Shown: piece by piece, positions 1-64,000 of the stretch
How the letters are laid out: each line of letters opens with the position of its first letter
How positions within the stretch are numbered: position 1 is the first letter of the stretch
Assembly: GCA_021325635.1 (NCBI GenBank)
Contig: JAJPGV010000018.1
Location: forward strand, 1 to 64,000
DNA: 64,000 nt
Reading direction: 5' to 3'
Source: Chloroflexota bacterium
GTDB taxonomy: Bacteria > Chloroflexota > JAJPGV01
Position numbers and translations under genes: made by a program
The notes under the pieces: model-generated
The model's database searches: none
What the model was told of the DNA's origin: nothing
What the model saw: only the letters and a program-made list of their open reading frames with translations

Positions 1-125
1 CCTTGCGCCTTGCGCCTCGCGCCCAGCGTCTCGCCCCTCGCGCCTTGCGCCTTGCGCCTCGCGCCCAGCGTCTCGCCCCTCGCGCCTTGCGCCTTGCGCC
101 TCGCGCCTTGCGCCTTGCGCCTACG
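1..125. repeat. 42-bp tandem repeat made of short GC-rich phrases
   Basis: A 42-bp unit starting CCTTGCGCCTTGCGCCTCGC occurs at 1-42 and 43-84 without mismatch, followed by a third, partial copy from 85 that diverges after about 23 bases. The unit is itself built from shuffled 7-9 base words (CCTTGCG, CCTCGCG, TCGCCCC). It may extend left of the window. It lies directly 3' of the minus-strand cupin gene, so it may be transcribed as its 3' untranslated region. Reading frames through it are low-complexity and not credible as protein. Confidence 0.85.
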
Positions 126-615
126 CGCTCTCGAGCGTCGTCGGATCTACTCCGCTGGGGCCGCGGTAGCTGTAGCGCGAGATCTTGACCGGCTTGGCCG
201 GCTTAGTGGCTACCTGGTACAGCACGGTGACATCGTCCGTCTCGTTGCAGAGCTGATAGAAGTAGCTGGCGTTGATATGCACCAGCTGGCCGGGCTTGAG
301 CACGATGTCCTCGCCCTCGTTCAGGCCGTAGATGTGCAGCTCGCCCTGGAACACCATGAAGATGTGCTCCGATCCGGGATGGCAGTGCATCTCGTCGCGC
401 TGGCCGGGCCGGTAGACGTTGATCACGCACTTGGCGTGGCGGGCGTTGGTCAGCTGGATGTAGGAGCCGTCGTCCTTGACCCGAATGTTGTCCGGGATGC
501 TGACCACCTGCCAGCCTTTGGTCCGCCGCATCTGCTTGCTCTCGTAGTCGCGGTCGCCATGGGTCTGGTCGTCGACGATCTCCTTGCTCTTGTCCAGCAC
601 CGGGCTCTCGGCCAT
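121..615 (-). CDS. Small single-domain cupin protein
   Basis: Predicted 164-residue cytosolic beta-barrel cupin. The first cupin motif is clear (PGQRDEMHCHPGSEH, giving two His and a Glu as metal ligands), followed by GELHIYGLNEGEDIVLKPGQ of the second motif. The usual fourth ligand His of motif two appears to be replaced (NASYFYQLCN), so metal binding may use three ligands. I place the start at 615, not further upstream, because GGAGGACGCCCA immediately precedes that ATG. The substrate cannot be deduced. It is separate in sequence from the HQHFN-type cupins further along the window. Confidence 0.8.
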   Translation of the reverse strand: MAESPVLDKSKEIVDDQTHGDRDYESKQMRRTKGWQVVSIPDNIRVKDDGSYIQLTNARHAKCVINVYRPGQRDEMHCHPGSEHIFMVFQGELHIYGLNEGEDIVLKPGQLVHINASYFYQLCNETDDVTVLYQVATKPAKPVKISRYSYRGPSGVDPTTLESA

Positions 616-719
616 TGGGCGTCCTCCGTCACGAAACTGGCAAGCTGACGACTTGCCGGCTCCCATGGTACATCAGCTGTTCGGCGTCCGGCATGACGGC
701 CCCGGCCCCGGAGCGGGGT

Positions 720-1517
720 TCAGGCTCCCAGTAGCGCCTTGGCGTGCTGCACCAGCTGCCGCTGGAAGATGCGGCGCGGGACGGACTGGTTGGGCGCTTG
801 CTCGTCCATGTTCACGCCGTCGGGGTAGGTCATGTCGCCGATGACCGACAGGATGGTGACGACCTGGTCGGTGACAGAGGGAGCAGGCGTGGAGGCTTGG
901 GTGGGGCTGGCCATGCCGAGACTCCTGAGTTGGTCTGTGCTGCCGAAGAAGTACGACTCGTCGACGGGACCGCCGATACCGGGGATGACGCTGCGATCGG
1001 TGTACTGCCACAGGGCCATGCACGGCCAGGCGAGCGGGATCGGAGGCGCGGCTGCGGTGTAGCTCGAAAGCCACAGCGGGTACTGCGACAGGCGCGGGTC
1101 GGCGGACAGGCCGTGCGGGATGAGGAACCAGCTCCCGGAGTAGAGCATGGGCGTGACGCCGCTCTCGGCCTTGACGCGGCCCAGGAACTCGATGGCCCAT
1201 TCGAGCAGATCGCCGTCGCCGGCCTCGAGGTCAAGCGCGACGAGGTCGCCCGGCTGGAGCCCGCCGAATCTGCTCAGGGCTGCGAGGAAGGCTCCGGCCT
1301 GGCTGCCGGCATCGCTGTTGCCCGGCTCGCCAAAGTGGTAGGCGCCGCGGATCAAGCCGGCGTCGCGAATGCCCGGCCAGTTGTGCCCCAGGGCCGGATT
1401 GGTGTAGTTGGTGCTCTGCGTGGCCTTGGTCCAGGCAAACGATCGTCCGGAGCTCGCCACCGCCTGCCAGTCGATGTTGGCGCCCTGCCAGCTGCTGACG
1501 TCGGGGCCTAACAGCAT
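720..1517 (-). CDS. Glycoside hydrolase family 25 (lysozyme-like) protein
   Basis: A 265-residue protein whose first 185 residues match the GH25 N-acetylmuramidase barrel: it opens with DVSSWQG, has the FAWTKATQ strand, GAYHFGEPGN, and ALDLEAG carrying the Asp-x-Glu pair expected at the active site. A signal peptide and cell-wall repeats are absent; the last 75 residues are of unknown nature. The start follows GAGGAGACGCTGAC. GH25 proteins cut peptidoglycan and are common in phages and bacteria; no phage genes surround it here, so the role (cell-wall turnover or a remnant) is open. Confidence 0.8.
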   Translation of the reverse strand: MLLGPDVSSWQGANIDWQAVASSGRSFAWTKATQSTNYTNPALGHNWPGIRDAGLIRGAYHFGEPGNSDAGSQAGAFLAALSRFGGLQPGDLVALDLEAGDGDLLEWAIEFLGRVKAESGVTPMLYSGSWFLIPHGLSADPRLSQYPLWLSSYTAAAPPIPLAWPCMALWQYTDRSVIPGIGGPVDESYFFGSTDQLRSLGMASPTQASTPAPSVTDQVVTILSVIGDMTYPDGVNMDEQAPNQSVPRRIFQRQLVQHAKALLGA

Positions 1518-1906
1518 GTCAGCGTCTCCTCGGAGGCCGGCCGTGGAGCTGCCGCGCTACCGTGCGGAGATCGACTCGAGAAAGTCGAGCGCGGATGCTG
1601 ATGCCGATGCGGGCAGCGCCCGTTTACGCCCGGAACCTGCCCGGCATCCCGAGACTCTCCGGCCCGGCCGCCACTTCCTTCGCGATCGCCGACGGCCAGG
1701 GCAACGACCTGTTCCCGGTCCATTGCGCACCCCCTTCATCTCCACGTGTGCGGCCCTGGCCAGTTCAGACGGCCACCCTTCCACGGTAAAGACCGGGATC
1801 ACCAGATGCGTATCCTGAGCGCCCTGGTTGCTGACTTTTGCGAGCAGCAACGACGCCTACGTCAGCGGCCCGAGCACCGTTGGCCTAGAATTCCCGGCGG
1901 GTTTCC
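1518..1906. other. Intergenic region without a recognisable gene
   Basis: 389 bases between the GH25 start and the radC stop. Reading frames here have no recognisable family match and no good ribosome site. A weak hairpin is possible around 1824-1849 (GTTGCTG paired with CAGCAAC). The strong hairpin at the right edge is listed separately. Confidence 0.6.
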
Positions 1907-1924
1907 TTACCGAAGCCCGCCGGG
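1891..1924 (-). terminator. Strong hairpin overlapping the radC stop codon
   Basis: An 11-bp perfect inverted repeat, TTCCCGGCGGG paired with CCCGCCGGGAA, encloses a 12-base loop that contains the radC stop codon. Position and strength fit a transcription end for radC, but there is no clear T-run on the minus strand, so this may be a Rho-dependent end or an mRNA-stabilising hairpin. Confidence 0.45.
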
Positions 1925-2626
1925 AAAGCCGAGGCCCTTGCTTCGGAGGCTGACCCAGCGGCCTTTACCGATGACCAGGTGGTCGATCACGTCGATGTCG
2001 AGCATCTTGCCGACGCGCACCAGCTCGGCGGTGAGGCGGACGTCCTCGGGTGAGGGGGTGGGGTCGCCGGAGGGGTGGTTATGGGCCACGATGAAGCCGG
2101 AGGCGCTCTGGCGGATGGGTTCGCGGAAGACCTCGGCCACGCGCACGACGGCGGTGCGCAGCCCGCCGGTGTACACGATCGGCCAGCCGATGACGTCGTT
2201 CTTGGTGTTCAGCAGCACCAGCCGCAGCTGCTCCTGCTCCAGCTCGCCCATCTGCAGCATCAGCACGCCGGCCACGTCCTCGGCGGCGCCCACCCGCAGC
2301 GGCTGCTGATCGGCCACCGAGAGGCGGTGCCCGAGCTCCAGCGCGGCCTTCATCTGCGCCGCCTTCACCTGGCCCAGCCCGCGGCGGCCCGTAAGCTCGG
2401 CAACGGCCGCCTGGCGCAGGCCGGGCAGGCCGTTGAACTCCACCAGCAGCCGCTCGGCCAGGGCCAGGACCGTCTCGCCGGGTGTGCCGGATCGCAGCAC
2501 CACGGCCAGCAGCTCGGCATTGGACAGGTAGGCGGGGCCGTGCTCCAGCAGGCGCTCCTGGGGCCGCTCGCTGGCCGGCCATTCCTTGATGCTGAGGTGG
2601 TATTCGGCCCGCGCTGCGTCTGCCAT
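1907..2626 (-). CDS. radC: RadC/JAB-domain DNA repair-family protein
   Basis: 239 residues. The N-terminal half has the helix-hairpin-helix region (LTGRRGLGQVKAAQMKAALELG) and the C-terminal half the JAMM/MPN core: VAHNHPSGDPTPSPEDVRLT, with the HxHPSG..P....D pattern of RadC metal sites. The ending HLVIGKGRWVSLRSKGL is typical. Translation from the ATG at 2626 gives the usual family N-terminus (YHLSIKEWPASERPQERLL). RadC proteins are widespread; their biochemical role is still not settled. The gene stands alone here. Confidence 0.93.
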   Translation of the reverse strand: MADAARAEYHLSIKEWPASERPQERLLEHGPAYLSNAELLAVVLRSGTPGETVLALAERLLVEFNGLPGLRQAAVAELTGRRGLGQVKAAQMKAALELGHRLSVADQQPLRVGAAEDVAGVLMLQMGELEQEQLRLVLLNTKNDVIGWPIVYTGGLRTAVVRVAEVFREPIRQSASGFIVAHNHPSGDPTPSPEDVRLTAELVRVGKMLDIDVIDHLVIGKGRWVSLRSKGLGFPGGLR

Positions 2627-2793
2627 CGGCTCAGGATAGCAGCCGAACGATGAGCGCGCCGGGCGCAATTGCCCGGCACGAAAACAGGAGAGCCCTGCCG
2701 GGGTGGACGGTGCAGCGCCGGCTTGGGAAATTCAGAGCCTCGCGAGTCTTGCAGCTCGGGCCACGCTGACGGCGCTCCCGTTCGGGTGTGGGG

Positions 2794-3369
2794 CTAGCGG
2801 CGTTCGCGGGCGAGCTCGGGCTGCACGGTCAGCTCCGACTCCAGCGGGCGCTCGCGCACGCCCGAACCGGACCGCGCCAAGCGACGGGCCGGCGCGGCCT
2901 CCTCGGTGTGGCGGCCGTCGCCGGCCGGGAGGGCCGTGGCCCCCGGCACCTCGTGGGCGCAGTAGGGACACACGTTCCAGCGCAGCAGCAGCACCTTGGA
3001 GCAGTGCTGGCACTGGCGTTTGAGCTGGGTCAGGCAGTTGGGGCACAGCAGGAACTCGGCCTCCACGCGCTGCTGGCAGGTGGGACAGGCCAGGCGCGAC
3101 TCGATGTCCTGCAGCAGCGACTCTTCCTCGAGCGATCGCTCATAGGCCTCAACCAGGGTGCTGCTGGGCCTCAGGATGAGATAGATCACCAGCCCCGGAA
3201 GGTTCATCACCGCCACCCACAGCGTCGCCAGGATCTGAACGACGACGTCCTGGCTGCGGGTCTGGATGTCCCGGAAGGTCCAGATGACCAGGGCGAAGGT
3301 GAAGCCCACGAACCAGGCTACGCCGGCCGCTACCAGAATTTGGAGGAGATTGGCGATGTTCTGCAGCAC
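2794..3369 (-). CDS. Membrane protein with double zinc-ribbon domain
   Basis: 191 residues, starting at a GTG preceded by AGGAG. Two N-terminal hydrophobic segments (about residues 8-30 and 45-66) suggest membrane anchoring. They are followed by CPTCQQR, CPNCLTQLKRQCQHC and CPYCAHEV, CxxC pairs of a zinc-ribbon type fold around residues 94-140. The tail is rich in Arg, Glu and Ala and looks disordered. No enzymatic motif is visible. Proteins of this layout are usually annotated only as zinc-ribbon domain proteins. Confidence 0.75.
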   Translation of the reverse strand: MLQNIANLLQILVAAGVAWFVGFTFALVIWTFRDIQTRSQDVVVQILATLWVAVMNLPGLVIYLILRPSSTLVEAYERSLEEESLLQDIESRLACPTCQQRVEAEFLLCPNCLTQLKRQCQHCSKVLLLRWNVCPYCAHEVPGATALPAGDGRHTEEAAPARRLARSGSGVRERPLESELTVQPELARERR

Positions 3370-3513
3370 GGTTGCTCCTGCTACCCGGACTTCCGCCCGC
3401 TGGGGAATGCGGCCAACTCAAGCGGCAGTATACCAGGCCCTAGCGGCCCTCTAACTTCGCACAAGGCGAGCCAGACTTCGAGGCGAGCGCGGCTCCGGCT
3501 ACGCCTCTAGCCT

Positions 3514-4158
3514 ATGCTGAATGAGATGGAGATGAACGTGTCGGATCCGGTCGAGCTCGACTTCTACTTCGATCCGCTGTGCCCGTGGGCGTGGCGTACG
3601 GCGCTGTGGGCGCGGCAGGTGGCCCGGAAGCGTCCGTTGGCCATCACCTGGAAGCTGTTCAGCCTGGCCGTGGTGAACCATGGCAGCGACTACGCCGCCG
3701 AGGCTCACGCCAAGGGCTTTCGGCTGGAGCGCGCGCTGATCGCCGCTCGCCGGTTGGGAGGGAATGAAGCGGTCGAGCGGCTGTACATGGCGCTCGGCAA
3801 CGCCTATCACGGGGACCGCGCCGATCTCGGCGATGAAGCAGTCATCAGGGGCTGCCTGGCCAAGGCCGAGCTGCCCGAGGATCTGTACGACCGCGCCCTG
3901 GCCGACCCGACGACCGAGACCGATCTGCTGGCAGAGCACAAGCAGGCGATCGACGAGCGCGGCGCCTTCGGCGTGCCGACCCTGGCCCTGGCCGGCTCGG
4001 CCATGGGCGCGTTCGGGCCAATCATCCAGCCCATCCCCACCGGCGCTGAGGCGCTGGCCCTATGGGATCACACGCTGTGGCTGCTCCAGCGGCCCTACGT
4101 GTGGGAGCTCAAGCGCGAGCGGACGATGAAGCTTGCCCCGCAGCATGTCCTGGACTGA
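3514..4158 (+). CDS. DsbA-family thioredoxin-fold oxidoreductase, Rv2466c/FrnE-like
   Basis: 214 residues with the DsbA-like fold opening DFYFDPLCPWAWRT. The usual CPxC redox pair is reduced to one cysteine (CPWA), as in mycothiol-dependent nitroreductase-like and 2-hydroxychromene-2-carboxylate isomerase-like members. The middle helical insert and the cis-Pro loop (GAFGVPTLAL) are present. Cytosolic, no signal peptide. It may act on a thiol adduct, but the cofactor thiol is not shown by the sequence. purD begins 39 bases downstream on the same strand. Confidence 0.75.
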   Translation: MLNEMEMNVSDPVELDFYFDPLCPWAWRTALWARQVARKRPLAITWKLFSLAVVNHGSDYAAEAHAKGFRLERALIAARRLGGNEAVERLYMALGNAYHGDRADLGDEAVIRGCLAKAELPEDLYDRALADPTTETDLLAEHKQAIDERGAFGVPTLALAGSAMGAFGPIIQPIPTGAEALALWDHTLWLLQRPYVWELKRERTMKLAPQHVLD

Positions 4159-4197
4159 GCCCTCGCTGCCGCTCGGACCGCGCCGAGGCCGCGCCGC

Positions 4198-5430
4198 GTG
4201 AAGGTGCTGGTGGTGGGCAGCGGCGCGCGCGAGCACGCCATGGCCTGGAAGATCCGGCGCGATCGGGCAGATACGCAGCTCTTCCTGGCGCCGGGCAATC
4301 CCGGCAGCGGCGCCCTGGGAGAGCGCTTGACCGTCGCCGCCGACGACGTCGATGGTCTCATCTCCTTCGCCCGCGGCAAGGAGGTCGATCTCACGCTGGT
4401 CGGGCCGGAGGGGCCGCTGGCCGCCGGCATCGGCGATGCCTTTGCGCAGGCGGGCCTGGCGCTGTTCGGCCCCAGCGCGGCCGCCGCCCGAATCGAGGCC
4501 AGTAAGGCCTGGGCCAAGGAGTTCATGCGGCGCCACGGCATTCCTACCGCGGCGCACCGAACGTTCGCCGCGTTCGACGAGGCGGCCGCGTACATCGAGT
4601 GGTTGGAGGTTCCGCCCGTGGTCAAGGACGACGCCCTGGCCGGTGGTAAGGGCGTGACCGTGGCGCGGACGCACGAGGAGGCGCTGGCCGCCGCGCGGGC
4701 TGTCTTCCAAGCTCGGCCGGGCGGCCGTGTGGTCCTGGAGGAGCGCATGGATGGCTGGGAGGTGTCGGCCATGGCCTTCTGCGACGGCCGTACCGCTCGG
4801 CTCATGCCGGCGGCCTGCGACTACAAGCGGCTGCGCGACGGCGACGAGGGCCCGAACACGGGCGGCATGGGCGCCTACGCGCCGGCGGCCATCTCGCCTC
4901 GCCTGCGCGACCGCATCCTGCGCGAGATCGTGCAGCCCACGCTCGATGGGATGGCCGCCGAAGGCTGTCCGTTCGTGGGCGTCCTCTATCCGGGCCTCAT
5001 GATTACGCCCGCGGGGCCCAAGGTGGTGGAGTTCAACTGCCGTTTCGGCGATCCCGAGGCGGAGGCGCTCATCCCCCTGCTCCGGTCAGAGCTGTTGGAT
5101 GTCGTCCAGGCCTGTTTGGCCGGCCGGCTGGATCGGCTCGATCCGGAGTGGTCCGAGGAGAGCTGCTGCGCGGTGGTGTATGCCTCAGCCGGCTACCCGG
5201 ACAGTCCTCAGCCGGCAGAGCCGGGCGGGCTGGAGCGGGTGCGGGACGCGGTGGCCTTCCGCGGGGGCTCGAGCGGCCGGGTGCTGACGGTCAGCGCCGT
5301 CGGCGCGACGCTGGAGGAGGCGCGTCAGAAGGCCTATGCCGGGATTCGGGGAGTGGACCTGCCCGGCGGTCACTACCGTGCCGACATCGCGGCCTACGAC
5401 CGCGCATTGACTGCGGAGGTGAGGTCTTGA
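4198..5430 (+). CDS. purD: Phosphoribosylamine-glycine ligase
   Basis: 410 residues of an ATP-grasp enzyme making glycinamide ribonucleotide from phosphoribosylamine, glycine and ATP (second step of purine synthesis). Visible family features: N-terminal VLVVGSGAREHA, the ATP-binding stretch VVKDDALAGGKGV, NTGGMGAYAPA, and VVEFNCRFGDPEAE. It starts at GTG, with no strong Shine-Dalgarno, close behind the DsbA-like gene. It is convergent with the purine operon on the other strand, which lacks its own purD. Confidence 0.96.
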   Translation: MKVLVVGSGAREHAMAWKIRRDRADTQLFLAPGNPGSGALGERLTVAADDVDGLISFARGKEVDLTLVGPEGPLAAGIGDAFAQAGLALFGPSAAAARIEASKAWAKEFMRRHGIPTAAHRTFAAFDEAAAYIEWLEVPPVVKDDALAGGKGVTVARTHEEALAAARAVFQARPGGRVVLEERMDGWEVSAMAFCDGRTARLMPAACDYKRLRDGDEGPNTGGMGAYAPAAISPRLRDRILREIVQPTLDGMAAEGCPFVGVLYPGLMITPAGPKVVEFNCRFGDPEAEALIPLLRSELLDVVQACLAGRLDRLDPEWSEESCCAVVYASAGYPDSPQPAEPGGLERVRDAVAFRGGSSGRVLTVSAVGATLEEARQKAYAGIRGVDLPGGHYRADIAAYDRALTAEVRS

Positions 5431-5703
5431 GGTGGGTTGCCGCGTCCCGCGGCGCTGCTGCTAAGGCTGGCCGACCGAGATCGACACCTCACCGGGCTTG
5501 GCGTTCAGTGCCTCGGGCGATGGCGCGTACGGGCGCTCTGAAACCTTAGGGAAGAACAGATGGCCCCTCCGGCCGCTTTGCCGGCGCGAGCTGAGTGCCT
5601 GGGCAGTCGACCTTGACCGCCGTCGTGTGTCCACTCTGACACCTCCTGACTGCTTGAGTATAACGGCCCAACCGCTGCCGCGTGACGCACAGCACAGGCC
5701 AGC

Positions 5704-6333
5704 TTAGCCCGTTCGACCCAGGGCTTTTACGCGAGCTGAGGGTGTGTTTCCAGCGGCGGTAAGCTCGGGGCTGTCAGCGAACATCAGCTGCCGCAGCACC
5801 GCGGGCAGCAGACGGTGCTCCTGCTCCAGGATGCGCTCGCTCAGCGACTCCACCGTGTCGCCGTCGAGCACCGGCACCGCCGCCTGGGCCAGGATCGGGC
5901 CGGCGTCCACGTCGGCCGTGACCAGGTGCACCGTGCAGCCGCTGACCTTCACGCCGAACTCGATCGCGTCCCGTTGGGGCTTGGGCGCCATGCCTCCGGC
6001 GAAGGCCGGTAGCAGCGAGGGGTGCACGTTGACGATACGGTCCGCGAAGGCCTCGGTCACGCACGGCGACAGGATCTGGTTGTAGCCAGCGAGGGCGATC
6101 AGTCCGATGCCTCTGCCGCGCAGCTCCTCCACCAGCAGCTCATCTCGTCGCTGGCGTCCACCCACCTCGGCGGGCTTGGGCTGCAGCAGCGTGGCCAGGC
6201 CGCGACCGCGGGCGACGTCCAGCGCGGGCACGCCGGGCACGTTCGAGACCACCAGCTCCACCGGCAGGCCGGCATCGAGGATGGCTCGGAGGTTGGAGCC
6301 CCGCCCCGACACGAGGACGGCCAGCTTCAGCAT
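5704..6333 (-). CDS. purN: Phosphoribosylglycinamide formyltransferase
   Basis: 209 residues. The N-terminus LAVLVSGRGSNLRAI, the catalytic region AGYNQILSP, VNVHPSLLPAFAG with the active-site His, and VTADVDAGPI with the conserved Asp identify the 10-formyltetrahydrofolate-dependent GAR transformylase. It is the last gene of the minus-strand purine operon, 16 bases after purM, and converges on purD. Confidence 0.95.
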   Translation of the reverse strand: MLKLAVLVSGRGSNLRAILDAGLPVELVVSNVPGVPALDVARGRGLATLLQPKPAEVGGRQRRDELLVEELRGRGIGLIALAGYNQILSPCVTEAFADRIVNVHPSLLPAFAGGMAPKPQRDAIEFGVKVSGCTVHLVTADVDAGPILAQAAVPVLDGDTVESLSERILEQEHRLLPAVLRQLMFADSPELTAAGNTPSARVKALGRTG

Positions 6334-6349
6334 GCGCTGCGCGCGCCCG

Positions 6350-7333
6350 TCACTCGACGCGCACCCCCCTGCCGCTCACGACTTCGCCGATGGCTGGCAG
6401 GCCCAGCTGCCCGGCGTCCTCCGGCGACACCACCACGACCATCCCTACGCCCATGTTGAACACGCGGTAGCACTCCTCGAGCGGCACGGTCTTACTCAGC
6501 AGCTCGAAGATCGGCGGCACCTCCCAGGACCCGGCGCGGATGAGGGCTCCGCAGCCCTCAGGCAGGACACGCGGCAGGTTGTCGATGAAGCCGCCGCCGG
6601 TGATGTGAGCCAGGCCGCGGACCTGCACCTTCTGCCGCAGCGCCGCCACGTCGTCGAGGTAGCAGCGGTGCGGCGTCAGCAGTTCGTCGGCCAGCGTCCG
6701 TCCGAGCTCGGGCATGAAGCGGTCCAGGGGGACGCCGTCGAACACCCGCCGCACCAGGGAGTAGCCGTTGGTATGGAGTCCGCTGGAAGGCAGCGCCAGC
6801 AGCACGTCGCCGGGGCGGATGTCGCGCTTGCCGTCGATGACCTGCGAGCGCTCGACGGCGCCGACGATGAAGCCCACCAGGTCGAAGTCACCTTCCTTGT
6901 ACGTGCCGGGCATCTCGGCGGTCTCTCCGCCGATCAGCGCGCAGCCGGTGCCTTCGCAGGCGCTGGCCATGCCGCTCACCACCTGGGCCACGTCGTCCGG
7001 GACCAGCCGGCCCAGGCCGATGTAGTCCAGGAAGAACAGCGGACGCGCCCCGCAGGTCAGGATGTCGTTCACGCAGTGGTTCACCAGGTCGATGCCCACC
7101 GTGTCCAGCCGCCCGGCGTCGATGGCCACGCGCAGCTTGGTGCCCACGCCATCCGTGCTGGAAACCAGCACCGGCTCGCGGTAGCCGGCGAGCTGATACA
7201 TCGCGCCGAAGCCCCCTACGCCGGAGATGACGGCCGGCGTCATCGTTCGAGCCACGGCCTGCTTGATGAGCGCTACGCTCTGGTTGGCCTGGTCGATGTC
7301 TACGCCGGCGGCGGCATAGGAGTTGCCGGCCAC
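6350..7333 (-). CDS. purM: Phosphoribosylformylglycinamidine cyclo-ligase (AIR synthetase)
   Basis: 327 residues from a GTG start at 7333, chosen because the family N-terminus SYAAAGVDIDQANQSV begins just after it and because this places the start 17 bases past the purF stop. PurM signatures are VISGVGGFGAMY, VSSTDGVGTKLR, GGETAEMPGTY and the GLAHITGGGFIDNLPR segment. It converts FGAM to AIR with ATP. Confidence 0.95.
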   Translation of the reverse strand: MAGNSYAAAGVDIDQANQSVALIKQAVARTMTPAVISGVGGFGAMYQLAGYREPVLVSSTDGVGTKLRVAIDAGRLDTVGIDLVNHCVNDILTCGARPLFFLDYIGLGRLVPDDVAQVVSGMASACEGTGCALIGGETAEMPGTYKEGDFDLVGFIVGAVERSQVIDGKRDIRPGDVLLALPSSGLHTNGYSLVRRVFDGVPLDRFMPELGRTLADELLTPHRCYLDDVAALRQKVQVRGLAHITGGGFIDNLPRVLPEGCGALIRAGSWEVPPIFELLSKTVPLEECYRVFNMGVGMVVVVSPEDAGQLGLPAIGEVVSGRGVRVE

Positions 7334-7350
7334 GTTCGCTGGAGGCAGGC

Positions 7351-8751
7351 TCAGCGCGCGCCGGCGGCGATCAGCCGCTCGTCGCCCGTCGAGATCTGCA
7401 CCGGGTAGTTGCCGGTAAAGCAGCCGGAGCACAGGGCTCGCCGGCCGTCCGGGTCCAGGCTGGCCGCTCCAACGGACTGGTACAGGCCGTCGAGCGACAG
7501 GTAGCCCAGGCTGTCGGCGCCCACTTCGCGCGCGATCTCGGGCACGGTCAGGCGCGCGGCGATGAGCTGGCTCTTGGTGGCCACGTCGATGCCCAGGTAG
7601 CAGGGATCGGTCATCGGCGGCGCGGTGACGCGCAGGTGCACCTCGCGGGCGCCGGCTTTGCGAATCAGAGCGACTGTCGGTGGGGTCGTCGTGCCGCGCA
7701 CGATCGAGTCGTCCACTACCACTACCCGCTTGCCCGCCAGGACGCTGGGCAGGGCGTTGAACTTGAGCTGCACTGAGCCCGTGCGCTGGCTCTGGTGGGG
7801 CTGGATGAACGTCCGTCCGATGTAGCGGTTCTTGATCAGACCCTCCCGGAAGGGCAGGCCCGACTCGGCCGCGTAGCCGGCCGCGGCCGCGGTGGCCGAA
7901 TCCGGAATGGCGATGACCAGGTCCGCCTCCACCGGATGCTCACGGGCCAGCGTTCGTCCCATCTCGTATCGGGCGTCGTACACCGACCGCCCCGCGATGT
8001 TGCTGTCCGGCCGGGCGAAGTAGATGAACTCGAACACGCACAGCGCCCGGGGCCGAGCCTCCACCGGCCGTTGGCTGTGCACGCCCGAGGCGTCGATGGT
8101 GATGAGCTCGCCCGGATCGACCTCGCGCACGAACTCGGCGCCAATCGTCTCCAGCGCGCACGATTCCGACGCCACCACCCAGCCGTCGCGGTAGCGCCCC
8201 AGGCACAATGGCCGCACGCCCATCGGATCGCGACAGGCGATGAGCTGCGATGGCGTCAGCATCACCAGGCAGTAGGCGCCGTCCATGCGGGCCATGGCGT
8301 GCGCCACCTTCTCGGTCCACGATCGGCCAGGCGCCTGCACGATGCTGCGCAGCGCCAGCTCACTGTCGGTGCAGGACGCATCCCGATTGGACGGCTCGCC
8401 GATGTCCTTGCGCAGCGCCTCGATGTTGACCAGGTTGCCGTTGTGGGCCATGGCCAGCGGGCCGAACAGGCTGGGTGCAAACAGCGGCTGCGCGTGTGCC
8501 ACCGTGCTGCTGCCGCTGGTGGAGTAGCGCGTATGGCCGATGGCCAGGTCGCCCTCGAGCGAGGAGATCGTCTGCTCGTCGAAGACCTGCGACACCAGGC
8601 CCATGTTGCGCTGCCAGGTCAGTCCGTGCCGCTCGTCAGCGGAGACGATCCCGGCGCTCTCCTGTCCCCGATGCTGCAGCGCGTAGATGCCGAAATACGT
8701 CAGCCGCGCCACTGGCTCGCCCGGCGCGTAGATGCCGAAGACGCCGCACAT
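7351..8751 (-). CDS. purF: Amidophosphoribosyltransferase, iron-sulfur type
   Basis: 466 residues starting MCGVFGIYA, so that Cys2 becomes the N-terminal glutaminase nucleophile after Met removal. ALQHRGQESAGI and the PRPP loop VVVVDDSIVRGTT are present. Cysteines in ALCVFEFIYF, DPCYLGI and CSGCFTG match the four ligands of the Bacillus-type 4Fe-4S cluster, which makes the enzyme oxygen-sensitive in that family. First committed step of purine synthesis. The reading frame stays open upstream of 8751 through the repeat patch, but the family N-terminus fixes the start. Confidence 0.96.
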   Translation of the reverse strand: MCGVFGIYAPGEPVARLTYFGIYALQHRGQESAGIVSADERHGLTWQRNMGLVSQVFDEQTISSLEGDLAIGHTRYSTSGSSTVAHAQPLFAPSLFGPLAMAHNGNLVNIEALRKDIGEPSNRDASCTDSELALRSIVQAPGRSWTEKVAHAMARMDGAYCLVMLTPSQLIACRDPMGVRPLCLGRYRDGWVVASESCALETIGAEFVREVDPGELITIDASGVHSQRPVEARPRALCVFEFIYFARPDSNIAGRSVYDARYEMGRTLAREHPVEADLVIAIPDSATAAAAGYAAESGLPFREGLIKNRYIGRTFIQPHQSQRTGSVQLKFNALPSVLAGKRVVVVDDSIVRGTTTPPTVALIRKAGAREVHLRVTAPPMTDPCYLGIDVATKSQLIAARLTVPEIAREVGADSLGYLSLDGLYQSVGAASLDPDGRRALCSGCFTGNYPVQISTGDERLIAAGAR

Positions 8752-8769
8752 CAGCGGGAACCCTTCGGA

Positions 8770-8905
8770 GAGTGCCGAGTGCCGAGTGCTGGGGGCCGGG
8801 GGTCGGGGGCCGAGTGGCAAGTGCCGAGTGCCGGGTGCCGGGGGTCGGGGGTCGGGGGCCGAGTGGCAAGTGCCGAGTGCCGGGTGCCGAGTGCCGGGTA
8901 CCGCC
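8770..8905. repeat. GC-rich phrase repeat between purL and purF
   Basis: Identical 38-base blocks at 8803-8840 and 8852-8889 (beginning TCGGGGGCCGAGTGGCAAGT) are offset by 49 bases and flanked by more copies of the words GTGCCGAGTGCCGGG and CGGGGGTCGGGGG. The patch sits inside the purine operon, between the purL stop and the purF start, in a gap of 193 bases where other gene gaps are 22 bases or less or overlap (purE-purC apart). Confidence 0.85.
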
Positions 8906-8944
8906 GGGCTGTGGCAGCGGGGATTGCGCCCGCGCTCGCGCCGG

Positions 8945-11050
8945 TCACAGGAAGCGCTCCAGTCCGTGCTGCCATGCGTCCCGCATCTCCTCCACTGAAA
9001 GATCGCACACTCGCGGAATCCGCAGTCGGTCGCCGCCCACACGGCCGAGTATGGTCAAAGGCAGTCCCGTGGCCATCGCGCGCAGCTCGGGCAGTCGCTC
9101 GGGCGAAAGCGACACCACGATGCGGGACGGGCTTTCGTCCAGGTAGTCCAGCTCAGGCTCCAGCGTCGCGCCCACGCTGCCCAGGATGCAGCTCTCGGCC
9201 AACGTCACCAACAGGCCACCGTCCGAGCAGTCGTGGGCCGAGTTCAGCAGCCCGCGGCCGATCGCGTCGCGGCAGGCCTTCTGCACCCGTGCTTCCAGCC
9301 CCAGGTCCAACGGACCTGTGGCCGGGCCCAGCAGCACCACCAGGTCGGCCGCCGCCTTGAAGGCGATCGAGCCGCGCCGCTCGACGTCGTCCAGCAGCCC
9401 CAGCATGCCTACCACCGGCGTGGGGAGCACGGCCGTCACCGCCACGGCGGCGGCGCCCCGAGCGCCACCTTCGCTGGCCTCGTTGTACAGACTCACGTTG
9501 CCGCTGATCACAGGGATGTCCAGGGCCTGCGCCGCCGCGGCCAGGCCGTGGATGGCCCGCCGCAGCTCCCACGAGCCCTGCGGCCGCTCCGGACTGCCGA
9601 AGTTCAGACAGTTGGTCAGCGCCCAGGGCCGGGCGCCTGTGCAGCTCACGTTGCGGGCCGCTTCGCACACGGCCAGGGCGCCCGCCAGGTAAGGATCGTC
9701 TCCTCGCGCGTTGCCGTCGGTGCACAGCGCAATGGCCCGCCGGCCGCCCGGCAGCAGCACCAGCGCCGCGTCGGCATCGGCGGTGGCGACCGTCGACGCC
9801 TGGACGGTCTGGTCGTATTGGCGGTAGACCCAGCGCTTGGAGCAGATGTTGGGGTGGGCCAGCAGCTCCAGCGGATCGGTGGGCAGGGACGCCGGGCCTG
9901 CCAGTGGGCCGGGCATCGCTGGCCAGTCATAGGCGGGCGCCCCATCGGTCAGCGCAGCCACCGGCACTTCGGCCCGAACCTGGCCCTCCTCGCACACGCG
10001 CACCAGCGGCTCGGCAATGACCCGACCGATCGCGTCGGAGCGCAGGCCCCAGCGCTCCAGCACCGCGCGGACCTCGGGCACCCGGTCCGGCTCGACCACG
10101 GCCAGCATGCGCTCCTGCGACTCCGACAGCATGATTTCCAGGGGCGTCATGTGCGTCTCGGAGCGGCTGACCGCCGTCACCTCCAGCTCCACGCCGCTGC
10201 CCGCCCGGCTGGCGGCTTCCACGCTCGAGCTGGTGAGCCCGGCGGCGCCGAGATCCTGCAGCCCCACCAGCAGGTCTTTTTCCAGCAGCTCCAGGCAGGC
10301 CTCGATCAGCAGCTTCTCCAGGAAGGGGCTGCCCACCTGCACGTTGGGCCGGCGGTCCAGCCCGTCGCCGTCCAGGTTGGCCGAAGCGAACGTCGCCCCA
10401 TGGATGCCGTCCCGGCCGGTGGCGTTGCCCAGCAGCAGCAGCACGTTGCCTTCGCCGCTGGCCGCGGAGCGCACCAGGTCCTCGTGGCGCAGCAGCCCCA
10501 CGCACATGGCGTTGACTAGTGGGTTGCCGCTATAGCTGTCGTGGAAGAACACCTCGCCGCCGACGGTGGGGATGCCCAGGCAGTTGCCGTAGTCGCCGAT
10601 GCCGGCCACCACCCGTGCCAGCAGGTAGCGGCTGCGCGGCTCGTCGGGGAAGCCGAAGCGCAGCGAGTTCAGCAGCGCAATCGGCCGCGCCCCCATAGTG
10701 AAGACGTCGCGCACGATCCCGCCTACGCCCGTGGCCGCGCCCTGGTAGGGCTCGACCGCCGAGGGATGGTTGTGGCTTTCGATCTTCATGGCGATGGCCC
10801 AGCCCTCGCCGACGTCGACCACGCCCGCGTTCTCCTCGCCCGCGCGCACCAGTACCTGGGGCGCTTCCTTGGGTAGCGCGCCCAGCAGCCGCCGCGAGCT
10901 CTTGTAGCAGCAGTGCTCCGACCACATGGCGCCGAACAGCGCCAGCTCCAGCTCGTTGGGCTCTCGCCTCAGCAGGCTCAGGATGCGGTCGAACTCCGCC
11001 AGCGTAATGCCGTATTGGCCGATGAGGTCGCGCGGCGGCTCGGCGATCAC
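8945..11050 (-). CDS. purL: Phosphoribosylformylglycinamidine synthase, synthetase subunit (small PurL)
   Basis: 701 residues, the short PurL form that works with separate PurS and PurQ. It starts at GTG, overlapping the purQ stop by four bases (GTGA), which suggests translational coupling. Family features: MWSEHCCYKSSRRLL, the ATP/Mg segment MKIESHNHPSAVEPYQGAATGVGG, VGGEVFFHDSY, LGAAGLTSSSVEAA, and ISGNVSLYNE. Converts FGAR to FGAM with ammonia supplied by PurQ. Confidence 0.96.
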   Translation of the reverse strand: MIAEPPRDLIGQYGITLAEFDRILSLLRREPNELELALFGAMWSEHCCYKSSRRLLGALPKEAPQVLVRAGEENAGVVDVGEGWAIAMKIESHNHPSAVEPYQGAATGVGGIVRDVFTMGARPIALLNSLRFGFPDEPRSRYLLARVVAGIGDYGNCLGIPTVGGEVFFHDSYSGNPLVNAMCVGLLRHEDLVRSAASGEGNVLLLLGNATGRDGIHGATFASANLDGDGLDRRPNVQVGSPFLEKLLIEACLELLEKDLLVGLQDLGAAGLTSSSVEAASRAGSGVELEVTAVSRSETHMTPLEIMLSESQERMLAVVEPDRVPEVRAVLERWGLRSDAIGRVIAEPLVRVCEEGQVRAEVPVAALTDGAPAYDWPAMPGPLAGPASLPTDPLELLAHPNICSKRWVYRQYDQTVQASTVATADADAALVLLPGGRRAIALCTDGNARGDDPYLAGALAVCEAARNVSCTGARPWALTNCLNFGSPERPQGSWELRRAIHGLAAAAQALDIPVISGNVSLYNEASEGGARGAAAVAVTAVLPTPVVGMLGLLDDVERRGSIAFKAAADLVVLLGPATGPLDLGLEARVQKACRDAIGRGLLNSAHDCSDGGLLVTLAESCILGSVGATLEPELDYLDESPSRIVVSLSPERLPELRAMATGLPLTILGRVGGDRLRIPRVCDLSVEEMRDAWQHGLERFL

Positions 11051-11730
11051 GCGGCGACCAGGCTCCGGGTAAGGGATTTGAACAGCGCCAGGCCGTCGAC
11101 CGATCCCAGCAGCGGGCTCACCGCTCGCTCGGGGTGCGGCATGAGCCCGAACACGTTCCCGCGGACGATGCCGGCAATGTTGCCGGCCGATCCGTTGGGA
11201 TTGGCTGCGGCGGCCGCGTCGCCGTTGGCGTCGCAGTAGCGCAGCGCCACCAGCGTCTCGCCGCCCAGCGGCGACCGTTCGTCCTCGCAGTAATTGCCCA
11301 TGCCGTGGGCCACGGGCATGTACAGCAGCGTGCCCACCGGGATGCCCTCCGTCAGCGGCGGCGCGCTCACCTCCACGCGGCAGTGCACCCACTCCGCCCG
11401 GAACTGCAGCGAGTCGTTGCGCAGCAGCGCGCCCGGCAGCAGGCCGCACTCCACCAGCACCTGGAAGCCGTTGCAGATGCCCACCACCGGCCGGCCTGTC
11501 TGGGCGAGCTCCATCACCCGCGGCATGACCGCCGAGAAGCGGGCGATGGCGCCGGCGCGGAGGGCGTCGCCGTGGGCGAAGCCACCGGGCAGGATGAGGC
11601 CGTCGAAGCGCTGCAGCGGCGAGTCGTCGGCGTGCCACACGAGCTCCGCCTGTCCGCCGGCGATCTCCACGGCCGCCGCCGTGTCGCGCTCGCAGTTGGT
11701 GCCGGGAAAGACGACGATGCCGAACTTCAT
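11047..11730 (-). CDS. purQ: FGAM synthase glutaminase subunit
   Basis: 227 residues of a class I glutamine amidotransferase. MKFGIVVFPGTNCERDT opens the protein; the nucleophile Cys is in GICNGFQVLVECGLLPGAL, and the catalytic His/Glu region reads GLMPHPERA. It overlaps purS by four bases upstream (ATGA) and purL by four bases downstream, forming a tight PurSQL coupling block. Confidence 0.96.
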   Translation of the reverse strand: MKFGIVVFPGTNCERDTAAAVEIAGGQAELVWHADDSPLQRFDGLILPGGFAHGDALRAGAIARFSAVMPRVMELAQTGRPVVGICNGFQVLVECGLLPGALLRNDSLQFRAEWVHCRVEVSAPPLTEGIPVGTLLYMPVAHGMGNYCEDERSPLGGETLVALRYCDANGDAAAAANPNGSAGNIAGIVRGNVFGLMPHPERAVSPLLGSVDGLALFKSLTRSLVAA

Positions 11731-11993
11731 TCGGACGTGGCTTCCAGCTGCAGGTCGAAACGGTACTGCTCGACCACCGGGTTGGCCAGCAGCTTGCGGC
11801 ACATCAGGTCCACCGTCTGCTCGGCTTGGTGGCTGTCGCCGGCCTGCAGCATGATCTCGAAGTAGCGTCCGGCCCGTACCATCTGCACCCCGCTGAAACC
11901 CAGCTGGTGCAGCCCCTCCATGATGGTGCTGCCTTCCGGATCGCGTACCGACGGCCGCGGCGTCACGTACACACGTGCCATGAAGTCGCTCAT
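11727..11993 (-). CDS. purS: FGAM synthase small subunit
   Basis: 88 residues matching PurS in size and sequence (ARVYVTPRPSVRDPEGSTI, followed by GFSGVQMVRAGRYFEI). PurS is a dimeric structural subunit that bridges PurL and PurQ. A start at the fifth residue (MARVYVTPR) is equally possible. It lies 16 bases after purC. Confidence 0.94.
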   Translation of the reverse strand: MSDFMARVYVTPRPSVRDPEGSTIMEGLHQLGFSGVQMVRAGRYFEIMLQAGDSHQAEQTVDLMCRKLLANPVVEQYRFDLQLEATSE

Positions 11994-12009
11994 CCGCCGG
12001 TCCGATCCG

Positions 12010-12882
12010 TCACGCGCTGTACGGGAAGTCCTCGCCGGTCACGCGCTTGTAGCACTCCACGTAGCGCTCGGTCGTCCTGGCGATCACCTCCGCGGGCAGG
12101 GCCGGCGCCGGAGGCGTCTTGTCCCAGCCGGTGGTCTCCAGGTAGTCGCGGATGTACTGCTTGTCGTAGCTCTCCTGGTTCTCGCCCACGGTGTAGCGGT
12201 CGGCCGGCCAGTAGCGCGATGAGTCGGGCGTCAGCAGCTCGTCGATGAGGATGACCTTGCCGTCCACCAGCCCGAACTCGAACTTGGTGTCGGCCAGGAT
12301 GATGCCGGCCCGCTGGCAGCGCTCGGCGGCGAACTCGTAGATCTTCAGGCTGGCGTCTCGCACCTGGGCGGCCACGTCCGCGCCCAGCTGCTCGGCTACC
12401 TCCTCGAAGGTCATCGGCAGGTCGTGGCCGGTGTCCGCTTTGGTGGTCGGCGTGAAGATCGGCTTGGGCAGCTGGCCGCAGAAGGGGATGCCCGAGGGAA
12501 CGCCGTATTCCGGCGTGGCGTACTCGCCCTTCTGGTAAGCGCTCCAGCCCGTGCCGCACAGGTAGCCGCGCACCACGGCCTCGATGTCCAGCCGCTGGGC
12601 CTTGCGCACGATCATCGCCCGGCCGGCGAAGGCCTCGGGGACCTCCATGGACAGCAGATGGTTGGGCATCACGTCGCGCGTCTGCTCGAACCACCATGCC
12701 GACAGCTGGGTCAGCACCTTGCCCTTCAGCGGGATGCGGTCCGGCAGCACCACGTCGAACGCGGACAGCCGATCGGTGGACACGATCAGCAGCTTGTCGC
12801 CAAGGTCATACACGTCGCGCACCTTGCCGCGGCGGTACAGGTTCAAGCCCAGGGCTTGGGCGTCGACTACGGGTTCACTCAT
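12010..12882 (-). CDS. purC: SAICAR synthetase
   Basis: 290 residues joining CAIR and aspartate with ATP. Recognised by YRRGKVRDVYDLGDKLLIVSTDRLSAFDV at the N-terminus, VEAVVRGYLCGTGW, IPFCGQLPKPIFTPTTKA and IILADTKFEFGLVDGK. The start at 12882 follows a strong GAGGAG ribosome site and matches the family N-terminus; the frame is open further upstream only because of the duplicated leader. Confidence 0.95.
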   Translation of the reverse strand: MSEPVVDAQALGLNLYRRGKVRDVYDLGDKLLIVSTDRLSAFDVVLPDRIPLKGKVLTQLSAWWFEQTRDVMPNHLLSMEVPEAFAGRAMIVRKAQRLDIEAVVRGYLCGTGWSAYQKGEYATPEYGVPSGIPFCGQLPKPIFTPTTKADTGHDLPMTFEEVAEQLGADVAAQVRDASLKIYEFAAERCQRAGIILADTKFEFGLVDGKVILIDELLTPDSSRYWPADRYTVGENQESYDKQYIRDYLETTGWDKTPPAPALPAEVIARTTERYVECYKRVTGEDFPYSA

Positions 12883-12988
12883 GTTCGCTCCTCTGAATGG
12901 CTTGTCACTCGAAGGCTTCTGTGCAAGCAGTGCAAGCAGCCTTACTACCCAACATGTTCGCTCCTCTGAATGGCTTGTCACTCGAAGG
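12880..12988. repeat. 36-bp direct repeat of the purC ribosome-site region
   Basis: The 36 bases at 12880-12915 recur exactly at 12953-12988, offset 73 bases. On the minus strand each copy reads from the end of a reading frame (TTCGAGTGA), through GAGGAGCGAAC, to an ATG. The downstream copy serves purC; the upstream copy contains the purE stop and starts a 16-codon micro-ORF. It looks like a recent tandem duplication of the purE-purC junction. Confidence 0.9.
12905..12955 (-). CDS. Possible 16-residue leader peptide between purE and purC
   Basis: The frame reads MLGSKAACTACTEAFE and stop. It has the same GAGGAG ribosome site and spacing as purC because it is made by the 36-bp duplication. 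Its stop lies 22 bases before the purC ATG. It could be translated and couple purE to purC, or be a neutral by-product of duplication. No family match is possible at this length. Confidence 0.3.
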   Translation of the reverse strand: MLGSKAACTACTEAFE

Positions 12989-13445
12989 TGTCGATGCGCT
13001 CCGACTGCTCGCGCCGCCAACTGGCCAGGCGGCCCGCCAGATCCGCATTGGAGAGCGCCAGCATCTCGACGGCCAGGTTGGCCGCGTTGGCCGCGCCGTT
13101 GATGGCGACTGCCGCCACCGGCACGCCTGGCGGCATCTGGGAGATGGCCAGCAGGGCGTCGATGCCGTTCAGCGCCCCGGATGCTAGGGGCAGCCCCACC
13201 ACCGGCCGCGTGGTCAGCGCCGCCACCGCGCCCGGCAGGGCGGCGGCCATGCCGGCGCCGGCAATGAACACGCGCGCGCCGTTGGCTTCCGCCTCGCGCA
13301 CCACGCGCTGCAGCCGCTCCGGCGCCCGATGCGCCGATACGACCGTGGCTTCGTAGCTCACGCCGAAGCGTTCCAGCACTTCCAGCGCCGGCTTCGTGGC
13401 CGCCACGTCCGACTTGCTCCCAACGAGCACCGCGACGTCCGCCAT
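12978..13445 (-). CDS. purE: N5-carboxyaminoimidazole ribonucleotide mutase
   Basis: 155 residues with the PurE class I signatures VLVGSKSDVAATKPALEVL, the SAHRAPERL active-site loop and FIAGAGMAAALPGAVAALT, GLPLASGALNGIDALLAISQMP. The first gene after guaB3, 22 bases downstream. No purK is in the window; the enzyme normally uses N5-CAIR made by PurK. Confidence 0.95.
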   Translation of the reverse strand: MADVAVLVGSKSDVAATKPALEVLERFGVSYEATVVSAHRAPERLQRVVREAEANGARVFIAGAGMAAALPGAVAALTTRPVVGLPLASGALNGIDALLAISQMPPGVPVAAVAINGAANAANLAVEMLALSNADLAGRLASWRREQSERIDTFE

Positions 13446-13467
13446 CAGGCCTTGATCCCCCTCGTCA

Positions 13468-14619
13468 TCACATCCCCGCCGCCATCTGGTAGAGCTTGCC
13501 CTCGGTCTTCACCGCCGGGGCCACGATCAGCTCGGCGTTGTGCATCTCACGGATGTTGTGCGCGCCGCACATGGACATGGCCAATCGCAGCGCGCCGACC
13601 AGGTTGCGGGTGCCGTCGCTGCGGGTGGATGGCCCGAACAGCAGCTGCTGCAGCGAGCAGGTCACGCCCACCTCGATGCGCACGCCGCGCGGCAGCTCCG
13701 CGTGGCCGGTGGCCATGCCCCAGTGGAAGCCCCGGCCGGGGGCCTCGCGCGTCTGGGCCAGCGGCGATCCGATCATCACCGCGTCGGCGCCGGCCGCCAC
13801 GGCCTTGGCAACGTCGCTGCCCAGCCGCATGCCGCCGTCCGTGACGATCGGCACGTAGCGGCCGGTGCGGGCCAGGTAGTCGTCGCGGGCCTGGGCCACG
13901 TCCAGCGTGGCGGTGATCTGCGGCACGCCCACGCCCAGCACCTGGCGGCTGGTGCAGGCCGAGCCCGGGCCAACGCCCACCAGCAGGCCGGCGATGCCGC
14001 ACTCGAACAGCTCGGTGGCGGCCTGATAGCCCACGCAGTTGCCCGCCAGCACCGGCACGGGAGAGCGCTTGCAGAAGCCCGCCAGGTCCAGCGCCCGGCC
14101 GGTGGAGCTCTCGAAGCGCGCGGTGGCCACGGTCGACTGCACGACCAGGATGTCGACGCCGGCCTCGATGGCCATGGTGGACAGGTTTTCGGCTGCCTGA
14201 GGGGTAACCGACGCCGCCGCGAGCTGGCCGGCGCGCTTGATCTCCGAGATCCGCGCCTCTACCAGGTGGCCCTTGATGGGCTCGGTGTACAGTCGCTGCA
14301 GCACCGCGGTGGCCTCCTCCTGGCTGGCCTCCGCTACCTCTTCCAGCGCATGTCCCGCATTCTCGAAGCGCGTCTGCAGGCCTTCGAGGTTCAACACCGC
14401 CAGGCCACCGAGCTTGCCGAAGCCGATGGCAAAGCTGGGGTCGACGACGGCGTCCATGGCGGAGGCCAATACCGGCGTCCGCAGCTCGTACGGACCCAGG
14501 TTCATCGACAGGCTCACGTCGGCCGGGTCGATATTCAGCGCCGCGGGCGCAAGCGCAACGTCGTCGAAGCCATAGGCCTGGCGCAGTGCGCGGCTGACGG
14601 ATTGGACTTCAGTGGCCAT
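13468..14619 (-). CDS. guaB3: GuaB3-family IMP dehydrogenase-related protein
   Basis: 383 residues of an IMPDH/GMP reductase barrel without the CBS domain pair. The catalytic loop VGVGPGSACTSR and the phosphate-binding VTDGGMRLGSDVAKAVAAGADAVMIGSPLAQ are clear. Actinobacterial and cyanobacterial GuaB3 proteins have this size; a cyanobacterial member has been reported to act as GMP reductase, so the reaction here could be GMP to IMP instead of IMP oxidation. It heads the purine operon, with GGAGGG before the ATG and a hairpin in its leader. Confidence 0.88.
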   Translation of the reverse strand: MATEVQSVSRALRQAYGFDDVALAPAALNIDPADVSLSMNLGPYELRTPVLASAMDAVVDPSFAIGFGKLGGLAVLNLEGLQTRFENAGHALEEVAEASQEEATAVLQRLYTEPIKGHLVEARISEIKRAGQLAAASVTPQAAENLSTMAIEAGVDILVVQSTVATARFESSTGRALDLAGFCKRSPVPVLAGNCVGYQAATELFECGIAGLLVGVGPGSACTSRQVLGVGVPQITATLDVAQARDDYLARTGRYVPIVTDGGMRLGSDVAKAVAAGADAVMIGSPLAQTREAPGRGFHWGMATGHAELPRGVRIEVGVTCSLQQLLFGPSTRSDGTRNLVGALRLAMSMCGAHNIREMHNAELIVAPAVKTEGKLYQMAAGM

Positions 14620-14646
14620 GCATCATCCCTCCGAAAAGCAAGAAGA

Positions 14647-14670
14647 CCCGGGAGCACAATTGCTCCCGGG
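14647..14670 (-). terminator. Leader hairpin upstream of guaB3 (possible attenuator)
   Basis: A perfect 10-bp stem (CCCGGGAGCA with TGCTCCCGGG) closes a four-base loop. On the minus strand it is followed by TCTTCTTGCTTTT and then the guaB3 ribosome site. A hairpin plus pyrimidine-rich tail between promoter and first gene is what an intrinsic attenuator looks like. I see no known riboswitch sequence in the short leader. Confidence 0.55.
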
Positions 14671-14710
14671 CCACATCGTTGATGGTCCCCAAAACTCTCA
14701 AGCTATCGTG

Positions 14711-14739
14711 ATCTTAAGATCGTTCAGCAGGTCGATCAA
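14711..14739 (-). promoter_or_regulatory. Candidate sigma-70 promoter of the purine operon
   Basis: On the minus strand, TTGATC (14734-14739) and TAAGAT (14711-14716) are separated by exactly 17 bases, matching four of six consensus bases each. This would start transcription near 14704, leaving a leader of about 85 bases containing the 10-bp hairpin. A short palindrome, GATCTTAAGATC, overlaps the -10 element and could bind a repressor. Confidence 0.45.
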
Positions 14740-15051
14740 TGACGTGCACCGCCAAACGCGGCCCTCGTTGGCCGTCCCGAGAAGCCAAATAGGCTGGGAA
14801 TCGCGGGCGGGCACTGTCTAATGATAGCCTTCGCGCCGCGCATTTCGGGGCCCGCCATGTGCACAAGATTTGACAATCCGGCACTTGCGAAGGCACCTAC
14901 CGCGGACGTAAGATAGCTCCACTCGAACAGGCACGGCGCCCGTGTGAAGGGTGCGGCAGCCGCGTCGCAAGCGTCTGCTGACACACGGTCTGCGCAGATG
15001 CCGGTTTCGGGCCGCAAGCGCGTCATTTCGTACTGCTCCGGGGGACGTTCG

Positions 15052-15417
15052 ATGAACCTCTATCCGCTGCCGCCGCTGGGCTCGGGCATCGAGGCCCAGC
15101 TCAACATCTTCCAGCGATCGCCCGTGGCGGAGGCGGCCGCCCGCACGGGCGATACCGCGCCGCTGGCGCCGCGCACGCCCGACCTTGGCCCCAATAAGAT
15201 CGTCTCGCAGGGCATCGGCGACGCCAAAGTCGGCGTCATCCAATCGGTGGACACCAGCCAGGCCGAGCAGATCGCCAGCGACATCAGCGCCAACTACCAG
15301 CTGCGCGCCAACAGCACCGGCGGCGCCACCGGGGTCCAACCCGTGCAGAGCGCCATCAATGCGCTGGCCAACCTGCACAACGGCGTGGCCGACCTCTCCG
15401 GCTTCAGCCCCCTGTAA
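15052..15417 (+). CDS. Small hypothetical protein
   Basis: 121 residues from an ATG preceded by GGGGGA. The sequence (NLYPLPPLGSGIEAQLNIFQ at the start) has no transmembrane segment, signal peptide or catalytic motif. The C-terminal half is rich in Ala, Asn, Ser and Gln and could form helices (IQSVDTSQAEQIASDISANY). I do not recognise the family. Codon composition looks like the neighbouring genes, so it is probably real. Confidence 0.5.
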   Translation: MNLYPLPPLGSGIEAQLNIFQRSPVAEAAARTGDTAPLAPRTPDLGPNKIVSQGIGDAKVGVIQSVDTSQAEQIASDISANYQLRANSTGGATGVQPVQSAINALANLHNGVADLSGFSPL

Positions 15418-15599
15418 GCCCGCTCGCGCGCAGCTCGCCCATCGCCGGCAGGGAGCTCGTCCGTCCCTGACGGGCCGCTGCCAACGAGGCCCGCACCCCT
15501 GCGCCCCAGGCCAGGAAGCAGCCACCCCCCGTGGTGCTATCCTCCGCTCCGTCGAGTTGGTGTCCGCACCGTCGACGCCGAATGGCGTTCGGCCCGATC

Positions 15600-15671
15600 G
15601 GGGGTGTAGCTCAGAGGCAGAGCAGTAGACTTTTAATCTATTGGCCGAGGGTTCGAATCCCTCCACCCTCA
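15600..15671 (+). tRNA. tRNA-Lys (anticodon UUU)
   Basis: A full cloverleaf fits: acceptor GGGGGTG with CACCCTC (one G-U pair), D-stem GCTC/GAGC, anticodon stem GTAGA/TCTAT with loop CTTTTAA giving anticodon TTT, T-arm GAGGG-TTCGAAT-CCCTC, discriminator A. CCA is not encoded. Two further partial copies of its 3' portion lie downstream, suggesting use as an integration target. Confidence 0.93.
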
Positions 15672-15800
15672 CTCAATCCACTGGGCTCAAGCTAGACCGC
15701 TTACCGTGACGCGAACGTGGCATGGCTGTGACATGGCGTTACGACGGTGATGTGATTTCCGGTAACACAACCGGGGGTCGTGAGAAGTAAGCTTCCAACC

Positions 15801-16037
15801 ATGACGAGAGCTCTTACGGTGGAGCTGGACGCCGAGCAGTTCGCACAGCTCGTAGCTGAGGCGGAACGGCGAGGTATCTCGCCCAGCGACCTGGCGGGCA
15901 GGTTGCTCGCCGAGCGCTTGCCGGCGGACACCGACGAGCATGAGGTCGATCGCCGCGCGTGGTCAGGTCTGTCGGCACCGTCGTTTGCACGCGACTGGAA
16001 CTCCGATGAAGACCAGGTCTATGACCATCTGTCGTAG
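15801..16037 (+). CDS. Antitoxin of a MazEF/PemIK-like pair
   Basis: 78 residues beginning MTRALTVELDAEQFAQLVAEAERRG, a short ribbon-helix-helix-like N-terminus, followed by an acidic C-terminal tail that would wrap the toxin (SFARDWNSDEDQVYDHLS). It overlaps the start of the toxin-like frame by 17 bases, the usual arrangement of such modules. It lies 130 bases after the tRNA-Lys gene. Confidence 0.6.
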   Translation: MTRALTVELDAEQFAQLVAEAERRGISPSDLAGRLLAERLPADTDEHEVDRRAWSGLSAPSFARDWNSDEDQVYDHLS

Positions 16038-16361
16038 GGGCGACGTTGTCCTAGTTCCGTTCGACTTCACTGACGGGTCAGGCACCAAGTGGCGGCCGGC
16101 TGTCGTCGTGTCGAGCGAGCGCTACAACAACCAATCGCCCGACGTACTGGTTGCTTCCGTCACCGGGAACCTGCGGCTTTGCCTCATCCCGGCGACCTCG
16201 CGCTGCGCGACTGGCAGGAGGCAGGCCTGGTCAAGCCATCGCTTGCGCAAACAAAGCTGGCGACGATTGAGGCTTCGTTGATCGGACGCAAGCTTGGCCA
16301 ACTTTCCGCCAGCGACCTGGCGGATTTCGACCGAGGCCTTCGCGACGCGCTGGCCCTCTAA
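16021..16361 (+). pseudogene. MazF/PemK-like toxin broken by a frameshift
   Basis: The first frame gives RRGDVVLVPFDFTDGSGTKW and RPAVVVSSERYNNQSPDVLVASVTGNL, the typical MazF N-terminal barrel. Around 16170-16185 similarity moves to another frame (PGDLALRDWQEAGLVKPSLA, then AQTKLATIEASLIGRKLGQL) and ends at 16361. One missing base explains the shift. The sequence either is a dead toxin or carries a base-calling error. Intact, the product would be a ribonuclease of about 113 residues. Confidence 0.7.
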
Positions 16362-16507
16362 ACCTGAGAATTACCTTTCCAAGGAAAGGCACATGCAAGA
16401 CGCATGGAACCAGGGGATCGGTGCGTCCGTCCACCACTCCCGGTGGATGGCGCAACCTCAAACCGGCCGAACTTCGAGCTCGAATTCGGTGGTTCCCCTC
16501 ACCTTTG

Positions 16508-16543
16508 ATCTATTGGCCGAGGGTTCGAAGCCCCGGCACCCTC
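16508..16543 (+). repeat. Partial copy of the tRNA-Lys 3' half
   Basis: Contains the end of the anticodon arm, variable loop, 5' side and loop of the T-arm, then a diverged T-stem 3' side (GCCCCGG instead of TCCCTC), and CACCCTCA. It has no 5' half, so it is not a functional tRNA gene. Probable att site. Confidence 0.75.
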
Positions 16544-16580
16544 ATCAGACTGAGGCGAGTCGTCACAATCTCGAGCTGAG

Positions 16581-17486
16581 ATGAACAGCGTTGAGCGTCT
16601 TCACGCCGCCGCGAGACGATATCTGGAAATCACCTGGTTTGAGGCCACGAAGGACAAAGACTGGCGGAAGGCGACTCGGGATGAGCTCCAAGCAGCGTCG
16701 TCGCGTGAGTATGCGCGCGCAGCACTCGAGTGGCTGGTCCTCCGCACCAAACCTCGGAAGTTCTCAAGTCTCGAAGAAGCTCGCCATTACTTTGTCTCTC
16801 GTTCCGGCGCGGCTTTCGACGACTGTATCGAGGGAGGTTTGCGCGCCTTGAATCGAAAAAGCCAAGACGCGACTCGGGCCCGTTTGGATGACGTGGACCG
16901 GACAATCGTGGCCGAAGAAGCGGGGCGTTTCTGCCAGTACCTGTCCGATTTGGATGCTGACACGTTGCGCACCATGGAAACGCTCCCTTATCGCCGCATA
17001 TTGAGTCCGGTTGAGCGCCGCCGACATTGCACAGCCATGCGACGGCGGTGGGATATACGGACGAGTGGTTGGTATCCCATGGACCGCGGCGACGATGATC
17101 GTCCTGCAAACGCGCTGGCGTTCCAGTCGGACTACTTCGACCGCGAGGTGGCTCGATCCGACTTTCAGGCGCTGTTCCGAGCGCGCGGAGTTACACGCAT
17201 CTGGCAATTCTCGGAAAGCGACTATATCGGTGAAGGGCTCATGATAGGTCTGCCCGAACCAGCGCTTGAAGTTGAACCCGCCGTGTTCGTCCCGAGGTTT
17301 CCGCTCGAAAGGTTCTGGACTTCGCGTGAGCTCGATTGGCTTGTCTACGTCTCGCATGAGCGTTCGATCACGATCGCCGGCGATTGGCTAGTGTCCGGGG
17401 TCAAAGCAATCTGGCCAAACTGGGAGGAACGCCGGTACACCGGCTGGGATTATCCGCGGCCCGATGACCACGTTGGCGCCTCGTGA
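16581..17486 (+). CDS. Hypothetical protein of the accessory segment
   Basis: 301 residues, rich in Arg, Glu and Trp, with no signal peptide or membrane segment. The N-terminal 170 residues look helical; the C-terminal part contains RFWTSRELDWLVYVSHERSI and TIAGDWLVSGVKAIWPNWEE, resembling short immunity-type or DUF proteins that end in a Trp-rich sheet, but I cannot name a family. Base composition is lower in GC than the surrounding genes, in line with transfer along with the tRNA-associated segment. Confidence 0.55.
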   Translation: MNSVERLHAAARRYLEITWFEATKDKDWRKATRDELQAASSREYARAALEWLVLRTKPRKFSSLEEARHYFVSRSGAAFDDCIEGGLRALNRKSQDATRARLDDVDRTIVAEEAGRFCQYLSDLDADTLRTMETLPYRRILSPVERRRHCTAMRRRWDIRTSGWYPMDRGDDDRPANALAFQSDYFDREVARSDFQALFRARGVTRIWQFSESDYIGEGLMIGLPEPALEVEPAVFVPRFPLERFWTSRELDWLVYVSHERSITIAGDWLVSGVKAIWPNWEERRYTGWDYPRPDDHVGAS

Positions 17487-17612
17487 AATATGGGGCAGGC
17501 GGAAAGGCCCTGCCCTTCAGGCACGGGGATACTGAACCTGCCAGACAACCGAGTGAGCATGGTCGCTAAGACGTTCGAGAAGCCGTGCGCGCCGTTCAAG
17601 AATTAGACCGGC

Positions 17613-18266
17613 ATGTCCATCCCCGACGACGATCCGTCTGCAGCTCCTCCCAGTTTGGCGGCAGGCTCGCCCGCAGCTCCGCAAGGTCAGTCCCGTCCCC
17701 AGATTGGCGCTTCCGTTTTCGTCGACACGTCTGCGGCCTTCGAAAGGCACTATCGGTTGCCGCTCATCATTTCCGCCCGGCTGGATCTGCTGAACGTGTA
17801 CTGGTCTCCGTATGTTGCTGGCGAGATTGCCCGAGTCGCAACGAGAGAGGCGACTTTGGCCACTCTTCGCCGGCTGAGCGCCGGCCAAGATGCAGTGTCG
17901 CGGGTGACGGAGTCGGTCCAGAATGTCCGTCGCACGATCGACGCTGTCGTGGAGCTTCTGGAGCGCTGCTGGTCGTGCCCGCCCGCGGATCGCCTAGCCG
18001 ACGCAACCAGACAGGTCGTGGCTGCGGCCTTGCCCGACGAGAATGACCGGCCCATTCTGGCCGGAGCTGTCGCGACCGAGGCAGCCTTCCTGCTGTCGCG
18101 AGACAAAGAGGCGTTTCCTCACGGCCGCAACTTTGGCGGCGTCGCCTTCTGGCACCCTGACACGTTCCTGACCACCCTCTTCGAGGACAACCCCGACGCA
18201 TACCAAGTGGTAGTCGACGAGCTCCGATTCGTGCCTCTCGAAGCTTCGCTATTTCCTCGGACCTAA
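17613..18266 (+). CDS. PIN-domain-like protein
   Basis: 217 residues. After a 30-residue Pro/Ala-rich lead, ASVFVDTSAAFERHY gives the first PIN Asp, and ALPDENDRPILAGAVATEAA with FLLSRDKEAF gives the central Asp and the last SRD/SRN acidic site. PIN proteins are metal-dependent ribonucleases, often toxins. The small HTH protein 70 bases downstream could be its partner but is not a typical VapB. Confidence 0.6.
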   Translation: MSIPDDDPSAAPPSLAAGSPAAPQGQSRPQIGASVFVDTSAAFERHYRLPLIISARLDLLNVYWSPYVAGEIARVATREATLATLRRLSAGQDAVSRVTESVQNVRRTIDAVVELLERCWSCPPADRLADATRQVVAAALPDENDRPILAGAVATEAAFLLSRDKEAFPHGRNFGGVAFWHPDTFLTTLFEDNPDAYQVVVDELRFVPLEASLFPRT

Positions 18267-18335
18267 CATGGCAATGTTGGCAAGGTTGATAATGCTGGAA
18301 ATGTCGAGCTAACCTAGGGTCAGGAGTCGTTGCAG

Positions 18336-18632
18336 ATGAGTTCCAGCAGCAAAGACGTCGTATCCATCGGCGAGCAGGATTTCGTCCTCGTGGGCGAGGC
18401 GGCCAAGCGCCTTGGGATTTCCCATAACTCCGTCCTGCGTCGGTTGAAAGCCGGCGCCCTCAAAGGCTTCTCCGACCAGGTGAACGGCTACCACTATGTC
18501 AGCGTCAGCTCGATCGACAACACGATTCGATTGCGTGAAGACCTCGCGCGCGCCGCGACACTTCCAGGCGACGAACGGTTTCGGTCTGATGCCGAGGTCG
18601 AGAAGGAACTGCAACGAGCCCATGCCCGATAG
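18336..18632 (+). CDS. Small HTH protein, excisionase/AlpA-like
   Basis: 98 residues with a helix-turn-helix of the DNA-binding excisionase type near residues 20-60 (FVLVGEAAKRLGISHNSVLR followed by RLKAGALKGFSDQVNGYHYV), then a charged helix. AGGAG precedes the ATG at 18336. Such proteins act as excisionases or as small regulators of integrated elements or of toxin partners. Its place in the tRNA-associated segment supports the first, but no integrase is near. Confidence 0.6.
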   Translation: MSSSSKDVVSIGEQDFVLVGEAAKRLGISHNSVLRRLKAGALKGFSDQVNGYHYVSVSSIDNTIRLREDLARAATLPGDERFRSDAEVEKELQRAHAR

Positions 18633-19383
18633 CGCCTGGATTAGTCCCATCGGCAGTACCACTGAAGAAGCCGCCCAGTGTCGAGCCACGCGCAGCGCCG
18701 CCTATCGAGCACAGCATGAGCGGTGGCGGGGATCGAGAGTTGGCCTGGCAGCTCATCCGTTACTTAACTGAAAGCATGGTGCCGTCGAGGCTGGGACGTA
18801 CGAGTTACGGGTCGTAAGCCCGGACCAGTTGGAATCTAGTCGGATCGGCCCTCGGGCCGTGTTTTGCCTGTCTTTAATCGACTGGTCGAGGGTTCGAATC
18901 CTTGTCCGGCGCCTCTTGCAGCACTCACTTCCCTACCCTCATGTCCACCTGGTGGATAGCCGCGATCTCAGCGGAGTGCGCGCAAGCCAGAGCCTCATGA
19001 ATGGCCGCCAAGGCGCAGGTTGGGAATGGCTCTGCCGGGTCCTCGAGGCGCTGAGCTGGGTAAACCGATGGCCCCCATTTGCCCGTTCTTCGCACCTATG
19101 GCGTGTTCGCTGCCGCGGTTGAATGACGGGGCGCCCTTCGGCTGAAGCGAGCGAGCTTGTGCTGACTGCGCACAGCCGCCCATTTTGGCTGTCGCTCGTT
19201 TCTATCGTGGCGGCGGTGATACTCTACGCCGTAACGGCTGTTTGATTCGATTGGGGGGAGCTCGGCGGAACGCCACATGGGAGGAGTCGTTTCCCTAGGC
19301 ATCGGATGTATCGAAGTAGGCATTGCGTCCCAGGGAGGCATCGCTACGCCTTCGGCCGCCAGGACGTACACTGAGCGGACACG
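18633..19383. other. Gene-poor region with tRNA-like relic
   Basis: 751 bases without a convincing gene. At 18871-18914 a sequence similar to the tRNA-Lys 3' half occurs (CTTTAATCGACTGGTCGAGG then GTTCGAATCC); a possible 5' acceptor (CCCGGAC near 18819) pairs imperfectly with GTCCGGC at the end, but no standard D-arm or anticodon arm forms. I take it as a tRNA relic or att copy marking the right edge of the accessory segment. Confidence 0.5.
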
Positions 19384-21585
19384 GTGAGCCAGCTGAATAA
19401 CCTGCCCGCTTACGACAACGTCTTCGTCGGGCGATCCAGGGAGCTGAAGGCGCTGAGGGGTCTCCTGGCCGGCACCAGGCTGCTGACCATCTGCGGGCCC
19501 GGCGGCGCTGGTAAGACTCGCCTGGCGGTGCAGTTCGCCGGCCAGGTTGCGGACTACTACTCGGACGGCGTCTGCTTCGTGGAGCTGGCGCCGGTGGCCG
19601 ACGTGTGCACCTTCATCCAAGCGGTCAGCGCAGCCGTCGGCACGCGCGAGCAGCCCGGGGCCGACCTGGTGGCCACGCTGATCGAGTCCCTGGGCGATCG
19701 ACAGCTGCTGTTCGTGCTGGACCACTGCCAGGGCCTGCGCGGCATCGGCGCTGATTTCCTCGAGCGGCTGCTGGGCGCCTGCCCGGGGCTGCGTGTGCTG
19801 GCCACCAGCCGAGAGCCGCTCGGCGCGCCGGCCGAGGTCAGCTGGACGGTGCCGCCGTTGGGCTATCCGGAGGCCAGGCCGCTGCCGCCGGCCGAGCGGC
19901 TGCTGGAGCACGAGGCCATCCGGCTGTTCGTCGAGCGCGTCAAGGAAACGGAGCCGGATTTCGAGCTGACGCTGGACAACGCGCCCGCCGCCGTGCGGGT
20001 TTGCCAGCAGCTGGGCGGCATTCCGCTGGCGCTGGAGCTCGCCGCCGCGCGTGTGGGCGTGCTCGACATCCACCAGGTGGCCGACCGGCTCGAAGGACGC
20101 TCGCGGCTCATTGCCACTGCCGGCGGCGATGCGACGCTGCAGCAGACGCTGCGCGCCGCCATCGAATGGAGCTACACTCTGCTGAGCCTGCAGGAGCGCA
20201 CGCTGTTTGGCCGGCTGTCGGTATTCGAGGGCGGCTGCACGCTCGAAAACGTCCAGGCGGTGTGCGCCTCGGACGGCGTGGATCGCGATTCCGTTGCTCC
20301 CCTGCTGGCCCGCCTGGTGGAGCGATCGCTGCTGCGCGTGCAGGAGCGCGACGGCGCCGCGCGCTACTCGCTGCCCGACGCACTGCGAGCGTACGCCCGC
20401 GGCCTGCTGGACGCGGCGGGCGAATCGGAACGAACGAGGCGCCGCCACGCAGGGCACTACCTGGGGCTGGCCGAGGATCTGGAGCCGGGCCTGTGGGGGC
20501 CCAGCCTGGTGGACAGCGTGGACCGCCTCGAAACCGAGCACGACAACCTCCGGGCCGCGCTGCGCTGGTCGGTCAGCCGGCTCGAATCCAACGTGTCGCT
20601 GCGCTTGGGCGCCGCGCTGTGGCGGTTCTGGGAGGTCCACGGCCACCTCACCGAAGGGCTGCAGTGGCTGGAGCAGGCGCTGGCGCTGCCGGCCGGACCA
20701 TCCGCCGAGACGCTGGCCCGAGCCCTCGACGCGGCGGGAAACCTGGCCCGCGGCGTCGGGCGCTACGAGCAGGCGCACGCCTATTTCGAGCGCAGTCTGG
20801 AGATCCATCGCCGTCTGGCGAATGCGCGTGGCGCCGCGCTGGCGCTCAACAGCCTGGGCATGGTCGCGCAGTTCCAGGGCAATTTCCGTTTGGCCATGGA
20901 CCACCAGGAGGAGAGCCTGGAGCTCTTTCGCCAGCTGGACGACGGCCCCGGCGTCGCGCTGGCGCTGATCTCCCTGGGCACCATGTCGGAGCTGCATGGC
21001 CAGCGCCGCCGGGCGCGCGACCTGTACGAGGAGAGTCTGGCCCTGTTCCGCGATCTGGGCGACGACCGCGGCGTCGCTTCCGTGCTGAACAACCTGGGCA
21101 ACGTGACCGAGGAGAGCGGCGACATCGCCGCGGCCGAGGCGTTCTATGAGGAAGCGCTGTCGCTGTTCCTGGCCCTGGGCGACACGATTGAGGTCGCCGC
21201 CTGCCTCAGGAACCTGGCCATCGTCAAATGGCAGGCGGGCGCGGTCGCTCGCGCAGTCGAGCTGTGCCGCGACAGCCTGCGCCTGTTTCACCAGCTGGTC
21301 GAGCCGCATGGCATGGCCGCCTGCCTGGGCCTGCTCGGCCATCTGGCCTGCGCGCAGCACGACTACGAGCGCGCGGCCCGCATGCTGGGCACGGCCCAGG
21401 CGCTGTACCAGGCCACCGGCTCCGCGCCGGGAGGGTCGCGCTCGGTGCACCAGGAGCAGGCGCAGGCGGTTGCGCGGGAGATGCTGGGCGAGGAGGGTTT
21501 CGCCGCAGCCTACGCCGAAGGGTATACGATGCAACTTGGGGAAATAGCCGCATACACCCAGTCGAAGGGGACGAAGGTAGCTTAG
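19384..21585 (+). CDS. STAND-type ATPase with C-terminal TPR repeats (AfsR-like, without DNA-binding domain)
   Basis: 733 residues from a GTG. Residues 15-45 carry the NB-ARC entry NVFVGRSRELKALRGLL and the Walker A GPGGAGKTRL; Walker B is LLFVLDHCQ; the sensor-like LATSREPLGAPAE and GGIPLALELAAARV follow. From about residue 430 on there are TPR-like 40-residue units (for example YFERSLEIHRRLANARGAAL). AfsR/LuxR-type regulators carry a DNA-binding domain before or after this core; none is present, so it would signal through a partner. A 90-residue DUF4242 gene follows 12 bases after the stop. Confidence 0.85.
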   Translation: MSQLNNLPAYDNVFVGRSRELKALRGLLAGTRLLTICGPGGAGKTRLAVQFAGQVADYYSDGVCFVELAPVADVCTFIQAVSAAVGTREQPGADLVATLIESLGDRQLLFVLDHCQGLRGIGADFLERLLGACPGLRVLATSREPLGAPAEVSWTVPPLGYPEARPLPPAERLLEHEAIRLFVERVKETEPDFELTLDNAPAAVRVCQQLGGIPLALELAAARVGVLDIHQVADRLEGRSRLIATAGGDATLQQTLRAAIEWSYTLLSLQERTLFGRLSVFEGGCTLENVQAVCASDGVDRDSVAPLLARLVERSLLRVQERDGAARYSLPDALRAYARGLLDAAGESERTRRRHAGHYLGLAEDLEPGLWGPSLVDSVDRLETEHDNLRAALRWSVSRLESNVSLRLGAALWRFWEVHGHLTEGLQWLEQALALPAGPSAETLARALDAAGNLARGVGRYEQAHAYFERSLEIHRRLANARGAALALNSLGMVAQFQGNFRLAMDHQEESLELFRQLDDGPGVALALISLGTMSELHGQRRRARDLYEESLALFRDLGDDRGVASVLNNLGNVTEESGDIAAAEAFYEEALSLFLALGDTIEVAACLRNLAIVKWQAGAVARAVELCRDSLRLFHQLVEPHGMAACLGLLGHLACAQHDYERAARMLGTAQALYQATGSAPGGSRSVHQEQAQAVAREMLGEEGFAAAYAEGYTMQLGEIAAYTQSKGTKVA

Positions 21586-21597
21586 GAGGAAATACAC

Positions 21598-21870
21598 ATG
21601 TCGAAATACCTGGTCGAGCGTCTTCTGCCGGGCATCACGCCCGAACAGCTCACCGCCGCCGCGGCCGCGGCCAAGCGGACCACGGAGGAGATGGCCAAAG
21701 AAGGAACACCGATTCGCTACCTCCGCTCCACCTTCGTTCCCGGTGAGGACAAGTGCTTCTGCCTGTTCGAGGGTCCTTCGGCCGAGGTGGTGAAGCAGGC
21801 CAACGATCGGGCCAGCCTGCCCTACCAGCGCGTGGTCGACGCGCTGCACGTCTCCGCCGAGGACGTCTAA
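21598..21870 (+). CDS. DUF4242 (nickel-binding-like) small protein
   Basis: 90 residues starting KYLVERLLPGITPEQLTAAA, with the family core IRYLRSTFVPGEDKCFCLFE and SAEVVKQANDRASLPYQRVV. DUF4242 members such as SCO4226 form ferredoxin-like dimers and bind nickel. A strong AGGAGG site precedes it. Encoded with the STAND ATPase, it may be a ligand sensor for that protein; this is inference. Confidence 0.8.
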   Translation: MSKYLVERLLPGITPEQLTAAAAAAKRTTEEMAKEGTPIRYLRSTFVPGEDKCFCLFEGPSAEVVKQANDRASLPYQRVVDALHVSAEDV

Positions 21871-21895
21871 GCCCCCCTCGGAGGAGGAGCCCCAG

Positions 21896-24022
21896 GTGCT
21901 TCAGAAGCTCTCCAGCGCGCGCGCGGAGCCGCCCTCACCGGCTCGCCCGCCCTCAACCTCCTTTGCCGTGCGCGCGGCGGAGCGCATGGGCCTGGGCGTG
22001 ATGATCGCCCAGGAGCCGGGAGGCATCGTGTACTGCAACTCCGCGGCTCAGGCTCTTCTGGGCCTCTCCGCCGGGGAGCTGGCGCACAGCCAGGACCGCC
22101 CCTCGGGCTGGCAGATCACGGACGCGGCCGGGTTTCCGGTCATCGACGAGCTGTGCATCGCCAAGGTGGCGAGCAGTGGGGAGCCGGAGCATGGCTTCAT
22201 CCGCCGCGTGCGCCGCGCCGATGGCACGGTTGCCTGGCTGCTGTGTGACACGGCGCTGGCCGTGGAGGGGCCCGACCAGCCTCTCAGCGTCATCTCGAGC
22301 TTCATGGACGTCACCCGCCAGTTGCAGATCGAATACCAGCTTCGGGAGAGCGAGAGCCGCTACCGCACCATCGTCGATAGCGCCAACGAGGGCATCCTCA
22401 CGCTGGACGAGCGCTGCCGGATCACCCATGCCAACCCGAGAATGTGCGAGCTGTCGGCCTATGCCCTGGACGAGATCGCCGGGCTGCCCGCCGCCGAGCT
22501 GTGGGGCACCAATCCGGAGCTGATCGAGAGCTTTCAGCGCTGCCGCGAGGGCACGCCGCAGACGTTCGAGGTCGGCCAGCGGCGAAAGAACGGCTCGATT
22601 GTGTGGGTGCGTGTTTCGGCCAGCCCGCTGCTCGGCGCCGATGGCGCCTTCAGGGGCACCGTGGCGCTGGTTAGCGACCACACGCAGCAGAAGGAGCTGG
22701 CCGAGGCGCTCAGGTACCAGGCGCTGCACGACCCGCTGACCGGGCTGCCGAACCGCGTGCAGCTGCAGGGCGCCATGGAGCAGGCCATAGCCAGCGCACG
22801 CGATCAGGCCTCGACCGTGGCGCTGCTGTTCCTGGACCTGGATCGCTTCAAGGACGTGAACGACAGCTACGGCCACGCCATGGGCGACGAGCTGCTGAAG
22901 CAGGTGGCCACGAGGCTCAAGAGCGCGCTGCGGCAGGCGGATACCATCGCCCGGCTGGGCGGCGACGAGTTCGCCATCGTGCTGCGGGGTCTCACCGCCA
23001 GGTGGGACACGTATACCGTCGCCCGGAAGATCACCAAGCTGTTGAACGAGCCGTTCGTCATCGACGGCGAAACGCTGGAGATCGCCGCCAGCGTGGGCAT
23101 TGCCCTCTACCCGGCGCACGGCGAAGATTGGTCGTCGCTCGCCCGCGAGGCGGACGTGGCCATGTACGCGGCCAAGCGCAACCAGGAGCGGATCGCCTGG
23201 TTCGATCGCCAGGATGACGCGCGCAGGGCCTCACAGGTGACCTTGCAGGCGGCGCTGCGCGAGGCGCTGGCCAAGAACGAGCTGGAGCTGCACTACCAGC
23301 CCAAGATCGATCTGTCCAACGGGAAAGCCCACGCGGTGGAGGCGTTGATGCGCTGGCGCCATCCCCAGCTCGGGCTGGTGCGCCCGGATTACTTCATCGA
23401 CGTGGCCGAGCAGACGGGCATGATCCGCCAGCTCAGCTCATGGGTGCTCGACGAGGCGATTCGCCAGTGCAGCGAATGGCGCAGCTCGGGCCTGGATGTG
23501 AGCATGGCCGTGAACCTGTCCGCGCGGGATCTGGCCGACGGCGGGCTGGTGGCCATGATCGAGAGCATCCTCACCAGGTATCGCATGCCCGCGGAGGCGC
23601 TGCTGCTGGAGCTCACGGAAACGGCCGTCATGGCCGCGCCCCGGCACCAGGTGCACATCGAGCGTCTGCGGGCCATGGGTCCGGAGCTGTCCATCGACGA
23701 CTTCGGCACCGGTTACTCATCGCTGTCCTACCTGCGCCAGCTGCCGGTGAGCGAGATCAAGATCGACGCGTCGTTCGTGCGCAACATGGTGACGAACAAC
23801 AACGACAAGGCCATCGTGTGGTCGATCATCGAGCTGAGCCACATCCTCGGGCTGCGCGTCGTGGCCGAGGGGATCGAGTCCGGCGAGGCGCTGCGTCAGC
23901 TCATGTCGCTGGGCTGTGACGTGGGCCAGGGCTTCTACCTGGGCCGGCCCATGCCCGCGTCAGAGTTCGAGCAGCAGGCCAGACTCGGCTTTCGCGTCCC
24001 CGAGCTGCCGCTGGCAGGGTAG
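21896..24022 (+). CDS. PAS-PAS-GGDEF-EAL cyclic-di-GMP protein
   Basis: 708 residues from a GTG start. Two PAS-like sensor regions (about 20-140 and 145-270) precede a diguanylate cyclase domain with intact GGDEF (ARLGGDEFAIV) and an I-site RxxD five residues before it (RQAD), then a phosphodiesterase domain with intact EALMRW and DDFGTGYSSLSYLRQLPVSE. Both catalytic signatures are complete, so it may make and degrade c-di-GMP. No transmembrane segment: a cytosolic sensor. It ends at a repeat patch that also abuts the oppositely oriented operon. Confidence 0.92.
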   Translation: MLQKLSSARAEPPSPARPPSTSFAVRAAERMGLGVMIAQEPGGIVYCNSAAQALLGLSAGELAHSQDRPSGWQITDAAGFPVIDELCIAKVASSGEPEHGFIRRVRRADGTVAWLLCDTALAVEGPDQPLSVISSFMDVTRQLQIEYQLRESESRYRTIVDSANEGILTLDERCRITHANPRMCELSAYALDEIAGLPAAELWGTNPELIESFQRCREGTPQTFEVGQRRKNGSIVWVRVSASPLLGADGAFRGTVALVSDHTQQKELAEALRYQALHDPLTGLPNRVQLQGAMEQAIASARDQASTVALLFLDLDRFKDVNDSYGHAMGDELLKQVATRLKSALRQADTIARLGGDEFAIVLRGLTARWDTYTVARKITKLLNEPFVIDGETLEIAASVGIALYPAHGEDWSSLAREADVAMYAAKRNQERIAWFDRQDDARRASQVTLQAALREALAKNELELHYQPKIDLSNGKAHAVEALMRWRHPQLGLVRPDYFIDVAEQTGMIRQLSSWVLDEAIRQCSEWRSSGLDVSMAVNLSARDLADGGLVAMIESILTRYRMPAEALLLELTETAVMAAPRHQVHIERLRAMGPELSIDDFGTGYSSLSYLRQLPVSEIKIDASFVRNMVTNNNDKAIVWSIIELSHILGLRVVAEGIESGEALRQLMSLGCDVGQGFYLGRPMPASEFEQQARLGFRVPELPLAG

Positions 24023-24155
24023 CGCGAGGCGAGTCGCCAGTCGCTGGTCGCTAGGCGCTGGTCGTTAGGCGCGAGGCGCTGGTCGCTCGCCCCAAAACCC
24101 TAAAACCCTCGACCCTAAACCCTCGACCCTAAACCCTCGCCCCTCGCCCTGGCCC
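24023..24155. repeat. Two-part phrase repeat, including CCCTAAA-type words
   Basis: Between two convergent genes. The left half repeats GCGCTGGTCGCTAGGCG and GGCGCGAGGCG words; the right half repeats CCCTAAACCCTCGA three times and ends in CCCTCGCCCCTCGCC. The CCCTAAA motif equals the plant-type telomere repeat by chance only. The words GGCGCGAGGCG and TCGCCCCTCG are shared with the repeat at 1-125 (in inverse or direct sense). Confidence 0.8.
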
Positions 24156-25283
24156 CTAATACTTTGTTATTCCGCGCTTATCAGCGTCGTCCACGAAGCG
24201 CGTATCGACCATGTCTTTGGGATTCAGCTTGGCGGCTTCCGGGACTGTCATGGCCATGAAGTCGATCACGTCCTTGAAGGCGGTGACGTTGGGCTGCGGA
24301 GACTTCTGCCACAGCTCCATCTCGCGGGCGTAGATCTCGTCCATGCGCTTCGCGTCGTCGATCTGGTAGCGCTTGGCCCACGATGCCTTGGTCTCGGCCG
24401 GATGCTCTTTTGTGTAGCGCACTCCCTGGATGAGGGAGTCCAGGATCTTCTGCACGAGGTCCGGATGCTGCTTCACGAACTCGCCGCGAAAATCGATGTT
24501 CACGCCGGGCAGCGGCAGGTCGGTTTCGACCAGGTCGACGAGGATGTGGAAATCCTTGGGAGCGTTCTGGACGACGCCCTTGCCGAAATCCGCCTGGAGG
24601 GCGGCGGCGTCAACCTGGTGGGTGCTGAGCGCCGCGGCGGCGGTGGCCTGGCTGCCCGCACTGCCGGTCGAGATGAGGCTGTAGTCCTTGCCCGGCTCGA
24701 GGCCGGACTTGCGCAGGTACATCACCAGGCCCTGGGCGTCCACCGAAGTCGTCAAGACGGCACCGATCTTCTTGCCGCGGAGCCCGACGCTATCGGTGAC
24801 GCTCGTAGGTGCAACTACGACGTCGTCGAATTTATTGGAGAAGGCCGCGATCACGATCAAATCCCGGCCCTGAGCGCGGGCCGCGACGTATTCCTGAGGA
24901 CCGCCGCCCACCTCGCCATCGATCTGCCCGGCGACGATCGCATTTGAGCGTTGTGATCCGCCCATGCCCTCCAGGTCGACATTGACGCCGTTCTTGGCGA
25001 AGTAGCCCTGCTCCTGCGTGATCCAGGCGAAGCCGTTGCTGGGCGACACGGGGTTGGTAGCCAGCTTGACGACGGTGTTGTCCGCCGGCTTGGCGGCGGC
25101 AGAGCCCGAGGCCGCGGCCGACGTGGCCGGCTTGGCGCTGGCAGAGGCCGGCGAAGCGCCCGCGGACGAAGGTGAAGCCGCCGCTGGACTGCCGGCCGGC
25201 GCGGCGCCGCCGCAGGCGGCCAGGCCTGCCATCAGGAAAAGGGTGCCGAAGGCTTTCGCCGCGCCGCGATGTCTCATGAACAC
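24156..25283 (-). CDS. ABC transporter solute-binding lipoprotein (NMT1/SsuA type)
   Basis: 375 residues. A lipoprotein signal (FLMAGLAACGG, Cys as lipid anchor) is followed by about 45 residues of Ala/Ser/Pro linker, then an NMT1/THI5-like binding domain (AWITQEQGYFAKNGVNVDLE, then SGLEPGKDYSLIS). This family carries nitrate, sulfonates, taurine or aromatic acids to an ABC permease. The GGAG site fits the GTG at 25283; an ATG two codons later is possible. No permease or ATPase follows; it ends the cupin/Rieske operon, so it probably supplies that pathway's substrate. Confidence 0.85.
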   Translation of the reverse strand: MFMRHRGAAKAFGTLFLMAGLAACGGAAPAGSPAAASPSSAGASPASASAKPATSAAASGSAAAKPADNTVVKLATNPVSPSNGFAWITQEQGYFAKNGVNVDLEGMGGSQRSNAIVAGQIDGEVGGGPQEYVAARAQGRDLIVIAAFSNKFDDVVVAPTSVTDSVGLRGKKIGAVLTTSVDAQGLVMYLRKSGLEPGKDYSLISTGSAGSQATAAAALSTHQVDAAALQADFGKGVVQNAPKDFHILVDLVETDLPLPGVNIDFRGEFVKQHPDLVQKILDSLIQGVRYTKEHPAETKASWAKRYQIDDAKRMDEIYAREMELWQKSPQPNVTAFKDVIDFMAMTVPEAAKLNPKDMVDTRFVDDADKRGITKY

Positions 25284-25341
25284 GTCATTGTCTCCATTTG
25301 ATTACTCCCCAATGAACTACATTTCCCCGGGCCGCTGATCG

Positions 25342-26712
25342 TCAGTGAACAGCGGCCTCTTGCACCCGAAGCTGCTGCAGCTTCTGCTTGGTCTGATCGA
25401 TGCGCTGCAGCACTTCGCCGACGCACGTCTCGTAGGTTACGTCATTCGAGCGCATGAGCGATACGCCGCGCACCCCATCGAACACCTCGGGGTTGGTTGC
25501 CGCCAGCGGGGCCTTGCCGGCCTGCATGTCCTTCACCAGGTCCAGCAGCAGCCGGCGCATCTCGATGATGCCGACGTCGATCACGCCTAGGTGCTCCTGC
25601 GTGCGGTCGACGATGGTGCCCATGCTCACCTGCACCGCCATGTCCTGGTTGCCGGTGCCGATGATGCCGGTGAAGTTGTACTCGCGCTGCAGCTTGCGGT
25701 CCAGCGTGAAGTCGTTCCCGGAGTGTGCCAGCGGGAAGTAGTTTTCGTCCACCGGCGCGCCAAAGCGGCCGTCGGTCTGGCCGGTGCGCATAGTGCGGAT
25801 CTCGGACATCGAGAAGGGCCGGTCGGTGCGCACGCGGAAGGTGAACACCCAGCAGCTCTTGTCGTCGATAGGCACGAAGGCGTGGCCGCCGGGATCGCGC
25901 GGGGGCATGGTGTAGAAGGGCAGCATGAACTGGTTGAAGCGCCAGTAGGACATGCCCTCAACCGACGTTCGGGCGCCCACGGCCAGGCCGTAATCGGTGC
26001 GCGTGGCGGTGATGCGTGGGGCCTTGTCGGCAGTGCGGAAGATCTGGTCGAGCTCGTCCGGATCCAGGCTGTCGGGGTCCTGCTTGAAGCGATCGAGCAG
26101 CGGCTTCAGTGACGCTAGGTAGCTTTCGGTGCGATGGTAGAAGTCGAGGGTGGTGTGCAGATAGCGCGTGTGCGCGGAGTCGATGCCACCCTCGATGGCC
26201 TGCAGGAAGTTGGATTCCTGGAAGCGCTTGATGGCGAAGCGATGCCCCTCGGCGGCCTCGACGATGGGCATGCGCGGCAGCTCGGGGATGCTGTCCTGCG
26301 GTCCCATGTAGGCCCACATGATGCCGCCGGCTTCGCGCAGGGTGTAGGCCTTGATGCGCACCTTGTCCTTGAAGTTGGAGTCGGAGGGCTCGGTAGGCAT
26401 ATCTACGCAGCGGCCCTTCACGTCGAACTTCCAACCGTGATAGACGCAGCGGATGCCGTCCTCCTCGTTGCGCCCGAAGTACAGGGAGGCCAGGCGGTGG
26501 GCGCAGCCCTGGGCCACCAGGCCCAGCCGGCCGCTGGTGTCGCGGAAGGCCAGGAGGTCTTCGCCCAGCAGGCGGACGCGCACCGGATCGCAGTCCGGCC
26601 CCGGCAGCTCCTCGGCCATGAGGGCGGGCATCCAGAAACGGCGCAGCAGTTCGCCCATGGGTGTTCCGGGCCCGACCCTGGTCAGGAGCTCGTTGTCTTC
26701 TTGGCTCAGCAT
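25342..26712 (-). CDS. Rieske non-heme iron oxygenase, phthalate-4,5-dioxygenase-like
   Basis: 456 residues. The Rieske 2Fe-2S site is C70-x-H72 and C89-x-x-H92 (GCAHRLASLYFG then RCVYHGWKFD). Mononuclear iron ligands are likely D178-x2-H181-x4-H186 (GGIDSAHTRYLH). The long N-terminus LLTRVGPGTPMGELLRRFWM is shared with the second member at 59478. Such enzymes hydroxylate or O-demethylate aromatic acids using a reductase; none is in the window. Encoded between two cupin genes and the solute-binding protein, probably one operon. Confidence 0.9.
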   Translation of the reverse strand: MLSQEDNELLTRVGPGTPMGELLRRFWMPALMAEELPGPDCDPVRVRLLGEDLLAFRDTSGRLGLVAQGCAHRLASLYFGRNEEDGIRCVYHGWKFDVKGRCVDMPTEPSDSNFKDKVRIKAYTLREAGGIMWAYMGPQDSIPELPRMPIVEAAEGHRFAIKRFQESNFLQAIEGGIDSAHTRYLHTTLDFYHRTESYLASLKPLLDRFKQDPDSLDPDELDQIFRTADKAPRITATRTDYGLAVGARTSVEGMSYWRFNQFMLPFYTMPPRDPGGHAFVPIDDKSCWVFTFRVRTDRPFSMSEIRTMRTGQTDGRFGAPVDENYFPLAHSGNDFTLDRKLQREYNFTGIIGTGNQDMAVQVSMGTIVDRTQEHLGVIDVGIIEMRRLLLDLVKDMQAGKAPLAATNPEVFDGVRGVSLMRSNDVTYETCVGEVLQRIDQTKQKLQQLRVQEAAVH

Positions 26713-26792
26713 TCAGTCTTTCTCCATGAACGTGGTGTGCGTCTCGCCCGCCGATCGCGCGGGGCGCTCGGACGAGGATGAACGGAGGAGGC

Positions 26793-27908
26793 TCAGTGGC
26801 CCCAGGAAGAGGAATCCTTGATGTGCTCGATTCCGCCCAGGAACTCGTGGCCGAGCTGGCGGGACCAGACCGAGATCAGCTTGGCCGGCTTGTCGCCGTC
26901 ATTGAAGTGCTGGTGCGCGGTCATGGGCGGGATGCAGATCAGGTCGCCGGCCGACCAGGCCTGGCGCGTGCCCTCCTGCATGTCGTGGCCCTGCCCTTCG
27001 AGCACGAGCAGCAGCTCTTCGAAGATGTGGCGGTGCTCGCCGCTGCTGCCGCCGGGCTCGATCTCCAGGGCCATCAGGTCCAGCGCCTGCGCCGCCACCT
27101 TGGTCCAGCGGCTGATGTAGAACTTGAGCTTACCGTGGCGAGTCTTCTCCCAGGCCACGTCGCCGTCGCGGATGATGCGCGGCGCCTGCTGCTCGAGCTC
27201 GTTCTCCTCGACAAGCTTCTTCAGGAACCAGTCGTACAGGGTGTCGCCGCCGGGCGCCTGGCGCACGGACCGGCGCTCACGAAAGACCTGCTCGCGCTTG
27301 GCGTCGCCGCCCAGACGAACCTCCAGGTCCGCCTCCAGGCCCAGCACGCCGGCCGGCACGCGGTAGCCATCGAGCTTGCCTGACGAGCCGCGGATTGGCT
27401 CCGTGCCGTCGGGCAGCTGCTGGAGCTCGTACTGCTCCTGCCGGAGCAGGCCGAGGACGTGCCACAGGCGGACCTGCGGCAGCCAGACGCGCAGCCCGCT
27501 GCTGCCGGCCACGAAGTGCGAGCGCGTGTAGGGCGGAATCAGCACGGCGTCGCCGGCGGTGAAGGCGTGGCTCTCGCCATCCTGCACGGACTCGCCGCTG
27601 CCGGAGATGACGTAGGCCAGCTGCGACGGGATGCTGCGCTGATCGTCGGTATGCTGCCCGGGCTCGAGGTCCAGGAAGCGGCAGGTCAGCGCGCTCAGCG
27701 GCGCCACGCTGTAGCGCTCGAATACGCGCGGATCGCCCAGCGCCCAGCCGCCCTTGGCAAACATGGCCGGCTTGACCACCCGGGGCAGCAGCTGCATGCG
27801 CTCGCGTTCCAGCTTCTGCTTGATGAAGCGACCTTCGTAGTCGTAGTAGAGCTTGGGATCGACCTCTTTCTGGGTCAACCCTTCCTTGGTGAGTTCCTGT
27901 TCCGCCAT
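26793..27908 (-). CDS. Two-domain cupin (gentisate-dioxygenase-like fold)
   Basis: 371 residues with two cupin barrels. The first (about 65-160) lacks the HxH ligands (HTDDQRSIPSQLAYV) and is probably structural. The second (about 260-345) is complete: HRHIFEELLLVLEG plus AHQHFN. This unequal arrangement resembles gentisate and 1-hydroxy-2-naphthoate dioxygenase bicupins, where one domain carries the ring-cleaving iron. Start ATG follows the previous gene closely (6 bases). Confidence 0.82.
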   Translation of the reverse strand: MAEQELTKEGLTQKEVDPKLYYDYEGRFIKQKLERERMQLLPRVVKPAMFAKGGWALGDPRVFERYSVAPLSALTCRFLDLEPGQHTDDQRSIPSQLAYVISGSGESVQDGESHAFTAGDAVLIPPYTRSHFVAGSSGLRVWLPQVRLWHVLGLLRQEQYELQQLPDGTEPIRGSSGKLDGYRVPAGVLGLEADLEVRLGGDAKREQVFRERRSVRQAPGGDTLYDWFLKKLVEENELEQQAPRIIRDGDVAWEKTRHGKLKFYISRWTKVAAQALDLMALEIEPGGSSGEHRHIFEELLLVLEGQGHDMQEGTRQAWSAGDLICIPPMTAHQHFNDGDKPAKLISVWSRQLGHEFLGGIEHIKDSSSWGH

Positions 27909-27914
27909 GTTGGC

Positions 27915-29054
27915 CTACCTTTCCCCGTATTCCGGAGCGTCTTCCAGCTGCTCGATTCCCCCCAGGCCCAGGTCGGTGACCATGCTCGGCATGGAGCTGA
28001 AAAGCAGCGCCGGATTATCCGGATCTGTGTTGAAGTGCTGGTGCTCCACCAGCGGTGGGATGTTGATCAAATCGCCCTTCTCCCAGTTCCAGCGCTGGCC
28101 GTCGTGCAGGTCGTAGCCGCGGCCTTCGAGGACCAGGATCTGCTCCTCGGCCGCGTGGCGGTGGCGTCCGGAGCGGCTGCCGATGGGCACCTCCAGCATG
28201 TACAGCCAGACGCGCCGAGCGGCATTGTCGATGAACGGATGCACCAGCCACTTGATCTTGCCCTGAGGGGTCAGCTCCCACGGCTGATCGTCGAAGCGGA
28301 TGACGTGGGTCACGTCCTCGCAGAAGGCGACCTCTTCGTGCATGAGCTGCATGTAGCGGTCGTAGGTGTTCTCCACCGGACCTTCCCACGGCCCCGCGGC
28401 GCGGCGGGCGGCAAAGGCGGACTCCACGTTGGGCTGCGCTCCGAGCCGTACCTCCAGGTCTTCGGTCAGCCCCAGCACGCCCTTCTTGATGACGTAGCCG
28501 ACCAGGTTGCCGGACTCATCTCGAATAGGGTCGGTGCCCTCCGGGAAGGTGACCTTCTCGCTGAACTTGTGCTGCTCGCGGACCATCAGGCCCAGCGCGT
28601 CGATCATGCGCGTCTGCGGCACGTAGATCTGGCAGCCCACGTCCAGGTCCCCGCCGTGCTGGTGGATGGTGTAGGGCGGCACGACCAGCAGGTCGAACGT
28701 CTCGAAGGTGTAGGTCTTGCCGTCGTTCCACTCCCAGCCTTTGCCCGAGGTGCAGAACAGCGTTGGCGCGCTGATGTGGCGATGCGCGCCGCGCACCGGC
28801 GAGTTTGGCGGGACGTCCGAGAAGTGGCAGGTGAGATCGTGCAGCGGCGCGCGGGTGAGGATCTCCACGCAGGCCAGGTCGCCCGTTTGGTGGGGGCTGC
28901 TGTGGCCGTTCACCGTCGGCTGTGGCGGAATGGGGGTCATGACGTGCGGCAGGCCGTCCATCAATGAGCCTTCACGATGCTGAAAGACGGCCTGCAGGGC
29001 CTCTACGGGAAGAGCGCGCGAGGCCTCGTCGCGCGCTTCGGTGACTGTCGACAA
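27915..29054 (-). CDS. Two-domain cupin
   Basis: 379 residues. Both domains keep the His ligands: domain 1 AHRHISAPTLF with IHQHGGD (Glu replaced by Thr), domain 2 RHRHAAEEQILVLEG with EHQHFNTD. It is closely similar to the protein at 32982-34121 along its length (the stretch KGWEWNDG, then the PPYT segment, then ENTYDRY), so the two are paralogs, duplicated around the AAA ATPase and single cupins. A ring-cleaving or other oxygenase role is likely from the fold but not from any substrate motif. Confidence 0.82.
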   Translation of the reverse strand: MSTVTEARDEASRALPVEALQAVFQHREGSLMDGLPHVMTPIPPQPTVNGHSSPHQTGDLACVEILTRAPLHDLTCHFSDVPPNSPVRGAHRHISAPTLFCTSGKGWEWNDGKTYTFETFDLLVVPPYTIHQHGGDLDVGCQIYVPQTRMIDALGLMVREQHKFSEKVTFPEGTDPIRDESGNLVGYVIKKGVLGLTEDLEVRLGAQPNVESAFAARRAAGPWEGPVENTYDRYMQLMHEEVAFCEDVTHVIRFDDQPWELTPQGKIKWLVHPFIDNAARRVWLYMLEVPIGSRSGRHRHAAEEQILVLEGRGYDLHDGQRWNWEKGDLINIPPLVEHQHFNTDPDNPALLFSSMPSMVTDLGLGGIEQLEDAPEYGER

Positions 29055-29060
29055 GAGCCG

Positions 29061-29627
29061 CTATTCCTCGGGGAAGTAGTCCTGGAAGCCCGCCACGGCA
29101 TCCTTGGGCGCCTTCTCCTTGAATTCCTGGAAGTTCAGGTTGGCGAAGTTGTAGACGGGCTTGGTCTTGACGATCAGCACCCGGGCCGGCTTCTCCGGAT
29201 CGCTGTTGAAGTGCTGGTGGACCGTGCCGGGGGCCACGAAGCAAACGTCGCCCTCTTCCCAGTCCACGCGCTCGCCGTCGCTGATGTCGTAGCCCTTGCC
29301 CTCGAGCACGAACAGCAGCGCCGAGTTCTGGTGGCCGTGGCGCTGCGATTTGGACCCCGGCGCCAGCTCCTCATACGAGGCCTGCAGCGTCTGCATGATG
29401 CCCATGCTGGGGTTGAGGATGTTCTTGTGCCAGACCTGCGGGCCGCCACGCCACTTGAAGTTGCTGGTCTTGTAGACGCGGGGGACGGAGCGCATACGGG
29501 CGCGCTCCTCACTGAGGCTGTACTTGGTGCTGGCGATGGCGCGTACGAAGACGCGCTCGACCTCGTACTCCTGCTCCACTTCGGGCTCGATCTCACGCTC
29601 GGTAACCATTGCGCTGCGGTCGATCAT
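29061..29627 (-). CDS. Single-domain cupin, tandem paralog A
   Basis: 188 residues. The cupin core is RHGHQNSALLFVLEG and PGTVHQHFNSD; Glu of motif one is replaced by Ala/Ser, so the metal would have three His ligands. The start MIDRSAMV and the central KYSLSEERARMRSVPRVYKT are nearly the same as in the next gene upstream, as is the end YNFANLNFQEFKEKAP: a recent tandem duplication. Cytosolic, no other domain. Confidence 0.8.
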   Translation of the reverse strand: MIDRSAMVTEREIEPEVEQEYEVERVFVRAIASTKYSLSEERARMRSVPRVYKTSNFKWRGGPQVWHKNILNPSMGIMQTLQASYEELAPGSKSQRHGHQNSALLFVLEGKGYDISDGERVDWEEGDVCFVAPGTVHQHFNSDPEKPARVLIVKTKPVYNFANLNFQEFKEKAPKDAVAGFQDYFPEE

Positions 29628-29653
29628 GATGGTGGTGCTCCTTCCTTAGCTTT

Positions 29654-30220
29654 CTATTCCTCGGGATGGAAGTCCTGCCAGCCGGTGGTGGCAGTCTTCG
29701 GCGCCTTTTCCTTGAACTCCTGGAAGTTCAGGTTGGCGAAGTTGTAGATGGGCTTGGTCTTGATGATGAGCAGGCGGCAGGGCTTGTCGTCGCTGCCGTT
29801 GAAGTGCTGGTGCACGGTGCCCGGGGCGACCAGGCAGACGTCGCCCTCCTGCCACTCGACGCGCTCACCGTCGTTCACGTCGTAGCCGTGGCCTTCGAGC
29901 ACGTACAGCAGCGCCGCGTTCTGATGGCCATGGCGGTTCGATCGGGCGCCGGGAGCCAGCTCCTGGTAGGTTGCCTGCAGCGTCTGCATGATGCCCATGC
30001 CGGGGCTGAGCAGCTGCTTGTGCCAGATCTGCGGGCCACCCGTCCAGCGCATCTTGCTGGTCTTGTAGACGCGGGGGACGGAGCGCATACGGGCGCGCTC
30101 CTCGCTGAGGCTGTACTTGGTGCTGGCGATGGCGCGTACGAAGACGCGCTCGATCTCGTACTCCTGCTCCACTTCGGGATCGAGCGTACGCTCGGCAACG
30201 AGGGCGCTGCGGTCAATCAT
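29654..30220 (-). CDS. Single-domain cupin, tandem paralog B
   Basis: 188 residues, same layout as the gene at 29061-29627: MIDRSALV start, KYSLSEERARMRSVPRVYKT, then RHGHQNAALLYVLEG and GTVHQHFN. The start at 30220 is set by this alignment; the frame is open further upstream. Differences are spread over the protein, so both copies look maintained, perhaps as a heteromer. Confidence 0.8.
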   Translation of the reverse strand: MIDRSALVAERTLDPEVEQEYEIERVFVRAIASTKYSLSEERARMRSVPRVYKTSKMRWTGGPQIWHKQLLSPGMGIMQTLQATYQELAPGARSNRHGHQNAALLYVLEGHGYDVNDGERVEWQEGDVCLVAPGTVHQHFNGSDDKPCRLLIIKTKPIYNFANLNFQEFKEKAPKTATTGWQDFHPEE

Positions 30221-30242
30221 GAGCGGCTCGCCGGTCCCGTTC

Positions 30243-30803
30243 CTAGGATTCCTTCCACTCCGGGGCTGGCTCGATCTGCTCGAGGTCGTGCCAGCCGAGG
30301 AGCTTGTAGATGCGGGAGTTGGCGGAGATGAAGCGCACGTTGGTCTTGGAGTCGGAGTTGAAATGCTGGTGCACGGTGTTGACCGGCACGAATACCCAGT
30401 CTCCGGCCTCCCAGTCGAAGCGCTGTGGCTTGGGCGAGACCTTCCAGCCGTACTTCTCGCCCATGTCCAGCTCCACGTCCCAGTGCAGCGAGTAGCCGCT
30501 GCCTTCCAGGATGAACATGAACTCCTCGGCCATGTGGCGGTGCTTGCCGGTGCGGCCATCGGGCGGGATGACCTGCATGTAGGCCTCGATGTCCTTCACC
30601 CGCGAGTTGAGCTTGGGATGGGCCATGTGCTTGATGCGCCCGTGCGGCGTATCCTCCCAAACCATCTCCGTGGCGCGGATGATCTTGGCCGCCTTGGAGT
30701 CGAGGTACCTTTCCTCCTTCACGGCGGCGAGATCCTCCGCGTACAGCGGCGGACCGTCAATGCCTTCCTGCCAGCGCTTGGCCTCTCCGAATTCCTTTCG
30801 CAT
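30243..30803 (-). CDS. Single-domain cupin
   Basis: 186 residues. Complete metal motif: GKHRHMAEEFMFILEGSGY and NTVHQHFNSD. A 25-residue insertion rich in Trp, Asp and Lys lies between the two motifs (HWDVELDMGEKYGWKVS), a feature not seen in the other single cupins here. Directly follows the AAA ATPase gene (18 bases), in the same operon. Confidence 0.8.
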   Translation of the reverse strand: MRKEFGEAKRWQEGIDGPPLYAEDLAAVKEERYLDSKAAKIIRATEMVWEDTPHGRIKHMAHPKLNSRVKDIEAYMQVIPPDGRTGKHRHMAEEFMFILEGSGYSLHWDVELDMGEKYGWKVSPKPQRFDWEAGDWVFVPVNTVHQHFNSDSKTNVRFISANSRIYKLLGWHDLEQIEPAPEWKES

Positions 30804-30821
30804 CGTTTCCTCCTGTTGGTG

Positions 30822-32975
30822 TTACAGAGCCCCGGACACTGCCGGGCGTTCGCCGTTCGTTCTGGTGGTCATGACCGCGTCGAGCGCGGCCGAGAGGTGC
30901 GATCCGGAGAGGACCGCGTCGCCGCGGTACTCCTGCTGCCGCAGCGCGATGATCTTGGCCTGGTCGGTGAGCGCGGCCAGGTCCGCGCCCGAGAATGCTT
31001 CCGACTGCTCGGCTATCCAGGCGAACATGGACGGCCAATCGGTCTTGGGATCCTTGGGAATGGAGTCGAGCAGGATGCGCAGCACCTGCTCGCGGCCTTC
31101 GCGGGTGGGCAGGCCGACGTACAGCTGCAGTCCCAGGCGTCCGTGGCGCAGCAGGGCGGGGTCGAGCAGGTCGCGGCGGTTCGTCGCGGCCAGGACCACG
31201 ATCTGGTTGGTGGGCTGGATGCCGTCCATCTCGGCCAGGAGCTGATTGACCACGCGCTCGGTGGTGGCGTTGGTCGCTTCGCCCTGGCGGCGCGGCGCGA
31301 TGGCGTCGATCTGGTCGAAGAAGACGACCGTGGGCGCCACCTGCCGGGCCATGCGGAAGACGTGCCGGATGGCCTCCTCGGACTGGCCCAGCCACTTGCT
31401 GAAGATCTCCGGGCCGTTGACCGGGATGAAGTTGGCTCCGCACTCGCGCGCCACCGCCTTGGCGAGCATCGTCTTGCCGGTGCCGGGAGGGCCGTAGAGC
31501 AGCACGCCCGCGGAGGGCTTGACGTGCAGCCGGGCAAACGCGTCCGGGTAGATCAGCGGCATCTCGACCGCTTCGCGCAGGCTCTGGATCACGTGCTCCA
31601 GCCCGCCCACGTCGGCCCAACCGACGTCGGGCACGTCGGTGAGCGTCTCACGCATGGCCGAGGGGTGAGTCTGCTGCGCGGCGGCCAGCAGGTCGTCCTT
31701 GCCGACGACGATGCGCAGGTCCTCGTTCGAGGCTTCGCTCAGCCCGACGAATCCGGGTCCCGCGGTGCGGCGCAGGGCATTGAGGCCGGCGCGGCGGACG
31801 AGCTCCATCAGATCGGCTCCCACGTAGCCATGGGTGAGCTGGGCCAGCTCGGGCAGGAACTCGATCGCGTCTTCGCTCAGCGGCACGCGGCGGGTGTGGA
31901 TGTGCAGGATTGATAGCCGGGCGTCGGCGTCGGGCGGACCGATGTAGATCTCGCGGTCGAAGCGACCGGGCCGGCGCAGGGCAACGTCCACGGAGTTGAC
32001 GCGGTTGGTCGTACCGATGACCACGACGTCCTCCATACTGATGAGGCCGTCGAGCAGTGACAGGAGCTGCGTGCCCATGCGCAGGTCGGCCTGCGAGCCG
32101 ATGTCCTCGCGCTGCGGCGCGATCGCGTCCAGCTCGTCGATGAGCACCACCGAGGGGCTGTGCTCCATGGCCTCTTCGAAGACCTTGCGCAGGTTGGCTT
32201 CGGTGCCACCGTGCACCGAGCTCACAATCTCGGGACCGTTGATGTACAGGAAGTGGGCGCCGACCTCGTTGGCGATGGCCCGCGTGAGATGCGTCTTGCC
32301 GACGCCCGGCGGTCCGTACATGAGGATTCCGCGCGGCGGGTCGATGCCGATGCTCTCGTACACCTCGGGAAAGCGCAGCGGGCATTCGACCAGCTCGCGA
32401 ATGAGGTCGATCTCTCCATGCAGGCCGCCGATGTCGTCGAACGTGATCAGGTTGGCCGAGATGCCGGGCCGCAGGGCGTTGGTGCGCAGCACCACGCGTG
32501 TGCCCTCGACCACCTGACCAAACTCAGGATCGACGGAGATGACGCGCATGAGCACGCTGCGGGCAAAGTCGGGCAGCTTGACGGAAACGAGCATGCCGCT
32601 GCAGGCCAGCTGGCCCTCCTCAGCGAAGCGCCGGCCCAGGTCGCGCTCGAGGCTGGTCAGATTGCCTCCCACCGGGGCCAGTGGCTCCAGCACCAGGCGC
32701 TTAGCGTCGGCCACTTCCACAGGCGTCACGACAATCTCCTCGCGCAGGTCGGGCTTGAGGAACTGCACCTGGTAGCGGTCCAGCCGTAGACAGCCCCGGC
32801 CGTCGTCCTGAGGGCGAGGCTGGACGCGGGCCAGCAGCCGCCGGCCGCGTTTGGTGCCAAGCTCGACCACTGTGCCCGGCTCGATATGCTCGCGGGCCAG
32901 GATGGCCGGATCGACGTAGGCGACGTTGCGCCCGCTCTCGGCGCTGCCGAGACGTTCTACCCTCAGTGTCAGCAC
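30822..32975 (-). CDS. Cdc48/VCP-type AAA ATPase with a degenerate second ATPase domain
   Basis: 717 residues: N-terminal Cdc48-like double-psi barrel region (1-180), D1 (about 180-400) and D2 (about 450-690). D1 is complete: Walker A GPPGVGKT (221-228), Walker B VVLIDELDAIAP (Glu281), arginine-finger region RRPGRFDREI. D2 has Walker A GPPGTGKT (495-502), but Walker B reads VVFFDQIDAIAP, with Gln555 (codon CAG, 31311-31313) for the catalytic Glu, and the finger region is HGRLGLQL. Known E-to-Q mutants of AAA proteins bind but do not hydrolyse ATP. Placed between a bicupin gene and single cupins, so it may remodel or assemble these proteins. Confidence 0.93.
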   Translation of the reverse strand: MLTLRVERLGSAESGRNVAYVDPAILAREHIEPGTVVELGTKRGRRLLARVQPRPQDDGRGCLRLDRYQVQFLKPDLREEIVVTPVEVADAKRLVLEPLAPVGGNLTSLERDLGRRFAEEGQLACSGMLVSVKLPDFARSVLMRVISVDPEFGQVVEGTRVVLRTNALRPGISANLITFDDIGGLHGEIDLIRELVECPLRFPEVYESIGIDPPRGILMYGPPGVGKTHLTRAIANEVGAHFLYINGPEIVSSVHGGTEANLRKVFEEAMEHSPSVVLIDELDAIAPQREDIGSQADLRMGTQLLSLLDGLISMEDVVVIGTTNRVNSVDVALRRPGRFDREIYIGPPDADARLSILHIHTRRVPLSEDAIEFLPELAQLTHGYVGADLMELVRRAGLNALRRTAGPGFVGLSEASNEDLRIVVGKDDLLAAAQQTHPSAMRETLTDVPDVGWADVGGLEHVIQSLREAVEMPLIYPDAFARLHVKPSAGVLLYGPPGTGKTMLAKAVARECGANFIPVNGPEIFSKWLGQSEEAIRHVFRMARQVAPTVVFFDQIDAIAPRRQGEATNATTERVVNQLLAEMDGIQPTNQIVVLAATNRRDLLDPALLRHGRLGLQLYVGLPTREGREQVLRILLDSIPKDPKTDWPSMFAWIAEQSEAFSGADLAALTDQAKIIALRQQEYRGDAVLSGSHLSAALDAVMTTRTNGERPAVSGAL

Positions 32976-32981
32976 GCCGGA

Positions 32982-34121
32982 CTAAACCCCCTCGTATTCG
33001 GGTGCGTCTTCGAATTGCTCGACGCCGCCCAGATCCATGAACGTGTAGATGCTGGGTACGGAGTGCAGCAGCACGGCCCGATCCCGGCCGGTATTGAAAT
33101 GCTGGTGTGTAACGCCGGCGGGGATGCAGATGAGGTTGCCGGCGTCCCAGTTCCAGCGCTCGCCGTCGTGCACGTCGTAGCCGGAGCCTTCGAGCACCAG
33201 GATCTGCTCCTCGGCCAGGTGGCGATGCTTGCCCGAGCGGCTGCCGGGCGCGATCTCGCTGAAGTACATCCACATGTGGTTGGCCGCGGTCTTGGTGGTC
33301 GGGTGGACCAGCCACTTGAGCTTGCCCATGGGAGTCATCTCCCACGGCAGCTTGGCTTCAGCGGCCACGTGGTCGACTTCCCGGCAGAAGTCGGCCTCAT
33401 CGTGCATGAGCTTGACGTAACGATCGTACGTGTTCTCGACGGGTTGGTTCCAGGAGCCGGCGGAGCGGCGGGCCTTGAAGGTGGCGTCGCGGCTGGGCTC
33501 CGGCCCCAGGATGACCTCGATGTCCTGCTCGATGCCGAGCACGCCCTTCCTGATGCGATAGCCCTTGAGCTGACCTTCCTCGTCGTAGATCGGGTCGGTG
33601 CCTTCGGGGAAGGTGGGCTTCTCGCTGAGCTTGTGCTGCTCGCGCCACATCAAGCCCAGGATGTGGTCAATGCGGCCGGTCTCCGGCACGTAGATCTCGC
33701 AGCCGATTTCCTTGTCGCCACCGTGCTGATGGTTGGTATAAGGCGGGACGATCATCAGGTCCCAGCTCTCGAACTCGTAGCTGGTGCCGTCGTTCCACTC
33801 CCAGCCCTTGCCGCTCATGCAGAAGAGGGTCGGAGCGCCGATATGGCGGTGCTGCCCGCGCACCGGCGCATGCGGCGCGATGCCGGTGAAGTGCGCGGTC
33901 ATGAGGTAGTGCGGGCCACGGGTCAGCAGCTCGTAGCAGGTGTGGTCACCGGTCTGGTGGGGACTGTCCATGCCCTGCACGGTGGGCTGCTTGGGCAGCT
34001 GCTCGAGGACGTGGGGCAGAGCGTCCTGAACCCTGCTCTCGCTCTCCTGAAACACGGCCAGCTTGGCCGAGTCCGGCAGGGTTTGCTGGTCGACGTCCTT
34101 CCACGGTTCGAGCTGAATCAT
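32982..34121 (-). CDS. Two-domain cupin, first gene of the cupin operon
   Basis: 379 residues from the ATG at 34121 (MIQLEPWKD). Domain 1: QHRHIGAPTLFCMSGKG and NHQHGGD; domain 2: KHRHLAEEQILVLEG and THQHFN. Paralog of the protein at 27915-29054. It ends 6 bases before the AAA ATPase start on the minus strand. The 282-base gap upstream separates it from a divergent solute-binding lipoprotein gene, so promoters for both probably lie there. Confidence 0.82.
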   Translation of the reverse strand: MIQLEPWKDVDQQTLPDSAKLAVFQESESRVQDALPHVLEQLPKQPTVQGMDSPHQTGDHTCYELLTRGPHYLMTAHFTGIAPHAPVRGQHRHIGAPTLFCMSGKGWEWNDGTSYEFESWDLMIVPPYTNHQHGGDKEIGCEIYVPETGRIDHILGLMWREQHKLSEKPTFPEGTDPIYDEEGQLKGYRIRKGVLGIEQDIEVILGPEPSRDATFKARRSAGSWNQPVENTYDRYVKLMHDEADFCREVDHVAAEAKLPWEMTPMGKLKWLVHPTTKTAANHMWMYFSEIAPGSRSGKHRHLAEEQILVLEGSGYDVHDGERWNWDAGNLICIPAGVTHQHFNTGRDRAVLLHSVPSIYTFMDLGGVEQFEDAPEYEGV

Positions 34122-34295
34122 GTGCGCTTCACAAATCCCTTCCGCTGCCGTTGCTCGGGAGCCATGACCCAGAGCAACTGAATGAAATTTCTGGGAAACT
34201 GAGCCGGTGCCCGGCGCGGCAGCCCGTGAGCGCATTGTAGGAGGCGCTCACGCTCATCGCAAACCTCTGACAAGGGTACTACAAATTTGACGCCT

Positions 34296-34330
34296 ACGTG
34301 AGGTTTGACTCTTACGTCCACGTGAGGGTT
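34296..34330. promoter_or_regulatory. Direct repeats in the divergent intergenic region (possible operator)
   Basis: ACGTGAGGTTT (34296-34306) and ACGTGAGGGTT (34320-34330) are spaced 24 bases start to start between the divergent cupin operon and the solute-binding lipoprotein gene. A regulator of both transcription units could bind here. No regulator gene is in this stretch. Confidence 0.3.
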
Positions 34331-34403
34331 ATCGGAACGGACGAGGAGGCAGCAGGCAGTCCGCTTGACCGGCGAGTGAGAATAGGTCAGGAGGTGCTCA
34401 TAC

Positions 34404-35513
34404 GTGTTTACGACTCGATCGCGGTCGGCTTCCGCGCTGTTGGGAATCCTGACCTGTCTGCTGGCAGCATGCGGAGGCGGAGCGGCGACGGCGCCGGCCG
34501 CGAGCGCCCCTGCCACTGCTGCCGCGACGGCGCCGGCCAAGCCGGCTGGCGCGAGCCCTTCCGCACAGCCCGCGACCGGTAGCGGTTCGGCGGCGCCGGC
34601 GGCTGCTGCGCAGGGTGCGACACGCATCACCGTGGCCTACAGCGTGGCATCGCCCGGTTTCTGGCCGCTGTATATGGCGGCCGACACCGGCATCTTCCAG
34701 AAGAACGGCCTCGACGTCAACGTCGAGGTCATCCCCGGCGCGCCTGCCGCGGCGGCCGCCATGGTCTCGGGCCAGGTGCAATTCGCCCAGTTCGGCGGCG
34801 GCGCGGCCATGAGCGCAGCGGCCAACGGCTCCGATCTGGTGATCCTGGCGGTGATGATCCCGGTCAACCAGTTCGTCATCGAAGGCAGCGCGGACATGAA
34901 GTCGCCGGCGGATCTCAAGGGCAAGAAAATTGCCGTGGTGTCGCTTGGCGGCTCGGAGGACAACATCTCTCTGCGATCGGGCCTGCACTCCATCGGCCTC
35001 GATCCGGACAAGGACGTCAGCATCTTGCCGGCGGGTCAGGATCGCGTGTCGGCATTGATCAATGGCGCGGTCCAGGCGGCTGCGCTCACTCCGCCCGACA
35101 CCATCAAGGCCGAAGCCAACGGCTTTCACCCGGTGTCCGACCTGGCAAGCACGGGCTTGCCTCACCTCGGCCAGTCGACCGTCTCGACGCACAGCTACGT
35201 CACCGCGCACAAGGACGTGGCTCAGAAGTACGTCGATTCCATGGTGCAGGGCATCGCCAAGCTCAAGCAGGACCGCGCGCTGGCGATCGACGTGCTGGGC
35301 AAGCGCATCAAGTCCGACGACCAGCAGGCCATGGGCGTGGCCTATGACTTCTACACCAAGGAAATCTTCCCCAACTTCCCTGAGCCGAAACCCGAGCTGT
35401 TCCAGGACGCGGTGACCGAACTGCAGAAAGAAGATCCGAAGATCGCCAGCCTGGACGTCAAGACCATCATCGACCCCTCGTTTGTCAAGAGCGCACAGAG
35501 CCGGGCCTCCTAG
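34404..35513 (+). CDS. ABC transporter solute-binding lipoprotein (NMT1 type)
   Basis: 369 residues from a GTG with AGGAGG ahead. Lipobox LLAACGG, then a 45-residue Ala/Pro/Ser linker and an NMT1-like domain (FWPLYMAADTGIFQKNGLDV, then QFAQFGGGAAMSAAANG and LKGKKIAVVSLGGSEDN). Related in family, not closely in sequence, to the lipoprotein at 24156. Divergent from the cupin operon; likely delivers its substrate. No permease gene is adjacent. Confidence 0.85.
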   Translation: MFTTRSRSASALLGILTCLLAACGGGAATAPAASAPATAAATAPAKPAGASPSAQPATGSGSAAPAAAAQGATRITVAYSVASPGFWPLYMAADTGIFQKNGLDVNVEVIPGAPAAAAAMVSGQVQFAQFGGGAAMSAAANGSDLVILAVMIPVNQFVIEGSADMKSPADLKGKKIAVVSLGGSEDNISLRSGLHSIGLDPDKDVSILPAGQDRVSALINGAVQAAALTPPDTIKAEANGFHPVSDLASTGLPHLGQSTVSTHSYVTAHKDVAQKYVDSMVQGIAKLKQDRALAIDVLGKRIKSDDQQAMGVAYDFYTKEIFPNFPEPKPELFQDAVTELQKEDPKIASLDVKTIIDPSFVKSAQSRAS

Positions 35514-35788
35514 AGTCGACGCAGGGCAACTACCCCGGGTCAAGACTTCGCCGAAACGGCATCCCACCGCGCACCATTCGTGGCAAGGCCACCGCGCTTC
35601 GGGCGAGCCACGGACGGAGATGAGCACGAGGCTCTATCTGCTGTCACCCGAAAGAGGAGCGCACTGTGTTGACGCTTCGGGCGCTCGTTGGTCCCCCGCC
35701 GAGCAGCCGGCGCTGCTCGGCGGGAGGTGGACGGAAGGTCGCTGTGCACGGAACGATTCGGATGGACTGCTGATGTAAGCTACCAAGC

Positions 35789-36634
35789 ATGGCCGCGACG
35801 GATGGGCCTCGACCTCCGACCCGAGGGCAGGGCAAAACGCCGACTAATAAGCTAACAGCCGACGGGAAGGGGCGCCATGCTCAGGGACCCGGTGCCCCGG
35901 CCGAACCGGCCAGACCTAGCTCGTCTGTGCAGCAGCAAACAGTCGTGGTGGTACCGGCGGACGCCCTGAGCAACGGCTTTCCCGTGGGAACCGAGGTGTG
36001 GTTTGACGCGACTTACAAACCGCCCCACTCAAAACGAGGCTCATGGCGAGGGCTGACCTGGGTGGCCAGGTCGGCTGCGAAAGCCAGTTGGTTCATCTCG
36101 CTCTCCAGGCTGACTCGGGACAGGGATCCGGGATTATCCGTGTATATCGTGCTCTGGATTGCGGCCCTGACGTGGGTTTTTGGCTGGCTAGCTGCCCATC
36201 AAGGCGCTACGAAGACCGTTCTCGACTGGATCTTGCTGGCCGGCACTGTCTACCGACTGCAGGACATGGTTTGCGCCACAGCTGATGATGCGCTCCGGCT
36301 AACTGATCGTTTTGAGGATCCGATTGAGGATCCGAACTGGCGCACACCCATCGTGATACTGCCTTTCAACGTCGTTCAGACGGTGCTGGTCTTCGCCATT
36401 GCCTATGTGGCGTTTCTGAGCAGTGCAGATTTCGATGTGCCAACCAAGATGCCCACAAATTGGTGGGAGTGGCTGTACCTCAGCTGGTTGAATTTGCCGC
36501 CCCTGGGTAGCAACGGCCCAGCGCTGGGGAGTCGTGCAGGCCAGGCGCTGACGATGGCAGAAGCCAGCGTGGCCTTCTTGCTCGTGGTGCTGGCCCTCGG
36601 GGCTTTCGTTTCAGGGCGCGAGAAGCAGGGCTAA
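35789..36634 (+). CDS. Four-helix membrane protein with a degenerate potassium-channel-like pore region
   Basis: 281 residues. A Pro/Gly-rich soluble N-terminus (1-100), then hydrophobic segments near 117-137, 144-157, 187-211 and 257-275. Between the last two, LYLSWLNLPPLGSNGPALGS is followed by RAGQALTMAEASVAFLLVVL, which resembles the pore loop and second helix of two-helix K+ channels (usual filter LTTLGYGD), with the GYG filter replaced by GSN. Selective K+ transport is unlikely with this loop. It converges on cdd, the two stops overlapping by four bases. Confidence 0.45.
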   Translation: MAATDGPRPPTRGQGKTPTNKLTADGKGRHAQGPGAPAEPARPSSSVQQQTVVVVPADALSNGFPVGTEVWFDATYKPPHSKRGSWRGLTWVARSAAKASWFISLSRLTRDRDPGLSVYIVLWIAALTWVFGWLAAHQGATKTVLDWILLAGTVYRLQDMVCATADDALRLTDRFEDPIEDPNWRTPIVILPFNVVQTVLVFAIAYVAFLSSADFDVPTKMPTNWWEWLYLSWLNLPPLGSNGPALGSRAGQALTMAEASVAFLLVVLALGAFVSGREKQG

Positions 36635-37050
36635 AGCTTCAGCTCGAACGATGCCGGCAGCAAATCGGCGACTTGGTATGAACGAAGCTCACCGTCCGCA
36701 CGAAAGGTCACCCGAGCGTGCGGTCCGAACTCGTACAGCACCTGTCGGCAGGCCCCACATGGTGACCCGTTGGGCGAGTCCGCATAGACTGCGATTGCCT
36801 CGATCCTCATGTTGGGACCCTCTGCCGCGACGGCCGCGAAGACCGCGCTCCGCTCCGCGCAGCAGGTTAACCCATAGCTTGCATTTTCAACGTTGCAACC
36901 CATGAACTCCCGCCCCCGCGTGGTCTTCAGGGCGGCTCCGACTCGGAAATTGGAATAGGGCGCATAGGCATTCTCGGACGCTGAGCGCGCTGCCTCATAG
37001 AGGTGATGCTGTTCGGCGGTGAGCGAAGCTTCTGCCGAATGAACTTTCAT
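36631..37050 (-). CDS. cdd: Cytidine deaminase
   Basis: 139 residues. Zinc-site motifs: CCAERSAVFAAVAAEG (Cys-Ala-Glu with the catalytic Glu) and PCGACRQVLYEF; the N-terminal YAPYSNFRVGAAL and NVENASYGLT substrate segment are typical of the homotetrameric class. Converts cytidine and deoxycytidine to uridines in salvage. Stands alone between catabolic genes. Confidence 0.95.
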   Translation of the reverse strand: MKVHSAEASLTAEQHHLYEAARSASENAYAPYSNFRVGAALKTTRGREFMGCNVENASYGLTCCAERSAVFAAVAAEGPNMRIEAIAVYADSPNGSPCGACRQVLYEFGPHARVTFRADGELRSYQVADLLPASFELKL

Positions 37051-37212
37051 AGCGTCCCTTCGGAACTATCGTACCCGGTCATCAGCTTGGTGACCATGAA
37101 CGAGCCTGCTTAGCTGGGGAACCAAGGATCCAAGTCAGCTGAATCACCTCATGCCGGGCCGTTCGATATCTCCCCTCGGGAGGTATGATGCGGCGCACAC
37201 CAGGAGACTGCG

Positions 37213-38538
37213 ATGGCGGCGATTGACGATCTGCTGCGGCTGGACGAAGGGCTGATCAGCGGCCGCGTGCTCACTGACTCGGGGATGTACCGGCTGGAGC
37301 AGGAGCGCATCTTCGGACGAAGCTGGCTGTTCGTGGCCCACGAGTCGGAGATCCCCAAGCCCGGCGACTTCGTGACCCGCTCGATGGGCGAGGACCCGGT
37401 GATCGTCTCGCGGGCGCAGGATGGCAGCCTCCACGTGATGCTCAACGTTTGCCGCCACCGCGGTCGCAAGGTGTGCGCCGAGGACGCGGGCAACGTCCGC
37501 AACTTCCGCTGCGGCTATCACGGCTGGACCTACAGTGAAGCCGGGCAGCTCACCGGCGTGCCCTTCTTCGACGTCCACCAGGGTCGCCTGGACCGCACCA
37601 GCCTGGGGCTCTGCCAGGCCCGCGTCGACAGCTACCAGGGTCTCATCTTCGCCACCTGGGACGAGACGGCGACCTCCCTGCGTGATTACCTGGGGGAGCT
37701 CACCTGGGTGCTGGACATCCTGTTTGGCCGCACGGCGAACATGGAAATCGTGGGGCCGCCGATGCGCTGGGTGGTAGACGCGAACTGGAAGCTGGGCGCC
37801 ACGAACTTCACCGGAGACGCCTACCACCTGCCGACCACGCATGGCTACGGGTCCGCGTTGGGGTTGGACGTGACTCGCGGCCGGCGAGCAGGCTACACCA
37901 TCTCGACGGCCAACGCTCACGCGGCCAACGTCAACCGCTGGCCGGAGGGCAACATGGGCAGGCCCTATCTCTCGCTGCCGGAGCAGCTGATCGCCGAGTT
38001 CGAGCAGCGCCTCAGCGCCGATCAGCTGGAGGTGATGCGGACCATGGTGTCCTTCGCGGGGAACCTCTTCCCCAACTGCAGCTATCTCAACATCGCCACA
38101 GTGGGCTTCCTCAACACCGAATGGCGCACGGGCGAGCAGCCGGCCTCTGCCGAGGACTCGAAGGCCACCTCGTTCCTCACCCTGCGGCAGTGGCAGCCCA
38201 GGGGTGTGGATAAAACCGAGATCTGGTCCTGGCAGCTCATGGATCGAGACGTGCCCGACTGGTGGCGGGAATCGTCCATCGCCTGCTACACGCGCTCCTT
38301 TGGCTTGGCGGGCATGCACGAGCAGGACGACCTGGCCAACTGGATGGCGATCTCGGAAGGCTGCCGGGGTCCGATGGGCCGCAAGCTGTGGCTCAACTAC
38401 CAGATGCGTTTGGGCGAGCGCGAAGCGCCTTCGGATTGGAAGGGGCCGGGCGAGGCTGATTACCTGTATCCCATGTCCGTGTCCGACCGCAACGAGCGCG
38501 CCTTCTATCGCCGCTGGGCCGATCTGCTCAGGGATTAG
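37213..38538 (+). CDS. Rieske aromatic-ring-hydroxylating dioxygenase, alpha subunit
   Basis: 441 residues. Rieske ligands C80-x-H82 and C100-x-x-H103 (VCRHRGRKVC, CGYHGWTY); iron ligands D202-x2-H205-x4-H210 (GDAYHLPTTHG) after NWKLGATNFT. This is the benzoate/salicylate-type alpha subunit layout. No beta subunit, ferredoxin or reductase is adjacent. AGGAGA precedes the ATG. Substrate unknown. Confidence 0.9.
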   Translation: MAAIDDLLRLDEGLISGRVLTDSGMYRLEQERIFGRSWLFVAHESEIPKPGDFVTRSMGEDPVIVSRAQDGSLHVMLNVCRHRGRKVCAEDAGNVRNFRCGYHGWTYSEAGQLTGVPFFDVHQGRLDRTSLGLCQARVDSYQGLIFATWDETATSLRDYLGELTWVLDILFGRTANMEIVGPPMRWVVDANWKLGATNFTGDAYHLPTTHGYGSALGLDVTRGRRAGYTISTANAHAANVNRWPEGNMGRPYLSLPEQLIAEFEQRLSADQLEVMRTMVSFAGNLFPNCSYLNIATVGFLNTEWRTGEQPASAEDSKATSFLTLRQWQPRGVDKTEIWSWQLMDRDVPDWWRESSIACYTRSFGLAGMHEQDDLANWMAISEGCRGPMGRKLWLNYQMRLGEREAPSDWKGPGEADYLYPMSVSDRNERAFYRRWADLLRD

Positions 38539-38629
38539 CGATCCCGCGAGCATTCAGCTGATGCTGCCCGAAGCGTCGCGCAGAAGATGCAGATACGGAG
38601 CAGGCTCGAGGATCAGGATGCCCGCAAAT

Positions 38630-38971
38630 TCATTCACTCAACAGGTCCTTATCCCGAGTGACGAGGTGGGTGACGCCGCCAGTGAGCGCCGCGGCGAGAA
38701 CTTGATCGTCGTCCGGATCCCGACAGACCGCCGGGACTGCTATGGGCTCCACCATCGTCGCCAGCCTCTCAATGGCCTCACACGTGGCTGCCGCGGCGAG
38801 CCGCTCGAAATGAAAGATCTCCAACAGGCACTCTTCTAGCTCGGCCATGAGCGCTTGGCTGGTGCAGATTTCGAGCTGTCCGAGGATCGCCGCCTCAAGC
38901 AGCGCTCTGGGCGCTCCACGGGGCGACGTTATGGCTGAAGCGAGGACGTTTGTGTCGAGGAGCGCCTTCAC
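38630..38971 (-). CDS. PIN-domain toxin (VapC-type)
   Basis: 113 residues from a GTG that overlaps the antitoxin stop (GTGA). PIN acidic residues: LLDTNVLASA (Asp), the central Glu in ALMAELEE, VCRDPDDDQVLAAAL and VTRDKDLL. It matches the 'toxin component, PIN family' group with an intact set of residues. A ribonuclease toxin held by the adjacent ribbon-helix-helix protein. Confidence 0.85.
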   Translation of the reverse strand: MKALLDTNVLASAITSPRGAPRALLEAAILGQLEICTSQALMAELEECLLEIFHFERLAAAATCEAIERLATMVEPIAVPAVCRDPDDDQVLAAALTGGVTHLVTRDKDLLSE

Positions 38972-39225
38972 TCCTCCTGGGGCCCGCGGTTTCGGTGGCG
39001 CTTAATCGCGGCAGCAACCGCTTCCTCATCGGTTAGGCCCGCGGCTTTCGCGGCATGCTCCCCATAGGCGAAAATACTGAGCCAGCGTCGCCGGCCGGCG
39101 GCATACTGGCGGAACGCCTCGCGAAGCAGCTCGCTGCGGGTGCGATGCTCCTCAGCGGCCAAGCGATCCACCTCGGCTGCCAGCTCCGGCGGAAGGGAAA
39201 TTGTGACGGTTTCAGAAGGGCGCAT
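38968..39225 (-). CDS. Ribbon-helix-helix antitoxin (CopG/VapB-type)
   Basis: 85 residues from the ATG at 39225 behind AGGAGG (spacing five). ETVTISLPPELAAEVDRLAA and RTRSELLREAFRQYA form the ribbon-helix-helix; the tail GLTDEEAVAAAIKRHRNRG would bind the toxin. Overlaps the toxin start by four bases. A perfect palindrome lies just upstream. Confidence 0.85.
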   Translation of the reverse strand: MRPSETVTISLPPELAAEVDRLAAEEHRTRSELLREAFRQYAAGRRRWLSIFAYGEHAAKAAGLTDEEAVAAAIKRHRNRGPQEE

Positions 39226-39236
39226 AACCACCTCCT

Positions 39237-39253
39237 GTAAGACATATTCTTAC
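39237..39253 (-). promoter_or_regulatory. Palindromic operator candidate of the VapBC-type pair
   Basis: GTAAGA-catat-TCTTAC is a 6-bp perfect inverted repeat 12 bases upstream of the antitoxin ATG, directly before its ribosome site. VapB-type antitoxins usually autoregulate by binding such short palindromes. Confidence 0.45.
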
Positions 39254-39407
39254 CGCCTTTAAGAGTAGCCACCCGAAGGCCGTACTGCAATGGCTCGAGG
39301 ATCAGGCGCTGCGGAGCTGCCTGCGACCTCAGCTGGTGCAATTGACAAGGGGAAGGGGGGATGTTTGGATTGACGTACGGACGTGCGACGAGACGATTAG
39401 GAGAAGC

Positions 39408-40268
39408 ATGATGGTGGAACAGGGCGCGACGGCGGCGGCGCTGCAGGCAGGGCACAGCGCGCCGGTAGCGGCTGGGACGAAGGAGATCTCCGGCTTCAGC
39501 CACCTGGTGCTGGAGGTCAAGGATCTCGATCGGGCCGAGCGCTTCTACCAGGACGTCATCGGGCTGGAGCTGATGGGCCGCGGGCTGCTGGCCGAGCCCC
39601 GAGCGCATTCGTTGATGCGCATGAACACCGGCCAGTTCATCCTGCTGATCCAGCACGACAGTCCGGTACCCATCCGCCACAACACCACCACTATCCATCA
39701 CGCCTTCCTGCTGACGATCGAGGAATTTCAGGCGGCCAAGCAGCGCTTCGATGCAGCCGGCTACGACGTGTCGGACAACCGCGCCGCCTTCCGAGCGCGG
39801 GGCGAGTACTCCATCGACATCTGGGACCCGGACGGGCATCGCTGGCAGGTGCAGGCCTTCGGGCCGGAGCAGCACGATCTGATCAAGCCCGGAACGGGAG
39901 TGGTGGACTGCGGCCTGGCCGAAAAGTATGAGCTGGGCTCGGTGACGAGCTTCGGCAAGGCGCAGTTCTTCCTGGTGCACGCGAAGGAGGGATTCCTGGC
40001 GTTGTCGCGCTGGTGCCGTCATGCCAACGGGCTGCTCAGCTACCAGGGCGAGCATTGGCGTTTCTTCTGCGCCTTCCACGGCGCAACCTACAACCTCCGC
40101 GGAGACCATACCGGGCACATGGCCGGAATCCCGCCGCTGCGAATGCACCCGGTGACCCTTAGCCCGGAGGGGCACGTGCTGGTGGACACGGACGCGGTGC
40201 TGGAGCGCGACAGCGGGACCCTGCCGGAGTACGCTCCCTGCCAAGCGGCGCCAGCCCCCGCGCGCTAA
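39408..40268 (+). CDS. VOC (glyoxalase/extradiol-like) - Rieske fusion protein
   Basis: 286 residues with AGGAG before the start. Residues 28-155 are a VOC half-barrel pair (ISGFSHLVLEVKDLDRAERF, then SIDIWDPDGHRWQVQAFGPE). Residues 175-262 are a Rieske-type ferredoxin domain: C203-x-H205 and C221-x-x-H224 (WCRHANGLLS, CAFHGATYNL). An extradiol-like domain with its own Rieske cluster is an uncommon layout. It could be a one-chain oxygenase or carry electrons for the oxygenases nearby. Cytosolic. Confidence 0.82.
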   Translation: MMVEQGATAAALQAGHSAPVAAGTKEISGFSHLVLEVKDLDRAERFYQDVIGLELMGRGLLAEPRAHSLMRMNTGQFILLIQHDSPVPIRHNTTTIHHAFLLTIEEFQAAKQRFDAAGYDVSDNRAAFRARGEYSIDIWDPDGHRWQVQAFGPEQHDLIKPGTGVVDCGLAEKYELGSVTSFGKAQFFLVHAKEGFLALSRWCRHANGLLSYQGEHWRFFCAFHGATYNLRGDHTGHMAGIPPLRMHPVTLSPEGHVLVDTDAVLERDSGTLPEYAPCQAAPAPAR

Positions 40269-40398
40269 CTGACTGGCAACGCCGGCCCATCCGTCGCCGC
40301 TAGGCCAGTGGCTACGCCCACGCTCGGTGGCGCGAGACTGGCGGGACAGCCTGTCGGCGAAAATGAGTGCCTATGATGGCTGATGGACGTTGCCAGTG

Positions 40399-41322
40399 AT
40401 GGCGCGAGTTGAGGTTGACATCCACGCGGCTCCCGCCGTTGGCAGCTTGGGGCTCCTGGAAGCGTATGCGCAGGTCGTGGTCGAGGTCGGCGATCTTGGT
40501 GCCGCCGAGCGCTTCTACGGAGAGGTGCTGGGATTCGGGCGAGACGGCAAGACTCCCGATGGGCCTCGCTTCCGCGTGGCGGACGGGCAGTTCGTGGTGT
40601 TGAAGTCGTCCCCGTCGCCGCGAACGCTGCCTGACAGCGGTGTGCACCAGGCGTATCGCTTCACGGCGCCGGAGTTGGCGGCCGTGACGCAGCGCCTGGC
40701 GGCTGAGGGAGTGGTCATCGAGGACTACCGCGAGGATCGACATGCGGAGGACGACCAGAATCGCTATTGCGCCGACCCGGCCGGGAACCGCGTGCAGCTG
40801 GTGCTGGGCGAGTCGCGTGGGATCGACCACGCGGCCGTCGAGACGCACGACCTGGAATGGGCAGAGGTGTTCTACACCCACGTCCTGGGAGGGGCGATCG
40901 AGACGCGCATCGGCTGGCACATGGATGACTATGCGCGCGCCCAGGAGTGGGCGGAGGGACGTGAGAAGTGCGCCCCGGGCTTGCGGCGCTGGGAAAAGCT
41001 GTATGCGGAGGGCGCGGAAAACGCCCGCGTGGCCCGGGTGACTCCACACCTGTTCGTGGATCTGGGTGTCGGTGCGTTGCTCGGGATCTACTTAGCCACC
41101 GAGCATCGTCAGGAGCCGCCTCCGGATGAATTCCGAGGCACGCCGCGGCTGGGGTTCAGGGTTGCGCGCGGCCGTCTGGCCGAGGTCGAGGAGCGGCTGC
41201 GGAATTACGTCTTGCGCTGCATGGAATCGAACCCGGCAACGGGAGGGCCCTTCGAGCAGGCCGCAGGCAGGCTGTTCGTTCGAGATCCCGGCGGCAACTT
41301 CCTGGAGCTCGGCGAAGGCTAG
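40399..41322 (+). CDS. Two-domain VOC (extradiol dioxygenase-like) protein
   Basis: 307 residues. Domain 1 (about 15-140): AYAQVVVEVGDLGAAERFYG to DPAGNRVQLVLGE. Domain 2 (about 143-305): IDHAAVETHDLEWAEVFYTH to LFVRDPGGNFLELGEG. Domain 2 keeps His at the start and Glu at the end as in metal-binding VOC enzymes. An insertion rich in Arg/Trp/Glu splits domain 2. It follows the VOC-Rieske gene on the same strand and may form a pathway with it. Confidence 0.75.
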   Translation: MARVEVDIHAAPAVGSLGLLEAYAQVVVEVGDLGAAERFYGEVLGFGRDGKTPDGPRFRVADGQFVVLKSSPSPRTLPDSGVHQAYRFTAPELAAVTQRLAAEGVVIEDYREDRHAEDDQNRYCADPAGNRVQLVLGESRGIDHAAVETHDLEWAEVFYTHVLGGAIETRIGWHMDDYARAQEWAEGREKCAPGLRRWEKLYAEGAENARVARVTPHLFVDLGVGALLGIYLATEHRQEPPPDEFRGTPRLGFRVARGRLAEVEERLRNYVLRCMESNPATGGPFEQAAGRLFVRDPGGNFLELGEG

Positions 41323-41346
41323 GCCGGCGGCCGCCGAAGAGCGCGG

Positions 41347-43113
41347 CTACTGTTGGACGGGACGAATGAGCAGGGACCGTCCGGCGAAGGACAATGCCAC
41401 GACCATGAGGGCTAGGACGACGCCGTAGGCTGAGGCATCGTTGACCCGGCCGTTGGCCCACTCGTTCCAGATGAGCGTGGACAGGACGGCGGTGCGCTGG
41501 TTGTACAGCATCAGGGCAATTGACAGCTCGCGCATGCTGCCCATGAGCACCCATACCCCGGTGTTGACCAAAGCCGGCATCATCAACGGCATAACCACTT
41601 TGCGGAAGCACAGCAGCGGACTGGCACCGCTGACCTGGGCCGCTTCCTCGAGCTCCCCGTGGATCTGGACCTGGGCCGCGATGAGCGTGCGTGATGGGAA
41701 CGCCAGGTGCTTGGTGGCCACGCCCACGACGATGATCCAGATCGTGCCGTAGATGGGGATTGGCAGGAACAGATAGACCAGCATGACGGCCAGACCGATG
41801 ACGATGCTGGGCAGGGTATGCGGCAGGAAGGTCAGCACGTCCAGCAGGCCCCGGCCCTTGATCCGGCTGCGCACGATGAGCCAGGCGGCCAGGGAGGTGA
41901 TCAACAGGATGGCGACGGTGGTGACGGCCACCATGATGACGGTGTTGGAGAAGGCCCCCAGGGCGATCGGGTTATGGAGGATGCGGTTGTAGCCATCGAG
42001 CGACAGCTTGGGCAGCAGGTCGGCTGCCGGTGGCTGGTAGAAGGGCAGCAGGCTGCCCCACACCAGGATGAAGAAGGGCAGGACGGCCGCCAGCAGCAGG
42101 TAGATCAGCACGCCCGCGAGCGCAGCGAAACGCCATGCCCCAAGCTCGACCTGCCGCTGCCGGTACGCCTTGCCCGAGACAGTGTTGTAACGCTCGGCAT
42201 CGTTGGTGAACCGCCGGTAGTAGCGCAGCAGAACCAGCGCCAGCGCGACCAGCAGAACGGCTAGGGCGCTGGCCTGCCCGTAGTTGGCGAGACCGGCGCT
42301 GCCGTGCGTGGCCTCATAGATCTGGGTGCCGAGGACGAAGATGCCGCCGTTGAGCCCAATCACTCCCGGTACCTCGAACGCTTCCATGGCGGCGATGCCT
42401 TCGTAGATCACGACCGCCAGCAGCGCCGGCGCAAGCATCGGGACGGTGACGCGCCGAAGCACTTGCCAGCGCGGAGCGCCCGAGGCGAGCGCGGCCTCTT
42501 CGTGCGAGGGGTCCATGGTCCGGACGGCCGCGAGCAGCAGCAGGAAGGAGCCGGGCACCATGGTCAGCGCCTGGACAAAAATCATGCCCCAGATGTTGTA
42601 GACGTCCAATGGCCCGCTGCCCTTGAGGTGGAAGACCGACCGCAGGATGATATTGATGAGCCCGCTGTTGCTGCTGGTCAGCAGCACCCAGCCCATGGCA
42701 GTGAGCATGCCGGGGAGGGCCAGCGGCGCGACGATCAGCCCGAAGGCGACGTTGCGGCCGGGCATATTCGTACGCTCGACCAGCCAGGCGAAGGCAAAGC
42801 TGATCGGCAGGCCGAGGGCCACCGAGCCAAGCGTGAACAGCAAGGTGTTCCAGAGAACCGGATAGGTGCTCGGGTCGGCGTAGATGTCGATGTAGTTGAC
42901 CAGGCTGTAGGGAACCCCGGCTTCGAAGGGAAGCCGTGTCGCCGTGTCGCGCACGCTGCTCCACAGGAGGAAGACGGCTGGTGCGAGAACGAGGTAGAGG
43001 ACGACCGTGAGGACGACGGCAAACAGGACGGTTTCCGTCGAGGGCGCCCGAAAGCGGGATCGTGGACCGCCCTGCAGCGGTAGGCCGGCGCTGATCGCAG
43101 GCGTGGCTTGCAT
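41347..43113 (-). CDS. Fused ABC transporter permease (FbpB/AfuB type)
   Basis: 588 residues with two tandem permease halves of about six helices each. Both EAA loops that contact the ATPase are visible: EEAALASGAPRWQVLRRVTV and EEAAQVSGASPLLCFRKVVM. The start at 43113 (MQATPAIS) is one choice; an earlier one is possible. It lies 112 bases after the solute-binding lipoprotein gene on the same strand. No ATPase subunit gene is near. Confidence 0.88.
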   Translation of the reverse strand: MQATPAISAGLPLQGGPRSRFRAPSTETVLFAVVLTVVLYLVLAPAVFLLWSSVRDTATRLPFEAGVPYSLVNYIDIYADPSTYPVLWNTLLFTLGSVALGLPISFAFAWLVERTNMPGRNVAFGLIVAPLALPGMLTAMGWVLLTSSNSGLINIILRSVFHLKGSGPLDVYNIWGMIFVQALTMVPGSFLLLLAAVRTMDPSHEEAALASGAPRWQVLRRVTVPMLAPALLAVVIYEGIAAMEAFEVPGVIGLNGGIFVLGTQIYEATHGSAGLANYGQASALAVLLVALALVLLRYYRRFTNDAERYNTVSGKAYRQRQVELGAWRFAALAGVLIYLLLAAVLPFFILVWGSLLPFYQPPAADLLPKLSLDGYNRILHNPIALGAFSNTVIMVAVTTVAILLITSLAAWLIVRSRIKGRGLLDVLTFLPHTLPSIVIGLAVMLVYLFLPIPIYGTIWIIVVGVATKHLAFPSRTLIAAQVQIHGELEEAAQVSGASPLLCFRKVVMPLMMPALVNTGVWVLMGSMRELSIALMLYNQRTAVLSTLIWNEWANGRVNDASAYGVVLALMVVALSFAGRSLLIRPVQQ

Positions 43114-43224
43114 AGGGTCAGGCGCAACCGGGCGTCGGGAGACGCGCAAGCCGCGGCCGGACAGGCGGGGCGCAGCGCCCCGCTCTGCACCGATGATGCC
43201 GCGCTATCACGCTCGCCCGGTTAA

Positions 43225-44373
43225 CTAGCCGTTCTTGCCGCGGATGATGGCCATCGCATCGGCCTGCGTTTTGGCGTCCGTTTCGATGTCGGTTGGCTGC
43301 TCCATGATGAGCTTGACGCCCAGGCTCTGGACGTACTGGGCCGTCTTGGTGCTGGTGCCGGGTATCAGCAGCGACCGGTTGTTGGTGGTGTCGAACACGT
43401 TTTGCGCCTCAGGCGTGGCGAGCCAGCCCGCAAAGAGCCGAGCGGCATTGGGATGGGCCGCGTCCTTGAGCACCCACACACCGTTGTTGTCCACGCTGAC
43501 CGGCGAGGCAGCGGTGCCCTTGATGGGCGCGCCCTTGGCCGTGTACTTCATGATCGATCCGGCGTAGAGCGACAGCGCGACCGGCGCGTCACCGGCAATC
43601 AGCAGGCTGGTGGTGTCGGAGGCGGAGCGTGAGAAGCGCGGCTTCTGGGCGGCCAGCTTGCGTGCAAAATCGAGCATGGTGTCACGTCCCCACTCCTTGG
43701 CCAGCGCCCAGAAGACGTCGTTCGCGTCCTGGGCAACGATCACTTTGCCGCCCTGGAAGCGGGGGTCGAGCAGGTCCTTCCAGTCCTTGGGGGCGGAAGC
43801 GTCGTCCAGCAGCTTGGTGTTGTAGGACAGGATGCTGCCGTTTTGGTAGGCGATGACGTAGCGATTATCATCCTGCACGACGTCATTCGACAGGCCGAAG
43901 ACCTTCCTGTAGTCGTAAGTGGCGGCCAGGTCGCGAGAGATGACCTGAGTCATCTCCGACAGACGCGCCCCGGCGAGGTCGGTGCTGACCTTACCCGCGG
44001 CCTTCTCGGTAATGATGCGCTCCAGTCCCTTGTCGGGGCTGATCTCCAGCCGATCGAGCTTGATGCCCGGATAGCGGTCCGAGAAGGCTTTGGCCAGCGG
44101 CAGCCATTGGTCGTCCTGCCAGGACAGGGATGTTTGCAGCGCGCCCTCCTTCTTGGCCGCGGCGTACAGCGCGTCCAGTGTGGCCGGAACCTCCGTCGCG
44201 GCTGAGGTTTGGGCTGAGGACGCCGCCGGCTTGGCCGATCCAGCCGTGGTCTGCGCTGGCGCGGATGAGGGTGCGGCCGAGCCGCAGGCGGTGACGGCGG
44301 CCAGCACGAGCGCAAGGATCGGGGCCCCGAGGGTCGTGTGCCAGGACTGCGCGCGATTCCGGATCGGTTTCAT
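43225..44373 (-). CDS. ABC transporter solute-binding lipoprotein (iron(III)/AfuA-type fold)
   Basis: 382 residues. Signal with lipobox-like AAVTACGSAAP, Ala/Ser linker, then DALYAAAKKEGALQTSLSWQ and the extracellular-binding fold (KAFSDRYPGIKLDRLEISPD). GGAGG precedes the ATG. Same architecture as the protein at 50070. With the permease gene downstream it makes an incomplete transporter set. AfuA-type proteins carry Fe(III), polyamines or organic acids; the ligand is unknown here. Confidence 0.88.
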   Translation of the reverse strand: MKPIRNRAQSWHTTLGAPILALVLAAVTACGSAAPSSAPAQTTAGSAKPAASSAQTSAATEVPATLDALYAAAKKEGALQTSLSWQDDQWLPLAKAFSDRYPGIKLDRLEISPDKGLERIITEKAAGKVSTDLAGARLSEMTQVISRDLAATYDYRKVFGLSNDVVQDDNRYVIAYQNGSILSYNTKLLDDASAPKDWKDLLDPRFQGGKVIVAQDANDVFWALAKEWGRDTMLDFARKLAAQKPRFSRSASDTTSLLIAGDAPVALSLYAGSIMKYTAKGAPIKGTAASPVSVDNNGVWVLKDAAHPNAARLFAGWLATPEAQNVFDTTNNRSLLIPGTSTKTAQYVQSLGVKLIMEQPTDIETDAKTQADAMAIIRGKNG

Positions 44374-44550
44374 CTTGACCTCCACGAAACACTTACAAGC
44401 TAGCGCCGGCGTTTTGTTCGGCTGCGTTTCGTGACACGCTCCCCCTGAACCCATTCCGATCGAGCCGGCTGCATGATACAGTATGCCTCCGGAAACAGTA
44501 GTCTGCGGCGCGTCGTGAAGCCTCACGGCGGAGGCTCGCGGGAGGGCACG

Positions 44551-46722
44551 ATGTCGACGGATATCGCCAAGGGGAAACGCGCCGACCGGGGGCTTCACCC
44601 ATATGTCCTGTACCTTCGGGAGCGCTACCCGGATTACGGGAAGTGGGCCGAGCAGCAGGGTGTCCCGGTCGTATCCGGCCACCACCTCGAGGACTGCCGA
44701 ACCGAACCACTGCAGCCATGGCCGGCTAAGGGCGGCCAGGGAATACTCATCAACCTCTCGGATCAGGCCGTCGACGACGCCTACCTGATCGAGATCGAGC
44801 CGGGCGGCAGCCTGCAGCCGGAACGGCACCTCTACGAAGAGCTCATGTTCGTCGTCTCGGGCAGTGGGTCGGCGGCGGTGTGGAACGACGACGGCCAGCG
44901 GGTGCAGTTCGAGTGGCAGCCGGGCAGCCTTTTCGGGATGCCCATCAACGCGCATCATCAGCTGTTCAATGGCAACGGGCAGAAGCCGGCCAGGCTGCTC
45001 GGTGTCACCAGCGCGCCGCTGGCCATCAACCTCTTTCACAACCTCGACTTCGTGTTCAACTGCTCGTTCGCGTTCGACGACCGCTTCGACGGCCGGGCCG
45101 ACTATTTCGGCGGTGAGAAGACCTTTCGCGACGAAGTGCTGAGCGGGCTGTGGGAGACCAACTTCGTGCCGGACGTGCGCCAGATGGAGCTGCGCGATCA
45201 GGCGGACCGGGGCAAGGGACAGACGATCTTCCTGGCCCTGGCCGCGAGCACGATGAAGGTGCACCTGGCGCGCTTTCCCACGGGAACGTATAAGAAGGCC
45301 CACGCCCACGGACCCGGGGCGCACATCTACGTCCTCGACGGCGAGGGCTACACGCTGATGTGGAAACCGGGCGGCGAGCGGCAGCGCTTCGACTGGCACG
45401 AAGGCTCCCTGATCTCGCCCCCGAACGGCTGGTATCACCAGCACTTCAACACCGGCGACCGCGCGGCGCACTACTTGGCGCTGCACCGGCCCCAGGTTAT
45501 CTACAACAAGCACGGGTCGAACCAGATCGAGTACGAGGACGAGGATCCCGCCATCCGTCGGGAGTACGAAGCCGAGCTGGCGCGGCGGGGCATCGCCCTG
45601 CAGATGGGGGCGCGTGGCACCAAGGAAGCCAAGCGGGCGGCAGGGAAGTCAAAGGCCAGCCGCGAGGAGCGCGCCGGCGTGCACCCGTATGTGACGTACC
45701 TCAAGAACCGCCACTACAGCTACCAGAAGTTCCAGGAGGAGGAGGGCATCCCGGTCGTCAAGGGCTACGCCGTGGAGGACGTGAGCGCGGTGGAGCTAAA
45801 GCCCTGGGCCCGTATGGGCGGGCGCGGATCGTTCATCAACCTCTCGGAGCAGGAGATGGACGACGCCTACGTGGTGGAGATCGAACCGGGCGGTAACCTC
45901 GAGCCACAGGGCAACCTGTTCGAGGAAATCGTGTATGTGACCCGCGGGCGCGGCGCGACCAAGATCTGGCAGCCGGGCTGCGACGCAATCCATTTCGAGT
46001 GGCAGCAGGGCAGCCTGTTCACCATCCCACTGAACGCACGCTATCAGCACTTCAATGGCAGCGGCGACGAGCCGGCGACACTGTTGGCGGTCACCAGCGC
46101 GCCGCTGATGATCAACCTGTTCCACAGCCGTAAGTTCATCTTCGACTGTCCGTACGTCTTCAGCGATCGCTTCGAGGGGACGTACGAGGAGCTCATGCGG
46201 GACCCCAGGTTCCTGGCCGAGGTCCCGGGCGGGCTGTTCGAAGCGAATTTCATTCCGGACGTGGGCCGGGTGGCCATGAACGAGTGGTCGGAGCGGGGCT
46301 TTGCCCTGAAGCACGTGTACATTGCCCTGGCTGCCAACGTGATGAAGGTGCACCTGGCGGAGTTCGCTGTGGGCACCTACAAGAAGGCCCACATGCACGG
46401 GCCGGGCGCGCATATCCTGATCCTCAACGGCACCGGCTACAGCCTGATGTGGAAGCCCGGCGACCAGCCTCAGCGCTTCGACTGGAAGCCCGGCAGCTTC
46501 ATCTCGCCGCCCGGCGGATGGTATCACCAGCACTTCAACACCGGGCCTATCCCTGTGTTCCACCTGGCCTTCCACCGGCCACAGTCGATCCACAGCACCA
46601 CGGCTCGCGATCAGCTCGAGTACGAGGATGAAGATCCCGCGGTGCGGCAGCTGTTCGAGGCGGAGCTGCGTAGGAACGGCGCTGAGTCACGGATGCCGCC
46701 TGTGATGCGGCAGAGCGCTTAG
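44551..46722 (+). CDS. Four-cupin fusion protein (tandem duplicated bicupin)
   Basis: 723 residues in two homologous halves (about 1-355 and 370-723), each with two cupin barrels. Half 1: ERHLYEELMFVVSG with AHHQLFNGNG, then AHAHGPGAHIYVLDGEG with WYHQHFNTG. Half 2: QGNLFEEIVYVTRG with ARYQHFNGSG (first His lost), then AHMHGPGAHILILNGTG with WYHQHFNTG. Both halves end with EYEDEDPA. Each half equals the 366-residue bicupin at 53060, so this is an in-frame fusion of two such genes. GGGAGGG precedes the ATG. Confidence 0.88.
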   Translation: MSTDIAKGKRADRGLHPYVLYLRERYPDYGKWAEQQGVPVVSGHHLEDCRTEPLQPWPAKGGQGILINLSDQAVDDAYLIEIEPGGSLQPERHLYEELMFVVSGSGSAAVWNDDGQRVQFEWQPGSLFGMPINAHHQLFNGNGQKPARLLGVTSAPLAINLFHNLDFVFNCSFAFDDRFDGRADYFGGEKTFRDEVLSGLWETNFVPDVRQMELRDQADRGKGQTIFLALAASTMKVHLARFPTGTYKKAHAHGPGAHIYVLDGEGYTLMWKPGGERQRFDWHEGSLISPPNGWYHQHFNTGDRAAHYLALHRPQVIYNKHGSNQIEYEDEDPAIRREYEAELARRGIALQMGARGTKEAKRAAGKSKASREERAGVHPYVTYLKNRHYSYQKFQEEEGIPVVKGYAVEDVSAVELKPWARMGGRGSFINLSEQEMDDAYVVEIEPGGNLEPQGNLFEEIVYVTRGRGATKIWQPGCDAIHFEWQQGSLFTIPLNARYQHFNGSGDEPATLLAVTSAPLMINLFHSRKFIFDCPYVFSDRFEGTYEELMRDPRFLAEVPGGLFEANFIPDVGRVAMNEWSERGFALKHVYIALAANVMKVHLAEFAVGTYKKAHMHGPGAHILILNGTGYSLMWKPGDQPQRFDWKPGSFISPPGGWYHQHFNTGPIPVFHLAFHRPQSIHSTTARDQLEYEDEDPAVRQLFEAELRRNGAESRMPPVMRQSA

Positions 46723-46724
46723 CC

Positions 46725-46955
46725 GTGCACGACTTCGACGACGACGACGATGATGCCGGGACGTCGCTGCGGCGTGACGAGGAGCCGGAGCACCGCCACA
46801 TGTTTCGCTGCACCTACTGCGAGGCGATCATTCCGCGAGTGATTCCGGCGGCAGAGCTGGGCTTGAGCTCCCACGACGAGATCCGAAAGGGAGAGCAGTA
46901 TTCCTATACGGGCTGCTGGTGCGGCTGGGGCAAGTTCGTGATCTGTGAGTCGTAG
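46725..46955 (+). CDS. Small acidic CxxC protein
   Basis: 76 residues from a GTG two bases after the four-cupin gene. The N-terminus is a run of aspartates; then FRCTYCEAIIPRVIPAAELG and GCWCGWGKFVICES, with CxxC and CxC pairs that may bind zinc. It has no own strong ribosome site and may be translationally coupled to the cupin gene. Unknown function. Confidence 0.55.
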   Translation: MHDFDDDDDDAGTSLRRDEEPEHRHMFRCTYCEAIIPRVIPAAELGLSSHDEIRKGEQYSYTGCWCGWGKFVICES

Positions 46956-46994
46956 CGTACGGGAAGAGCACATTTTTGACAGTGGGGGGAGTAT

Positions 46995-47672
46995 TTGAGC
47001 CGGTCTGAGGGGTCTGATGATCTGCGGCAGCGGATCGAGAACGCCGCCTATGCGAAGCTGGCGGTGGAAACGATTGTGCCCAATCCGTTTCAGCCGCGGC
47101 GGTTCTTCGAGCAAGATGCGCTGCGTGGGCTGGGAGAGTCGATCAAACAGATGGGCTTGCTGGAGGACGTGCTGGTGCGGCCATCGGGAGAGGGCTATGA
47201 GTTGGTGCTGGGGGAGCGGCGGCTGCGGGCCACCCAGATGGCCGGTCTTCCAAGCATCAGCGCCAAGATCGTGGAGCTGACTGACGAGGAGATGAAGCGC
47301 ATTGCCATCGTTGAGAACGTCCAGCGCGAAAATCTCTCGCCGGTGGAAGAGGCCTTCGCCTACAAGCAATACGTCGACTCGGGCCTGCGCCAGAAGGACG
47401 TGGGTCTGGTCATGGGCAACATGCAGAACCGCGTAGCCGAGCGCCTGAAGGTGCTGAGCAGCCACTACTACGTGCAGTTTCAGGAAGACCGCATCCGAGA
47501 GCTCGAGGCCAAGGTCCGAACCCACGAGCAGTCGAACCGCCGTCCGCGCTACGACGTGCGCATCGTGGACGAGGGATCGCTGGCGGAGCTCGTCGAGCAG
47601 GGATTCGAGATCCTCCACCAGCTGCGCAACGGCCGCCTGGTGCTGAGAAGGGAGCGAGTCTCCGAGCCCTGA
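46995..47672 (+). CDS. Stand-alone ParB/Srx-fold protein
   Basis: 225 residues from a TTG start behind GGGGGAG. IVPNPFQPRRFFEQDALRGL, LVLGERRLRATQMAGL and IAIVENVQRENLSPVEEAFA are the ParB N-terminal motifs (GERR is the CTP/phosphate-binding motif). The central HTH region is short and the ParB dimer domain is missing, replaced by a 70-residue Arg/Glu-rich tail (VRTHEQSNRRPRYDVRIVDE). No ParA is nearby. Probably not the chromosome segregation ParB; perhaps a regulator of the Noc/ParB-like nuclease kind. Confidence 0.7.
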   Translation: MSRSEGSDDLRQRIENAAYAKLAVETIVPNPFQPRRFFEQDALRGLGESIKQMGLLEDVLVRPSGEGYELVLGERRLRATQMAGLPSISAKIVELTDEEMKRIAIVENVQRENLSPVEEAFAYKQYVDSGLRQKDVGLVMGNMQNRVAERLKVLSSHYYVQFQEDRIRELEAKVRTHEQSNRRPRYDVRIVDEGSLAELVEQGFEILHQLRNGRLVLRRERVSEP

Positions 47673-47719
47673 TCCTCTCAATCCATCGTTTGGGTGATTA
47701 ACAAGCAGGAGTTCCAGTC

Positions 47720-48850
47720 ATGAGTCGTTTACCTACGTTCCAACCCGAGCTGCTGAAAGGCGCTCGCAACATGCTCATCAACTACGGTGGCATCAAAGCC
47801 GGGGACCAGGTAGTGATCCTGTGCGAGCTGGGCAGCTACCTCGATCCGGTAGTGGTGGACGTGCAGGCGACCGTACTCCAGGAAGTGGGGGCGACGCCGC
47901 ACATCCTGTGGACGCCCAAGCTGGCCAAGACGTGGTGGGATGCGTTGTCGGAAACGGTTCGCGGCGCGGTGGCCAATTCAGACGTCGTGGTGCAGAACAT
48001 CTACACCATCGGCAAGACGCACCTGCTCGACCTGATGCTGAACAAGAACGTCCGGCGTATCCGCAACTACGCCAGCACCGTCGACGTGCTGACGTCCGAC
48101 TGGGCCATGTTCCCAGTCGAGGTGCAGGATGCTATCGAGCTGAAGATCAACTCCAAGCTGGCCGCTTCCACGACGTTTCGCGTGACCACCGAAGATGGGT
48201 CGGACTTCAGCGGTCGCATTGCCAAGCGCACGGCGCCCTGGCGTAAAGACGTCAAGCGCTCCGGCGGAATGAACATCACCTTCCCCCCCGGCGTGTTCCG
48301 GGCCAGCGAGTCCGAGGACACCGAGGGGGTCATGGTGGTGTGGTCGACCTATCCCTGGGGCGCCAGGCGCGTTGGCCTGCCGGAGATCCGCTTCGAGCAC
48401 CCGGTCAAGCTGACCATCGAGAAGAACCAGGTGGTGCACTTCGAAGGTGGCTGGGAGGCGGACGCCTACCGCAAGCTGTTCGAGGAGCACGTCAAGACCA
48501 TCGGGAACGAAGCCTTCAAGATGGATTCGTTCCACTGCGGATCGTCCCCGCTGGCGTTTACGCCCTTCGCGCCGCAGCAGGATCCCTCGCGTTTCGATCA
48601 TCTGATTCACGAGCATGAAAGCTGGTTCCACTTCCACATCGGGAGCTTGAGCAACAAGGCCACCGACCGGACGCAGCTCGCCGAGCATGTGAACGCGGTG
48701 ATGATGCGGCCCACGGTGTACCTCGACGGCGAGAAGGTGTGGGATCGGGGCCATCTGCTGGCGTGGGAGGATCCGGACATGCAGGAGGTCGCGCGTCAGC
48801 ATGGGGATCCGGCGGTGATGTTTGCGCAGAGGCCGATTTGGTGGGGATAG
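47720..48850 (+). CDS. M29 aminopeptidase-fold protein, NicX-like
   Basis: 376 residues. The sequence resembles the M29 (aminopeptidase T) fold that also contains 2,5-dihydroxypyridine 5,6-dioxygenase (NicX): GARNMLINYGGIKAGDQVVI, LSETVRGAVANSDVVVQNIY, and C-terminal MDSFHCGSSPL with SWFHFHIGSLSNK, where the His residues could hold a metal. Peptidase and ring-cleavage roles cannot be told apart here. The neighbouring amidohydrolase and transporter favour a catabolic role. Confidence 0.6.
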   Translation: MSRLPTFQPELLKGARNMLINYGGIKAGDQVVILCELGSYLDPVVVDVQATVLQEVGATPHILWTPKLAKTWWDALSETVRGAVANSDVVVQNIYTIGKTHLLDLMLNKNVRRIRNYASTVDVLTSDWAMFPVEVQDAIELKINSKLAASTTFRVTTEDGSDFSGRIAKRTAPWRKDVKRSGGMNITFPPGVFRASESEDTEGVMVVWSTYPWGARRVGLPEIRFEHPVKLTIEKNQVVHFEGGWEADAYRKLFEEHVKTIGNEAFKMDSFHCGSSPLAFTPFAPQQDPSRFDHLIHEHESWFHFHIGSLSNKATDRTQLAEHVNAVMMRPTVYLDGEKVWDRGHLLAWEDPDMQEVARQHGDPAVMFAQRPIWWG

Positions 48851-48893
48851 CGGACCGAGGCTGACCGCTGGCCGAACGCTGGAGAATGACGCC

Positions 48894-50045
48894 ATGAGGC
48901 AGGGGATCATCTCGGCAGACACGCACCTCGATCTCATGTGGATGCCGCGCGATACGTGGCAGCTGCGACTGCCGTCCGCCATGGCGGAGCGCGGCCCCAA
49001 AGTGGTGGAGACGGACAAGGGCACTTTCTGGGAATGGGAGGACTCACTCCACGGTGTGGCGGCCGATGGCGGCAGCAATGCCACCTTCACGCGTATGCTG
49101 TCCGAGAGGGGCCTGCCCGCCCCCGAGGGGTCCCTGCCACCATCGGACCCGGAGCTTCTGCTGCAGCACATGGACCGCCAGGGCATCTATGCGTCGGTGC
49201 TGTTTGGGGGCCGGCAGTGGAAGTTCGTGAAGGATCCTGAGCTGCTGAAGGCCGTGTACGCGGTGTACAACGACTTTGCGCTGGAGCTCAGCCACTCAGC
49301 TCCCAATCGACTGATCGTCCTGCCCAACGTGACGGCGCGGCTGCCCGAGGAATGTCCGCGGCAGATCGAGCAGCTGGCGCTGCGCGGTGTGAAGGCGGTC
49401 GAGTTCCCCTACTGGGACGCCGGCGCGCCGCTGTTCGAGCAGGTATGGGAGCCAACCTGGCGGATGGCTGAGGAAACGGGGGTGGCGCTGTGCGCACACC
49501 TCGGAAACAACGGGGAGTTCCCGCCCCGGCGCCGCGGAGCGCATACCGCCTTCTTTTCGGCGATTCCCTTCGCCATCGCCCGTCCCGTTGCGGAGCTCGT
49601 GTTCTCCGGCGCATTCGAGGCGCAGCCCAAGCTCAAGTTCTGCTTCGCCGAGACACGGGTGGGCTGGACGCCCTTCTTCCTGTACTGGATGGACCGCCAG
49701 GTGCTGGTGCGAGAGGACGACCCGCGCATCACCGATGTGCCGGTCGACCAGGCCAAGCTGAGCCTGCTGCCGAGCGAGTACGTGAAGCGCAACGTGGTCT
49801 TCACGTTCGAGGACGATCCACCCGCCGTGCGACTGCTCGAGTCCGAATGGGCGGGCGTCGCCGAGACGGCGCTGTGGGGCGGTGATTACCCACATCCGCA
49901 GGGCGTGTGGGGAGCGCAACTCGAAGGCCAGCTCGACGGTATGTTCGATGGCGTTGACGAAACGTTGAAGAAACGCGTACTGTTCGACCACGCGGCGGAA
50001 TTCTTTGGCATTCGCGTCCCAGAGGAGTCGACTGCCGCTCGCTAG
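48894..50045 (+). CDS. Amidohydrolase-2 family protein (ACMSD-like)
   Basis: 383 residues from an ATG after GGAG. Metal and active-site features of the amidohydrolase-2 barrel: SADTHLDLMWMP at the start (Asp-x-His), VALCAHLGNN, KFCFAETRVGWTPFFLYWMD and ALWGGDYPHPQGVW with the late Asp. Relatives decarboxylate or hydrolyse aminocarboxymuconate and similar ring-cleavage products. It lies 43 bases behind the M29/NicX-like gene and before a transporter, consistent with one catabolic operon. Confidence 0.82.
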   Translation: MRQGIISADTHLDLMWMPRDTWQLRLPSAMAERGPKVVETDKGTFWEWEDSLHGVAADGGSNATFTRMLSERGLPAPEGSLPPSDPELLLQHMDRQGIYASVLFGGRQWKFVKDPELLKAVYAVYNDFALELSHSAPNRLIVLPNVTARLPEECPRQIEQLALRGVKAVEFPYWDAGAPLFEQVWEPTWRMAEETGVALCAHLGNNGEFPPRRRGAHTAFFSAIPFAIARPVAELVFSGAFEAQPKLKFCFAETRVGWTPFFLYWMDRQVLVREDDPRITDVPVDQAKLSLLPSEYVKRNVVFTFEDDPPAVRLLESEWAGVAETALWGGDYPHPQGVWGAQLEGQLDGMFDGVDETLKKRVLFDHAAEFFGIRVPEESTAAR

Positions 50046-50069
50046 ACAAGTGGAGGGGAAAGCGCAGCT

Positions 50070-51167
50070 ATGAAACGAACCGTTGATTGGCGCTACGCAA
50101 CCGTAGGCTTGGCGCTTTTCCTTGCCGCCTGCGGCAGTTCGGCGCCGGCAGCAAGCCCGAACGCCGGAGCCGCCTCGGGAGCAGCGAAGCCTTCCGCGGC
50201 TGCAAGCGCCGGTGGGGACGCCCTGCAGCAGCTCTACGCCGCGGCCAAGGCAGAGGGCCAGGTGACCGTGGTGGCGCCAACCCAAGACGAGCTGATGACG
50301 CAGCTCGTGGATGCGTTCAACAAGAAATACCCCGGCATCAAGGTCAACGTCACCAATATGACGGCCGGTCAGACCGTGGAGCGCATCGTTACCGAGAGCA
50401 GCGCCGGCAAAACCAGCGTCGATACCAGCCAAGCTTCGCTCGATACCATCCAGCCGCTCATCCAGCGGCAGCTGCTGGGCAGCGCAGACTGGTCGAGCCT
50501 CACCGACGGCGCGCCCCAGGACCTGGTGCTCCCGGGAGGGCTGGGGGTGACCTACTACCACCTGCCCAACCTGATCGCCTACAACAGCAGCCTGCTCAAA
50601 GATGGTGATGCGCCCAAGCAGTGGGAGGACCTCGCCAAGCCCCAGTTCAAGGGCGGTAAGCTGCTGCTCGACAACCGCGGGCACTTCATGGATCACCTCG
50701 GCTTCCAGTGGGGCGAGGACAAGATGGTGCAGTACGCCCGCGACCTCAAGGCCCAGCAGCCGCTCTTTGTGCCGCGCATGAGCGATGCGGTGCAGCGGCT
50801 GGCGGCGGGCGAGGCGCCTGTGGCCACGGTCAGCCTTGGCGACTATCAGCTCACCCAGGCCAAGGGCGCCCCCATCAAGATTGCCGGCGTGGGCCCGATC
50901 AACGCTTCTAATTTCGTGCTGTACGTGCTCAAATCGGCGCCGCACCCCAACGCGGCGCGCCTCTACGTGGCCTGGTCGGTGAGCAAGGAGGCCCGCGCGC
51001 TGTTCGAGAAGATTGGCAGCTATGCGTTGGCGACTCCCGGTTCGGGCACAAAGGTGGCGCAAACGCTGTCCGACCTGCACATCGACGTGTGGACGCCAAA
51101 GACGACGGACGACGTCGACACCGAGGCGAAGTACCAAAAGGCCGTGCAGGACGTCTTCGGTAAGTAG
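50070..51167 (+). CDS. ABC transporter solute-binding lipoprotein (AfuA-type fold)
   Basis: 365 residues. Lipobox ALFLAACGSS, Ala/Ser linker, DALQQLYAAAKAEGQVTVVA and the fold typical for AfuA-like proteins (AFNKKYPGIKVNVTNMTAGQ). Its C-terminal SAPHPNAARLYVAWSVSKEA matches that of the protein at 43225 (AAHPNAARLFAGWLATPEA). The permease gene follows 31 bases later: an operon of lipoprotein and permease without ATPase. Confidence 0.88.
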   Translation: MKRTVDWRYATVGLALFLAACGSSAPAASPNAGAASGAAKPSAAASAGGDALQQLYAAAKAEGQVTVVAPTQDELMTQLVDAFNKKYPGIKVNVTNMTAGQTVERIVTESSAGKTSVDTSQASLDTIQPLIQRQLLGSADWSSLTDGAPQDLVLPGGLGVTYYHLPNLIAYNSSLLKDGDAPKQWEDLAKPQFKGGKLLLDNRGHFMDHLGFQWGEDKMVQYARDLKAQQPLFVPRMSDAVQRLAAGEAPVATVSLGDYQLTQAKGAPIKIAGVGPINASNFVLYVLKSAPHPNAARLYVAWSVSKEARALFEKIGSYALATPGSGTKVAQTLSDLHIDVWTPKTTDDVDTEAKYQKAVQDVFGK

Positions 51168-51198
51168 CCGCGGCTGACGTTCTGACAGGCAGTCTGGC

Positions 51199-53016
51199 AT
51201 GAGCACGGCCCTGGGCGCCCTGGTGGCTCGGCCCCGCCGCGAGCGCGAGAAGTGGAGCCTGCCGTGGGACCGAATCATCCTGGCCGGCGCCGGGCTGCTG
51301 ATTGGCTATCTGGTGCTGGCGCCGCTGCTGATGCTGCTCTTCGCCAGCGTCAAGAGCACGGCCAGCCGGCTGCCCATGGAAGCCGGCCCGCTGACCCTGC
51401 AGAACTACGTCACCGTCTTCCTGAGCGCAGAGACGTATCAGCTCCTGGGTACCACCGTGCTGTACGCGGCCGGCGCCCTGATTGTCGCGCTCACCTTGGC
51501 GAGCACCTTCGCCTGGCTGCTGGAGCGAACGAACGTTCCGTTGCGGTCGCTGCTGTCGGTGCTGATCCTGGCGCCTATGGCCGTGCCGCCGATGATGATG
51601 GCCATTACCTTCATCCTGCTGGCCAGTCCGACCATCGGGCTGGTGAACGTGTGGCTGCGGGCGCTGCTGCACATGTCCTCCAACAGCGGGCCGATGAGCG
51701 TGTATTCCGTGCCCGGTATGATTGTGGTCAGCGGCATCACGCTGGTGCCGTCGGTGTACCTCATGCTGGCGGGCACGTTCCGCAACATGGATCCCGCACT
51801 CGAGGATTCGGGCGCTATGTCAGGCGCCTCGCCGCGGCTGACGTTCCAGCGCATCACCCTGCCTTTGATGCGACCGGCGATCCTGGCCGCGGCGGCCTAC
51901 TTCCTGGTGGTGATGATCGAGGGCTTCGACATCCCGGCGCTGCTGGGCACCACCGCCGGCATCCGTGTGTTCAGCACGCAGGTTTACCTGGCCACGCACC
52001 CGGGCAACGGCCTGCCCGACTACGGGCTGGCCAGCGGATACGGCATGGTGCTGTTCGGCCTGGCAGCCGTGCTCATCCTGGCCTACCAGCGGCTCTTGCG
52101 CAGCGGCGAGCGCTTCGCCGTCGTGGGTAATCGCGACTACCGAGCGCGAATGGTCGATCTCGGACGCTGGCGCCTGCCGGCCCTGGCGCTGTGCCTGCTG
52201 TACGTGCTGTGGGCGCTGGTGCTGCCGCTGGTCGTCCTGCTGTGGGCCAGTCTGCTGCCGTTCTACACGCCTCCATCGGCCGAGGCCCTTCACCGGCTGA
52301 CGCTGAGCAACTACGTGAGCCTCGCGCGCTACCCCAGCCTGGACCTGGTCATCAGGAACACCGTGGTGGTTGGTCTGCTGGCCTCGCTGCTGACGATGCT
52401 GCTGGCCTCCATCAGCTCCTGGATGGCGGTTCGCGGCCAGTTTCGGCTGCGCTCGGTGCCGGATGCGTTGACCTTCGTGACGCTCGGCGTGCCCAGCATC
52501 GTGCTGGGGCTGGCGCTCATCTTCCTGTATATCAGCGTGCCGATCCCCATTTACGGGACAGTGTGGATCCTGGTGGTGGCCTACGTCACACGCTTCCTGT
52601 CGTATGGGTCACGCATCATGGTGGCGGCGCAGGTGCAGCTGCGCCACGAGCTCGAGGAAGCGGGCATGGTCAGCGGCGCCACGTGGGCGCAGGTGTTCCG
52701 CCGGATCGTGCTGGCCCTGCTGCTGCCCGCCTTCGTCAACGGGCTCATCTGGGTGTCGGTTCATACCATCCGTGAGCTGTCTATCGCGCTGATGCTGTTC
52801 TCCCAGGGCAACGCGGTGCTGTCGGTGGTCATCTGGAACGCCTGGCAGGAGCGGGCGCAAATCGGCTTGGCCGCGGCGTTTGGAGTGATCCTGATCGTAT
52901 TCTCGGCGCTGCTCACGTTGGTGGGCCGCTGGTACGCCACCCGCGAGGCTTCGCGCACACTGGCCGGCGCGCCTGGCGATCCCCGGCCCGGTGTGCCCGA
53001 GACGCTGCCGGCCTGA
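51199..53016 (+). CDS. Fused ABC transporter permease (FbpB/AfuB type)
   Basis: 605 residues with two permease halves. EAA-type loops: EDSGAMSGASPRLTFQRITL and EEAGMVSGATWAQVFRRIVL. Homologous to the permease at 41347 through the whole length. Follows its lipoprotein gene and is followed by a bicupin gene 43 bases downstream, repeating the transporter plus cupin theme. Confidence 0.88.
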   Translation: MSTALGALVARPRREREKWSLPWDRIILAGAGLLIGYLVLAPLLMLLFASVKSTASRLPMEAGPLTLQNYVTVFLSAETYQLLGTTVLYAAGALIVALTLASTFAWLLERTNVPLRSLLSVLILAPMAVPPMMMAITFILLASPTIGLVNVWLRALLHMSSNSGPMSVYSVPGMIVVSGITLVPSVYLMLAGTFRNMDPALEDSGAMSGASPRLTFQRITLPLMRPAILAAAAYFLVVMIEGFDIPALLGTTAGIRVFSTQVYLATHPGNGLPDYGLASGYGMVLFGLAAVLILAYQRLLRSGERFAVVGNRDYRARMVDLGRWRLPALALCLLYVLWALVLPLVVLLWASLLPFYTPPSAEALHRLTLSNYVSLARYPSLDLVIRNTVVVGLLASLLTMLLASISSWMAVRGQFRLRSVPDALTFVTLGVPSIVLGLALIFLYISVPIPIYGTVWILVVAYVTRFLSYGSRIMVAAQVQLRHELEEAGMVSGATWAQVFRRIVLALLLPAFVNGLIWVSVHTIRELSIALMLFSQGNAVLSVVIWNAWQERAQIGLAAAFGVILIVFSALLTLVGRWYATREASRTLAGAPGDPRPGVPETLPA

Positions 53017-53059
53017 ATGCCGCTGCCATCCTTTAGCTGACTTGTCAGGAGAGACGCCC

Positions 53060-54163
53060 ATGACCCCTACCGAGCAGGTGAGCGCGGAAACGCTCGAAGA
53101 GCTGGTGATCCTCGACCCCTACGAGGAGTGGCAGAAACGCGAAGGCGTGCGGGTGATTCGCGACTTCGTGTTCGAGGATCTCAGCGCCATCGAGCTGGGG
53201 GACTGGCCGCGCAAGGGTGGGCGTGGCGCCATCATCAACATTCCCAACAGTGTCTTGACCAACGATGCCCACGTGGTGGAGGTCCGGCCGGGCGGTCACT
53301 CGACGCCCGAGCACCACCTGTATGAGGAGATGGTCTACATCCTCTCGGGCCGCGGCTCGACCAGCGTGTGGTGGGACGATCAGCGCAAGCAGACCTTCGA
53401 ATGGGCGGCTGGCAGCCTGTTCGTCATTCCGCTTAACGCCTGGTACCAGCACTTCAACGGCAGCGGCAGCGAGCCCGTGCGCTACCTCGGCGTGACGGAT
53501 TTGCCGCCGACGTTGCGCTGGTATCGTAACGAGGAGTTCGTGTTCAACAACCCGTTCCGCTTCACCGATCGCTTCGAGGGCGAGGCCGGTTACTTCAGCC
53601 GCGAAGCGAAGCTCTACCGCGGGCGCAAGCTGCAGACAAATTTCATTGCCGATGCGCCCAACCTGCAGCTGTACGGCTGGGCGGAGCGCGGTGCCGGCGG
53701 GGTGAATACCATGCTCGAGCTGCCGCTCACCAACCTGGCCTGCCACATCTCGCAGTTTCCGGTGGGGACGTACAAGAAGGCCCACCGGCACGGTCCCGGA
53801 GCGCACCTGCTGATCCTCTCAGGCGAGGGCTATTCCCTGATGTGGCGGGAGGGGCAGGAGCGGCGCAAGTGCGATTGGAAGTCCGGCGGAATGGTCATTG
53901 TGCCGTGGGAAGATTGCTTTCACCAGCATTTCAACGCCGGCGCGCAGCCGGCGCGCTACCTAGCGCTGCGCGGCGGCGGCAGCGGCCTGCGTCCGCACCG
54001 TAACGCCTTCAACGCGGACCTGGACATCAAGCAGGGCGGCTCGCAGGTGGAGTACGAGGACGAGGACCCCGAGATCCACCGGCTGTTCGAGAGTGAATTG
54101 ACGCGCCACGGCGCGCCCTGCCGGATGAAGCGCTTCATCGCTTCGTGCACGGGTAGCGAGTAG
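53060..54163 (+). CDS. Two-domain cupin, half-unit homologue of the four-cupin protein
   Basis: 366 residues from an ATG after AGGAGA. Domain 1: EHHLYEEMVYILSGRG and WYQHFNGSG; domain 2: AHRHGPGAHLLILSGEG and CFHQHFNAG. It ends in EYEDEDPEIHRLFESELTRH, as both halves of the 44551 protein do. Encoded directly behind a transporter permease. Enzymatic role unknown. Confidence 0.82.
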   Translation: MTPTEQVSAETLEELVILDPYEEWQKREGVRVIRDFVFEDLSAIELGDWPRKGGRGAIINIPNSVLTNDAHVVEVRPGGHSTPEHHLYEEMVYILSGRGSTSVWWDDQRKQTFEWAAGSLFVIPLNAWYQHFNGSGSEPVRYLGVTDLPPTLRWYRNEEFVFNNPFRFTDRFEGEAGYFSREAKLYRGRKLQTNFIADAPNLQLYGWAERGAGGVNTMLELPLTNLACHISQFPVGTYKKAHRHGPGAHLLILSGEGYSLMWREGQERRKCDWKSGGMVIVPWEDCFHQHFNAGAQPARYLALRGGGSGLRPHRNAFNADLDIKQGGSQVEYEDEDPEIHRLFESELTRHGAPCRMKRFIASCTGSE

Positions 54164-54333
54164 AGCGGCGCTGGCGGTGAGCGATGGCAAGCGGCCAGAC
54201 CCATTGAAGCGCGGCCGGGCGTGGCGACGACCAGTGAGGCCCTGTCGTGCGCAAGCCGAAAGGAAGTCACCCGAAGATGCCTCCCGCTCTGCTTGCTTGA
54301 TCGTGCGATAATAAACGGACAGGGTGGCTCTGG

Positions 54334-54620
54334 ATGACAAGGGAATCAAAGACCGTTCGCATTCCAGCTGACAGCGACCTGGCTGAACTCCTCAAGAGCG
54401 TGGGGAGGACGGGCACCGCGGTGATGATTGATACCGGAGATGCCGTGTATCCGGTGTTTGCTGGTGGCCCCCTTCATTGACGGCAGAGGAAGTCGAAGCG
54501 TCCAGGGAGGGTATTCGTCGCTCGGCGGGCGCCTGGAACGGGCTTGTTGATGCTGACCGGTTCAAAGAGTACGTTCGCAACCGCCGTCGAGCGTCGAACC
54601 GGCCAGATGTCAGTTTGTAA
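54334..54620 (+). pseudogene. VapB-like antitoxin broken by a frameshift
   Basis: The first frame reads ESKTVRIPADSDLAELLKSV to IDTGDAVYPVFAGG and stops after GGPLH. The normal C-terminal half continues in another frame: SLTAEEVEASREGIRRSAGA, then NGLVDADRFKEYVRNRRR, to a stop at 54618. One extra base in the C/G runs near 54460-54475 explains it. Together with the lesions in the toxin, this points to a decaying module or to sequence errors. Confidence 0.7.
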
Positions 54621-55017
54621 GCAGGTATCTCGTCGACACTGATTGGGTCATTGATTCGCTGAATGGCTTTGTGGCCGCCACCGCCACGCTTCTAGATCTC
54701 GCGCCCGACGGTCTTGCCGTCAGTCTCATCTCGTACGGAGAGCTCTACCAGGGAGCCTACTACGCGCGAGATCCGGACGCGGCGATGATGGGGCTTCGCG
54801 AATTCCTGCGAGGCAAGGAGATCCTGCCCGTCACCGTGGACGTCATGGAGCGATTCGCCATCATTCGCGGACAACTTCCCCGCAATATCAGAACTCAGGT
54901 TGGCGATATGGACGTCTTAATTGCCGCTACGGCCATCGTTAACGGGTTTACGCTCGTTACCAGGAATCTCTCTGATTTCGAGAAGATCCCAAGCTGTCCC
55001 TTTACCAACCAAGCTAA
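54617..55017 (+). pseudogene. VapC-like PIN toxin with lost start and late frameshift
   Basis: In-frame similarity begins VSRYLVDTDWVIDSLNGF, including the first catalytic Asp, but the initiating codon is GTA; the overlap would have been GTGA in an intact gene and a G-to-A change would turn it into GTAA. The core is intact to TLVTRNLSDFEKI; then the frame shifts by one base near 54990 and the usual ending LSLYQPS and stop (55015-55017) is in another frame. The first ordinary start codon in frame (54671) would skip the catalytic Asp. Confidence 0.7.
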
Positions 55018-55081
55018 GGGACTTGACGGCTTTGACTGCCTGAGGCTCCCATCGTTCCCTCGATCCCATGTTCCCTCCTGG

Positions 55082-57352
55082 TTAGCTCAGTCGCCGTGCC
55101 GCCGCCAGCACCTTTTCGGCGGTCAGGGGCAGCGAATCCATGCACACGCCGAGGGCGTTGGAAACGGCGTTCGCCACGGCGGCGGCGGCGGGAACGTTGC
55201 CCATCTCGCCGATGCTCTTGATGTTGCGCGCGCCGACGCCCTTCCCTCCCGGTAGGAGCACCACATGCAGAGGCGGCATGTCGGCGATGGTGCGCAGCTT
55301 GTACTCGCCCAGGTGGGCGGCGTTGACGATGCCGTCGACCACGTTCAGATCCTCGGCCAGGGCCATGCCGATGCCCATGCTGATGCCGCCTTCGATCTGG
55401 CCGCGATGGGACACTGGATCGAGAATCTCGGCCACGTCGTGAGCGCTGACGAAGTCGAGGATCTGCACCTCGCCCGTCTCGACGTCCACGGCTACCTGCG
55501 CCATCTGAACCACGTAGCTGGTGGCGCCCTCCTCGCTTTCAGCCGACTCGGCCACTTCGCCCACGGCTTCGATCTTCACGCCATTTGCCGCGAGCTCAAG
55601 CAGATCAACTTCGCGACCGCTGTGGCGATCGCGGCAGCGGCCGCCTGATACCTCGATCTGGTCGACCCCTACGCCCAGGCGTGAGGCGGCCGCTGCCGCG
55701 AGCTCGTGCTGGAACTTCTCGGCCGTCACCACCCCGGCCTCGGCCGCGGAGATGGTCACACGGCTGCCGCCGACGCCGGAATCCCACGGCAGGTGCGAGG
55801 TGCCCACGTAGCGCATGACGAAGCGCTCGCGGTCCAGCCCCAATGCCGTGGCGAGCACGTTCTGCAGCATGGTATGCGAGCCCGTGCCGGTTTCCATGAT
55901 CGGCACCTGCGCTTCGATGGCGCCGCCCTCGACCAAGCTCAGCCGCAGGCTGGTGCGCTGGGGCTGATGGGTGGGGCGGTCGTACACGGCGACGCCGCGG
56001 CCGTAGCGCAGGTTGGCGGGTCCGCTCGCTGGCAGCGGCGGCATGGCCTTTTCGGCAGCCTGCAGCGTCTCGTGGCCGCGCACCTCGGGCCAGACGATGT
56101 TCATGACCGTGGGCTCGCCGTTGATCAGCAGGTTGCGGCGGCGGAATTCGACCGGGTCGATGCCCATCTCTCGTGCCACGAAGTCCATCATGGCCTCCAC
56201 GGCGAAGGTCGTCTGCGGCGCTCCTGGAGCCCGCATGTTGCCGCAGGGCACCTCGTTGGTGTACACCCGAACGCAGTCGACGCGGGCCGAGGGGATGCGA
56301 TAGCTGGTGCCGCAAGCGCTGCGGAAGTTGGCCGAGGGGCGGAATCCGCCGTAAGCGCCCGAATTGAACAGGATGCGGGCATCCATGGCCTGCAGGCGGC
56401 CGTCGTGGCTCACGCCCATGCGTATCGTGGCCACGGACGAGTGTCGCGGATCGCCGGCGATCAGCTCCTCGACGTACGTCCGCAGCATGCGTACCGGCTG
56501 GCCAGTGCGGCGGGATAATTCCAGGCAGAGCGGAATGTCCATGGGGGCGCCTTTGCCGCCGAAGTCGCCGCCGATGGCGGTGGTCTCCGCCTCGATGTCC
56601 TCGGCGGCCAGGTCGAACGTCTTGGCCAGGTACTCTCGCAGCCGGTAAGGCGCCTTATTGCACGACCACACCCGCACCTTGCCCTGTGGGTCGAACAGCA
56701 CCGTGCAGCAGTGCGGCTCGATGTAGCCCTGGTGAACCTTGGGCGTGCGGAAGGTGTGCTCGAACACTCGGTCGGACGCGGCCAGCGCCTGCTCTACGTC
56801 CGGCCCGCACTTCCACTGCGTGCGGGCCAGCAAATTCAGCGGCTCACCCGCCTTCCAGACCGCCCCACTGTAGCTGCCGGGATCGTCGTGCACGACTACG
56901 GCGTCGGGACGAATGGCCTGCTCGACGTCGAACACGGCGGGCAGCGGCTCGTAGCTGACCTGGATCAGGCCGGCCGCCTGGTCCGCCGCCTCGGGGGTTT
57001 CGGCCGCGACCGCGGCAACCATCTCGCCGGCGAAGCGCGCCTTGCCCACGGCCAGGATGGGCACGTCGCGGAGGGCGCGGCCGGCGCGTATGCTGCCCAC
57101 GTCGGCGCCCGTGAGAATGCAGCGGACGCCGGGAACCGCCCGCGCTTCGGCGGTCTCGATAGACAGGATGCGCGCGTGCGGATGGGGGCTGCGCACGACG
57201 GCCACATGGAGGGCGCCCTCGACCTGCAGATCGGCCGCGTAAGGCATGTCTCCGGTGACCTTGAGACGGCCGTCGATGCGGCCGCGGCTGGCGGATTCAT
57301 TGGGGGCGATGAAGCCGATCTGGGGCTGGACGGCAACCGTCAACGCAGACAC
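55082..57352 (-). CDS. Molybdopterin-dependent hydroxylase large subunit (xanthine dehydrogenase family)
   Basis: 756 residues. N-terminal segment GRIDGRLKVTGDMPYAADLQ and AVVRSPHPHARILSI, cofactor loops AIGGDFGGKGA, NMRAPGAPQTTFAVEAMMD, GTGSHTMLQNVL and GGSRVTISAAEAGV; the catalytic Glu lies in KSIGEMGNVPAAAAVANAV. Such proteins hydroxylate N-heterocycles or aldehydes but need 2Fe-2S and FAD subunits, neither of which is in the window. Potentially acts on a purine or pyridine-type ring. Confidence 0.9.
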   Translation of the reverse strand: MSALTVAVQPQIGFIAPNESASRGRIDGRLKVTGDMPYAADLQVEGALHVAVVRSPHPHARILSIETAEARAVPGVRCILTGADVGSIRAGRALRDVPILAVGKARFAGEMVAAVAAETPEAADQAAGLIQVSYEPLPAVFDVEQAIRPDAVVVHDDPGSYSGAVWKAGEPLNLLARTQWKCGPDVEQALAASDRVFEHTFRTPKVHQGYIEPHCCTVLFDPQGKVRVWSCNKAPYRLREYLAKTFDLAAEDIEAETTAIGGDFGGKGAPMDIPLCLELSRRTGQPVRMLRTYVEELIAGDPRHSSVATIRMGVSHDGRLQAMDARILFNSGAYGGFRPSANFRSACGTSYRIPSARVDCVRVYTNEVPCGNMRAPGAPQTTFAVEAMMDFVAREMGIDPVEFRRRNLLINGEPTVMNIVWPEVRGHETLQAAEKAMPPLPASGPANLRYGRGVAVYDRPTHQPQRTSLRLSLVEGGAIEAQVPIMETGTGSHTMLQNVLATALGLDRERFVMRYVGTSHLPWDSGVGGSRVTISAAEAGVVTAEKFQHELAAAAASRLGVGVDQIEVSGGRCRDRHSGREVDLLELAANGVKIEAVGEVAESAESEEGATSYVVQMAQVAVDVETGEVQILDFVSAHDVAEILDPVSHRGQIEGGISMGIGMALAEDLNVVDGIVNAAHLGEYKLRTIADMPPLHVVLLPGGKGVGARNIKSIGEMGNVPAAAAVANAVSNALGVCMDSLPLTAEKVLAAARRLS

Positions 57353-57432
57353 CTCTCACGCGAAATGGGACCGGGCGTGATCATACGATGCCGCTCGTAA
57401 GTGGCGACTGGCCGGTGGCCGGGAACGGCTCG

Positions 57433-58383
57433 CTAGTAGCCCAGGTCCTTGTTGGCCAGGTTATGGAGCGGCCGGCCATCGATGAAGCGCTGCAGGTTGT
57501 CCTGGAAGATGGGCACGATGAGCTCCCATTTGTGGGGCGTTTGGCCGGCCACGCGGGGCGTGATGATCAGGTTGGGCAGCTTCCACAGCTCGGATTCCAT
57601 CGGCAGGGGCCGCAGCGGTAGGGCGTCGATGGCCGCCCCCGCGATCCAGCCCTCTTTGAGCGCGCGGACGAGCAGCTCTTCGGTGATGGCCTTGCCGGTG
57701 GTGAGGTTGATGAGGTAGGCCGTCGGCTTCATCAGCCGCAGCTCGCGTTCGCCCAGGAGCCCGACGGTGGAGGGGATGGAGGGCATCGCCAGCACCACGA
57801 AGTCGGACTCGGCCAGCAGCTGCGGCATGTAGTCGGGCAGACCGAGATGGTCGACGTAGTCCGGCTTTGGCGAGGGCGTACGCTTGGTCGCCAGCACGCG
57901 CAGCCCCAGGCAGTTGGCCTTGCGCGCCAGCTCGGAGCCGGTGGTGCCCAGGCCCAGGATGCCGAGCGTCTTGCCGCTGATGACGCCCGGCGTAACCGGG
58001 TCCCAGCGGCCTTCGTGCTGCGCTCGCCAGAAGTGCGGCAGCTTCTTTCCCAGGGCGAACAGCAGCGCGATGCAGAAGTCGGAAAAGGCCGGACCATGGA
58101 CGCCCGTCGAGCTGGTGATTTGGAGGGGAGATGCCTTGACGAAGGGCGTAAGGAATTCATACACGCCTCCGCGGGTGACCTGCACCCATTCGAGGCGCGG
58201 CATACGGGCCATCATCTCGTCCGGGATCGGGTCCTCGGCGTACAGCACGTCGACGCGCGCCAGCGCCTCCGCGTCCAGCTCCGGGGCGGTCAAGAACTCA
58301 CAAGCCGGCAGCGCCGCCCGAAGCTCGTCGAACTGCTTCTGGGGCACACCGGCGGTGATCCAAACGGTTAGCGTCTCTGCCAT
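57433..58383 (-). CDS. D-2-hydroxyacid dehydrogenase-like protein lacking catalytic residues
   Basis: 316 residues. The NAD-binding fold is clear: GKTLGILGLGTTGSELARKA. Two active-site residues of the family are absent. The Arg of the 'N..RG' loop is Thr229 (LINLTTGKAI), and the catalytic His of 'TPH' is Arg277 (LIITPRVAGQTPH; codon CGC at 57553-57555, one base from CAC). The rest, including ELWKLPNLIITP and the C-terminal pattern, is ordinary. Either the chemistry is altered or it is a non-catalytic binding protein. Confidence 0.85.
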   Translation of the reverse strand: MAETLTVWITAGVPQKQFDELRAALPACEFLTAPELDAEALARVDVLYAEDPIPDEMMARMPRLEWVQVTRGGVYEFLTPFVKASPLQITSSTGVHGPAFSDFCIALLFALGKKLPHFWRAQHEGRWDPVTPGVISGKTLGILGLGTTGSELARKANCLGLRVLATKRTPSPKPDYVDHLGLPDYMPQLLAESDFVVLAMPSIPSTVGLLGERELRLMKPTAYLINLTTGKAITEELLVRALKEGWIAGAAIDALPLRPLPMESELWKLPNLIITPRVAGQTPHKWELIVPIFQDNLQRFIDGRPLHNLANKDLGY

Positions 58384-58507
58384 GACGGGCCGGACGATAA
58401 CACACGCCGTGCGGCTGGACGGCATCGTGTAATCTAGCCAGCGATACACCTGCCCCCGAACGCCTCCACCGGCCTTCGCGGCCAGGAATTCAGGGCGTGA
58501 GCTGTTG

Positions 58508-59446
58508 ATGGACCAAATCCGGATCGTCTATCGGGACAATGACCGCACCCCGCTGCTGTACGTCATCCAGGCTATGGCCGCCGAGCACGAGAGCTTGGAC
58601 GTCCGCATCGATCGGATGTACGACGAGGACGAGTACGAGCAGGGTTTCCTGCAAGGTAACCATGACCTCATCTGCGAGCATCTGCGCTTCCTCTTTCCGG
58701 CACGGTTGAAAGGGCACCCCGTGCGGGTCCTGGCGTCGTGCCAGAACCACGCGGTCGAGCGGCTGCTGGCGTCGCAGGCGGTGCACGGGCTGGACGACCT
58801 GCGCGGCAAGCGCATCGCCATTCGAGGCATGGACTCATCCCGGCTGTCGAGCATCCAGTGGCTCAAGCAGCTGGGACTGCATGGCCGCGTGGAGACGGTG
58901 ATCGTCGAGGACGAGGACATCGGGCGCTGGCAGCAGTGGCGCAAGGTAGCCGCCGGCGAGGCGGACGCGGTCATCTGCTCTCCGCTGTACGCCGAGCCGG
59001 CGCTCGCGGCCGGCCTGCATGACCTCGACGCTCCGCCATTGGTGGAATGTGGGTCGCTGTTCTTCGCGGCGCTGGGGCCCTTCATCAGCGGCCACGAGGG
59101 CGAGCTGCGGAAGTTCATGCGGGCCGTGTATCGGGCGCTGCACGTCTTTCACAACCAGCCGGAGAGGACCCTGGCCATCATGTCGGGTGAGCCGGCTCGG
59201 CTGATGAAGGTTGAAGATCCCGCGACGCTCCGTCGGCATTACGACGACCTTCGCAAGGGCTACGACGAGCGGCCCATCCCAAGCGTTCAGGGCATTGCCA
59301 CGACGTACGCTCTCCTGAACGGCAACTATGCGCCGCTGGATGGGCTGAACCCGCTGACGTTGTGGGATCTACGCTACGTGCTGGAGCTCGAGGAAAGCGG
59401 GTTCATGGACGAGCTGAAGTTGGCAGCGGCCGCCAGGCAACAATAG
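58508..59446 (+). CDS. Solute-binding fold protein without signal peptide (4,5-dihydroxyphthalate decarboxylase-like)
   Basis: 312 residues. The fold is that of NMT1/SsuA-type binding proteins, like the earlier lipoproteins (GFLQGNHDLICEHLRFLFPA, then DDLRGKRIAIRGMDSSRLSS, then AGEADAVICSPLYAEPALAA), but there is no signal peptide or lipobox. Intracellular members include 4,5-dihydroxyphthalate decarboxylase. A Rieske oxygenase gene of the phthalate-oxygenase type follows 31 bases downstream, which supports a role on an aromatic acid. Confidence 0.7.
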   Translation: MDQIRIVYRDNDRTPLLYVIQAMAAEHESLDVRIDRMYDEDEYEQGFLQGNHDLICEHLRFLFPARLKGHPVRVLASCQNHAVERLLASQAVHGLDDLRGKRIAIRGMDSSRLSSIQWLKQLGLHGRVETVIVEDEDIGRWQQWRKVAAGEADAVICSPLYAEPALAAGLHDLDAPPLVECGSLFFAALGPFISGHEGELRKFMRAVYRALHVFHNQPERTLAIMSGEPARLMKVEDPATLRRHYDDLRKGYDERPIPSVQGIATTYALLNGNYAPLDGLNPLTLWDLRYVLELEESGFMDELKLAAAARQQ

Positions 59447-59477
59447 GTCACACGAGTCTCACGAGGAGGACAAGTCG

Positions 59478-60749
59478 ATGCTGAGTCGGGAAGAGAACGA
59501 GCTAGTCACCCGAGTAGGGCCCGGAACGCCCATGGGCGAGGTCTTGAGGCGTTACTGGATGCCGGCGCTCCTGGTGAGCGATCTGCCGGCGCCCGATTGT
59601 CCGCCCGTGAGGGTGAAGCTGCTGGGTGAGGAGCTGGTGGCCTTCCGTGATACGGATGGGAAGGTCGGGCTGCTGGACGAGTACTGCCCGCATCGTCTCG
59701 CGTCGCTGTTCCTGGGTCGCAACGAGGAGTGCGGGCTGCGCTGCGTGTACCACGGCTGGAAATTCGACGTGGCGGGCAACTGCACCGACATGCCCAATGA
59801 GCCGCCGGAGAGCCGGTTCAAGGAGAAGATTCACCTGCAGGCCTACCCCACCGTGGAGCTGGGTGGCGTCATCTGGGCCTATCTCGGTCCGGCGGAGAAA
59901 AAGCCCGAGCCGCCTGGCATGGAGTGGCTGCGGGCGCCCGAGCAGTACCGCTATGTGTCCAAGACCATGGAGTACTGCAACTTCGTCCAAGGCATCGAGG
60001 GCGGCATCGACACCGTCCATTCGTCGTTTCTGCACAACAACGACCTCGCTAACAAGGGCCTGAGGCAGATCGATACGTCTCCGCGGCTAGAGGTGGAGCG
60101 GACGGACTACGGCTTCCGTTATGCCAGCATCCGCAACGCCGGCGACGAGGGCAACTACGTGCGCGTGTACCAGTTCGTCCTGCCGTTCCATCAATTCCGG
60201 AGCCAGCGCATCGACAGCCGCGCCAGCACCGGCAAGGCGGCCGACGTGCCGTCGATCCGCGGACACATGTGGGTGCCGATGGACGACGAGAACACGATGA
60301 TCTTCAACTGGATGTACGCCATCGACCCCGCGATCCCGTTCACGCCCGACTACATCGTCAAGGCCGAGACCTCTTCGGGACGCGGCCCTGACGGCGAGAG
60401 CGGCACGGTGCGACGTCAGACGCGGGAGAACGATTGGCTCATCGACCGCGAGCGGCAGCGAACCAAGACCTTCACCGGCATCAAGGGGTTGAACACCCAA
60501 GACCTGGCCGTGCAGGAGAGCATGGGGCGCATCGTGCCGCGCTGGCGGGAGCACCTGGGAAGCACCGACAAGGCCGTGGCGGCCATGCGCCGTATTCTGC
60601 TGGACATGGTCAAGGACGTGCGCGACGGCCGCGATCCGCTGGGCGTGAACCCCGATACCTATCGCGGCGTTCGCGCCGCGGACGCCATGCTGCCCAAGGA
60701 CGTGCCCTGGCAGGACGCGGCCCGCGATCTGCTTGTCGCCAGGGTCTGA
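59478..60749 (+). CDS. Rieske non-heme iron oxygenase, phthalate-4,5-dioxygenase-like
   Basis: 423 residues, AGGAGG ahead. Rieske ligands C70-x-H72 and C89-x-x-H92 (YCPHRLASLFLG, RCVYHGWKFD); iron ligands likely in GGIDTVHSSFLH. Strongly similar to the enzyme at 25342, including NELVTRVGPGTPMGEVLRRY and the C-terminal region with three-residue spaced Arg/Asp pairs. Two paralogs suggest two related substrates. Reductase missing in the window. Confidence 0.9.
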   Translation: MLSREENELVTRVGPGTPMGEVLRRYWMPALLVSDLPAPDCPPVRVKLLGEELVAFRDTDGKVGLLDEYCPHRLASLFLGRNEECGLRCVYHGWKFDVAGNCTDMPNEPPESRFKEKIHLQAYPTVELGGVIWAYLGPAEKKPEPPGMEWLRAPEQYRYVSKTMEYCNFVQGIEGGIDTVHSSFLHNNDLANKGLRQIDTSPRLEVERTDYGFRYASIRNAGDEGNYVRVYQFVLPFHQFRSQRIDSRASTGKAADVPSIRGHMWVPMDDENTMIFNWMYAIDPAIPFTPDYIVKAETSSGRGPDGESGTVRRQTRENDWLIDRERQRTKTFTGIKGLNTQDLAVQESMGRIVPRWREHLGSTDKAVAAMRRILLDMVKDVRDGRDPLGVNPDTYRGVRAADAMLPKDVPWQDAARDLLVARV

Positions 60750-60768
60750 GCTGCACGAGCACTGAGGC

Positions 60769-61212
60769 GTGTACCAGCAGCTTTCCATCGGCCTGCACGA
60801 GGCGCAGACAGCCATCGAGGTCGGGTTGACCGAAGCGCGCAAGGACGGGAAGAACATGGCTGTCGCGGTAGTCGATGCCGGCGGACACCTGATTGGCTGC
60901 GCGCGACTGGATGGCACGCACGAGCGAGTCCTACGCTTCGCCATCCGCAAGGCGTACACGGCCGCCATCATGGGCCGCAGCACCGTCGACTTCAAGGCCG
61001 AGCTGGCCGAATACGGTCGGACGCTGGCGGACTATGGGGATCCGCAGTTCACGACCCTCCAGGGTGGCGAGCCGGTCAAGATCGGCGGCAAGGTCGTGGG
61101 AGCGGTCGCGGTGGGCGGCAACAGTGCCCAGCGCGACAAGGCGATCTCGCAGCTGGTGCTGCAGGCGGTGGTTGAGGCCGCCGAGGCGTCGATGGCAGGA
61201 GGGAGATCATGA
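60769..61212 (+). CDS. DUF336/GlcG-HbpS-like protein
   Basis: 147 residues from GTG. MAVAVVDAGGHLIGCARLDG, ILRKAYT-type helix (AIRKAYTAAIMGRST) and VGAVAVGGNSAQRDKAISQL match the GlcG/HbpS fold. HbpS binds haem; other members are accessory proteins in catabolic operons. Its stop overlaps the start of the triple RidA gene by four bases (ATGA), so the two are probably coupled. Confidence 0.8.
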   Translation: MYQQLSIGLHEAQTAIEVGLTEARKDGKNMAVAVVDAGGHLIGCARLDGTHERVLRFAIRKAYTAAIMGRSTVDFKAELAEYGRTLADYGDPQFTTLQGGEPVKIGGKVVGAVAVGGNSAQRDKAISQLVLQAVVEAAEASMAGGRS

Positions 61213-62357
61213 GCCGGCGCGCTCTTACGTCGCTGCCGGTCGGTGGGGGCCGGCCGCCCCTTCAGCTGGCGCGGCTGGATGGCGGCCTGTTCTCGACGAG
61301 CAGCATCAGCGCTGCCGATCCGCGAACGGGCGCGTTGAGCGCAAACGCGGGCGAGCAGTTCCAAGCGGCTTTCGACAACCTGCAGCGGCTGCTCGATATG
61401 GCGGGCATCAGCCCGGCCGAGCTGGGGCTGGTCACGGTGAACATTCCGGACCAAAGCTACCGGCCGCACATCAACAAGCCGTGGCTGGCGCTGTTCCCGG
61501 ACGAACAGCGGCGGCCTGCTCGGAAGACGAATCAGTACCCGCTGCCGGCCGGGCAGCAGGTGCAGCTCCAGGCTATGGGGCTTGCCGGCCAGCGCCCGAA
61601 GCCATTGCAGATACCCTGCTTCGCGCACAAGGATCCGCTGCCGGCCGGGGTGCGGATTGGCGACCTGGTCTTCTCGTCCGTCATCGTCGATCAGGACCCG
61701 GCCACGGGCAAGCAGAGCGGCGATCCCGAGGTGCAGCTGCGCCAGGCGTTCACCACCCTGGAGACGCTGGTCAAAGACGCGGGCGGATCGTGGGACGACG
61801 TGCTGCACATGTACGTCTTCCTTCGCGATCGGGCGGAGCAGCCGCTGCTGATCAAGACCTGGCTGGAGGTGTTTCCGGCCGACGGCAACCGGCCGGCGCG
61901 CAAGACGATCTTCTACGACGAGCTGAAGGGGCGTACGACCATCGCGCAGCTCCAGGCCGTCGCGGTGATTGGCCAGGGTCAGCGGAAGAACTATGAGATC
62001 CCCAACGTGGGCCACCACGACCCCATTCCCATGGGTGCGTCCATCGGCCGGCTGATGTGGTCTTCGGGTATGAGTGGGCAGCCGCCCGGGCAGCTCGACT
62101 CGCGCGGCAGCCTGGGGGAGCAGTGCCGCTGGGCGTTCACGCATCTCCGATCGCTGACCGAGCAGGCGGGTGCCAGTCCGGACAACGTTGGCCACGTCAC
62201 TCTCCTGGTTCGCAACTACGACGAGGAACCGGAAATCATGCGCCACTGGCGGGAGCTCTTTCCGCATCCCGACGATGAGCCGACTCATCACACCATGGCG
62301 CTGGGGCTCAGCGGGCAGAGCAGCTCTGTCCAGGTGCACATTGTGGGCGCGCTGTGA
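61209..62357 (+). CDS. Triple RidA/YjgF-domain protein
   Basis: 382 residues with three RidA-like domains (about 15-125, 130-255, 262-382). The catalytic Arg of RidA (PxR) is present in domain 1 (RPARKT, Arg105) and domain 2 (RPARKT, Arg231) but is His360 in domain 3 (EPTHHT). RidA enzymes are trimers with sites between subunits that hydrolyse reactive imines and enamines; one chain with three domains may mimic a trimer with two active sites. Coupled with the DUF336 gene. Confidence 0.82.
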   Translation: MSRRALTSLPVGGGRPPLQLARLDGGLFSTSSISAADPRTGALSANAGEQFQAAFDNLQRLLDMAGISPAELGLVTVNIPDQSYRPHINKPWLALFPDEQRRPARKTNQYPLPAGQQVQLQAMGLAGQRPKPLQIPCFAHKDPLPAGVRIGDLVFSSVIVDQDPATGKQSGDPEVQLRQAFTTLETLVKDAGGSWDDVLHMYVFLRDRAEQPLLIKTWLEVFPADGNRPARKTIFYDELKGRTTIAQLQAVAVIGQGQRKNYEIPNVGHHDPIPMGASIGRLMWSSGMSGQPPGQLDSRGSLGEQCRWAFTHLRSLTEQAGASPDNVGHVTLLVRNYDEEPEIMRHWRELFPHPDDEPTHHTMALGLSGQSSSVQVHIVGAL

Positions 62358-62369
62358 GCGCTTTCGCTC

Positions 62370-62411
62370 CTGCCACCAGCCGCGCCCTGTGGGGGCTGGC
62401 GCTGGTGGCAG
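62370..62411 (+). terminator. Hairpin after the triple RidA gene
   Basis: An 11-bp perfect inverted repeat (CTGCCACCAGC with GCTGGTGGCAG) surrounds a 20-base GC-rich loop, 13 bases after the stop codon. No long T-run follows, but CCTTTCG does. Likely 3' end of the DUF336-RidA transcript. Confidence 0.45.
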
Positions 62412-62595
62412 CCTTTCGCGAGCATTTGCTCCGGCAACCCTGACCGCTCCGATCAACGAGGGATTGAAGCAAGTGGGAGCGTCTGCTAAATAGCTCTCCC
62501 ATCCATTCACGTCCTGTTAACCTCTTGGAACCTCGCGCCTGGGGGAGGCGCTGTAACTCTCATGCTCCGAAGGTGGTAGGAACGGTCAAGGTGTC

Positions 62596-64000
62596 ATGGC
62601 CGCTGCTCTGAACCAATCGCAGAACACGCTCGTTGCGCCGCGGCGCACGCTATTCCCGCTGCTCGCGCGCTTCTCCTGGCCGCAGGCAGGGCTCATCGCC
62701 CTCATCCTCGGTCTGGGCTACTACGTCATCTACCCGCTCGCCCTGATTCTGATCAACAGCTTCAACACGGCGCCCATCGGCCAGCCTGCTGTTTACGGCC
62801 TGAAGACCTGGATCGATGCCTGGAGCGATGCCGGCGTGCTGGACGCGCTGCGCAACACTCTGGTCCTGGCGCTGTGTTACCAGCTCATCTCGTTCCCCAT
62901 CGCGGCGCTGCTGGCGCTGCTGCTGGCGCGCACCAACCTGCCCGCGGGGAGGTTCTTCGAGTTCCTCTTCTGGCTGTCGTTCTTCATCCCGGCGCTGTCC
63001 ACCACCTTGGGTTGGATCCTGCTGGCCGATCCTCACACCGGCCTGCTCAACAGCTGGCTGGGTGGCATCCTCCACACGCCTGCTGGCGCCAGCGGGATCT
63101 TCAACGTCTACTCCTTCTGGGGCATCGTGTGGGTGCATCTGGCCTCGCACGCGGTGTCGTTCAAGGTGATGCTGCTCACGCCCACCTTCCGCAACATGGA
63201 CGCCACCATGGAAGAGGCCAGCCGGATGTCCGGCGCCAGCCAGTGGCTGACGTTCCTCAAGGTAACGCTGCCGATGATGACCCCCGGCCTGGTCATCGTG
63301 TTCATGCTGGGCCTGGTGCGGCTGTTCGAGTCCTTCGAGATCGAGCTGCTGCTGGGCGTGCCGTTCAACTTCTACGTGTACTCGACCCGGATCGTGACGT
63401 TGGTCCGAGGCGATCCGCCGCAGCTGGCCCAGGCAGCCGCGCTGGGCAGCGTGACCCTGGTGCTGCTGATGATCGCCGCTCCTATCCAGCGGCGCATGAC
63501 CACACGCCGCGCGTACACCACCGTCGGCGGGCGAATGAAGCCGGCGGTGGCCGATCTCGGGCCCTGGCGCTGGCCGCTGTTCGGCCTCATGGCGGTGCTG
63601 ACGACGATGCTCGTAGGGCTGCCGGTCGTATCGGTGCTGGCGGCCAGCTTTATGACCCGCTTCGGTTTCTTCAACCTGGCGCGCCCGTGGACGCTGGCGC
63701 ACTGGCAGCAGGCGTTCGGGGACTCGGTCTTCATCCTATCGCTCAAGAACACCCTCATCGTGGCGCTCAGCGTGGCCGTGCTGGGCGCGGCGCTGTACTC
63801 CTTCGTGGCCTATGTCATCGTTCGCGGAAGGGGGCTGCGCGGACGCGGGACGCTCGACCTGGTGGTCTGGGTGCCGAGCGTGATCCCCGGCGCCTTAGCA
63901 GGGCTGGGGCTGCTGTGGATGTTCCTCAGCACGCCCGTGTTCAAGCCGTTCTACGGAAGCATCTTCCTGCTCATCGCGGCGTGCCTGTTGGTGGGGACCA
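62596..64000 (+). CDS. ABC transporter permease (fused type), truncated by the window end
   Basis: Open to the end of the window (468 codons). ATG follows an AAGGTG-type site. Hydrophobic helices begin near residue 32 (ALILGLGYYVIYPLALILIN). The first EAA loop is MEEASRMSGASQWLTFLKVT, and the second half has begun by residue 320 (PWRWPLFGLMAVLTTMLVGL). Same FbpB-like fused arrangement as the two permeases before, so about 100 residues probably lie outside the window. Confidence 0.85.
   Translation, partial: MAAALNQSQNTLVAPRRTLFPLLARFSWPQAGLIALILGLGYYVIYPLALILINSFNTAPIGQPAVYGLKTWIDAWSDAGVLDALRNTLVLALCYQLISFPIAALLALLLARTNLPAGRFFEFLFWLSFFIPALSTTLGWILLADPHTGLLNSWLGGILHTPAGASGIFNVYSFWGIVWVHLASHAVSFKVMLLTPTFRNMDATMEEASRMSGASQWLTFLKVTLPMMTPGLVIVFMLGLVRLFESFEIELLLGVPFNFYVYSTRIVTLVRGDPPQLAQAAALGSVTLVLLMIAAPIQRRMTTRRAYTTVGGRMKPAVADLGPWRWPLFGLMAVLTTMLVGLPVVSVLAASFMTRFGFFNLARPWTLAHWQQAFGDSVFILSLKNTLIVALSVAVLGAALYSFVAYVIVRGRGLRGRGTLDLVVWVPSVIPGALAGLGLLWMFLSTPVFKPFYGSIFLLIAACLLVGT

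Follow-up and report, generated by a model that had tools for sequence, protein, structure and literature searches.

In the textbook view, VOC dioxygenases activate oxygen and need no external supply of electrons to do so. One gene in the window (the whole stretch of 64,000 nucleotides analyzed here) encodes a VOC domain and a Rieske [2Fe-2S] domain in a single chain, hereafter termed protein A. The locus raises the question of what a Rieske cluster does on a VOC scaffold and with which partners it works.

Gene A encodes a VOC domain fused to a Rieske domain

The features of gene A are as follows (the homologue counts refer to the alignment described in the next section).

39408..40268, + strand: protein A, VOC-Rieske fusion, 286 aa (open frame, Pfam, conservation, AlphaFold2 and Foldseek)
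39399..39403, + strand: Shine-Dalgarno-like AGGAG, 4 nt 5' of the ATG of A (direct reading)
39489..39863, + strand: VOC domain, aa 28-152 (Pfam PF00903, AlphaFold2, Foldseek matches to FosA/FosX)
39501..39503, + strand: His32, first VOC metal-ligand position (His in 36 of the 37 rows covering the position)
39696..39698, + strand: His97, second VOC metal-ligand position (41/41)
39846..39848, + strand: Gln147 at the third VOC ligand position, which is Glu in classical VOC metalloenzymes (of 41 homologues, 37 with Gln and 4 with Glu)
39915..40193, + strand: Rieske [2Fe-2S] domain, aa 170-262 (Pfam PF00355; PDB 9rk4 by sequence and fold)
40014..40079, + strand: Rieske cluster ligands C203, H205, C221 and H224, CxH-x15-CxxH (each 41/41)

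The frame runs uninterrupted through 286 codons to its stop codon. The Glyoxalase profile (PF00903) matched aa 30-148 with 40.2 bits against a Pfam cut-off of 20.6, which places the N-terminal half in the VOC superfamily, and the Rieske profile (PF00355) matched aa 179-243 with 28.6 bits against a cut-off of 20.3. The motif C203-x-H205-x15-C221-x2-H224 is complete and agrees with the Rieske pattern CxH-x(15-17)-CxxH. With both domains above the Pfam cut-offs and the ligands intact, the first-pass annotation was correct in describing a fusion of the two domains, with a complete Rieske motif, in one chain of 286 residues.

In the AlphaFold2 model of A, built from 24 sequences, pLDDT was mostly between 83 and 96 across the two domains but fell to 60 and 72 in VOC loops; the first 30 residues had low confidence. 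In Foldseek searches, the N-terminal part of the model matched VOC proteins of the FosA/FosX type (TM up to 0.74) and the C-terminal part matched the soluble Rieske protein 9rk4 (TM 0.83 by target). The sequence profiles agreed with Foldseek, giving the FosX/FosA-type VOC proteins and 9rk4 as the nearest solved relatives.

When the C-terminal residues of A were shuffled, a loose Rieske pattern appeared in 432 of 200,000 shuffles; a chance motif is excluded mainly because the four Rieske ligands are invariant in 41 distinct homologues. The comparison of A with a 72%-identical paralogue gave a dN/dS of about 0.2 in both domains, and selection between the paralogues is purifying in both halves.

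Conservation and distribution of the VOC-Rieske family

The conservation set comprised 41 distinct homologues of A from Chloroflexota and one small alphaproteobacterial order. Nearly all of the comparison sequences were from draft or metagenome assemblies, and the genes in the comparison loci were called in the present analysis. All four Rieske ligands (C203, H205, C221 and H224) were found in the 41 homologues; a lack of conservation of the C-terminal cysteines and histidines had been named beforehand as the observation that would refute the fusion, and this check did not refute it. In the VOC domain, His97 and the D140-P-D142 turn were invariant, and His32 was retained in all but one of the 37 rows with a residue at that position. 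Position 147, where FosA-type and extradiol VOC enzymes have their Glu metal ligand, was occupied by Gln in 37 homologues and by Glu in the other four. Because the third ligand position is mostly Gln, A does not carry the His/His/Glu set of the extradiol dioxygenases. The term "extradiol-like" in the first-pass annotation is only partly apt, as the nearest solved VOC relatives are of the FosX/FosA type and the third ligand position has Gln147 instead of Glu. Two glycines in the linker, Gly164 and Gly169, were also invariant, suggesting a fixed domain interface.

That A is the product of read-through, an assembly error or a chance fusion would be compatible with the draft or metagenomic origin of nearly all homologues. 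We regard the probability of such an artefact as practically nil, since there are 41 distinct sequences from two phyla with continuous frames and a conserved linker; a chance motif or frame is ruled out by the ligand conservation in all 41, together with the dN/dS of about 0.2. The VOC-Rieske fusion is a real, conserved family and not an isolated oddity.

The source genome carries two more full-length paralogues of A (72% and 50% identity). In the phylum, the family was found in only 4 of the 400 sampled genomes, the source genome counted, and one of the genomes, G184, alone gave 16 matches. A scan of GTDB contigs with an 8-row alignment recovered A in Chloroflexi-labelled MAGs and in alphaproteobacterial (Rhodospirillales-type) MAGs; a single-sequence scan of the contigs gave no match. 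No full-length A was found outside those two groups in the GTDB scan, which used two short peptide patterns that distant holders may escape. The alphaproteobacterial order possesses A in 8 of 11 genomes, as compared with 3 of 385 sampled across the class. In the phylogenetic tree, the alphaproteobacterial sequences were separated from the main Chloroflexota sequences with modest support (87/88), and a shorter sister subfamily fell outside both other groups under midpoint rooting. A search for plasmid-borne relatives of A yielded only a distant Fos-type VOC match.

Relationship to known VOC and Rieske proteins

By both sequence and structure, the VOC domain of A is nearest to the type I VOC metalloenzymes of the FosA/FosX group (e.g., PDB 2p7k and 1npb), which share the VOC fold and whose ligand histidines align with His32 and His97. 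A differs from this group in having Gln instead of Glu at the third ligand position, in the fused Rieske domain and in its catabolic-looking operon. We rejected a fosfomycin-resistance protein, the nearest by fold, since the best score for a Fos family was 36.6 bits against a cut-off of 250. A plain extradiol dioxygenase was likewise rejected on the H32/H97/Q147 triad and the scores for the curated families (20.7 against 366 bits for TIGR03213 and 20.3 against 321 bits for HpaD).

Three other systems bear a partial resemblance to A. The VOC extradiol dioxygenases encoded with XylT-type ferredoxins (PMC2590616) likewise combine VOC and [2Fe-2S] proteins in a catabolic-looking operon, and one partner of A, protein B (see below), has a His/His/Glu set. 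In the XylT systems, however, the ferredoxin is a separate, plant-type protein, whereas in A the cluster is of the Rieske type and fused; there are three VOC proteins instead of one in the system of A, and none of the extradiol families matched closely in sequence. The alpha subunits of Rieske oxygenases also unite a Rieske cluster and a putative mononuclear-metal domain in one chain, but A has the reverse domain order and a VOC domain where they have Ring_hydroxyl_A or LigXa_C; Pfam gave only VOC and Rieske matches in A, with no Ring_hydroxyl_A-like domain bearing a 2-His-1-Asp site. ChaP, the VOC oxidase that takes part in chartreusin biosynthesis, is reported to work with oxygen activated by flavin and hence to depend on supplied reducing power (PMC12281474); it is without an iron-sulfur domain, biosynthetic and only distantly related to A.

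We found no described VOC-Rieske fusion, nor a gene cassette of the kind described below, in Pfam, NCBIfam, PDB and the open-access literature searched, and no report of Gln as a VOC metal ligand in the open-access literature. Both domains are known and their combination appears to be new, with a real chance that A represents a new enzyme class.

The best match to the C-terminal domain of A in both sequence and fold is the soluble Rieske protein kuste4569 of Kuenenia (PDB 9rk4), a stand-alone protein with an extra Cys pair that is lacking, both residues alike, in the main subfamily of A. We infer a bc1-like soluble Rieske protein as the ancestor of the Rieske domain of A. In Rieske proteins of high potential, a Cys pair of this kind forms a disulfide beside the cluster, unlike in the lower-potential ferredoxins (PMC12445004). 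Both cysteines (positions 208 and 223) were present in 5 of the 41 homologues of A, neither in 36, and a single one in none; all of the carriers belong to the sister subfamily, accounting for 5 of its 7 members. This both-or-neither pattern provides independent evidence, from the sister subfamily, for a working cluster. Protein A of the window has G208 and F223 and is without the pair that marks the bc1-type high-potential proteins; the main subfamily to which it belongs is presumably of the low-potential kind.

At five loci of the sister subfamily (L022, L025, L029, L031 and L033), the bc1-like extra Cys pair goes along with a different downstream VOC gene. Another locus, L118, bears three sister-subfamily genes in tandem at about 5.1-8.3 kb.

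Gene A belongs to a cassette of three VOC genes

We compared 22 distinct A loci by gene calling and clustering. The recurrent order was A-B-C, in which B is a single-domain VOC protein of about 155 aa and C is a two-domain VOC protein of about 305 aa. Among the main-subfamily cases, B started at most 121 bp from the stop codon of A in 33 of 34, with the window as the exception, and C lay downstream of A in 32 of 34. The association spans two phyla. The partner found in the window is the following.

40399..41322, + strand: protein C, two-domain VOC partner, 307 aa (Pfam on a longer frame; synteny)

C follows A (39408-40268) and leaves no space for B. The source genome possesses two B genes and three A genes, and B was detected in exactly the same four genomes as A in the phylum sample (4/301). 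B and C form one ORF in genome G037 (L117:6591-7937, - strand), and the two probably are fused also in two loci of G184, L028 and L026, which are cut by contig ends. B retains a His/His/Glu set (His9, His85 and Glu135). In C, the first domain bears conserved His83 and Gln133, as in A, and the second domain has His144, Gln217 and Glu303. The fold of B was considered as a clue to the substrate, but it matched only generic VOC structures and did not reveal one.

Genomic neighborhood and electron supply

The genes flanking A and C in the window are listed below.

37213..38538, + strand: Rieske oxygenase alpha subunit, HcaE/benzoate-dioxygenase-like, a possible pathway neighbor (Pfam, curated families, clustering)
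38630..38971, - strand: probably unrelated PIN-domain ORF that separates the oxygenase gene from A (Pfam)
41347..43149, - strand: two-module ABC permease (BPD_transp_1), 600 aa from the first start codon (Pfam; the same type recurs at homologous loci)
43225..44373, - strand: extracellular solute-binding lipoprotein of an ABC transporter (the Met preceding the lipoprotein signal was taken as the start)
44551..46722, + strand: multi-cupin protein with a weak resemblance to 5-aminosalicylate dioxygenase (cupins are also recurrent in the vicinity of homologous loci)

Recurrent neighbors of the A loci are ABC importers, M24-family hydrolases, LysR regulators, cupins and UbiD decarboxylases, with Rieske oxygenases at some loci. 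The neighboring cupins weakly resemble gentisate and 5-aminosalicylate dioxygenases. Judged by this gene content, the A loci appear to serve the import and breakdown of organic compounds, probably aromatic ones. The oxygenase alpha gene of the window lies about 870 bp upstream of A, with the PIN gene between them on the opposite strand, and clusters with the alpha genes that precede A in L040 and L050. At these two loci, an alpha/beta pair is located directly upstream, making alpha-beta-A-B-C contiguous. Oxygenase alpha genes were recognized near about 6 of the 22 distinct A loci, a count that covers annotated clusters, singletons only in part, and flanks of uneven length.

No recurrent reductase was found among the neighborhood clusters of A. 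The source genome yielded 60 Rieske-domain matches, most of which are in oxygenase-sized frames, and separate small Rieske ORFs (C54:90998, 110 aa; C53:61663, 114 aa). PF00970 (FNR-type) and PF14759 (GR-type), the domains normally found in the reductases of Rieske oxygenase systems, had no match in the whole 96%-complete source genome, which leaves its approximately 50 oxygenases with no recognized reductase of either type. Comparable oxygenase expansions have been described in SAR202 Chloroflexota, in an account that does not mention VOC proteins (PMC6946804).

Possible function of the A-B-C system

The reading that we provisionally prefer, at somewhat less than an even chance, is that A delivers electrons, as the redox subunit, within a VOC enzyme of several components, A-B-C, represented in the window by A-C. 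The Rieske cluster of A would take single electrons from a cellular donor and pass them to a mononuclear metal, most likely iron, in the VOC domains, where the receiving site may be His32/His97/Gln147 of A or the His/His/Glu set of B. There, O2 would be activated, or an oxidized or quinone-type intermediate reduced, and the substrate would be an imported aromatic or other oxygenated organic compound destined for catabolism. The retention of the ligand positions argues for this reading (the Rieske ligands, His97 and Gln/Glu147 in 41/41, His32 in 36/37), as do the synteny with B and C, the co-occurrence of A and B, the B-C fusions, the Cys-pair pattern and the catabolic-looking neighbors. With ChaP, a VOC enzyme that makes use of reductively activated oxygen is already on record (PMC12281474). 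On the other hand, metal binding in A could be weakened or lost through the Gln at the Glu position, no recurrent reductase accompanies the operon, and the locus in the window is without B. The suggestion in the first-pass annotation that the fusion implies a chemistry different from that of extradiol enzymes is favored, as far as sequence evidence goes, by the Gln-for-Glu change and the invariant Rieske center.

The main rival, which we deem unlikely though to be taken seriously, is that B, C or A would be an ordinary Fe(II) ring-cleavage enzyme and the tethered Rieske domain would serve only to re-reduce Fe(III), in the manner of XylT. VOC-fold extradiol enzymes offer an exact precedent for this function, as the [2Fe-2S] XylT-type ferredoxin encoded alongside them reactivates the oxidized enzyme, e.g., catechol 2,3-dioxygenase (PMC2590616, which cites Polissi and Harayama 1993 and Hugo 1998). 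B furthermore keeps His9, His85 and Glu135, as expected under this rival. Against it, the XylT-type proteins are separate plant-type ferredoxins and not Rieske proteins, a catechol-forming step is not recognizable near most A loci, and the permanent fusion, the Rieske ligands retained in 41/41 and the conserved, non-classical Gln site suggest more than repair.

It was also proposed at first pass that A is an electron-transfer partner for nearby Rieske oxygenases, in which case the VOC domain would be a docking or substrate-handling module. The alpha gene about 870 bp upstream in the window, the contiguous alpha-beta-A-B-C order in L040 and L050, and a genome with 60 Rieske domains and no recognized FNR-type or GR-type oxygenase reductase (PF00970, PF14759) all speak for it. 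Nevertheless, we consider it distinctly unlikely: an alpha gene was recognized near only about 6 of 22 loci, as opposed to the near-constant B and C, separate small Rieske ORFs (C54:90998 and C53:61663) exist, and the Rieske domain of A is closest in sequence and fold to the bc1-like soluble 9rk4, not to oxygenase ferredoxins. A further alternative assumes that the VOC domain of A is a non-catalytic binder, its site degraded by Gln147, and that A regulates or protects a B-C enzyme by means of its Rieske cluster, which would act as a sensor of redox state or oxygen. The Gln at the carboxylate ligand position in 37/41 would fit, as would the existence of binding proteins with the VOC fold, among them TnmS1, one of the Foldseek matches of A; however, the near-invariance of His32, His97 and Asp140-Pro-Asp142 is unusual for a degraded site and A bears no regulatory domain, rendering this alternative improbable.

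Returning to the preferred reading of A as an electron-delivering subunit, A-B-C would probably be an undescribed electron-driven enzyme that degrades organic molecules. In effect, it would play on a VOC scaffold the part that Rieske oxygenases play on a helix-grip one. A bolder version, which we put forward with less confidence still, is that A-B-C would represent an oxygenase class of its own, driven by electrons that pass from a Rieske cluster to mononuclear iron bound in a VOC fold by His/His/Gln (A) or His/His/Glu (B). To our knowledge, the known Rieske oxygenases share one catalytic scaffold; if true, the proposal would mean that Rieske clusters have become coupled to oxygen activation by non-heme iron in a second, independent way. 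A conserved fusion and a three-gene cassette in two phyla offer a place to ask whether a Rieske cluster drives another iron scaffold, and the partners B and C together with the diagnostic Gln147 bring the question within reach of routine expression and spectroscopy. An undescribed enzyme type would also be added to those oxygenase-rich Chloroflexota for which a role in processing resistant organic matter is assumed (PMC6946804).

Other genes in the window

The multi-cupin protein at 44551-46722 (+ strand) comprises 723 aa with repeated cupin domains and an apparent internal duplication. Elsewhere in the window, a run of cupin proteins occupies 26793-34121 (- strand), broken at 30822-32975 by a double AAA ATPase of the CDC48-like type, and two more Rieske oxygenases, both with LigXa_C domains, are encoded at 25342-26658 (- strand) and 59532-60749 (+ strand).
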